Assembly: GCA_030696525.1 (NCBI GenBank)
Contig: JAUYSB010000082.1
Span: forward strand, 1-33,701
Reading direction: 5' to 3'
DNA: 33,701 bases
Source: Hydrogenophaga sp.
GTDB lineage: Bacteria > Pseudomonadota > Gammaproteobacteria > Burkholderiales > Burkholderiaceae_C
Shown: piece by piece, positions 1 through 33,701 of the stretch
Layout of the letters: every line of letters starts with the position of its first letter
How positions within the stretch are numbered: the first letter of the stretch is position 1
Position numbers and translations under genes: made by a program
Notes under the pieces: generated by a model
The model's input: the letters and a program-made list of their open reading frames with translations, nothing else
Databases searched by the model: none
Told to the model about the DNA's origin: nothing

Positions 1-386
1 GGCTTGTCGATCACGGTCTCACCCGCCACGGGGGCCAGCGCGGGAATGATCTGGTTGCCCGGCTCGCCGCGCACAAGAATGCGGCCCATCGGCCCCACAT
101 CGCCGATGCGCAGGCTCGGGTTTCCGCGCAGGCGTTTGGCGGGCGGGCAGTCGTGCAGGTCGGGCGCGTGCGACTCGCGCGTGTGCACCACCATGCCGCC
201 CGCGCGGCGCCAGGCACCCAGCGCGGCCTGGCAGGCCGGCACGATGGCCGCGAGCAACGCCACGTCGTTGCCCAGCGATTCGCCGAACCCGCCGGGCTCG
301 ATGAAGTCGCGCTGCATGTCGATGATGACCAGCGCGGTGTGCGCGATGTCGAAGTCGTAGGCGAAGGGTTGGGCGTCGATCTGCAT
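1..386 (-). CDS. Isochorismatase-fold cysteine hydrolase, partial (C-terminus beyond window start)
   Basis: This reading frame runs off the left edge of the window; 128 full codons are visible. The protein begins [12 protein letters not shown] and carries the isochorismatase-family motif IIDMQRDF, which places the catalytic Asp at residue 23. The last whole residue, Lys128 in VIDK, matches the catalytic Lys of the family. The nucleophilic Cys would lie outside the window. The stretch [10 protein letters not shown] followed by [10 protein letters not shown] closely parallels the biuret-hydrolase-like gene at 1969-2667, so the two are paralogues. It starts 2 bases after the stop of the ABC ATPase and is the last visible gene of the operon. 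By family it should hydrolyse a C-N bond of a small amide or ureide. The substrate cannot be told from the sequence; N-carbamoyl compounds or biuret analogues are plausible. Confidence 0.85.
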
Positions 387-388
387 GC

Positions 389-1972
389 TCAATGTCCTCC
401 GCCCATGTGGGCGCCCAATGTTTGGCGGTTGGCGCTCGCGCCGGGGGTTTCGAACACGATGCGGCCTTCGCTCATGACCACGATACGGTCGGCCAGCTCG
501 AGCAGCTCGTCCAGGTCTTCGCTGATCAGCAGCACCGCCCCGCCCTGCTCGCGCACCAGCAGCAGGCGGCGGTGGATTTCGGCCACGGCCGCGAAGTCCA
601 GACCAAACACCGGGTTGGCCGCGATCAGCACGTTGATGTCGCCGGCCAGCTCGCGCGCCAGCACAGCGCGCTGCACGTTGCCGCCTGAGAGGCTGCGTAT
701 CGGCGCCAGCTCGCCGCGGGTCTTGATGCCGTACTCGGCAATCCACACCCGCGCACGGCGGCGCCACTGGCCAAAACGCAGCCAACCACCCACCGACAGC
801 GGGGCCTGGTCGAAGTCGCGCAGCGCCATGTTCTGCGCCACGCTGAGGTCGCCCACACAGGCATTGCGCAAGGGCTCCTCGGGCAGGCTGCGCACGCGCA
901 GGTGGGCGTTGTCCTTGCGGCGCGCCATGTAGGGCTGGCCCATCACCCGCACCTCGCCGCCCAGGCGGCGGCGCTGGCCGACCAAGGCCTCCACCAGCTC
1001 GCGCTGACCATTGCCCGACACGCCGGCCACGCCCAGGATTTCGCCGCCGCGCACTGACAGGTCCACACCGTGCACGGCGACTGTGCCCCGGTCGCCCATG
1101 GCGCTCAGGCCCTGGACCAACAGATGCGGCGGTCCAACACTCGCTGCCGTGTGCCGAAGCTCGGCGGGGATGGACGCCTCGCCGTTGTCCTTGTCGCCGT
1201 CGGATACCCCCAGGGTGGCTTCGCCCATCATGCGTTGTGCCAGTTGCTGCGGGCTGGTGTTGCGCACATGGCCGTGGAAGACGGCCTTGCCTCGCCGCAG
1301 CACCGTCACGTCGTCGGCAAAGGCGGTCACCTCGCGAAACTTGTGGGTGATGATGAGCACCGAGCATTGCCCCGCCTTTGCGATGGCGCGCACGTGGCCC
1401 AGCACCTCGTCGGCCTCCTGGGGCGTGAGCACCGAGGTCGGCTCGTCCAGGATCAGCAGACGTGGTTTCAGGTAAAGCTGCTTGAGCAGTTCGAGCTTCT
1501 GCTTTTCGCCGGCTGCCAGCTCGGCTGGGCGGGCATCGAGGTCGAGCCGGAAGGGGGTGCTGTCGAGGAACCGCGCCAGCTTCTCGCGCTCGCTGGCCCA
1601 ATTCACCCAGGCCGGCAGGTCGCCACGGGCCAGCAACAGGTTCTCGGCCACTGTCATGCCTGGCGCCAGCGTGAAGTGCTGGTAGACCATGCCTATGCCC
1701 AGATCGCGCGCCACGGTCGGATTGGGGATGGCCTGCTCGCGGCCGTCCACCATCACACTGCCGCCATCGGCTTCCTGGTAACCGGCCACACACTTGACCA
1801 GGGTGCTTTTGCCGGCGCCGTTTTCGCCCAGCAACGCGTGCACCGTGCCAGGCTCCACACGCAAATTCACCGAATCCAGTGCGGTGAAGTCGCCGAAGAC
1901 CTTGGTCAGGTTGTAGGTCTCCAGCGCCATGGCGCCGGTCGGCCTCGCATGGGGTTCGACCGGTGCAATCAT
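389..1972 (-). CDS. ABC transporter ATP-binding protein, double-domain, BMP/sugar type
   Basis: This 527-residue cytoplasmic ATPase carries two ABC domains in tandem, as in the RbsA/NupA-like subunits of ribose and BMP-family nucleoside importers. Domain 1 has a full Walker A (GENGAGKST, residues 49-57), a signature LAAGEKQ (152-158) and Walker B LLILDEP (172-178). Domain 2 has an intact signature LSGGNVQR (428-435), but its Walker A is degenerate (GVSGNGQRE, 317-325, no Lys) and its Walker B reads ANP instead of DEP. An asymmetric pair of this kind is usual for the family. The start at 1972 is chosen because it forms an ATGA overlap with the biuH stop; a Met at residue 15 is the alternative. 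It should energise the two permeases at 2676-4681 and work with the BMP binding protein at 4704-5825. Confidence 0.93.
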
Positions 1973-2667
1973 GGCTGGTCCTCCAACGCGGCCATCAGCT
2001 CGCCCGAGGTGGCATGTGCGCCGAACACACCGCCTTGCATGGTGATCATCTTGAGCGCGGCCGCGTGGTTGCCCACATCGGTGGCGGCGGTGCAGTCGGA
2101 CAGCAGCAGGCACTCGAAGCCCCGGTCGTTGGCCTCGCGCATCGTGGTGTGCACACAGACGTCGGTGGTGATGCCGGCCAGGATGAGGTTGCGCACGCCG
2201 CGCAGGTTCAGGATCAGCTCCAGGTCGGTGGCGCAGAAGCTGCCCTTGCCCGGCTTGTCGATCACCACCTCGCCCGGCAGCGGCGCCAGCTCGGGAATGA
2301 TGTCCCAGCCCGGCTCGCCGCGCACCAGGATGCGACCGCAAGGGCCGGCGTCGCCAATGCCCAGGCCGCCCCGACCGATTTGCTGCGAACGCCAGCGTTT
2401 GTTGGCCGGCAGGTCCGACAGATCGGGCCGGTGGCCTTCGCGCGTGTGCATGACCGGGTAACCCAGTGCGCGCAGGCGGGCCATGAGGGTCTGCAGCGGT
2501 GCGATGGGCGCGCGGGTGAGCGATATGTCGTAGCCCATGCTGTCCACGTAGCCACCCACGCCACAGAAGTCGGTCTGCATGTCGATCACCAGCAGTGCGG
2601 TGTTCCCCGGGTGCAGGTCGCCGTTCCACGGCCAGGCATAGGGTTGGGCGTTGACGGTGGTGGGCAT
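1969..2667 (-). CDS. biuH: Biuret amidohydrolase-like cysteine hydrolase
   Basis: This 232-residue protein of the isochorismatase superfamily probably hydrolyses biuret to allophanate and ammonia. The expected triad is present: Asp29 in VIDMQTDF, Lys138 in IDKPG and Cys171 in TTDVCV. From memory of Rhizobium BiuH (Asp36, Lys142, Cys175), the spacing fits if the N-terminus is 7 residues shorter and there is a 3-residue insertion in the loop around residue 100. The stretches [36 protein letters not shown] and MREANDRG look like BiuH rather than nicotinamidase or RutB. It sits between the permease gene (8-base gap) and the ATPase gene (ATGA overlap), so it is embedded in a transporter operon. 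Allophanate hydrolase, the next enzyme in the pathway, is encoded at 10660-12381. A ureidoacrylate or N-carbamoyl amide substrate is the main alternative. Confidence 0.82.
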
Positions 2668-2675
2668 GGTAGAAC

Positions 2676-3596
2676 TCAGCGGGAAGACGACAGCTCGGTC
2701 GGGCTGCCCTTGGCGATCTCACCGGGCCGGCAGGTGAACACCAGGATCAGCAGCGTGAGCGCGTACGGCAAGGTGTTGAACAGGTGGTAGCCCCAGCCCA
2801 TGCCCACGCTCTGCAGGGCCGGGCCGATGGCGCCCGCACCGCCGAACAGCAGTGCTGCGCCCACACAGCGCAACGGGCTCCAACGGGCAAAAATCACCAG
2901 CGCCACCGCGATCAGGCCCTGGCCGCTGGAGATGCCTTCGTTCCAGCTGCCGGGGTAGAACAGGGTGAGCGAGGCGCCACCCAGGCCGGCGATCAGGCCA
3001 CCACCGGCCGTGGCCGCAATGCGTATGCCGTTGACCGAATGGCCCAGGGCGCGGGTGGCCAGGGCCGAATCGCCCGCCAGGCGCACCAGCAGGCCAGCGC
3101 GGCTGCGTTGCAAGGCAAAGTGCAGGGCCACGGCCAGCAGCACGCCGAGCGGCAACAGCGCATTGACTTGCAGGGCGGTCTGCAACGCGGGCGAGTCGCT
3201 CCAGGCGCCCAGCGGCAGGGCCGGAATTTGCGGTGCCTGCGGCTGGATCAGTGGCTTGCCCAGGTAGAAGGCCAGGCCGGTGCCCAGCAGCATGAGCGCG
3301 ATGCCGGTGGCCACGTCGTTGACACGGTCCAGTGAACACAGCAGGCCATGCAAGGTGGCCAAAGCCGCACCCGCCAAGGCCCCCACCAGCACGCCCACCC
3401 AGGGCGAGCCGCTGAGATAGGCACCACCAAAGGCAGCCATCGCCGAGAGCACCAGCACCCCCTCCAGGCCCAGGTTGATGCGGCCCGATTTTTCGGTCAG
3501 GCACTCGCCCAGGCTCACGAACAGAAAGGGCACGCCCACCCGCAGGGCGCCGCCGAGGATGCCGGCCAGCAGGCTGAGGAGGTCATCAGCGCTCAT
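2676..3596 (-). CDS. ABC transporter permease (BMP/nucleoside-type), second subunit
   Basis: A 306-residue, very hydrophobic protein with roughly eight to ten predicted membrane spans. The N-terminal segment ending [16 protein letters not shown] is the hallmark of the YufQ/NupQ-like permease that pairs with BMP-family binding proteins. The conserved GINLGLEG-like turn lies near residue 40. Its start overlaps the stop of the upstream permease as ATGA (3593-3596), which supports translational coupling and fixes the start. It is 8 bases upstream of biuH. Together with the permease at 3593-4681 it should form the heterodimeric inner-membrane channel. Substrates of this family include nucleosides and nucleobases; here the neighbouring hydrolase suggests a ureide. 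Confidence 0.92.
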
Positions 3597-4681
3597 GCGA
3601 TCTTGTCTCCCATGCCCAGTTGCACCGCTGTCGGTTCGCGGCGCGGGAGCAGCAGCGCACGCCAGTCCCAGCGGCGCTCACGCAGCGCTTCGCTGGCGAG
3701 GATGAGCACAAAGGCCAGGCCTTGCAACACCAGCACCGAGGCATCGGGCAGGCCCAGGCGGCGCTGCAGCAGGCTGCCCGCCGCGCCAAAGCCACCAAAC
3801 AGGATGGCCACCGGGATGATGGCAATCGGGTGGTGGCGCGCCATGAAGGACACCAGGATGCCGGCGTAGCCGTAGCCGGCGATCAGCGAGGCGTTGGCGC
3901 TGGTGTGCACCGCTACCACCTCCACCGCACCCGCCAGCCCGGCTGCCGCGCCGCCCAGGGCGCAGGCCAGCAACACCAGGCGCGAGGCGGGCAAACCCAC
4001 CAGTTGCGCAGCACGAAGGTTGCCTCCCACCACGGCCACCGCAAAACCCGAGGCGGTGAAACGCAGCCAGATGCCCAGACCCACGCAAGCCAGCACCCCA
4101 AGCGCCAGACCCCAGTGGATGTCCGAGCCCATGATGCCGCCGATGCGCAATGCCTCGTCCAGCGGCAAAGTGGAGGGCTTGTTGAGGCTGGCCGGGTCGC
4201 GCAGCGGGCCTTCCACCGCGTGTTTGAACAGGCCAATGGCCACGTAGGCCAGCAGCAGGCTGCTGATGGTTTCGTTGATGCCCCGGTAGCGGCGCAGGGC
4301 ACCGGCCACCACCGTCCAACCAGCACCGGCCAACGCCCCCGCAAGACACACCATGGCCGTGCCCAGCACGTTCTGCGGCAGCACCAGCACATAGGGCAAG
4401 GCCGCGCACGCCAGGCCGCCGAGCACCAGAGCGCCCTCGGCCCCGATCACCACCAGGCCGGCCCGCGCGGGGATGGCCACACACAGCGCGGTCAGCATCA
4501 GCGGGGCGGCACGTTGCAAGGTGTTCTGCCACGAGAACCAATCGCCGAAGGCACCCTTGAACAAGGTCACCCACACGTCCACCGGGCTCACGCCCGCGAA
4601 CCAGACGAAAACCCCGAACAGCAGCAGCGCGGCCGCGATGGCCAGCACCGGCAGGGCGATGGACTTGAACAAATCGTTCAT
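3593..4681 (-). CDS. ABC transporter permease (BMP/nucleoside-type), first subunit
   Basis: A 362-residue integral membrane protein of the YufP/NupP-like permease type. It has an N-terminal membrane anchor (LPVLAIAAALLLFGVFVWFA) and the family stretch around residues 55-85 that includes LQRAAPLMLTALCVAIPARAG and VVIGAEGALVLGG. The region RGINETISSLLLAYVAIG near residue 150 is typical of these permeases. It follows the binding-protein gene after a 22-base gap and overlaps the second permease by 4 bases. It should pair with that subunit and with the ATPase at 389-1972. Nothing in it identifies the substrate. Confidence 0.92.
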   Translation of the reverse strand: MNDLFKSIALPVLAIAAALLLFGVFVWFAGVSPVDVWVTLFKGAFGDWFSWQNTLQRAAPLMLTALCVAIPARAGLVVIGAEGALVLGGLACAALPYVLVLPQNVLGTAMVCLAGALAGAGWTVVAGALRRYRGINETISSLLLAYVAIGLFKHAVEGPLRDPASLNKPSTLPLDEALRIGGIMGSDIHWGLALGVLACVGLGIWLRFTASGFAVAVVGGNLRAAQLVGLPASRLVLLACALGGAAAGLAGAVEVVAVHTSANASLIAGYGYAGILVSFMARHHPIAIIPVAILFGGFGAAGSLLQRRLGLPDASVLVLQGLAFVLILASEALRERRWDWRALLLPRREPTAVQLGMGDKIA

Positions 4682-4703
4682 GGCCGGGCGCGGGCAAGCC
4701 AGC

Positions 4704-5825
4704 TCAGATCGAACCGATCACACCTTCCACCAGGTAGTTCATCTTTTCGAGTTCGAGGTCGGTCTGCTTGAGCGTCTTGCCGGCTGCGATGACGGTGTTG
4801 CCCTTGTTGTCCTTGAGCGGGCCCTTGAAGATGTCGAACGTGCCCGCGATCATCTTGGCCTTGATGTCATCGGCGTTCTTCTTGGCGGCCTCGCTCACGG
4901 CCGGGCCGTAGGCCGACATCTTGACAAAACCCTCCTTGAGCCCGCCGCGCAGGAAGTTGGGGTGCGGCTTGCCGGTCTGCGCCGCCTCGATGATGGTCTT
5001 GTAGGCGGTGAGCCAGTTCCACTCGGCGCCGGTCAGGTAGGTCTGGGGCGCGAGCTTGGCCTGGCTGGCGTGGTAGCCGCAGACCATCTTGCCGCGCTTG
5101 GCCGCCGTCTCAACGATGACCTTGGGTCCGTCCACGTGCATGGTGAAGACGTCACAGCCCTGGTCGGCCAGGCTGTTGGTGGCCTCGGCCTCCTTCACGG
5201 CCATGGACCAGTCGCCGGTGAAGATCACGCTGCAGGTGATGCCGGGCTTGACCGAACGCGCCCCCATCAAAAAGGCGTTGATGTTGCGCAGCACCTGCGG
5301 GATGGGCTTGGCCGCCACGAACGCGATCTTGTTCGACTTGGTCATGTGGCCGGCGACCACGCCATTGAGGTACTGGCATTCGTCGATGTAGCCGAAGTAG
5401 CTGCCCACACTTTTGGGGTGTTTGCCTTCGGTCCACATGCCGCCGCAGTGGGCAAATCGCACCTCGGGGTTCTTGGCTGCCAGGGCCAGGATGTGCGGAT
5501 CGAAGTAACCGAAGGAGGTGGGGAACAGCAGCTTGGCGCCGTCCTGCGCGATCATGCCCGTCATGGTCTTTTGCACGGCCGCCGTCTCGGGCACGTTCTC
5601 TTCTTCCACCACCTTGATGCCGGGCATCTTGCGCAACTCGGCCGCCGCCTGGGCCTGGGCCTGGTTGTAGCCGTAGTCGTCGCGCGGGCCCACATAGATC
5701 ACGCCCACGGTCAGCGGCGTCTGGGCATTCGCCAGCAGGCCCCAGCTGCCCAGCGCCGTGGTGGCGCCCAGGGCGGTGAGCGATTTCATGGTGTCGCGGC
5801 GGTTGGGGCGAAATCCTGCGTTCAT
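4704..5825 (-). CDS. BMP-family (PnrA-like) periplasmic substrate-binding protein
   Basis: A 373-residue exported protein of the basic-membrane-protein/PnrA family. The N-terminus carries a twin-arginine-like signal (NRRDTMKSLTALGATTAL) and a probable cleavage after LLANAQ. The mature part opens LTVGVIYVGPRDDYGYNQAQ, the usual first strand and loop of this fold, and continues with KLLFPTSFGYFDP and VRFAHCGG. The chosen start keeps the Arg pair in the signal; an internal Met at residue 13 would lose it. It is the first gene of the downstream unit, about 60 bases below the promoter element at 5887-5923. BMP proteins usually bind nucleosides or purines. From memory, a BMP-type protein (AtzT) is described in the extended atz region of Pseudomonas sp. 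ADP, so a nitrogen heterocycle or ureide is plausible. Confidence 0.93.
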   Translation of the reverse strand: MNAGFRPNRRDTMKSLTALGATTALGSWGLLANAQTPLTVGVIYVGPRDDYGYNQAQAQAAAELRKMPGIKVVEEENVPETAAVQKTMTGMIAQDGAKLLFPTSFGYFDPHILALAAKNPEVRFAHCGGMWTEGKHPKSVGSYFGYIDECQYLNGVVAGHMTKSNKIAFVAAKPIPQVLRNINAFLMGARSVKPGITCSVIFTGDWSMAVKEAEATNSLADQGCDVFTMHVDGPKVIVETAAKRGKMVCGYHASQAKLAPQTYLTGAEWNWLTAYKTIIEAAQTGKPHPNFLRGGLKEGFVKMSAYGPAVSEAAKKNADDIKAKMIAGTFDIFKGPLKDNKGNTVIAAGKTLKQTDLELEKMNYLVEGVIGSI

Positions 5826-5886
5826 GGTGGGGCTCCAGCGGTGGGTTGATCAACAAAGGTGCACCAGCGCACCGTTTGGTTATCCA

Positions 5887-5923
5887 ATCTTGGATACAAG
5901 ATGCAATGCATAAAACGTGCCTG
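5887..5923 (-). promoter_or_regulatory. Sigma-54-like promoter plus palindromic operator for the BMP/biuH operon
   Basis: On the minus strand, 5923-5907 reads CAGGCACGTTTTATGCA. This has the invariant GG and GC of a -24/-12 promoter separated by 10 bases, with three departures from the full sigma-54 consensus. Four bases downstream lies the perfect 6-base-arm palindrome ATCTTG-N4-CAAGAT (5887-5902). The expected start point falls inside or next to the palindrome, so a protein bound there could block initiation. The same composite, with identical spacing, lies before atzF at 12395-12431. The palindrome resembles GntR-family operators, but no GntR gene is in the window. Element spacing is seen; function is inferred. 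Confidence 0.6.
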
Positions 5924-5931
5924 TCTGGCCA

Positions 5932-6318
5932 TCAGGTCTCGGGCATCAGGCTCACGTGGGCGGCCACCACACGCCAGCCCTCGGGCAGGCGCAGCCAGGT
6001 CTGGCTCTGGCGGCCCACGCGGGTGCTGCCCTCGCGCACGAACTCGATGTTCGTGGTGGCGAAATCGCGCCCGTAGGTGGTGATGGCGGTGCGCACAATG
6101 GTGCGCGCCAGCCCCACCGCGGGGCGTGCGTTGCGGAAGGCGCGGATCGCCTCCATGCCGTAGAGGTTTTCCCCCGCGCCATAACGCAGGGTGTGCGGGC
6201 TGTCCCAGAACAGCTCGTCGAGCACGTCCACCAGGTTGTTCACCAGCGCGTCCTCGTAGCGGGCGAACACCGCCGTGACTTCGGCCAGTACGTCGGGGTC
6301 GTTGATGCTGTGGTTCAT
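5932..6318 (-). CDS. atzH: AtzH-like DUF3225 protein (decarboxylating amidohydrolase)
   Basis: A 128-residue protein with an NTF2/SnoaL-like cone fold. Typical segments are [20 protein letters not shown] near the N-terminus, then [16 protein letters not shown] and FRNARP, and a C-terminal strand ending [11 protein letters not shown]. This matches the DUF3225 family whose member AtzH of Pseudomonas sp. ADP is reported to convert 1,3-dicarboxyurea to allophanate. The start at 6318 gives an ATGA overlap with the atzE stop and an expected family length; a longer upstream frame is rejected for that reason. It is the last gene of the upstream unit, directly after atzE and atzG. Its likely job is to feed the allophanate hydrolase encoded at 10660-12381. 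Confidence 0.85.
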
Positions 6319-7745
6319 GAGAACAAGGGCTCCTGGGGGGCAAGGCGGGCGGTGGTGACGCCACGGGTTTCCAACTCGGCCGCCACCCGCAGCGCGAGGT
6401 CTTCGCGCCAGGGCGCGGTGATCACCTGCACGCCCAAAGGCAGGTGGTGGCCGGGCGACCACACGGGCACCGCCACCACCGGCAGGCCGATGCACGAGAT
6501 GGGCTGGGTGAGCACACCCATGTGCGGGCGCAGCGGGTGGCGCTGGCCGCCGATGTCCAGCCACTCGCTGCCAATAGGCGTGGCCGCCGTGGGCGTGGCC
6601 GGGGCCAGCAACACGTCAAAACGTTCGAACAGCCGGGCCGCCGCCTGGGCATAGGCGTGGCGCACACGCTGGGCCCGGGCCACCCAGGCGGCCGGCAGCA
6701 GGGCGCCGGCCAGAAAACGGTCGCGCGACAGCGGTTCGAAATCACCGGCGCGGCGGCGCAAGTCGTCCAGGTGCAAGGCGCCGCCTTCCGAATTGGTGAT
6801 CAGAAACGCGGCCGCCCGGCCCGCTTCGACCAGCGGCAGCTCGACCTGCTCGTGGGCGTCCAGCGCCCGGGCCACCTGGGCCAGCGCGGCCAGGGCCTGC
6901 GGCTGGGCATTGGTCTGGAAATGGCCGCCCAGCACGCCGATGCGCAGCCCGGTGGCACCCCGGTCCAGCAGCGGCGTCACCGCCTCGACGGCGCGCTGTG
7001 CGCAGCCCGGGTCACGCTGTGGGCCTGCGCCTTCTGGGCCTTGCATCAGGTCGTAGCTCAACGCCAGGTCGCGCACCGAGCGCGCCAGCGGGCCGAGGTG
7101 GTCGAGGCTGGACACAAAAGGGTAGCTGCCGGTGCGGGGCAGACGGCCAAAGGTGGGCTTGAGTCCCAGCACACCACACAGCGAGGCCGGCACGCGGATG
7201 GAGCCGTTGGTGTCCGAACCCAGGGTGAGCGGTACCTGCCCTGCTGCCACCGCTGCGCCGCTGCCGCCCGACGAGCCGCCCGCGATGCGGCTGAGGTCGT
7301 GCGGGTTGTGGCAGGCGCCCTGGTGGCTGTTCTCGGTGGTGAAGCCATAGGCGTACTCGTCCATGTTGAGTGCGCCCACCAGCACCGCGCCGGCCGCCTC
7401 CAGCCGCTGCACCAGCAGGGCGTCGGCGCGCGCGGGTGGCGCCTCGCGCTCGATCTTGGAGCCGGCCAGCGTGGCCAGGCCCGCGACGTCGAACAGGTTC
7501 TTGACGGCGAAGGGCACCCCCAGCAGCGGCAGCGTGGCCAAACGCCCACGCTGGTCGTCGATGGTGGCCGCACGCGCCAGCGCGCGTTCCGTGGTGACGG
7601 CCGTGAAGGCGTTGACCTGCGCATCGCTGCGGCCGATGTGGCGCAGGCTGGCGCCCACCAGTTCGGTGGCACTGCATTCGCCGCTGCGCACGGCCTGGGC
7701 CATGGCCACGGCGTCACCGAGCAACAGCTGTTCGGCCGCGCTCAT
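6315..7745 (-). CDS. atzE: AtzE-like amidase (1-carboxybiuret hydrolase catalytic subunit)
   Basis: A 476-residue amidase-signature enzyme. The Ser-cisSer-Lys triad is visible: Lys82 in PFAVKNLFD, cis-Ser158 in [10 protein letters not shown] and nucleophile Ser182 in [10 protein letters not shown]. The 24-residue spacing between the two serines is standard for the family. The start at 7745 overlaps the stop of the small DUF4089 gene as ATGA. The tight pairing with that GatC-like subunit and with atzH is the diagnostic AtzE-G-H arrangement. In Pseudomonas sp. ADP the AtzE-AtzG heterotetramer hydrolyses 1-carboxybiuret to 1,3-dicarboxyurea. Family members outside s-triazine clusters may act on other ureides, so the exact substrate here is not certain. 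Confidence 0.87.
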
Positions 7746-7963
7746 GCCAGGCCCCCGCCGTCGGCGTGGCGCAGCGGCGCCACCGGCACAAAGGCCATGG
7801 CCGGTTCGGTGCTGGCGTCGAGATCGACGGCCTGCACCACGTCCGCAAACTGTGCGGCCAGGGCGAAGTAGCGCAACACACCGGCGCGGTGGGCTGGGTC
7901 CAGCGGCAGGTCCAGCGCAGACGCGGCGGCGTCCACATAGGTCTCGATCTGGGCCGGCGTCAT
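7742..7963 (-). CDS. atzG: AtzG-like small subunit (DUF4089, GatC-like)
   Basis: A 73-residue acidic protein beginning MTPAQIETYVDAAASALDL, with a second helix LRYFALAAQFADVVQAVDL. This is the short DUF4089 pattern of AtzG, which wraps the amidase AtzE in the way GatC wraps GatA and stabilises it. It ends with PAMAFVPVAPLRHADGGG, a tail like the GatC linker. Both ends are fixed by ATGA overlaps, with the ATPase stop at 7960-7963 and with the atzE start at 7742-7745, so translation of the three genes is probably coupled. It has no catalytic residues of its own. Confidence 0.85.
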   Translation of the reverse strand: MTPAQIETYVDAAASALDLPLDPAHRAGVLRYFALAAQFADVVQAVDLDASTEPAMAFVPVAPLRHADGGGLA

Positions 7964-8781
7964 CGACGCACCTCGCGCTGGAAGATCTCCAGGCTGAGCT
8001 TCTTGGTCGCCACAAAGGACGGCTCGGACAAGGTGGCCACGGTGCGCGGGCGGGCGTCGTCGTAGCTCAGGATTTCGGCCACGCGGGTGGGACGTTTGGT
8101 CAGCAGCAGCACCTGGTCGGCGAGGTAGACCGCTTCCTCCAGGTCGTGCGAGACCAGCAGCATGGTGGTGCCGGTCTGCATGAACACCTCCTGCAGCTTC
8201 TCGCGGATGAACAGCGTCATCTCGAAGTCCAGCGCCGAGAAAGGTTCGTCGAGGAAGAGCACCTCGGGGCCGGGTGCCAGCGCACGCATGATGGAGGCGG
8301 TCTGCTGCTGCCCGCCCGAGAGTTCGTAGGGGTAGCGGTTCAGGTCGAACTTGACGTCGAAACTCGCCACCAGCTCGGCCATGCGGCGGTCCACCTCGGC
8401 CTTGCTGCGCCCTTCGAGCTTGAGCGGGTAGGCGATGTTGTCGATGGTGCGCATCCAAGGGAACATGGCCTCGCGGTAGTTCTGGAACACGTAGCCGATC
8501 TTGGTGTCCTTGAGGCTTTTGCCATCGAACAGGATCTCGCCCGCGTCGATGGGAATCAGACCCGCGATCATGTTGATCAGCGTGCTTTTGCCGCAGCCGT
8601 TGGGCCCGAACACCGAGACGATCTTGTGTTTGGGGATGTCGAGGTCGAAGTGTTCGTACAGCGGCCAGCCGGCGAAGTACTTGGTCAGACCGCGGATGGT
8701 GATGTGCGTGCCGGTGGGGCCGGGCTGGAAGGCCGGTGCGGGCACGTCGGCAAACACGGGGGCGTTCAGGACTTCGGTCAT
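7960..8781 (-). CDS. ABC transporter ATP-binding protein, nitrate/taurine type
   Basis: A 273-residue single-domain ATPase of the SsuB/TauB/NrtD type. Walker A is GPNGCGKST (residues 59-67), the signature is LSGGQQQ (154-160), Walker B is VLFLDEP (174-180) and the switch His follows in LLVSHDLEEA. The Q-loop stretch GYVFQNYREAMFPW is typical of this subfamily. A Pro/Ala-rich N-terminal extension of about 25 residues precedes the ABC domain. The start at 8781 overlaps the permease stop as ATGA; a much longer open frame upstream is permease DNA read in another frame. It works with the permease at 8778-9620 and the binding protein at 9626-10621. Confidence 0.93.
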   Translation of the reverse strand: MTEVLNAPVFADVPAPAFQPGPTGTHITIRGLTKYFAGWPLYEHFDLDIPKHKIVSVFGPNGCGKSTLINMIAGLIPIDAGEILFDGKSLKDTKIGYVFQNYREAMFPWMRTIDNIAYPLKLEGRSKAEVDRRMAELVASFDVKFDLNRYPYELSGGQQQTASIMRALAPGPEVLFLDEPFSALDFEMTLFIREKLQEVFMQTGTTMLLVSHDLEEAVYLADQVLLLTKRPTRVAEILSYDDARPRTVATLSEPSFVATKKLSLEIFQREVRR

Positions 8782-9620
8782 CGTCCACTCCAATGCACGA
8801 TGCGGCGCTCGATCAGCAGGAACAGCACGTTGAGTACGTAGCCGAGTGCGCCGGCCGCCAGGATGGACGCGTACATGTCCTTCACGTTCATGACCTGCTG
8901 GGCGTTGATGATGCGGTTGCCCAGGCCGCTGTCGGCGCCGATGAACATTTCGGCCACGATGACAATGACCAGGGCCATGGACACCGCCGAGCGCAGGCCC
9001 ACGAAACTGGGCTGCAGGCTCTCCCACAACAAGACGTCGCGGAACACCTGCCAGCGTGTGGCCCCCATGACCTTGGCCGCCATCACCCGCTGCTTGCGCG
9101 CGTTGATGACGCCGTAAGCGCTGTTGAACACCACGATGAGCAGGGCGCCAAAGGCGGCGATGGCGACCTTGTTGATGTCGGACACGCCGAAGATCATGAG
9201 GAACAGCGGGATCAGCGCCGACGACGGTGTGGAGCGGAAGAAGTCGATCAGGAACTCCACGCTGCGGTAGGCCTTTTCGTTGCTGCCCAGCAGCACGCCC
9301 AGCGGCATGCCCAGTGCGGCGGCGATCAGAAAGGCCTGCACGGTGCGCCAGACGGTGACGGCGGAGTCGCCCAGCAGCGGGCCGCCGGCCAGGCCGTTGA
9401 TCAGTGCGCCCAGGGCGGCCAGCGGCGGCGGCAACAGGATGGGCTTGATGAAGCCCAGCCGCACCACGAGGTCCCAGAGGATGAACAGCAGCACCGGCCC
9501 CACGAAGGGCAGGGCCCGGCTCCAGTCGAAGGCGCGCACGGCGACCGGCCTTTCGCCGGCCACCGCCGGTGGCGTCCAGGGTTTGCCCGTCTCGGCGGGC
9601 AGGGCTGTGGGCGTGCTCAT
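8778..9620 (-). CDS. ABC transporter permease, nitrate/taurine (SsuC/TauC) type
   Basis: A 280-residue inner-membrane permease of the BPD_transp_1 family. About six spans are predicted, starting with ALPFVGPVLLFILWDLVV (residues 36-53). The cytoplasmic EAA-like loop is at residues 179-200 (VMAAKVMGATRWQVF), with the conserved Gly that docks on the ATPase. An N-terminal Pro-rich cytoplasmic tail of about 30 residues precedes the first span. The gene begins 5 bases after the binding-protein stop and overlaps the ATPase start. With those two proteins it forms a complete importer, probably for a ureide or related small nitrogen compound, given the flanking amidohydrolases. Confidence 0.92.
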   Translation of the reverse strand: MSTPTALPAETGKPWTPPAVAGERPVAVRAFDWSRALPFVGPVLLFILWDLVVRLGFIKPILLPPPLAALGALINGLAGGPLLGDSAVTVWRTVQAFLIAAALGMPLGVLLGSNEKAYRSVEFLIDFFRSTPSSALIPLFLMIFGVSDINKVAIAAFGALLIVVFNSAYGVINARKQRVMAAKVMGATRWQVFRDVLLWESLQPSFVGLRSAVSMALVIVIVAEMFIGADSGLGNRIINAQQVMNVKDMYASILAAGALGYVLNVLFLLIERRIVHWSGR

Positions 9621-9625
9621 GGCAC

Positions 9626-10621
9626 TCAGCCTTTGTAGAGCATGGAGTCGACCATCAGGCGCGAGGTAAAGATGCCCTTTTCAGAGAACAGGTCGAAGAA
9701 CTTCTGGAAGTGGGCGATGTCGGCCGGCGTGAACTCGCTGTACATCGTGTAGGCGGCCAGTGGCACCTCGCCGGTCAGCGGGCCCTCGATGGCGGTGTAG
9801 CCCTTGAGGTACTGGCGCGCATCGGCGGCCTTGGTGCGCACCAGCTCCACGCCCTTGCCATACGCGGCCACAAAGCGCTTGGCGGCCTCGGGGTTGGCCT
9901 TGATGTAGCTGGACGTGAGCGAGGCCGAGCCGCCAAACCACGGCGCCATCGGATCGCCCAGGATGTAGCGCGCGATCACGCCCGCCTCCAGCATGCGGGT
10001 GGCACCGTTGAGGCGGCCTATGGTGCCGGTGGGCTCCAGTGTGTAGCAGCCGTCCACCTGGCCCGCCGCCAGCGCCGCCACGTGTTGGCCGATGGGCAGC
10101 TCGACCACCGTGGCACCGGTGGCGCCGGCGCGCTCCAGCACGGTTTTGGCCAGGGTCACGTTCTGTATGCCAGGGCCGGAGGCGACCCGCTTGCCCTTGA
10201 GGTCGGCGATGGTCTTGGCGGTGCTGGCGGTGGGCACCAGCACCTGGTCAAGCACGTTCTTGGCGTTGCTCGGGTTGCAGCAGAATATCTTGAAGGTGCC
10301 GGGCGCGGCAAGCTCGCCGATGGCGATGTTGGCCGAGCCGGTGCCGTTGGCGCTGGCATCGCAGCGACCGGCCAGCATGGCCTCCATGATCTGCTGCGCA
10401 CCCGCGTAACGCTGCACCTCCACGTCAAGGCCGGCGGCCTTGAAGTGGCCCAACTCGACCGCGGAATAAAAGGGCAGACCGGCCGCGATGGGCCAGTAGC
10501 CCACGCGTATCTTGGTGGCGCTCTGCGCACGCACCAGGGCGGGCGCGGCCAGGGCCGCCACCGCAAGGCCTGAAGCCTGCAACATGTGGCGCCGCGACGG
10601 GGAAGGCTTGGTGGATGACAT
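9626..10621 (-). CDS. ABC transporter substrate-binding protein, nitrate/taurine (NMT1/SsuA-like) type
   Basis: A 331-residue periplasmic protein with a good twin-arginine signal (SRRHMLQASGLAVAALAAP, cleavage probably after LVRAQ). The mature part begins KIRVGYWPIAAGLPFYSAVELGHF, the NMT1/SsuA-like opening. It has the usual DVEVQRYAGAQQIMEAMLAGRCDA segment that forms one side of the ligand cleft. It lies 38 bases downstream of atzF and 5 bases upstream of its permease. A Tat signal suggests folding before export, perhaps with a cofactor or to avoid misfolding. The ligand is not evident; the operon suggests a ureide or biuret-like compound. Confidence 0.92.
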   Translation of the reverse strand: MSSTKPSPSRRHMLQASGLAVAALAAPALVRAQSATKIRVGYWPIAAGLPFYSAVELGHFKAAGLDVEVQRYAGAQQIMEAMLAGRCDASANGTGSANIAIGELAAPGTFKIFCCNPSNAKNVLDQVLVPTASTAKTIADLKGKRVASGPGIQNVTLAKTVLERAGATGATVVELPIGQHVAALAAGQVDGCYTLEPTGTIGRLNGATRMLEAGVIARYILGDPMAPWFGGSASLTSSYIKANPEAAKRFVAAYGKGVELVRTKAADARQYLKGYTAIEGPLTGEVPLAAYTMYSEFTPADIAHFQKFFDLFSEKGIFTSRLMVDSMLYKG

Positions 10622-10659
10622 GACAGACTCCTTGAGGTTGATGGGCTAGAACAGCGGTT

Positions 10660-12381
10660 TCACGGGGTGGTAAGGGCTTGGCTTGCCTTGATCTCGGCGA
10701 TGTAGGCGCGCCAGCCGCCCAGGTGGCTGATGTCCCGCGCGTCAGCCAAGGCCCAGGGCTCGCAGATGAAGCCTTGCACCGTGGTGCCGTCGGTCAGGTT
10801 CAGCGTCCCTATGCCCAGCGGGGCAGGAATCAGGGCCACGAAGCTTCCGAATTGGCTTGCCGGCATCGACCAGACCTCAACAGCGATGGCGGTGCCCTGC
10901 CCCGGCGCCACCCTCAGCAAGCCTGGTTTGGGCGGCACCGTGCCGGGCAGCGCAAACAGCCGGTAATCGGCCGCGGTGTGCGTCTTGCGCAGCAAGACCG
11001 CGCTGCGTTCGGTCAGCTGGCTGTTGAGCGGCATGCCCGAGAGGTGCGCGCCCACCACTGCCACCTCCACCATCGGCTCAGCGGCTGGAAGTGGCAACGC
11101 CTGCAAAGGCGGCAAAGGCGCACCGGTGGCGCCCTGCGTGAGGCCTGTGCTGTGGTGGTAGCGCTGAGCCAGGTCGAGCAACGCCCAGTCGCTGCCAGCC
11201 GGTGCGATCAACGTGACGCCAAACGGCAAGCCATCGTCGCGCAGGCAACTTGGCACAGCGATGGCGGCGTGGTCGAGCAGATTCACAAAATTGGTGTACT
11301 CGCCCAGCTCACGGTTCAGGCGCACCGGGTCGGCCAGCATGGCGTCGATGGTGGGGAAGGTGGGCGCTGTGGGCACCACCAACACATCGATGTGTTCCCA
11401 CAACGGCGCCACACGCTGTGCCAGCGCGCGCAGTTGTGTCTGTGCGTCGAACACATCGGCGGCGGTGTACTGTTTCGCGCGAGCGAGGATGCCGCGCACC
11501 GGCTCCACGACCTCGCTCTCATGGGCATCGAAGAAGGTCCGTATCGCGGCGTAGCGCTCAGCCACGAGGGCGCTGTCGTAGAGCAGGCAAGCGACCTCGC
11601 TGAGTGGGCTGTAGTCGATGGGCACGGCGACGCCGCCCAGGGCCTCCATCAACAACACCGAGTGCGCAAAGGCGGCCGCGTTCATGCTGTCACCAAAGAA
11701 GCACAACTCGCGGGGCACCCCAAACCTGAACCCTTGCGTCCACATGCTGCCTCGCAAAGGCAAGTCGCGCGAATAGGGGTCTTCAGCGTCAAACCCCTTT
11801 GTGGCCTGGAAAACCCGCGCCGCTGTGCCGACGGTACGCGCGAATATTGAGACGCAGTCAACGCTTTGGGCGGCTGGTAGAACGCCATGCGTGCTCAGCA
11901 GGCCCTTGCTGGGCTTGAAGCCGACGATGTTGTTGAGTCCGGCAGGCACGCGGCCAGAGCCTGCGGTGTCCGTGCCCAGGGCGAAGTCCACTTGGCCGGT
12001 GGCCACCACCACGGCCGAGCCCGAACTGGAGCCGCCCGACACACGGGTGTGGTCAAACGTGTTGGGGACAGCACCAAATGGCGAGCGCGTGCCATTGAGT
12101 CCACAGGCAAACTGGTCGAGGTTGGTTTTGCCGACCAGACACGCACCAGCATCGAGCAGGCGGCGCACCACACTGGCGTGATCAGTGGGTGTGTAAGCAA
12201 ACGCAGGGCAGGCCGCCGTGGTGGGCACGCCGGCCACGTCGATGTTGTCTTTGACGGCACATTTCAAACCCGCCAGAACACCGTCGGTGCGCCTGATCAC
12301 TGGCTCATGCAGGTGCGTGATCCACGCAGCAGCCAGCGGGTCGGGTGTTGGGCTCGAAGAGGCAGCGGCGGTGGGAACCAT
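10660..12381 (-). CDS. atzF: Allophanate hydrolase
   Basis: A 573-residue two-domain enzyme that converts allophanate to ammonia and CO2. The N-terminal amidase domain has Lys44 (CAVKDNID), cis-Ser118 (SGGSSSGSA) and nucleophile Ser142 (DTAGSGRVPA). The Lys-Ser-Ser spacings of 74 and 24 equal those remembered for AtzF of Pseudomonas sp. ADP. The C-terminal domain (about residues 436-565) has VGAHLSGMPLN with His446, matching the His needed for the decarboxylating step, and ends GFICEPWALADARDISHLGGWRAY. The start at 12381 has an AGGA ribosome site 9 bases upstream and sits just below the promoter-operator element. The longer frame to 12522 is rejected because it would read through that element. 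As the first gene of the unit it provides the shared last step. Confidence 0.93.
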   Translation of the reverse strand: MVPTAAASSSPTPDPLAAAWITHLHEPVIRRTDGVLAGLKCAVKDNIDVAGVPTTAACPAFAYTPTDHASVVRRLLDAGACLVGKTNLDQFACGLNGTRSPFGAVPNTFDHTRVSGGSSSGSAVVVATGQVDFALGTDTAGSGRVPAGLNNIVGFKPSKGLLSTHGVLPAAQSVDCVSIFARTVGTAARVFQATKGFDAEDPYSRDLPLRGSMWTQGFRFGVPRELCFFGDSMNAAAFAHSVLLMEALGGVAVPIDYSPLSEVACLLYDSALVAERYAAIRTFFDAHESEVVEPVRGILARAKQYTAADVFDAQTQLRALAQRVAPLWEHIDVLVVPTAPTFPTIDAMLADPVRLNRELGEYTNFVNLLDHAAIAVPSCLRDDGLPFGVTLIAPAGSDWALLDLAQRYHHSTGLTQGATGAPLPPLQALPLPAAEPMVEVAVVGAHLSGMPLNSQLTERSAVLLRKTHTAADYRLFALPGTVPPKPGLLRVAPGQGTAIAVEVWSMPASQFGSFVALIPAPLGIGTLNLTDGTTVQGFICEPWALADARDISHLGGWRAYIAEIKASQALTTP

Positions 12382-12394
12382 TTTTGTGCGTCCT

Positions 12395-12431
12395 ATCTTG
12401 GATACAAGAACGGATGCAAAAGCTGTGCCAA
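12395..12431 (-). promoter_or_regulatory. Sigma-54-like promoter plus palindromic operator for the atzF operon
   Basis: On the minus strand, 12431-12415 reads TTGGCACAGCTTTTGCA. Against the sigma-54 consensus YTGGCACGRNNNTTGCW it differs at only one base. Four bases further on is the near-perfect palindrome at 12395-12410, identical in 15 of 16 bases to the one at 5887-5902. The palindrome ends 13 bases upstream of the atzF ATG, next to the AGGA ribosome site. Sigma-54 control fits nitrogen-limited (NtrC-type) expression of a nitrogen-scavenging locus. The match is seen; use of the promoter is inferred. Confidence 0.7.
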
Positions 12432-12770
12432 CAAGCGGGGTTGTTTTTGAGCCCACACGGCCGCACGGGTTGCCTTTCGCCGCCCAAGCCGCCCAAGCCG
12501 CGCGGACCGCGGCCGTTGACACAGGATCGCAGTGCGCAGGTCAGCCGACGAAACCAGGACGGCAGTCCTGCCCAGGCCTCCTCGCGCACACCCGTGGATG
12601 GCCCCGAGGCGTCCCAACCAAAGAATGCTTTTTGGGGGTTCCCTCGGCAGATTGAAGAGGTCGGCGCCCTCAATGCGCCTGTTGCCCGAGCGCCACCGCC
12701 CCAGGCATGGGCTGATCGTGGTCTGTCACAGGCAGGCGCAAGGGCAGCGTATCGGCACGACCCCTGCCGC
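12432..12770. other. Intergenic stretch with no supported gene
   Basis: This 339-base stretch lies between the atzF promoter and the LysR stop codon. Open frames on both strands cross it, but they lack ribosome sites and family resemblance and are Arg/Pro/Gly-rich in the way of GC-rich chance frames. It could hold upstream activator sites for the sigma-54 promoter (NtrC-like sites normally sit 80-150 bases upstream), but I could not find a clear TGCAC-type pair. A short AT-richer patch near 12620-12645 stands out from the GC-rich surroundings. Confidence 0.5.
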
Positions 12771-13685
12771 TCACTTGGGCGGCCGAAAGCCCTGCAGGCG
12801 TTCCAACAAAAACTCGGCAAAGGCCTCGGCAGCCGGCGGCACGGCGCGCACCGTTGAACGGTACACACACACCTGGCGGATGACCTCCGGGTCTTTCACG
12901 CGGCGCATCACCAGGCCCAAGGGCTGGGCCACCACGCCCACATAGGCGGGCGCCAGCGTGGCGGCCAAGCCCTGGGCCGCGATGCCCAGCGCCGTGGAAA
13001 TGTTGTCCACGATGTCCACTGGGTGGATGCGGGTGCCTTCAGGGGCATTGGCGTGCATCTGCGCCACGCTGCGTTCGTGGTCGCGTCCGGCCGCCACCAG
13101 GGTCGCATCGCGCAAATCCTGCCAACGCAGCGACCTGCGCCTGGCCAGGGGATGATCCGGCGCGCACCACAGCACCCACGGGCTGTCGAACGCAGGCGTG
13201 GCCAGCACCTGGCCCAGACCAGGTCGGTCGGGCCCCACGGCCAGGTCGATGTCGCCCGCAGACACCCGGTCCACAAGAGCGTCCACCGGGGTATCGCGGA
13301 TGCGGATCACCACCTTGGGCCGCTCCTCGTTGAAGGCCCGCACGATGGCGGGCAACACCGCACTGGCCAGCACAAGGGGCGCGCCCACACGCACCACGCC
13401 CGAGGCGCGGTTGCGCACGTCGGCCGCCGCCGCTTCGGCCAGATGCACATGGCGAAGCGCGGTCTGTACCGCCGCCAAAAAGTCCCGGCCGGCGCTGGAG
13501 AGATCCACCCGCCGGGTGCTGCGGTCAAACACCCTGAAGCCGATGGTCGATTCCATCTCGGCGATGAGCTGGCTCACGGCCGACGACGACAAACCCATCT
13601 GCTCACCTGCCGACGCGAAGCCGCGCAGATCGGCCACGGCCACAAAGGCTTCGAACTGTCGCAGGGTCAGGCGGGTCAGTGGCAT
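12771..13685 (-). CDS. LysR-family transcriptional regulator of the hpa-like operon
   Basis: A 304-residue LysR protein. The winged-helix DNA-binding domain covers residues 4-65 ([26 protein letters not shown], then [17 protein letters not shown] and [15 protein letters not shown]). The effector domain starts near residue 94 ([20 protein letters not shown]) and has the segment [14 protein letters not shown]. It is transcribed away from hpaH, with 115 bases between the two start codons. That arrangement is the classical one for LysR activators of the adjacent catabolic operon, with a pathway compound as inducer. The E. coli hpa operon uses HpaR of the MarR family, so this is a different regulatory solution. 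Confidence 0.92.
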
Positions 13686-13800
13686 GGTTTGATTATCTAC
13701 CTCAGCTTACGAGTAGCCGATTATTCATTGATTGTGGTTTGGAGTGTGTCCCACGAGACTGCGGCCTTCGCCAACGCATCCACACCGCAACGGAGACACC
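13686..13800. promoter_or_regulatory. Divergent control region between the LysR gene and hpaH
   Basis: This 115-base region is AT-richer than its flanks. It contains the short inverted arms CTAC (13697-13700) and GTAG (13713-13716) around CTCAGCTTACGAG, and a direct repeat of GATTAT at 13691 and 13719, 28 bases apart. It should hold the LysR binding site and both promoters. No clean T-N11-A site or -35/-10 pair is convincing by eye. The hpaH ribosome site CGGAG lies 5 bases before the GTG start. Confidence 0.4.
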
Positions 13801-14607
13801 GTGAACCTGAGCCCCCAGCTCCACGCGCAACTGGCCGTCCAGCTGCACAACGCACAACGCAGCCGCGTGCAGGTCGAGCAGTTCTCGAAACTGCACCCCC
13901 AGATGGACATCGAAGACAGCTACGCCATCCAGCGCGCCTGGATGGACCTCTGCCTGGCCGAAGGGCGGCGCGTCATCGGCCACAAGATCGGCCTGACCTC
14001 GCGCGCCATGCAGCTGGCCTCGCAGATCACCGAGCCCGACCACGGCACGCTGCTGGACGACATGCTGCTGCGCGACGGCGCCGAGATTCCCACCAGCCGC
14101 TTCATCCTGCCGCGCTTCGAGGTGGAACTGGCCTTCATCCTGGCCAAGCCGCTGCAAGGCCCGAACGTGAGCCTGTTCGACGTGCTCAACGCCACCGATT
14201 TTGTGGTGCCGGCGCTGGAGCTGATCGACGCCCGCATCGAACAGTTCGATCGCCACACCAAAGCGCCGCGCAAGGTGCTGGACACCATCGCCGACAACGC
14301 GGCCAACGGTGCCATCGTGCTGGGCGGGCGCCCCATGCGACCCGACGCGGTGGACTGGCGCTGGGCTGGCGCCCTGCTGTTCAAGAACGGCGTGATCGAA
14401 GAGTCCGGCCTGGGTGCGGCCGTGCTCAACCACCCGGGCAATGGCGTGGCCTGGCTGGCCAATCGGCTGGCCTTGCACGGCGAATCGCTGCAGGCCGGCG
14501 AAATCGTGCTGGGCGGCTCCTTCACGCGGCCCGTGGCCTGCGCGGCGGGCGACGTGTTCCACGCCGACTACGGTCCGCTGGGCTCCATCTCGGCGAGGTT
14601 TGTGTGA
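13801..14607 (+). CDS. hpaH: 2-oxohept-4-ene-1,7-dioate hydratase
   Basis: A 268-residue enzyme of the MhpD/HpcG hydratase family that adds water to 2-oxohept-4-ene-1,7-dioate in the homoprotocatechuate meta pathway. The Mg-binding acids are Glu107 and Glu109 (RFEVELAF) and Glu140 (ALELIDARI), one residue off the positions remembered for HpcG (106, 108, 139). [12 protein letters not shown] at residues 60-71 and the TDFVVPALE stretch are also typical. The start is GTG at 13801, with GGAG upstream and the family's usual N-terminus; an upstream ATG at 13732 would add a 23-residue Pro/Arg-rich tail and is rejected. The stop overlaps the hpaI start (TGATG). It is the first gene of the operon. Confidence 0.92.
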
Positions 14608-15410
14608 TGACCACGCCCGACAACCCCTTCAAGCGGGCCCTGCAAGCGGGCCGCCGACAGATCGGCCTGTGGCTGGGCCTGGCCGACCCGTACGCGGCCG
14701 AAATCTGCGCCGGCTGCGGCTTCGACTGGGTGCTGATCGATGGCGAACACGCGCCCAACGACCTGCGCCAGATGCTGAGCACCTTGCAGGCGCTGGCACC
14801 TTACCCCGTGCACCCGGTGGTGCGCATCCCGGAAGGCAACCCCACGCTGATCAAGCAGGTGCTGGAGATCGGCGCCACCACACTGCTGGTGCCCATGGTG
14901 GAATCGGCCGAACAGGCCCGCGCCCTGGTGCGCGCCATGCGCTACCCGCCCGAAGGCACACGCGGCGTGGGCAGCGGCCTGGCCCGCTCATCGCGCTGGA
15001 ACAGCCACCCCCGCTACCTGCACGAGGCCAACGAGCGTGTGTGCCTGCTGGTGCAGGTGGAGACGGCCTCGGCCGTGGCGCAGCTGGCCGACATCGCAGC
15101 GGTCGAGGGCGTGGACGGCGTGTTCATCGGCCCGGCCGACCTCTCGGCCTCCATGGGCCACCTGGGCCAGCCGACCCACCCCGAGGTGCGCACCGCCATC
15201 GAACAGGCCTTGGCCACCATCCTGGCCGCCGGCAAGGCGCCGGGCATCCTGTGCACCGACGAAACCCTGGCACGCCACTACATCGCGCTGGGTGCCCGTT
15301 TTGTGGCGGTGGGCGTGGACACCACGCTGCTGACGCAGTCGGCACGTGCCCTCGCTGCCCGCTTTCAAGATGACCAGCCGGCGTCAGCCAAGACACCCAG
15401 CGGGTATTGA
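14607..15410 (+). CDS. hpaI: 4-hydroxy-2-oxoheptanedioate aldolase
   Basis: A 267-residue class II aldolase of the HpcH/HpaI family. It cleaves 4-hydroxy-2-oxoheptane-1,7-dioate to pyruvate and succinate semialdehyde. The catalytic and metal residues are His48 (IDGEHAPND), Arg73 (VVRIPEGNP), Glu152 (QVETASAV) and Asp178 ([11 protein letters not shown]), all offset by 3 from the E. coli HpaI numbering (45, 70, 149, 175). The start shares one base with the hpaH stop. A much longer open frame running through from 13023 is an accident of GC-rich sequence. The C-terminus is a little long ([11 protein letters not shown]). The aldehyde product could be used by the dehydrogenase at 20804-22249. Confidence 0.94.
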
Positions 15411-15417
15411 ACGTCAG

Positions 15418-16425
15418 ATGAACCCATTGCTCACCTCTTTGCGCGAAGCCTTCGCGGGCCGGCTCCTGCTTGAGGCGACCGACACCGCCGCCTTCCTCAC
15501 CGACTGGCGCCACAAATGGACCGGCCAGGCCCTGGCCGTGGCCCAGCCCGACACCCCCACCGACGTGGCCGCCGTGCTGCGCTGGTGCCACACCCACCAG
15601 GTGCCTGTGGTGCCCCAAGGCGGCAACACCGGCCTGTCCGGCGGCGCCACGCCCGACGCCAGCGGGCAGGCGCTGGTGCTGTCGCTGACCCGGCTCAAGC
15701 GCGTGCGTGCCATCGACCCCATCAACAACACCATCACCGTGGACGCCGGTGTCACCCTGTTGCAGGTGCAGGAAGCCGCACAACAGGCCGGCCGCCTGTT
15801 TCCCTTGGGCCTGGCCGCCGAGGGCAGCTGCACCATCGGTGGCAACCTAGCCACCAACGCCGGTGGCGTGCAGGTGCTGCGCTACGGCAACGCCCGCGAG
15901 CTGTGCCTGGGCCTGGCCATGGAGCGCGACTGGCTGAGCGACGCCGCCTTGTCCAGCAGCCTGTCGCAGTGCCAGGCCCTGTGGGCCTTGCGCGAAGACA
16001 TCTCCGAAGCACAAGGCGCCGAGGGCACAACCATCAAACACGACATCGCCCTGCCCATTTCGCGCATCGCGGACTTCATCGAGCACACCAGCGCGGCCAT
16101 CCACGCGCGCTTCGACGGCGTGCGCCTGGTGGTGTTTGGCCACCTGGGCGACGGCAACCTGCACTTCAACCTCTCGCCCGCCACCGACCGCCTGGGCCCC
16201 GACCACAGCGCCGCCTTCGTGGCCTTGGAGGCGCCGCTCAACCGCCTGGTGCACGACGCCGTGGTGGCGTGTGGCGGCTCCATCTCTGCCGAACACGGCC
16301 TGGGCGTGCTGCGGCGCGACGAATCGGCCCGCTACAAGGCGCCGGTGGAGCTGGCGCTGATGCGCGCCATCAAACAGGCGCTGGACCCGCTGAACCTGAT
16401 GAACCCCGGCAAAACCCTCACCTGA
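15418..16425 (+). pseudogene. FAD-linked oxidase (GlcD/D-2-hydroxyglutarate dehydrogenase type) with internal in-frame deletion
   Basis: A 335-residue remnant of a family normally near 470 residues. The N-terminal half is intact through the PCMH-type FAD domain motifs PQGGNTGLSGG (67-77) and EGSCTIGGNLATNAGG (135-150), ending at RYGNARELCLGL (166). The expected continuation (an RKDNTGYDL-like segment, an IGSEGTLGIIT-like segment and most of the substrate domain) is missing. The text resumes at residue 167 with AMERDWLSDAALSSSLSQ, which belongs to the far end of the substrate domain, then VFGHLGDGNLHFNL and AEHGLGVLRRDE. The junction is near base 15916. The frame stays open, with no stop or frameshift, and the operon spacing is normal (7 and 15 bases). 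Loss of part of the FAD site makes activity doubtful, so I class it as probably inactive. Confidence 0.75.
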
Positions 16426-16440
16426 TCGAGAACACACCCC

Positions 16441-17916
16441 ATGACCTCACCCCCACTCGACGTAGCCGGTTTCCCGGTCTCGCCCGACCACTACATCAAC
16501 GGCCAGCGCGTGGCCTCCAACACCCGCTTTGAATTGTTCTCGCCCATCGACCAGCGCCTGCTGGGCGAGGTGTGCGAGGGCGGCGAGTCGGAAGTTCAGG
16601 CCGCCATCGCCGCCGCGCAGCAGGCCTTCCCGGCCTGGTCGGCCCTCACGGCCGCCCAGCGCAAGCCCTACCTCGACCGCTTTGCCGACGAGATCGGTCA
16701 GCGCGCCGATGCGCTGTGCCAGCTGGAAAGCGTTGATGCCGGTGTGCTGCTCTCGCGCATGCGCCACGGCGTGGTGCCACGCGCCATGCTCAACATCCGC
16801 TGGTTCGCCGAACACGCGCTGGACCTGCAGAACCGCCCCATCGACACCGAACAGGCCCACCACATCGTGCGCCACGACCCGGCCGGTGTGGTGGTCATCA
16901 TCACGCCCTGGAACGCGCCACTGATGTTGTCCACCTGGAAGCTGGGGCCGGCGCTGGCGGCGGGCAACACCTGCATCCTCAAGCCACCCGAGTGGGCGCC
17001 GCTCACCTGCTCGCTGCTGGCCGACGCGGCCCATGCCGCAGGTCTGCCGCCGGGGGTTTTCAACGTGGTGCAAGGTACCGGCGCCAACACAGGTGCGCAG
17101 CTGGTGAGCGACCCGCGCATCGCCCGCGTGTCCTTCACCGGCTCGGTGCCCACCGCCAAGTGGATCGCCCAAGCCGCGGGCGCCAACCTCGTGCCCTGCA
17201 GCCTGGAGCTGGGCGGCAAGAGCCCCTTCATCGTGCTGGAAGACGCCGACATCGCGGGTGCCGCCGCCACCGGCGCGCTGATGTACCGCAACGCCGGCCA
17301 AGTGTGCCTGGCGGGCACACGCTTTCTGGTGCACGAGCGGGTGCGCGACAGCTTCGTGGCCGCCATGTTGGCGCAGGTCGAGCGGCTCACCGTGGGCGAC
17401 CCGCTTGACGAGGCCACCGAGGTCGGTCCCATCATCCACCCGCGCCAGGTCGATCGGGTGCTGGGTTTTGTGGACCGCGCCGTGGCCGGTGGCGCACGGC
17501 TGCTGTGGGGCGGCGCACGCCACGCCTTTGGCGCCCAGTACATCCAGCCCACCATGCTGACCGACCTCCAGCAGGACGACGAGATCGTGCAGAACGAGGT
17601 GTTCGGCCCGGTGCTCACGCTGCAAACCTTTGCCAGCGACGACGAGGCCGTGGCACTCGCCAACGGCACCGACTACGGCCTGGGCGGCGTCTGCTACGGC
17701 AACACCGAGCACGCCACCGCCGTGGCGCAACGGGTGCGCACCGGCTTCATCTGGGTCAACAGTTTCGGCATCCGCGATCTGGCAGCCCCCTTTGGCGGCA
17801 TCAAACGCTCGGGCGTGGGCCGCGAAGGCGGCGACTGGAGTTTCGAATTTTTTTGCGACGTCAAGGACGTGGTGGTGCCCAAAAAGCCATTCACGGCCAG
17901 CTTCAGTCACCGCTGA
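16441..17916 (+). CDS. hpaE: Aldehyde dehydrogenase, probable 5-carboxymethyl-2-hydroxymuconate semialdehyde dehydrogenase
   Basis: A 491-residue NAD-type aldehyde dehydrogenase. The expected residues are Asn158 (TPWNAP), Lys181 (ILKPPEWAP), Glu256 (LELGGKSP) and the nucleophile Cys289 (GQVCLAGTR). The family ending PFGGIKRSGVGREGGDWSFEFF is present. Position between the aldolase and the ring-cleavage dioxygenase points to HpaE, which oxidises the semialdehyde formed by HpaD. The start at 16441 follows the preceding stop by 15 bases. Assignment within the large aldehyde dehydrogenase family rests mainly on context, because specificity residues cannot be read reliably by eye. Confidence 0.85.
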   Translation: MTSPPLDVAGFPVSPDHYINGQRVASNTRFELFSPIDQRLLGEVCEGGESEVQAAIAAAQQAFPAWSALTAAQRKPYLDRFADEIGQRADALCQLESVDAGVLLSRMRHGVVPRAMLNIRWFAEHALDLQNRPIDTEQAHHIVRHDPAGVVVIITPWNAPLMLSTWKLGPALAAGNTCILKPPEWAPLTCSLLADAAHAAGLPPGVFNVVQGTGANTGAQLVSDPRIARVSFTGSVPTAKWIAQAAGANLVPCSLELGGKSPFIVLEDADIAGAAATGALMYRNAGQVCLAGTRFLVHERVRDSFVAAMLAQVERLTVGDPLDEATEVGPIIHPRQVDRVLGFVDRAVAGGARLLWGGARHAFGAQYIQPTMLTDLQQDDEIVQNEVFGPVLTLQTFASDDEAVALANGTDYGLGGVCYGNTEHATAVAQRVRTGFIWVNSFGIRDLAAPFGGIKRSGVGREGGDWSFEFFCDVKDVVVPKKPFTASFSHR

Positions 17917-17944
17917 CAAGCTCTTCCATCACAAAGGACACACC

Positions 17945-18826
17945 ATGGGACAGATCACAGGCGCGGCCATCGTGTCGCACCACCCCGGCCTGATGCAGTG
18001 CGAAGACTTTCGCAAACTGATGGGCGCGGGCCAGGACTCGGACCTCATCGCCGGCTACGCCCGGCTGCGCGAGAAGATCACCGCCGCACGGCCCGATGTG
18101 GTGCTGGTGTTCGACTCGCACTGGTTCACCACCGGCTACCACCTCATCGACGGCGGCGCGCGCTACCAGGGCAGCTACATCTCGGACGAAATGCCGTGGT
18201 ACCTGCACGGCGTGCCCTACGACTATCGGGGCCATCCCGAGTTCGCCCTGGCGGTGGAGGCCGTGGCCAAGGAACAAGGCGTGCCATCCCGTGCCATCTG
18301 CCACCCCGATCTGGGACGCCAGTACGCCACCATCAACCTGGTCAAGCAACTGCGCCTGGAGCTGACGGACGTGCCCGTGGTGTCGGCCAGCTGCTGCCAG
18401 AACTGCGACTGGACCCATTTCCTCCAGGCCGGCGAGGTGATCGGAGAAGCCATTCGCCGCAGCTACCTGCGGGTGGTGATGCTGGCCAGCGGTGCTTTGA
18501 GCCACCGCTTCAACCGCATCGACTGGACGCCCAAGCACCCACGCATCTTCCACGAAACCAACGTCTCCAGCCCCGAGAACGTGGCCAGCGACAAGGCCGC
18601 CATCGAGCTGTTCAAGCAAGGCCGGCACGACACCATCCTGGCCAACTGGGACAGCGAGTACCGCAGGCGCACCTGGGAGGCCTTTGGCGGCCACTACCTG
18701 CAGATGCTGGGCGCCCTCGGCGGGGCCGACTGCCGTGCGCGCGGCGAGGTGCTCTCCGACTACGAAAACGCGCGTGGCACAGGAAACATCCACATCTGGT
18801 TCGACACGCCGGAAGCCAGCGCATGA
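17945..18826 (+). CDS. hpaD: Class III extradiol ring-cleavage dioxygenase, HpaD-like
   Basis: A 293-residue LigB-superfamily enzyme resembling 3,4-dihydroxyphenylacetate 2,3-dioxygenase of the E. coli HpaD/HpcB type. Probable iron ligands are His12 (VSHHPG), His59 (VFDSHWFTTGYH) and Glu245 (TWEAFGG); the acid-base His187 lies in ASGALSHRFNR. The segments ISDEMPWYLHGVPYDYRGHPE and DLGRQYATINLV align with the same parts of HpaD. The start has MGQITGAAIVSH at the usual N-terminus, 28 bases after the dehydrogenase stop; longer upstream frames are shadows. The stop overlaps the next gene as ATGA. The ring substrate is homoprotocatechuate by analogy, but a substituted catechol cannot be excluded. 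Confidence 0.88.
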   Translation: MGQITGAAIVSHHPGLMQCEDFRKLMGAGQDSDLIAGYARLREKITAARPDVVLVFDSHWFTTGYHLIDGGARYQGSYISDEMPWYLHGVPYDYRGHPEFALAVEAVAKEQGVPSRAICHPDLGRQYATINLVKQLRLELTDVPVVSASCCQNCDWTHFLQAGEVIGEAIRRSYLRVVMLASGALSHRFNRIDWTPKHPRIFHETNVSSPENVASDKAAIELFKQGRHDTILANWDSEYRRRTWEAFGGHYLQMLGALGGADCRARGEVLSDYENARGTGNIHIWFDTPEASA

Positions 18827-19770
18827 ACTTCGAATTCCCCTTCACCGAACTGCCTGCGGTGATGTGCGGGCCGCGCGTCGAGCGCCGCCGCGTGCTGATC
18901 GGCGGCAGCGCCTTCTGGGGCACCATGGTCGAAGCCGGTCCACAGCAAGGGCAACTGCGCCTGGACGATGGCCGCGTGCTCGACCCCACCACCCTGCCCC
19001 ACCTGCCGCCGGTCAACCCCAGCAAGATCATCGCGGTGCACATCTCGTACAGCTCACGCAGCTTCGAAACCCGCAACCAGCCCAAGCCCACCGAGACGCC
19101 GACCTACTTCACCAAGCCGCCGACGTCGCTCAATGGTCACTGCGGCCAGATCCTCAAACCGGCCGACTGCAAGTACCTCAACTACGAGGGCGAATACGCG
19201 GTGGTGATCGCCAAGACCTGCCGCAACGTGACGCCCGACGAGGCCTGGGACTTCATCGAAGGCTTCTGCCCCGCGCTGGACATGGGCCTGCAGGACTTCC
19301 GCGACACCGACCAGGGCAGCATGCTGCGCGTCAAGGGCGCCGACACCCTGCTGCCCATCGGGCCCGGCATCGTGCGCGGCGTCAACCTGTTCGAGCAAAC
19401 CCTGCGCACCTACGTGAACGGCCTCGTGGTGCAGGAAGCGCACATCGGTGACGAGATCATCTGGGGCCCGCACTACGTGATCGCCGACATCGCGCGCCAC
19501 ATCACCCTGCTGCCCGGCGACGTGATCCTGATGGGCACGCCCTGCCACTCGCGTTCGGTCGATCCGGGCCAGGTGGTCGAGTGCGAAATCACCGGCCTGG
19601 GCCGCGTGAGCGGCACCGTCACCGCCGTGGCCGCGCCGCGTGCCGCCGCACTGGGCGTGGGCCACGCGCCCACCGACAGCCCCGAGGTGCGCCGCGTGGC
19701 GCTGGGTTTTGACGAACGTGTGCCCGACACCTTCAAGAACAACCTGCGCCTGTCCAAAACCGGCCACTGA
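18823..19770 (+). CDS. hpaG: Fumarylacetoacetate hydrolase-family protein, HpaG-like isomerase/decarboxylase
   Basis: A 315-residue FAH-fold protein. The N-terminal domain (about residues 1-65) is followed by the catalytic domain from KIIAVHISYSSR. Metal ligands are Glu122 and Glu124 (NYEGEYAVVI) and Asp153 (CPALDMGLQDF). The end of the fold is recognisable in IWGPHYVIADIARH and PGDVILMGTPCHSRSVDPG. In the homoprotocatechuate route an FAH protein decarboxylates OPET and isomerises the product. E. coli HpaG is a fused two-domain protein of about 430 residues; this one has a single catalytic domain, so it may do only part of that job. The start overlaps the hpaD stop by ATGA. Confidence 0.82.
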   Translation: MNFEFPFTELPAVMCGPRVERRRVLIGGSAFWGTMVEAGPQQGQLRLDDGRVLDPTTLPHLPPVNPSKIIAVHISYSSRSFETRNQPKPTETPTYFTKPPTSLNGHCGQILKPADCKYLNYEGEYAVVIAKTCRNVTPDEAWDFIEGFCPALDMGLQDFRDTDQGSMLRVKGADTLLPIGPGIVRGVNLFEQTLRTYVNGLVVQEAHIGDEIIWGPHYVIADIARHITLLPGDVILMGTPCHSRSVDPGQVVECEITGLGRVSGTVTAVAAPRAAALGVGHAPTDSPEVRRVALGFDERVPDTFKNNLRLSKTGH

Positions 19771-19811
19771 TCCGCCATCCCTTTCACCCAACACAACCGG
19801 AGACCTTCCCC

Positions 19812-20795
19812 ATGTTCACCCAACGCCGTCAATTGCTGCAGCTGGCCCTGGGCAGCGCCGCCAGCACCCTGCCCCTGCTGGGCCAGGCGCAAACCGCCGA
19901 GAGCGCCAAGATCCTCGCCGGCTTTGCCGCCGGCGGCACCATCGACACGCTGGCACGCCGCGTGGCCACCAAAATGGGTGGCGGCTACGCCCGATCCGTG
20001 GTGGTGGACAACCGCCCAGGCGCCGGTGGCCAGATCGCCATCTCCGCGCTCAAGGCCGCCGCGCCCGACGGCAACACGCTGCTGGTCACGCCCATGTCCA
20101 TGCTGGGCATCTACCCCCACACCTACCGCAAGCTGCCCTACGACCCGGTGGCCGACCTCACGCCGGTGTCGCTGGGCGTGGAGTTCGACATGGGTTTTGC
20201 GGTCGGCCCCATGGTGCCCGCCAGCGTGAAAACCGTGCCGGAATTCCTGGCCTGGTGCGAGGCCAACAAACAGCAGGCCAACTTCGGCTCGCCCGCGCCG
20301 GGCTCGGTGCCGCACTTCGTGGGCGTGCTGATCGGCCGCGCCGGCAAGGTGGCGTTGCAGCACGTCGGCTTTCGTGGCTCGCAGCCCGCGATCATGGACA
20401 TGCTGGGCGGGCAGATCGCGGCGGTGTCGGCGCCGGTGGGCGAGTTCCTGCCCCACCTGGCCGGCGGCAAGCTGCGCGTGCTGGCCACCAGCGGCGCCAA
20501 GCGCAACAGGTTTGTACCGGGCGTGCCCACCCTCGTGGAGCAAGGCTACAAAGACCTGGTCTATGGCGAGTGGTTCGGCTTCTACCTGCCAGGCAAGGCC
20601 ACACCCGAGGTGGTGCAGCGCGCCAACGCCGCCGTGCGCGCCGCCCTGGCGGCTAACGACGTGATCGACGGCCTGGCCGCCATGGGCCTGGAGGCGCGCG
20701 GCTCCAGTTCGGCCGAACTCGCTGCCCTGCTCAAGGCCGACACCGAACGCTGGGGCCCCATCGTCAAATCCATCGGCTTCACCGCGGAATCCTGA
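19812..20795 (+). CDS. Bug-family (TctC-like) periplasmic binding protein
   Basis: A 327-residue exported binding protein. The signal is twin-arginine-like (TQRRQLLQLALGSAAS) with probable cleavage after LLGQAQ. The mature protein has the Bug hallmarks: AGFAAGGTIDTLARRVA, VVVDNRPGAGGQIAISALK and APDGNTLLVTPMS, then VGFRGSQPAIMDMLGGQI. Bug proteins bind carboxylates, often aromatic acids, and work with TctAB membrane subunits, none of which is encoded here. It lies inside the meta-pathway operon, 41 bases after the FAH gene and 8 bases before the second aldehyde dehydrogenase, so its ligand is probably the pathway's aromatic acid. Confidence 0.92.
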   Translation: MFTQRRQLLQLALGSAASTLPLLGQAQTAESAKILAGFAAGGTIDTLARRVATKMGGGYARSVVVDNRPGAGGQIAISALKAAAPDGNTLLVTPMSMLGIYPHTYRKLPYDPVADLTPVSLGVEFDMGFAVGPMVPASVKTVPEFLAWCEANKQQANFGSPAPGSVPHFVGVLIGRAGKVALQHVGFRGSQPAIMDMLGGQIAAVSAPVGEFLPHLAGGKLRVLATSGAKRNRFVPGVPTLVEQGYKDLVYGEWFGFYLPGKATPEVVQRANAAVRAALAANDVIDGLAAMGLEARGSSSAELAALLKADTERWGPIVKSIGFTAES

Positions 20796-20803
20796 TCGCC
20801 ACC

Positions 20804-22249
20804 ATGCACGCCAACCTCATCGCCGGCGACTGGGTGGCCGGCACCGACGCCAGCCCCAACATCAACCCGTCGGACACCCGCGATGTGGTGGGCCTGTACG
20901 CGCACGCCAACCGCGCCCAGGCCGAAGACGCGGTGGCCGCCGCACACGCGGCCCAGCCACGCTGGGCCGCCTTTACACCGCAGCAGCGGGCCGACGCGCT
21001 GGACCGCGTGGGCAGCGAGATCATCGCCCGCCAGGCCGAGCTGGCCGACCTGCTGGCCCGCGAAGAAGGCAAGGCCCTGCCTGACGCCCGGGGTGAGGTA
21101 CTGCGCGCAGGCCACATCTTCAAGTTTTTTGCCGGTGAAGCCCTGCGCGTGGGCGGCGAGCTGCTGGCCTCCACCCGTCCCGGCATGTCGGTGGAAATCA
21201 CGCGCGAACCGGTGGGCGTGGTGGGCATCATCACACCTTGGAATTTTCCGCTGGCGATTCCCGCCTGGAAGATCGCGCCCGCGCTGGCCTGTGGCAACGC
21301 GGTGGTGTTCAAGCCGGCCGAACTGGTGCCCGCCTGCGCCTGGGCCCTGGCCGAGATGCTCAGCCGCGCCGGCTTGCCGCCCGGCACCTTCAACCTGGTG
21401 ATGGGGCGGGGGCGCGAGGTGGGCCAGGTGCTGCTGGACGACCCACGGGTACACGCCATCACCTTCACCGGCTCGGAGGCCACCGGGCGCAAGGTGGCGC
21501 AGGCGGCGGTGAGTCGCCCGGGCGCCATGCCGAAGTTCCAGCTGGAAATGGGCGGCAAGAACCCGCTGGTGGTGCTGGACGATGCCGACCTGGACGTCGC
21601 CGTTGAATGTGCCATCAACGGCGCCTTCTACGCCACCGGGCAGCGTTGCACCGCGTCGTCGCGCCTGATCGTCACCGACGGCATACACGACCGCTTTGTG
21701 GCCGCCATGACCGCCCGCATGGCCGCCTTGACAGTGGGTGACGCCCGCGCAACGGGCACGGTGATCGGGCCGGTGGTGGACGCCACCCAGCTGGCGCAGG
21801 ACATGGCCTACATCGCGTTGGGCCGCAGTGAAGGCGGGCACCTCGCTTTTGGCGGCGAGGCCATGGCCGAACTGAGCGGCCAGCCGGGCTTCTATTTGCA
21901 GCCCACGCTGTTCACCCACACCCTCAACCACATGCGCATCAACCGCGAGGAAATCTTCGGCCCCGTGGCCTGTGTGATCCGCGTGGGGGATGCCAACGAG
22001 GCCCTGGCCGTGGCCAACGACACGCCCTATGGCTTGTCGGCCGGCGTGGTCACCACATCGCTGCGCGAGGCGACCCGCTTCAAACGCGAGCTGCAGGCCG
22101 GCATGGTGATGGTCAACGCGCCCACGGCCGGTGTGGACGCCCACGCGCCCTTTGGTGGCCGCAAGGCGTCGAGCTTCGGCCCGCGCGAGCAAGGGCGCTA
22201 CGCGGCCGAATTCTTCACCACGGTCAAGACAAGCTACGTGCAAGCGTGA
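20804..22249 (+). CDS. Aldehyde dehydrogenase, probable succinate semialdehyde (or ketoglutarate semialdehyde) dehydrogenase
   Basis: A 481-residue NAD(P)-type aldehyde dehydrogenase. Key residues are Asn147 (TPWNFPLAIP), Lys170 (VVFKPAELVP), Glu248 (LEMGGKNP) and the nucleophile Cys282 (GQRCTASSR). The sequence resembles ketoglutarate semialdehyde dehydrogenases (LASTRPGMSVEITREPVGVV) as well as GabD-like enzymes. As the last gene of the operon that makes succinate semialdehyde through HpaI, oxidation of that aldehyde to succinate is the most economical role. The gene order rather than specific residues supports this. It ends 40 bases before the convergent Bug gene; I see no strong terminator hairpin between them. 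Confidence 0.85.
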   Translation: MHANLIAGDWVAGTDASPNINPSDTRDVVGLYAHANRAQAEDAVAAAHAAQPRWAAFTPQQRADALDRVGSEIIARQAELADLLAREEGKALPDARGEVLRAGHIFKFFAGEALRVGGELLASTRPGMSVEITREPVGVVGIITPWNFPLAIPAWKIAPALACGNAVVFKPAELVPACAWALAEMLSRAGLPPGTFNLVMGRGREVGQVLLDDPRVHAITFTGSEATGRKVAQAAVSRPGAMPKFQLEMGGKNPLVVLDDADLDVAVECAINGAFYATGQRCTASSRLIVTDGIHDRFVAAMTARMAALTVGDARATGTVIGPVVDATQLAQDMAYIALGRSEGGHLAFGGEAMAELSGQPGFYLQPTLFTHTLNHMRINREEIFGPVACVIRVGDANEALAVANDTPYGLSAGVVTTSLREATRFKRELQAGMVMVNAPTAGVDAHAPFGGRKASSFGPREQGRYAAEFFTTVKTSYVQA

Positions 22250-22289
22250 CGCAGCGGTTGGGCAGCATCTCAGCGTCCGGCAGCAAGAG

Positions 22290-23270
22290 TCAATCCGCCT
22301 GAATGCCGCGCTCTTTGATGACCTGGCTCCACCGGGCACGTCCCGCGATCAGCTCATCTGCCACTTGTTGGGTGGTGTTGCCCACCGGCTCGATGTCCAG
22401 CGTTTTGAGTTTGTCCCGCACGGCGGCAGATGCCAGGGCCTTGCGCACTTCGGCGTTGAGCATCTGCACCACGGGTTCCGGCGTGGCAGATGGCGCCAGC
22501 AACACATAGCCAAACTCGGTGGTGCCAGCGGGGTAACCCAGCTCGGCCATCGTCGGCACATGGGGCGCCAGTGGCGAGCGCCTGGTTCCGGACACGGCCA
22601 GCGCCGTCAGTTTGCCTGCGGACACATGCTGCGCCACCGAGGGTGTGGCCATGAAGCCGGCCTCAACCTGACCGCCCAGCAAGTCAATGACGGCGGGCGC
22701 GTTGCCACGGTAAGAGATGTGATTGAGGTTGCCCTGTATCAAGGACTGCAGCGCTTCGGTGGTCAGGTGTCCCGGGCTGGCATTGCCGGCCGAGGCGTAG
22801 TTGAGTCCCTTGCGGGCGCTGTCCACAAACTGTTTGAAGGTGGTGATCTTGCTGGTCGAGCTGGTGACCAGCATCTGGCTGAATCGCGCCACCGTGGCAA
22901 TCGGACGCAGGTCGCGTTCTGGGTCGAATCCCATGCGTTTGCCATACAGGGCCGGGTTGGCGGTGATGCCGGTGTCGAGCGTCAAGAGCAAGGTGTGGCC
23001 ATCTGCGGCGGCCTTGCTGACCGCTTGCGCACCGATGTTGCCTGTGGCGCCGGCCTTGTTGTCGATGATGAACGGCTGTTTCAGTTGATCGGCAAGCCTC
23101 TCCCCCAGGGTTCGCGCCAGCATGTCGTTGGGGCCACCGGCGGGAAACGGGACGACGATGGTCACGGGCTTGCTGGGGTAGGTCTGTGCCACAGCCACCT
23201 GGCTGGCCAACCCAAGCGTGAAGGCGAAAAATGCCAGCCCGGCGCGGCGCGTGATGGGGGATGTCTGCAT
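22290..23270 (-). CDS. Bug-family (TctC-like) periplasmic binding protein
   Basis: A 326-residue exported binding protein with a Sec-type signal (RRAGLAFFAFTLGLASQVAVAQ). Bug hallmarks follow: TYPSKPVTIVVPFPAGGPND, IIDNKAGATGNIGAQAVSKA and ADGHTLLLTLDT, then YRGNAPAVIDLLGGQVEAGF. It is transcribed alone, divergent from the LysR gene at 23369-24316 with about 100 bases between, so it is a likely target of that regulator. No membrane subunits are nearby. The ligand is unknown; a carboxylate is expected for the family. Confidence 0.92.
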   Translation of the reverse strand: MQTSPITRRAGLAFFAFTLGLASQVAVAQTYPSKPVTIVVPFPAGGPNDMLARTLGERLADQLKQPFIIDNKAGATGNIGAQAVSKAAADGHTLLLTLDTGITANPALYGKRMGFDPERDLRPIATVARFSQMLVTSSTSKITTFKQFVDSARKGLNYASAGNASPGHLTTEALQSLIQGNLNHISYRGNAPAVIDLLGGQVEAGFMATPSVAQHVSAGKLTALAVSGTRRSPLAPHVPTMAELGYPAGTTEFGYVLLAPSATPEPVVQMLNAEVRKALASAAVRDKLKTLDIEPVGNTTQQVADELIAGRARWSQVIKERGIQAD

Positions 23271-23354
23271 GCTTGTCTCCTGGATCGGCTGAGTTGGAAC
23301 AGGTCAATTGTTGTTTCATTCAGACGTGGGCACAATGGCGCCAGCGGCAAAACA

Positions 23355-23371
23355 CATAAGTGATTCTTATG
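23355..23371. promoter_or_regulatory. LysR-type palindrome CATAAG-N5-CTTATG at the LysR start codon
   Basis: The 17-base sequence is a perfect inverted repeat with 6-base arms and includes the T-N11-A pattern of LysR sites. It overlaps the ATG of the LysR gene at 23369, so a protein bound here would block the regulator's own expression. It also lies about 85 bases upstream of the divergent Bug gene at 22290-23270, a suitable place for activation. A related palindrome occurs at 26982-27000. Confidence 0.6.
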
Positions 23372-24316
23372 AATTTCAGACAACTTTGGTATTTGCAACT
23401 CATCATCACGAAAGGCAGCTTTGCCGGCGCTGCCAGAGAAGCGGGCGTGTCGCAGCCGGCCATCACGCAAGCCATGCAGGCCATGGAGAAGGCATGGGGC
23501 GTGCCCATGTTCAAGAAGGTGGGGCGCGAGAAGCGGCCCACCGATGCGGCCATCGCCATGGCTCAACAAGCGTCCGAACTGCACAGCCGCCTGGAGAAGT
23601 TGGCCGGTCCGGCGTCTGTTGAAAGCTTGCAACTGGGCAAAACCTTGCGCGTGGGCATGGCACCGGCAGCCGCGCTGCTGTACGGGGCCACCATCGAAGG
23701 CATCTGGCGGGCGTTTGAACCCGAAGGCCTTCTGCAAATCGTCAGCGGCAGCGCACCGGAACTGCTGACCGCCTTGCAGCAGGGACAGCTCGACCTGGTG
23801 GCCGCGCCCCGGCCACGGCGTTATAAGGAGGACGGGCTGGGGCAAATTCCATTGCATTTGAGCCGCCCCGTCATCTACGCGCGCAAAGGCCACCCCATGC
23901 GGGGCGCCACCTCGTTGCAGGACATCCGAAGCGCAAGTTGGGTGGTCTCAGGGCGCGGCGGCACGGCAGGCAATGTGATCGAAGAGGCCTGCCGCGTGCG
24001 ACGCCTTCCGCCACCACGTGTCCTGGTGCAGTGCGCCGACTACATGACGGTGCTGGACCTGGTTGCCAACAGCGATTTGCTGTGTGTGGTCCCGCACCCG
24101 GTGCTGATACAGCAGCGCCAGCAAGAGAACCTGCGCGCACTGAAGGTCCGCGAGGGCCTGCCGCAATATGAGGTCTGTCTTTTCTGGCGGCTCCATCACC
24201 CGTCCACCAACACGCAGGCCATAGCGGCCATCGTCGACAGGTTGGGTCATCTCCACCCAGGTCACGCTGCGGCGCCCGCGGTTCACGCACCGACCGCGCG
24301 CAAGCGGCGGCACTGA
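23369..24316 (+). CDS. LysR-family transcriptional regulator
   Basis: A 315-residue LysR protein. The DNA-binding domain begins MNFRQLWYLQLIITKGSFAG and contains GVSQPAITQAMQAMEKAWGV and MFKKVGREKRPTDA. The effector domain runs from about residue 90 (KTLRVGMAPAAALLYGATIE). A GTG nine bases upstream (23360) is possible, but the ATG gives the normal LysR N-terminus. There is almost no room for a leader, and the palindrome at 23355-23371 covers the start codon, suggesting autoregulation. The C-terminal tail after residue 290 (GHAAAPAVHAPTARKRRH) is basic and unlike the fold. It ends 2 bases from the stop of the convergent sulfatase gene. Confidence 0.92.
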   Translation: MNFRQLWYLQLIITKGSFAGAAREAGVSQPAITQAMQAMEKAWGVPMFKKVGREKRPTDAAIAMAQQASELHSRLEKLAGPASVESLQLGKTLRVGMAPAAALLYGATIEGIWRAFEPEGLLQIVSGSAPELLTALQQGQLDLVAAPRPRRYKEDGLGQIPLHLSRPVIYARKGHPMRGATSLQDIRSASWVVSGRGGTAGNVIEEACRVRRLPPPRVLVQCADYMTVLDLVANSDLLCVVPHPVLIQQRQQENLRALKVREGLPQYEVCLFWRLHHPSTNTQAIAAIVDRLGHLHPGHAAAPAVHAPTARKRRH

Positions 24317-24318
24317 GA

Positions 24319-25920
24319 TCAGGCGATGCGTTTCGGGTTGGGGCTGTTGTCGCTGTGCTCCATGAGGAGCTGAACCAGTTGCTGCATCAGATCGCACTTG
24401 AGGACCTGCGCGTGTGGTGCGTCCCACAGGTTGTGTTGTTCCAGCGGGTCTGACTTCAGGTCATAGAGCTCGCCCCAGTCCCCCTCGACGAAGACGCTCA
24501 TGCGGTGTGTGCGGGTCACGATGGTTCGAACTTTCACCGGCCGCTCGAAGCCAAGGTAGGCGCGCTGCTGGTTTTCCTCGATCAGCACGGCTTCGCGGCC
24601 CGTGTGGACGGGCTCACCGCTGGGCGTGAACAGGGGTTTGCCTTGCACCCCATTGGGCGCGGCAATGCCGGCACGGTGGATGATGGCCGCCCCCAGGTCG
24701 ATCGAAGAGGTCAGGTCCTCACGCGCCACCGCATCCACCGGCGATGCCCCCGGTTCGCGCCAGATCATGGGGACGCGCACCAGCCCCTGGTAGTGGAGCG
24801 GCCCTTTGAGCACGATGCCGTGGTCGCCCATCAAATCGCCGTGGTCCGATGTGAAGATGACCACGGTGTTGCTGTCTGCGCCGCAGGCACGCAAGGTTTC
24901 CATCACCATGCCGATGCGGTCGTCGATGTTGGTGATCATCCCGTAGGTCAGTGCAATCATTTCCTGCACCTCGCGCACGGTGGCGGCAAACAGGCGCGGC
25001 CCATCCAGCTTGGCCTGTCCACCCTTGCGCTCGTCCATCAGCCACCGCACGTGGGGCGCCACCTCGCCATCGGCACCCATGGTCTCGGGCACACGGATGT
25101 CTTCGGGCTTGTACATGTCCCAGTAACGCCCGGGTGGCGTCCACGGGTGGTGCGGGTCCGGAAATGAACACATCACCGCGAACGGCTGTTCGGGGTGGTC
25201 GGTCACGTGGCGCCGAATCCACTGGCTCGTCTGCTCTGCAATGAAATGGGTCGGGTAAGTGAACTCGTCCAGCTGCGTTTTCCAGGCCTGCGGTGCGACG
25301 TAGCGCGGGTCGCGCGCGCCATGTTCCCGGCCCAGTCGCCCAGCGAGCTCGGGATGTTCCACCTGCAGCCAGCGCAGCCAGTCGCCGAAACACTCGTCAG
25401 CGTGGTGGTTGCACAGAATCACATCCTGAAACCCGTAGTACGGCAGCGAGATCTTGTGCTGGGGATCCTGCCACCGCGAGCGCAACTCCTGCTCGTAGGC
25501 CGCGGGATCGACGCTCTCGCGCCTGGCTTCGCTGTAGATGCGAGACTTGTCTGTGTCCGGCAGTTGCACTGTGGGCGGCAACAGCGGCGGCTTGTCCTCC
25601 ATGTTTTGCAGGTGACTTTTGCCGATGAAGCCGGTGTGGTACCCAAACTCCGCCAGCAGGTCTGCAAATGTCACCGACTCAAGGGGAAGCGGCACACCGT
25701 TGCTGCGAGCACCATGCACCGACGGCATGCGCGAGGTCATGATGGAACCACGGTTGGGCATGCACACCGGGTTGGCCACATAAGCGCGATCAAAGCGCGC
25801 GCCGCTGTGTGCCAGCGCGTCGATGTGGGGCGTCTTCACCTGCGTGTTGCCGTAGCACCCCAGGTGATCGGCTCGGTGCTGGTCGGTGATGAAAATCAGG
25901 AAGTTGGGTTGTTTGTTCAT
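24319..25920 (-). CDS. Sulfatase (type I, formylglycine-dependent), probably cytoplasmic
   Basis: A 533-residue alkaline-phosphatase-superfamily hydrolase. The modification motif is CMPNR, with Cys53 to be converted to formylglycine and Arg57 conserved. Metal and catalytic residues are Asp13-Gln14 (ITDQHRADHLG), Lys101 and His103 (IGKSHLQ), a His in PDPHHPW (257/258), Asp359-His360 (TSDHGD) and Lys372 (LKGPLHYQG). There is no signal peptide, so it should act in the cytoplasm on an imported sulfate (or phosphonate) ester. The ATG at 25920 gives the usual N-terminus; a GTG at 25929 would overlap the Bug stop and is the alternative. It follows the Bug gene by 5 bases and forms an operon with it. 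Aryl or choline sulfate are candidate substrates. Confidence 0.9.
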   Translation of the reverse strand: MNKQPNFLIFITDQHRADHLGCYGNTQVKTPHIDALAHSGARFDRAYVANPVCMPNRGSIMTSRMPSVHGARSNGVPLPLESVTFADLLAEFGYHTGFIGKSHLQNMEDKPPLLPPTVQLPDTDKSRIYSEARRESVDPAAYEQELRSRWQDPQHKISLPYYGFQDVILCNHHADECFGDWLRWLQVEHPELAGRLGREHGARDPRYVAPQAWKTQLDEFTYPTHFIAEQTSQWIRRHVTDHPEQPFAVMCSFPDPHHPWTPPGRYWDMYKPEDIRVPETMGADGEVAPHVRWLMDERKGGQAKLDGPRLFAATVREVQEMIALTYGMITNIDDRIGMVMETLRACGADSNTVVIFTSDHGDLMGDHGIVLKGPLHYQGLVRVPMIWREPGASPVDAVAREDLTSSIDLGAAIIHRAGIAAPNGVQGKPLFTPSGEPVHTGREAVLIEENQQRAYLGFERPVKVRTIVTRTHRMSVFVEGDWGELYDLKSDPLEQHNLWDAPHAQVLKCDLMQQLVQLLMEHSDNSPNPKRIA

Positions 25921-25925
25921 CACGT

Positions 25926-26906
25926 TCACTCGGCTGATACCTTCTTGGCGCGGATCAGTGCGCCCCATTTCGCCTGATCGCGGGCGATCCACTGCGATGT
26001 GGCCCTGGCGTCCAGATTCAAAACATCAACGCCTTGCGTGTTGAGATTTTTCTGCACCTGGGCGTCGCTGAGCGCGACGCGAAGCGCCTCGTCCAATGCC
26101 GAACTGACAGCGGACGGCAGCCCGGCGGGCGCCATCACCGACCACCACACCGCCGTCTCGCTGCCCAGCTGATGGATGCCCGCTTCCGCAAAGGTGGGCA
26201 CGTTGGGCAGCGCTGGCAAGCGCCTGTCCCCTGTGACAGCCAACAGAACAAGCTCCTTGCGGGAAGCGTTCTGCAACGCCACCGGCGTCCCGACAAACAT
26301 CATGTCAATCTGCCCACCGATCAGATCGGTCATGGCCGGTGCGGCTCCCTTGTAAGGCACGTGCACCAGGTCCACGCCGGCCTGGCTTTCAAAGAGTGCG
26401 CCAATCAGGTGCGAGGGTGAGCCGTTGCCGGCAGAGCCAAACGTCAGTTCACCCTGTTTCGTCTTGGCGCGGGCCAACAGCGTTTTCACATCTGCCATCC
26501 CTCTGGATGCGTTCACCACCAGGACGTTGGACTGCGAGGCCACCAAACGCAAAGGCGTGAAGTCTTTGCCGGCGTCGTACCCCGCGCTGCGTGTCAACTG
26601 AGGTTGCACCGTCAGTGCCGCATCGCCCGCGAACAGCAGCGTGTACCCGTCGGCCGGCGCCTTGACCACCTCCTTGGTGCCAATCGTGCCACCTCCGCCC
26701 ACGCGGTTTTCCACCATCACCTGCTGACCCAGCGTTTTGGACAGGCCCTGGGCCACGATTCGGGCCAGGACATCGGTGGGGCCGCCTGCGGCAAAGGCCA
26801 CCACCAGCTTCACCGGTCGCGCGGGATAGGCCTGGGCCAAGGCTGCTGTGGGCAAGGCAAGCGCCGCTGCCAGCGCAAGGGCCATGAATCGGCGTTGAAC
26901 CTGCAT
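25926..26906 (-). CDS. Bug-family (TctC-like) periplasmic binding protein paired with the sulfatase
   Basis: A 326-residue exported protein. A Sec signal (RRFMALALAAALALPTAALAQ) precedes the mature Bug pattern AYPARPVKLVVAFAAGGPTD, MVENRVGGGGTIGTKEVVKA and ADGYTLLFAGDAALT, then VPYKGAAPAMTDLIGGQIDMMF. It is the first gene of a two-gene operon, 5 bases before the sulfatase. That pairing suggests that the ligand is a sulfated organic acid delivered to the sulfatase, although the membrane transport subunits are not nearby. The palindrome at 26982-27000 lies about 75 bases upstream of its start. Confidence 0.92.
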   Translation of the reverse strand: MQVQRRFMALALAAALALPTAALAQAYPARPVKLVVAFAAGGPTDVLARIVAQGLSKTLGQQVMVENRVGGGGTIGTKEVVKAPADGYTLLFAGDAALTVQPQLTRSAGYDAGKDFTPLRLVASQSNVLVVNASRGMADVKTLLARAKTKQGELTFGSAGNGSPSHLIGALFESQAGVDLVHVPYKGAAPAMTDLIGGQIDMMFVGTPVALQNASRKELVLLAVTGDRRLPALPNVPTFAEAGIHQLGSETAVWWSVMAPAGLPSAVSSALDEALRVALSDAQVQKNLNTQGVDVLNLDARATSQWIARDQAKWGALIRAKKVSAE

Positions 26907-26981
26907 CTCTGTCTCCTGGGGGAATAAAGATGCAAATTATTCGACCACCGCCATGATTGGCCAACAGCGATGGCGGGATAA

Positions 26982-27000
26982 ACATAATTCTTTCTTATGT
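26982..27000. promoter_or_regulatory. LysR-type palindrome ACATAA-N7-TTATGT upstream of the Bug-sulfatase operon
   Basis: This 19-base inverted repeat has 6-base arms. Its central 15 bases agree in 12 positions with the palindrome at 23356-23370, which overlaps the start of the LysR gene. The location, about 75 bases upstream of the Bug start codon, suits an activator. The rest of the 236-base gap between the Bug start (26906) and the AraC stop (27143) shows no gene; frames that cross it are chance. Confidence 0.55.
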
Positions 27001-27142
27001 TTTACGGCGGACCGTTCGCTGTGTGTCTGTCGGTGGCGCCGTGGCGCAGGCGCACCGCGTGGCAGGCTTCAAACCGACACCACCACCCCGAACGCGTTTC
27101 CAGACCCAGCGGTCAACGCGCGTGCGCTGGATTCGCACCGTC

Positions 27143-27994
27143 TCAGCTTTGCACCATGCTATGCAGCGGCACTGTGTGCTGCGCCACCCACGTGGCGGGT
27201 GGGCTGCCCACCCGCTGCGTGAACGCACGGCCCAGCGCACTGGCGTTGGCGTAGCCCACCTCGGCGGCCACCTGCTTGACCGGCACGCCGCGGCGCAACA
27301 GCGTGCGCGCCAGCCCGATGCGCCAGCTGGCGAGGTACTCGCCCGGCGGCGTGCCGACGCAGCGCGAAAAATGCGCTGCAAACCGAGCGCGCGACATGCC
27401 GGCCTGGGCCGCGAGTGCATCCAGTGTCCAGTGGCGCGACGGTTCCTCGTGCATGGCCACCAGCGCCTTGTGCAACCTCGGATCGGCCAGCCCCGCCATC
27501 AGCCCGCCATCGACCAGGCGCTGCTCGATGGCATGGCGCAGCACCTGGATCAGCAGCACCTCGGTCAGGCGATTGACCACGGCGTCATGCCCACAGCGCG
27601 GGCGGAAGGCTTCCTCGAACAGCAACTGCTGCGTGAGATTGAGTCCCAGCAGACGTTCCAGCGGCACCACCAGGCAGGTGGGCAGCGCTCGCAACAACGG
27701 GTTGCTGTCGCCGCTACCAAAGTCCACCGACGCGCACACCAGCTCAGCCCCATCGGCACCCAGGGGCTGGAGTTGATGTGTGTGGGGTCGCGGGAAAAAA
27801 AGCACGCTGGGTGCGTCGAGCTGCGTGGCAGTGCCTTGGGCGTCGGTGACCACCACCGCCCCCTGCCGCAGCAGGTGCAGGTGACCCACCCCCTGCTGTT
27901 CGTCGAAACTGGCCACCCCACACAGCGGGCCGCCATGAAACACCTGGGCGCGAAGTTCGAAACGCTGCAGCAAGGCGGAGAGTCGGTCAGACAT
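27143..27994 (-). CDS. AraC-family transcriptional regulator with cupin sensor domain
   Basis: A 283-residue regulator. The N-terminal half is a Cupin_6-type sensor (VFHGGPLCGVASFDEQQGVGHLHLL, then SVLFFPRPHTHQL). The C-terminal 100 residues are the double helix-turn-helix: WTLDALAAQAGMSRARFAAHF and PVKQVAAEVGYANASALGRAF, ending in GSPPATWV. The start MSDRLSALLQRF at 27994 fits the family; an in-frame Met near 28031 would add an odd basic extension across the control region. It is divergent from the peroxiredoxin-like gene, a pairing common for this regulator type, and probably controls it. Confidence 0.9.
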   Translation of the reverse strand: MSDRLSALLQRFELRAQVFHGGPLCGVASFDEQQGVGHLHLLRQGAVVVTDAQGTATQLDAPSVLFFPRPHTHQLQPLGADGAELVCASVDFGSGDSNPLLRALPTCLVVPLERLLGLNLTQQLLFEEAFRPRCGHDAVVNRLTEVLLIQVLRHAIEQRLVDGGLMAGLADPRLHKALVAMHEEPSRHWTLDALAAQAGMSRARFAAHFSRCVGTPPGEYLASWRIGLARTLLRRGVPVKQVAAEVGYANASALGRAFTQRVGSPPATWVAQHTVPLHSMVQS

Positions 27995-28008
27995 GAGACG
28001 AAATGTAT

Positions 28009-28033
28009 ATGAATCGCGATGATTGAAATTCAT
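28009..28033. repeat. Inverted repeat ATGAAT-N13-ATTCAT between AraC and peroxiredoxin-like genes
   Basis: Two perfect 6-base arms (28009-28014 and 28028-28033) lie in the 85-base divergent intergenic region. The region is AT-richer than its flanks. The arms are centred about 60 bases from the peroxiredoxin-like start and about 27 from the AraC start. The position suits an AraC-type operator, but AraC proteins more often bind direct repeats, so this is tentative. Confidence 0.35.
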
Positions 28034-28079
28034 TCGTACCAATATCGGCCGTAGACTCACACCACTTCAAGGAGTCTCC

Positions 28080-28616
28080 ATGCTGATGCCCCGTCAATCT
28101 GTGCCCGCACTGCGTGTTCCCACGCTGGCGCACGGCGCGTTCGAACTGGCCGACGATGCGGCCCCCCAATTCAGCTTGGTGGTGTTCTACCGCGGCCTGC
28201 ACTGCCCGATCTGCCTGAAGTACCTGCTTGAACTGGGGCGGCTGCAGCCCGAGTTCGACAAACGCGGCGTCAAGGTGATCGCGCTGTCGAGCGATGGCCA
28301 AGAGCGGGCGCAGTTGATGGCCGACAAGCTCAACGCGCCCGGCCTGCGCATCGGCCACGACCTCAGCCTCGCTCAGGCGCGCGAGTGGGGTCTGTACATC
28401 AGCGCCTCACGCGGCAAGACCTCCATCGGCATCGAGGAGCCGGCCCTGTTCTCCGAGCCCGGTGTCTTCATCGTGAGACCCGATGGCACCCTCTACTACG
28501 GCGCCGTGCAGACCATGCCCTTTGCCCGGCCCCATTTCGACGAACTGCTGGCGGCGCTGGATTTTGCGATCGAGAAAAACTACCCGGCCCGCGGTGACTA
28601 CGTGGGTCGGGTGTAG
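28080..28616 (+). CDS. Peroxiredoxin-like thiol protein (AhpC/TSA superfamily)
   Basis: A 178-residue thioredoxin-fold protein. The segment FSLVVFYRGLHCPICLKYLLEL carries a CxxC pair, Cys42 and Cys45, at the usual place at the start of the first helix. Then come VKVIALSSDGQERAQLMAD and GVFIVRPDGTLYYG, which are standard AhpC/TSA elements. The start at 28080 has a good AAGGAG ribosome site; an upstream frame from 28023 is rejected. It lacks a signal peptide, so it should act in the cytoplasm, as a peroxide or disulfide reductase of unknown partner. It is divergent from the AraC gene. Confidence 0.88.
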   Translation: MLMPRQSVPALRVPTLAHGAFELADDAAPQFSLVVFYRGLHCPICLKYLLELGRLQPEFDKRGVKVIALSSDGQERAQLMADKLNAPGLRIGHDLSLAQAREWGLYISASRGKTSIGIEEPALFSEPGVFIVRPDGTLYYGAVQTMPFARPHFDELLAALDFAIEKNYPARGDYVGRV

Positions 28617-28637
28617 GTTGGGCACGGACGCAACGTG

Positions 28638-29843
28638 ATGCGCCGTCGCCCCTCGCTTGCCGCCATCGCAGCCGCCTGTGTCGGTTGGCCTGCTGCGGCG
28701 CGGGCACGCGCGCCAGGCCTGTTCGAGCTGGCCACCCCGGAACCCGTGCAACAAGTGGCAGCCGGCGGCCCGAGCGGTGCACTCGCCATCGGCGCACAAG
28801 GCACGCTTTACGCGCTGGACCTGGGCGGTGGCCAGGCGCAGCCGCTGGCCAAAGGCCTGGACCCGGACACACCGCTGGCGGTGGGGCACGGCCGCATCGC
28901 CGCGCGCCGGCAGGACGGCGCGCTGTGGGTGCTGGACGCAGGCGGCGCGAGCACATCCAAAGCGCAGGCGCTGGCGTCTGGGGCGGGCCTGCTGGTCTTG
29001 CCGCAGGCGGTCGTGGGCGTCGAAGCGGAAGGCCCTCGGCATCGCGTCGTGCGGCTGGTGGCATCGGGCACAAGCGCCTGGGCCCGCGTCGCACGTTCCA
29101 CCGTTGAGGTGCTGCCTGATGCGCGGCCGTTGCTGGCCGACCTTGACGGCCACGGCGATGGCGGCCAGGTGGTGGTGCTCGCAGGCCCCGACGCCGAGCG
29201 CTACCGGCACGGTGTGCTGGGCGATGCGGTCGAGGCGACGCGCCTGTGTGTGCTGGAGCGACACAGCCTGAGCGAGATGCGCCAACTGAGCTTGGCGGCA
29301 CCCCACGTGTTCGAGGACATCGCCCCGAGGCGCGTGGTGCTGGGTGGACGTGATGGGCTGCTCACGGTGCGCGCTGGTCCACAGGGCGGACAGCTGGTGT
29401 TGGTGGATGCCGATCCGGCCGCGCCGTCATCGCTGCGCATCGCCGCAAGCGGCCCCGCACTGGGCACCATCAACCGCTGGATGTCACCCACCACCGATGG
29501 CCACCGTTGGCTGGCGGTGCACACGCCGCACATCGGCGGTGTGTTGCACGAGTACCGGCAGCAGGGGCACGAACTGTTGGCCACGCGCATGCGGGACGGC
29601 GTCAGCAACCACACCATCGGCTCACGTCGGTTGGACCTGGCCGCCTGGCTGGGCCCATGGCTGCTGATGCCCGGCCAGCGCCAGCGGCGCCTGCTGCTGC
29701 TCGATGGCCGCAGCGGCTGGCGGCAGGCACATGAATGGCAGCTGCCCTCGCGTCTGGTCGCGACCGCAAGCTTGATGGACGCCCAAGGCGCCTTGATCCT
29801 GCACGAAGACGGCAGCGTGGCGGTCGCACGGCCGCCCTCTTAG
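28638..29843 (+). CDS. Exported protein of unknown function, possible beta-propeller (FG-GAP-like)
   Basis: A 401-residue protein I do not recognise. An Arg-rich N-terminus and hydrophobic stretch (RRRPSLAAIAAACVGWPAAARA) look like a signal peptide. The rest has no membrane spans and is made of short strands with repeated Gly/Asp turns. One segment, LADLDGHGDGGQVVVLAGPD (residues 167-186), resembles the calcium-binding loop of FG-GAP/VCBS propeller repeats. Other strand-turn units are DGALWVLDAGG and DGLLTVRAGPQGG. The start could also be GTG at 28635. It follows the peroxiredoxin-like stop by 21 bases and could be co-transcribed with it. The C-terminus ends 75 bases from the convergent ferredoxin stop. 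Confidence 0.75.
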   Translation: MRRRPSLAAIAAACVGWPAAARARAPGLFELATPEPVQQVAAGGPSGALAIGAQGTLYALDLGGGQAQPLAKGLDPDTPLAVGHGRIAARRQDGALWVLDAGGASTSKAQALASGAGLLVLPQAVVGVEAEGPRHRVVRLVASGTSAWARVARSTVEVLPDARPLLADLDGHGDGGQVVVLAGPDAERYRHGVLGDAVEATRLCVLERHSLSEMRQLSLAAPHVFEDIAPRRVVLGGRDGLLTVRAGPQGGQLVLVDADPAAPSSLRIAASGPALGTINRWMSPTTDGHRWLAVHTPHIGGVLHEYRQQGHELLATRMRDGVSNHTIGSRRLDLAAWLGPWLLMPGQRQRRLLLLDGRSGWRQAHEWQLPSRLVATASLMDAQGALILHEDGSVAVARPPS

Positions 29844-29918
29844 CGGCCGCGTTTGTTCACGCCGCCGTCATGCGTGTGAAGGACCTTGTCTTGCACGCCC
29901 GCAAGCGGCAGGCGGGGC

Positions 29919-30233
29919 TCAATCCAGGCGCAACATCACCCGCAGGTTGTCGATCTTCACCGCGTAGGTGCGGATGTTTTCGGTCAGGGGCGCGCACAGC
30001 GCCTGGCCTGTGCACACATCGAACTTGCCCTGGTGCAGCGGGCACTCGATCTCGCGGCCTTCCAGAAAACCATCGCTCATGCGGGCCTGGCCGTGGGTGC
30101 AGACGTTGTCGGTGGCGTAGATCGCACCCTCCACCTCGTACAGCGCGATGTCGCGCCCGGCCACCTTCACGCCGACCACATCGCCTTCGGGCACGTCCGC
30201 AACGGCTGCGGCGTCTGTCCAGTTCTCGCTCAT
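29919..30233 (-). CDS. nagAb: Rieske ferredoxin component of salicylate 5-hydroxylase
   Basis: A 104-residue Rieske [2Fe-2S] ferredoxin. The cluster ligands are Cys45 and His47 (NVCTHGQA) and Cys64 and His67 (CPLHQGKFD). It passes electrons from the reductase encoded at 32036-33022 to the oxygenase encoded at 30244-31994. The sequence ([20 protein letters not shown] and [17 protein letters not shown]) resembles NagAb/NahAb. It is the last gene of the operon, 10 bases after nagH, in the same order as the front of the nag operon of Ralstonia sp. U2, where the same ferredoxin also serves naphthalene dioxygenase. No dioxygenase genes follow it here. Confidence 0.92.
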
Positions 30234-30243
30234 GGGGTGCCTC

Positions 30244-30729
30244 TCATATGGGGTAGATGACCGAGTTGGCGATCATTTCGCTGTCGTACACACACAGGCG
30301 CGACAGCAGCTTGAGGCCTTCAGGCTTGCGCACGATGACGTCGCGGTAGTAGCCCACGCTGAACACGGTGGACTCGCCGTCGTACTTGGTGCGTATCACC
30401 GTGTAGTTGGCTTCCGACTGGATGCGCTCGCCATCGATGTGGCGCTCCACCGACGTGACGCGTGGTGTGCCCACGATGTGCCGCTGGTAGTAGGGATCGT
30501 GGTACATGGTTTCCTTCACCCCATACACGCGGTCGCGGATCATGGCCTTGCTCTCCAGCGCCAGCAGGCACAGGGGCATGCCGCGTTCGAAATTCTCGCG
30601 CGGCTGCAGGCGGTAGGTGCCCTCGTCCACAAAGAAATCGGGCCAGCGCTCCCACTCCTTGGAGTCGCAGACCATGGCGTAGTCGGCGTAGAGGTTGAGC
30701 AGCTCGAAATAGGTCTTGAAGTCGATCAT
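30244..30729 (-). CDS. nagH: Salicylate 5-hydroxylase small (beta) subunit
   Basis: A 161-residue protein of the ring-hydroxylating oxygenase beta-subunit family, with a cone-like alpha+beta fold. It begins [20 protein letters not shown] and includes [20 protein letters not shown] and [14 protein letters not shown]. The length equals that remembered for NagH. The start at 30729 follows the nagG stop by 2 bases; a longer upstream frame is excluded. It has no metal site and supports the alpha subunit structurally. Together they add a hydroxyl at C5 of salicylate to give gentisate, using electrons from NagAa and NagAb. Confidence 0.92.
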
Positions 30730-30731
30730 CG

Positions 30732-31994
30732 TCACTCCCCCATGGCCTTGCGCCAGTAGTTGTACATGCCCCGGATCAGGGTTTCGGTGACCATGTGGTC
30801 GGTGTCGCCGATGTCGTGGCCACCCATCTCGATGACGGTGCGGTGCGCCGGCTTCTGCTCGAAGCCCTGCTGCGACCACTCGATCACCTCGCCGTCATCG
30901 GCCGACACAAAACCGGCCGGGCCGAACAGGTTGGCCTGGATCAGGCGGCGCTCGCGCATCTCGGGCGTGTCGTCGGTGAAGCCAAAGTGGGTCCACACAA
31001 AATCGAAGGAGCCGTGGCCGTTGGGCTGGATGTGCCGGGTGGACACGCTGTTGACCTGCTGCTGGATGATGACGCTGGGGAAGATGGTGGTCATCACCGC
31101 CGTGGGGCCGCCCCACCAGGGCTCGGGCACGATGTCGAGCAGGCGCGGGTCGTTGACCTTCATCTGGTCCTTGAAGCTGTCCACACCGCTGACCACCTCT
31201 TCGTTCTTGCCGCCCTGGCCGCGCGTGGAGATCATGGCCGCGTGGCGGAAGTGGGCGTCCATCTTCAGCTCGGACTTGTTGTCGGCGCGCCAGAGCCCGA
31301 AGGTGGAGAACCAGGTGTGCAGCAGGCCTGGGTGGTACGGGTCCTTGATGTTCTCCTGCATCAGCTTCCAGTTGCCGGGGATGCGCTGGCGCCGGTAGCC
31401 CAGCACCTCCAGTTGGCGGCCGTCGAACACGCGGTCGAAGTATTTCAAAATGACCGGACCCAGAAAATCCTCCAACGACTCCACCTCGTGGTCGAAGGAG
31501 GCGAACACCACCCCACCGCGTGTGGCCACCTTGAGCTTGGTCAGCCCGTGGTCTTCCACCTTGAAGTCCTTGGGCATGCCGCCGTTGACCTTGCCGTCCT
31601 GCTTGACGCCGCGGCGGAAGGGCACGCCCTGCAGGTCGCCCTTGAGGCTGTAGTTCCACTGGTGGTAGGGGCAGAAGAAGTCCTTGGCGTTGCCGTGGCG
31701 CTCGCGGCAGAAGCGCATGCCCCGGTGGGCGCATACGTTCTCCACCACGTTCACGCCGCCGTCGGGGTCGCGCACCATGATCACGGAACGCTCACCGATC
31801 ACCGTGCGCTTGTAGTCGCCCGGGTTGGGGATCTCGGCGTCCAGGCCCACGTAGCACCAGTGGCCGTTGTAGAACAGGCGGTCCAGCTCGCGCTTGTAGA
31901 GGTCCTCGCGGGTGTAGGCCCAGAAGGGCACGCGGCTGGTGCCATCGCCCGCCCACTTGGGGTCGGCGGGAAACACGGTGTTGGTGTCACTCAT
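30732..31994 (-). CDS. nagG: Salicylate 5-hydroxylase large (alpha) subunit
   Basis: A 420-residue Rieske oxygenase alpha subunit. The Rieske ligands are Cys88 and His90 (VCAHRGMRF) and Cys108 and His111 (FCPYHQWNY). The mononuclear iron site is His221 and His226 with bridging Asp218 in [13 protein letters not shown]. Long stretches ([45 protein letters not shown]) match what I remember of NagG of Ralstonia sp. U2 almost word for word. Related oxygenases for anthranilate or other ortho-substituted benzoates are a less likely alternative. Its product gentisate needs a ring-cleavage enzyme not encoded in this window. Confidence 0.93.
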
Positions 31995-32035
31995 GGTGGG
32001 GTCTCCTTGTGTGTAGGTGTGAACTGAACGGCGGC

Positions 32036-33022
32036 TCAGATGCCACTGGGATAGAAGGCATCGGCATAGATGTGTTCGGGCGCGATGCCCAGGCGCTTGA
32101 CCAGGAAGTTCAGCGCATCGACCATGGCCGGCGCGCCGCACAGGTAGGCGCGCCAGCCGGCCAGCGAAGGCAGGTCCTGCTCAATCGCATCGGTCACCAG
32201 GCCCGTGCGCAAACCATTCCCAGCCGGGCCGGTGGCCACCACCACCTGCACACGCAGGTTGGGGTGTTGCGAGGCCAGCGTTTGCAGGCGCTGAACGTCG
32301 TACAGGTCTTGCTCGCTGCGCACGCCAAAGTACAGGTGGATGGGGTTGGTCATGCCACCTTCGAGCGCGCCGCGCACGATGGACAGCACGGGCGCCAGCC
32401 CGGTGCCGCCGCCCACACACAACATCGGGCCCTCGTGTTTGCGGCGCAGGTAGGCGCTACCCAGCGGGCCACTGATGCGGATGGCATCGCCGGGCTTGAC
32501 CTGGTCGAACACGTGCTCGGTCACGCGGCCATCGGGCACCTTGCGGATCTGAAACTCCAGCTCCGCATCGCCGGGCAGGCCCGCCATCGAATAGGGGCGG
32601 ATGTGCTCGGGCGTGAACTGCAGGGTGGCGTACTGACCGGGGCTGAATGCCAGCGGTTTGGCCGGCTTGATGCGCAGGCGGCGGATGTCGTGCGTGGCCT
32701 GCTCCACCGCCACCACCGTGCCCTTGATGATGCGCGCCGGGTGCACCACCACCTCGTCCACTTCGGGCAACTCAACGGTGCAGTCTTCGGTCAACACCGC
32801 CTGGCAGGCCAGCACGTAATCCTCGCTGCCAGACTGCGGGCGCCCGGTTTCCGGCCCCGAGTTGATCACCTTGCCCCGCACCACGCGGCAGCGGCAGGTG
32901 CCGCAGCGCCCCGACATGCAGCTGTAGGAAATGGGGATGTCGTTGGCCCGCAGCACCTCGAGCAGGTTCTGGCCCACATCGACATTGAGCTGGCGGTTCA
33001 GCGGTTCTAAGGTGAGTTCCAT
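32036..33022 (-). CDS. nagAa: Ferredoxin reductase of salicylate 5-hydroxylase
   Basis: A 328-residue flavin reductase with an N-terminal plant-type [2Fe-2S] domain and a C-terminal FNR-like domain. Cluster ligands are Cys35, Cys40 and Cys43 ([14 protein letters not shown]) and Cys73 (VLACQAV). The FAD-binding RPYSMAG and the NAD-binding [19 protein letters not shown] are clear, and the C-terminus DAFYPSG is typical. The start at 33022 gives exactly the length remembered for NagAa; the in-frame Met at 33088 would add 22 residues with no family counterpart. It is the first gene of the operon, 41 bases before nagG, and is divergent from nagR. Confidence 0.93.
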
Positions 33023-33096
33023 ATGCAGCCTGTAGGCCTTTGTCTCCTGATGGGCTTGATTCTGAAAAGAAGAGCCGGATAAGTCCATGCAGCAAG

Positions 33097-33130
33097 CCTG
33101 ATAGATAAAATCACCAACGTGAATATCAGG
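33097..33130. promoter_or_regulatory. NahR/NagR-like binding box nested in an inverted repeat
   Basis: On the minus strand, 33124-33110 reads ATTCACGTTGGTGAT. This agrees with the NahR/NagR box ATTCAYGCT-N2-TGAT at all but one position. It is 88 bases upstream of the nagAa start, a normal place for LysR activation. It is enclosed by the perfect 7-base arms CCTGATA (33097-33103) and TATCAGG (33124-33130), 20 bases apart. The right-hand arm runs up to the nagR ribosome site, so binding here could also repress nagR. Confidence 0.7.
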
Positions 33131-33138
33131 ATGGCACC

Positions 33139-33701
33139 ATGAACCTGCGTGAACTCGACCTGAACCTGCTGGTGGTCTTCAACCAGCTGCTGCTGGACCG
33201 CAGCGTGTCCACCGCCGCCGAGCACCTGGGCCTCACGCAGCCCGCCGTGAGCAACGCGCTCAAACGGCTGCGCGCCGTGCTCAAGGACGAGTTGTTCCTG
33301 CGCACCTCGCGCGGCATGGAGCCCACGCCCTATGCGCTGCACCTGGCCGAGCCGGTGGTGTACGCGCTCAACGCCCTGCAGTCCGCCCTCACCCACCGCG
33401 ACGCCTTCGACCCGCTGACCAGCACCCGCACCTTCAACCTCGCCATGACGGACATCGGCGAGATCTATTTCATGCCGCCGCTCATGGAAGTGCTGGCGCG
33501 CCGTGCGCCGCACATCCAGCTCAGCACCGTGCGGCCCAACGCCGGCAACCTCAAGGACGACATGGCCGCGGGCGCGGTGGACCTGGCCGTGGGCCTGTTG
33601 CCCGATCTGCAGACCGGCTTCTTCCAGACCCGGCTGTTCCGCCACCGCTACGTCTGCCTGTTCCGCAAGAACCACCCCAGCGCGCGTTCGCCCATGAGCC
33701 T
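33139..33701 (+). CDS. nagR: LysR-family salicylate-responsive regulator, partial (C-terminus beyond window end)
   Basis: The first 187 codons of a LysR gene, open to the right edge. It begins [22 protein letters not shown], and the helix-turn-helix [22 protein letters not shown] and [12 protein letters not shown] are in the right place. The effector domain starts near residue 90 ([20 protein letters not shown]), a typical NahR/NagR segment. It is divergent from nagAa with a NahR-like box between, the same arrangement as in the nag operon of Ralstonia sp. U2. Salicylate should be the inducer. An AGGA ribosome site lies 9 bases upstream of the ATG. Confidence 0.9.

Follow-up and report, generated by a model that had tools for sequence, protein, structure and literature searches.

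The window analysed here, a stretch of 33,701 nucleotides from Hydrogenophaga sp., is an entire contig (C306; JAUYSB010000082.1) of a draft genome that is 80.2% complete and 2.66% contaminated. All genes named in the original prediction are confirmed on the minus strand, namely atzF, an NMT1-type importer (importer 1), atzG-E-H and a BMP importer (importer 2) with biuH inside it:

10660 to 12381, minus strand: atzF, allophanate hydrolase, 573 aa (NCBIfam allophanate hydrolase, 768 against a cut-off of 511)
9626 to 10621, minus strand: NMT1/SsuA-type substrate-binding protein (SBP) of importer 1 (Pfam PF09084)
8778 to 9620, minus strand: permease of importer 1 (PF00528)
7960 to 8781, minus strand: ATPase of importer 1 (PF00005)
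7742 to 7963, minus strand: atzG, small subunit (PF13318, AtzG-like; best PDB match AtzG, 6c62_C)
6315 to 7745, minus strand: atzE, AtzE-family amidohydrolase (685 against a cut-off of 461; best PDB match AtzE, 6c62, 566 bits)
5932 to 6318, minus strand: atzH (PF11533, AtzH-like; AtzH 6bjt among the PDB matches; NCBIfam family name HpxZ)
4704 to 5825, minus strand: BMP-family binding protein of importer 2 (PF02608; nearest solved structure AtzT, 6pi5, E 2e-59)
3593 to 4681, minus strand: permease A of importer 2 (PF02653)
2676 to 3596, minus strand: permease B of importer 2 (PF02653)
1969 to 2667, minus strand: biuH, biuret hydrolase (NF050097; BiuH structure 6azo, E 4e-112)
389 to 1930, minus strand: double-domain ATPase of importer 2 (best family NF047930, score below cut-off)
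1 to 386, minus strand: start of trtA, triuret hydrolase, about 128 codons, truncated by the contig end (TrtA structures 6xix/6xj4)

The biuret-hydrolase-like gene had been placed between the permease and ATPase genes of the BMP importer, and a nitrate-type importer between atzF and atzG-E-H. Both placements hold, with biuH at 2667-1969 (410 against a cut-off of 370 bits) and the NMT1-type SBP, permease and ATPase genes at 10621-7960. Intergenic gaps range from -4 to 38 nt, except that atzH and the BMP gene are 106 nt apart; atzG overlaps both neighbours by 4 nt, and roughly 26 positions at the start of the family model have no counterpart in the atzF product. The second isochorismatase start (386-1) is a thirteenth gene, absent from the earlier description. 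Because the window is a whole contig, the operon is cut at the contig end. The same gene string is found again across a set of 80 loci, mostly from Comamonadaceae, and hence the layout is not a product of chance.

The biuH product is BiuH-type at 11 of 11 compared residues (DFYYKKSDCQV, the same as in 6azo): the triad D36/K142/C175 together with F41, K145 and Q215, and Y47, Y53, S147, D173 and V218. Judged by its sequence, it is a real biuret hydrolase gene. The truncated trtA product scores 187 bits against TrtA structures and 106-117 bits against BiuH structures, and all five visible positions are TrtA-type (D24, F29, F35, N41 and K129; DFFNK), among which F35 and N41 distinguish TrtA from BiuH. 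K132, A134, E160, C162, Q202 and I205 of TrtA, which lie beyond the contig end in the window, are all present in a relative of the same genus (G049). The order permA-permB-biuH-ATPase is seen in 26 of 26 fetched loci from other genomes where biuH accompanies this BMP importer, and trtA follows the BMP ATPase immediately in 21 of them; four further biuH loci among those fetched have a different layout. Within the 80-locus set, biuH is present in 49 loci, with trtA next in 15, while 33 end too early and one has the unit on the opposite strand.

The window AtzE scores above its family cut-off, is accompanied by its AtzG partner gene and is 60% identical to AtzE of Pseudomonas sp. ADP. A tree comparing ADP, importer-1-operon and trtA-adjacent AtzEs places ADP AtzE as sister to 11 AtzEs of importer-1 operons (support 100/100; identity up to 75%) and the window AtzE in a clade apart from both the trtA-adjacent AtzEs and ADP AtzE. 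The window AtzH matches PF11533 and also exceeds the cut-off of the NCBIfam oxalurate family HpxZ (NF033625, 210 against 135); the names AtzH and HpxZ imply different pathways. Tyr22 and Arg46 are the catalytic residues described for AtzH. AtzF is present at 300 bits or more in 77 of the 80 loci, the exceptions being L178, L190 and L217.

Among the 21 trtA loci, atzE-atzH comes after trtA in eight (once with atzF in between) and an AtzH-like gene alone in four; five (L040, L045, L062, L063 and L065) have neither atzE nor atzH within the fetched stretch, and in L037 the sole AtzE is encoded on the opposite strand, some 15 kb away from trtA. In several families atzE-atzH comes after trtA, and BiuH, TrtA and AtzGEH appear to act one after another or side by side in a single pathway. 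Carboxybiuret has a half-life of about 20 min and is a substrate of AtzEG (PMC7948467, as far as its available text goes). Another Hydrogenophaga locus, L150, reads atzF-importer 1-atzE-atzH-trtA-gntR, and its genome holds no BiuH above the cut-off and no BMP relative of more than 36% identity, so that AtzE would be the enzymatic outlet for the TrtA product there. AtzGE may likewise carry flux on carboxybiuret in the present operon. The expectation that the enzymes converge on allophanate is borne out by the homology-based identities of AtzF, BiuH, AtzGE, AtzH and TrtA, the chemistry of which is taken from the literature on homologues.

The pocket of the BMP protein reads Y, S, F, Q, N, W, H, D where that of AtzT reads Y, S, F, E, N, W, N, N. 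The aromatic clamp of AtzT (Y45/W194) is retained with S97 and F98, whereas the guanine-contacting E165, N218 and N220 are replaced by Q, H and D. Position 165 is Q in 28 of 28 complete biuH-linked BMP proteins from the order and plasmid set; for the 80-locus set the figure is 50 of 51 BMP proteins. E165 is kept in 15 of 18 BMP paralogues without such a neighbour, the three exceptions being two from one genome (G097) and one whose contig is cut (L114). H218 and D220 also occur in BMP paralogues without biuH, and only Y45 and Q165 together separate the two classes. The BMP importer occurs with biuH in 27 of 28 genomes against 2.9 expected, the window's genome being counted (p 4e-33, uncorrected for kinship). 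This linkage and the altered pocket uphold the earlier proposal of the BMP unit as a candidate biuret importer, and they are good grounds for predicting a dedicated biuret/triuret importer. AlphaFold2 models of the two binding proteins are poor (mean pLDDT 58.7 and 57.3).

For the SBP of importer 1, the nearest solved structures, 3qsl and 3e4r, are both distant. The distribution of importer 1 follows that of atzF and the GntR gene more closely than that of atzGEH, and the importer occurs with atzF and without atzE in two genomes (G108 and G184) and on a Cupriavidus plasmid. Urea carboxylase was considered as an explanation of this pairing and dismissed in the case of G108 and G184: neither genome yields a full-length urea carboxylase match, and AtzE is absent from both as well. 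In 14 of 16 genomes or records, one of them a plasmid only, importer 1 with atzF and/or atzGEH stands without a BiuH/TrtA relative (E <= 1e-40), and thus triuret chemistry is not needed for that half. Importer 1 lies beside a GntR gene and an FMN reductase gene in G138 and beside an FMN reductase gene in G237; no monooxygenase, as described for Bordetella clusters, was recognised among the tested open reading frames of these two. The idea that each importer has its own set of amidohydrolases finds no support in the form given, in that BiuH, TrtA and AtzGEH look like one pathway and importer 1 occurs without atzE. It is possible that the two importers serve two related substrates.

The consensus of sigma-54 promoters is TGGCAC-N5-TTGCW. 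Two such sites, each followed by an operator, were located in the window:

12415 to 12430, minus strand: sigma-54 (-24/-12) promoter-like site TGGCACAGCTTTTGCA upstream of atzF, an exact match to the consensus
12391 to 12409, minus strand: operator 1 TCTTGTATCCAAGATAGGA, with the core CTTGTATCCAAG 6 nt past the -12 element
5907 to 5922, minus strand: second sigma-54-like site AGGCACGTTTTATGCA upstream of the BMP gene, with 2 mismatches, GG and GC kept
5883 to 5901, minus strand: operator 2, with the same core as operator 1, found by a core search of the window

The atzF-upstream site is the sole exact match in the window (0.05 expected). In the 80-locus set, 75 loci offer sufficient sequence for comparison; 59 of them have the site with at most one mismatch, whereas within atzF the figure is 1 of 75. 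Sites with up to two mismatches number 18 in the window against 28.8 expected, and the second site alone is not significant; its position and operator 2 support it as a putative promoter. The window holds just two copies of the operator core (expectation 0.03 when up to one mismatch is tolerated), and the exact operator pattern is found only at these two places in the draft genome. Of 64 relatives, 60 have operator 1 at an identical distance from the -12 element; on the BMP side the operator is less widespread (22 of 51), and the exact operator is absent from 11 of 23 genomes. All 28 genomes chosen for comparison contain a GntR relative, and a GntR/FCD gene repeatedly accompanies the operon. 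The sharing of one operator by two sigma-54-like sites and the recurrence of this gene support the earlier view of a single regulon. Sites of the NtrC-like pattern TGCACC-N5-GGTGCA are at chance level in the window (6 against 5.2 expected). A LysR gene (13685-12771) was rejected as the operon regulator; a divergent hpaH-like gene (13732-14607) begins 46 bp from its start, and 389 bp separate its end from atzF.

The locus probably forms one operon for scavenging nitrogen from triuret, biuret and carboxylated intermediates under sigma-54-type control. Nitrogen limitation would induce sigma-54-dependent transcription from two points, one upstream of atzF and the other upstream of the BMP gene, and a GntR/FCD regulator, whose gene lies at the 3' end of the operon in relatives, would bind the same operator at both promoters. 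The BMP importer would take up biuret and/or triuret, and TrtA would convert triuret to carboxybiuret and ammonia. Carboxybiuret would then be converted by AtzGE to 1,3-dicarboxyurea and by AtzH to allophanate, or would lose CO2 to give biuret, which BiuH would convert to allophanate; AtzF would hydrolyse the allophanate. Importer 1 may bring in a second related compound, possibly triuret or another ureide.

Three other explanations bear on parts of this proposal. The half comprising importer 1 and atzG-E-H could be a ureide system in its own right, for instance an HpxXYZ-like one for oxalurate, that is merely co-regulated with the biuret/triuret half. The HpxZ score of AtzH, the existence of importer 1 and atzGEH without BiuH/TrtA, and the GntR and FMN reductase neighbours of importer 1 in G138 and G237 are consistent with such a system. 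However, the steadiest partner is atzF, which is not known to have a role in oxalurate use; the sister of the importer-1-operon AtzEs is ADP AtzE, an enzyme tested as a carboxybiuret hydrolase, and the same operator stands at both window promoters, which together make the explanation unlikely. An ordinary purine/nucleobase importer supplying nitrogen generally is a distinctly improbable reading of the BMP unit: AtzT, its nearest solved relative, binds guanine at 110 nM (PMC6834077, available in part), and such genes are named nucleoside transporter in the accessible portion of a 2025 nitrifier paper (PMC12625717), but the change of E165 to Q follows linkage to biuH, and no purine-degrading gene was recognised within the operon.

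A cyanuric acid operon with atzD elsewhere has very little likelihood. In Pseudomonas sp. ADP, AtzGEH and AtzF take part in cyanurate use (available text of PMC6219798), an AtzD-family match is present in 14 of 45 tested genomes, and in G171 the AtzD gene (C9:19437) directly follows the GntR gene; yet no AtzD-family match (E <= 1e-30) is found in the window's genome, which is 80% complete, or in G049, G264, G138, G237, G250, G152, G178, G108, G184 and G158.

The proposed nitrogen-scavenging operon for triuret and biuret resembles several described systems, each cited here from the part of the source available. Esquirol 2018 found ABC genes between atzF and atzGEH in about half of genomes, with ABC transporter and amidase genes after them, and the atzF-ABC-atzGEH-ABC-amidase clusters of Comamonadaceae/Burkholderiales have the same one-strand gene order; the amidases are not named BiuH or TrtA in the available text, which gives no substrate, promoter, operator or pocket (PMC6219798). 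Operons of Herbaspirillum sp. BH-1 and Rhizobium leguminosarum 3841 hold trtA, biuH and atzF together with a carboxybiuret intermediate, as here, but that pathway uses the decarboxylase TrtB, whereas the window operon has atzGE, atzH and two importers (Tassoulas 2020, PMC7948467). Nitrifier clusters trtA-biuH-(trtB)-atzF with bmpA-nupABC likewise place BMP genes beside biuH, trtA and atzF, although no second importer or atzGE is reported to adjoin them in the available text (PMC12625717). The atzDGEHF/atzRSTUVW system of pADP-1 shares atzGEH, atzF, a BMP-type protein (AtzT) and sigma-54 control (PMC6834077), whereas the window operon adds biuH and trtA, has a different pocket and has no atzD found at the above threshold; GntR control is indicated in place of the LysR-type AtzR. 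The original prediction that a biuret importer is not well described stands in part: a literature search found no importer for biuret or triuret, but the operon layout (PMC6219798) and BMP genes beside trtA-biuH (2025, PMC12625717) are already in print. Added here are the gene identities in the printed layout, their likely function, the pocket signature and the shared regulation.

It is tentatively proposed, with chances slightly short of even, that the BMP unit arose from a purine importer by rewriting the base-reading residues and keeping the clamp, that AtzGEH replaces TrtB in a triuret/biuret operon, and that atzGEH of pADP-1 came from the same operon family, because ADP AtzE is sister to the AtzEs of this operon in other Comamonadaceae. 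The AtzE tree thus suggests an origin of the cyanurate genes of the atrazine plasmid. Biuret and triuret enter soils with urea fertiliser, and the BMP pocket signature makes an importer for them predictable and directly testable. Esquirol 2018 left open, in the text available, why atzGEH is common without atzD (PMC6219798). The link between TrtA and AtzGEH, if true, would partly explain the abundance of atzGEH in bacteria without atzD.

The window is the entire contig C306 of a 3.97-Mb draft genome (309 contigs, 80.2% complete, 2.66% contaminated). Its minus strand carries, in order, atzF (allophanate hydrolase), the genes for the NMT1-type substrate-binding protein (SBP 1), permease and ATPase of importer 1, atzG, atzE, atzH, the BMP-type SBP gene, permease A, permease B, biuH (biuret hydrolase), the BMP ATPase gene and the start of trtA (triuret hydrolase), which the contig end cuts after about 128 codons. 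Intergenic gaps range from -4 to 38 nt, the sole larger one (106 nt) lying before the BMP gene. Overlaps of 4 nt join, in succession, importer 1 permease, ATPase, atzG, atzE and atzH, and also BMP permeases A and B. About 26 positions at the start of TIGR02713 have no counterpart in AtzF (10660-12381), which is also true of the AtzF proteins of genomes G108, G184, G171 and G058. Elsewhere in the window are the following genes:

12771-22249, a LysR gene in divergent orientation together with hpa-like genes, which encode hydratase HpaH, aldolase HpaI, an FAD oxidase, aldehyde dehydrogenases, an FAA hydrolase and a TctC receptor
22290-33699, two further TctC receptors and a sulfatase, LysR and AraC regulators, and Rieske dioxygenase subunits accompanied by a ferredoxin and a reductase; the dioxygenase is anthranilate AndAc-like at a score below the cut-off

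The window BiuH scores above the curated family threshold, and its match to the R. leguminosarum 3841 structure has an E value of 4e-112. At the catalytic and BiuH/TrtA-discriminating positions described in the available parts of PMC7948467 and PMC5806882, it is identical to the BiuH structure 6azo (11/11), and the cut trtA encodes TrtA-type residues at all five visible positions. With reference and window rows included, the full BiuH signature is present in 80 of 86 BiuH-labelled rows and the TrtA signature in 47 of 53 TrtA-labelled rows, the TrtA of genome G049 being entered twice.

According to the available parts of PMC7948467 and PMC6219798, TrtA produces carboxybiuret, which AtzEG converts to 1,3-dicarboxyurea and AtzH then to allophanate, AtzF catalysing the last step; carboxybiuret also decays, with a half-life of about 20 min, to biuret, the BiuH substrate. 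The hydrolysis of the TrtA product by AtzEG is noted in PMC7948467. Gene order supports this coupling of TrtA with AtzGEH. Among 30 regions of other genomes with biuH over the cut-off, 26 have the order permA-permB-biuH-ATPase and four (L038, L042, L058, L064) a different layout. The trtA gene comes directly next in 21 of the 26, and is followed by atzE-atzH in eight (atzF interposed in one), by an AtzH-like gene alone in four and otherwise in nine. The nine comprise a locus with convergent atzE-atzH (L050), one with atzF-G-E-H upstream (L054), one with atzF and an AtzH-like gene upstream (L053), one with AtzE on the opposite strand about 15 kb from trtA (L037), and five in which both atzE and atzH are absent from the fetched stretch. 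Additional trtA/atzE/atzH neighbourhoods occur in G118, G157, G005 and G191. The Hydrogenophaga locus L150 reads atzF, importer 1, atzE, atzH, trtA, gntR; in its genome no BiuH passes the cut-off and no BMP relative exceeds 36% identity. A row of trtA, gntR (GntR/FCD regulator) and an AtzD-family gene (G171:C9:17971-20528) is a possible bridge to cyanurate use.

BiuH exceeds the cut-off in 31 of 300 genomes of the order, including that of the window. The BMP SBP is found at 62% identity or more in 28 (split across two contigs in G153), together with BiuH in 27 of these (Fisher p 4e-33, kinship ignored); the exception, G052, has its BMP SBP on a 3-kb contig. AtzE occurs in 39 genomes, 22 of them also with BiuH. 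SBP 1 at 53% identity or more is present in 12, with AtzE in eight and BiuH in six. When the SBP 1 alignment was scanned against named genomes, the best 80 of 352 relatives came mostly from Comamonadaceae, Variovorax, Polaromonas, Hydrogenophaga, Pseudorhodoferax and Curvibacter among them. Importer 1 is followed by AtzE in 71 of these 80 loci, in a few of them with a cassette between; of the other nine, seven end no more than 2.2 kb from the SBP and two are cut within AtzE. A BMP SBP above 300 bits is present in 51 loci and biuH in 49, with trtA after the biuH unit in 15 of the 49 and 33 ending too soon to show it. In L152, L166, L172, L179 and L180, the importer 1 ATPase and atzG/atzE are separated by a cassette of about 7 kb that holds an opposite-strand amidase and isochorismatase and a third BMP-type importer; the L172 enzymes match PRK08310 and, weakly, RutB/BiuH.

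The nearest solved relative of the window BMP SBP is AtzT, the guanine-binding protein of Pseudomonas sp. ADP, whose ligand contacts E165, N218, N220, S97, the F98 backbone and the Y45/W194 sandwich according to the available part of PMC6834077. With all nine named AtzT residues falling on the expected letters, the window protein has Y, S, F, Q, N, W, H and D at positions 45, 97, 98, 165, 169, 194, 218 and 220. In the order and plasmid set, two incomplete rows set aside, Y-S-F/Y-Q-N-W-H-D is present in 28/28 complete biuH-linked BMP proteins, and W45 with E165 in 15 of 18 lacking a biuH-type neighbour; the other three are L114, on the cut G052 contig, and two G097 paralogues (L116, L117). Because H218 and D220 also occur among the 15 W45/E165 proteins (in six and all 15, respectively), only Y45 plus Q165 separates the classes. 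In four BMP proteins whose neighbour is a weaker isochorismatase, Y45 and Q165 are accompanied by S169 and Q218. Q165 is found in 50 of the 51 BMP SBPs of the 80-locus set. The simplest reading of these residues is that the ligand would be planar, with a hydrogen-bond pattern unlike that of guanine. Triuret (146 Da) is near guanine (151 Da) in size.

No bacterial importer for biuret or triuret was found in the literature searched, of which coverage was partial. In their available parts, PMC6219798 gives the same gene order in words and PMC12625717 places BMP genes adjoining biuH/trtA, and priority over earlier work is uncertain.

The window holds a single exact sigma-54 site, against 0.05 expected, and its end lies 34 nt upstream of the atzF start; a weaker sigma-54-like site lies upstream of the BMP gene. 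The operator core CTTGTATCCAAG follows both and occurs nowhere else in the window at up to one mismatch; the pattern TCTTGKAYMCAAGA occurs at these two places only in the draft genome. It is present in 12 of 23 chosen genomes, all listed places but one (G158:C141) being on a contig with the operon's GntR gene or, for the genome under study, in the window. An exact match is absent from the other 11, G049 included, several of which have relaxed forms at the promoter. In the scanned stretch of the 80-locus set, 64 loci have a sigma-54 site at up to one mismatch, of which 62 have the operator at up to two mismatches, 60 at the window's 6-nt offset; none of 64 control segments has it at up to three. 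A looser motif occurs 46 times in 76 kb of promoter regions versus nine times in 1.38 Mb elsewhere. The BMP-side operator at up to two mismatches is found in 22 of 51 loci, versus two of 51 within the BMP gene, and the second promoter is therefore less general. All 28 chosen genomes have a GntR/FCD gene related to that of L150; where its position was compared, it follows trtA (G171, G300, G301), atzH (G049, G250, G152) or importer 1 (G108, G184, a Cupriavidus plasmid). We infer that this protein binds the operator.

The genome under study has its GntR gene on contig C69, behind another trtA. At the end of this contig (43152-44775, L067) lie the closing codons of a BMP ATPase gene, an intact trtA and the GntR gene; where this stretch overlaps the window's end, DNA identity is 78%. 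The stretch may be a second copy or belong to another strain in the bin. Both SBPs of the window are nearer to Variovorax than to a same-genus genome (86% versus 77% for SBP 1, 89% versus 73% for the BMP SBP). Transfer, duplication or mis-binning may account for these SBPs and the C69 copy.

In a tree of 51 AtzE sequences, restricted to those fetched, AtzE of the ADP atrazine plasmid pADP-1 is sister to 11 importer-1-operon AtzEs from Comamonadaceae and relatives (support 100/100 for the 12), with identities of up to 75% among 115 blastp rows of fetched sequences. The window AtzE, 60% identical to ADP AtzE, is placed in a different clade with Variovorax and G264. Relatives of biuH occur on 180 plasmid records, of which 47 are predicted to be conjugative, and Enterobacter plasmid pENT-576 (L138) carries atzF-BMP-permeases-formamidase-biuH-ATPase-trtA-GntR flanked by two IS1 copies.

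The two operon halves look like modules joined in this lineage because of their conservation pattern, which includes a BMP-biuH unit that is convergent on the other strand in L217, one of the 49 biuH loci, and likewise in the same-genus genome G049. Importer 1 is found with atzF and gntR only (G108, G184, the Cupriavidus plasmid), with atzF-atzGEH (G250/G152), and with atzF, BMP and biuH without atzE (G178/G158). A BiuH/TrtA relative (E <= 1e-40) is absent from 14 of 16 genomes or records that have importer 1 and no adjoining BMP unit; in one of the 14, G323, a 108-residue BMP SBP fragment remains. Therefore, the substrate of importer 1 must in some hosts be handled by AtzF or AtzEG plus unlinked enzymes.
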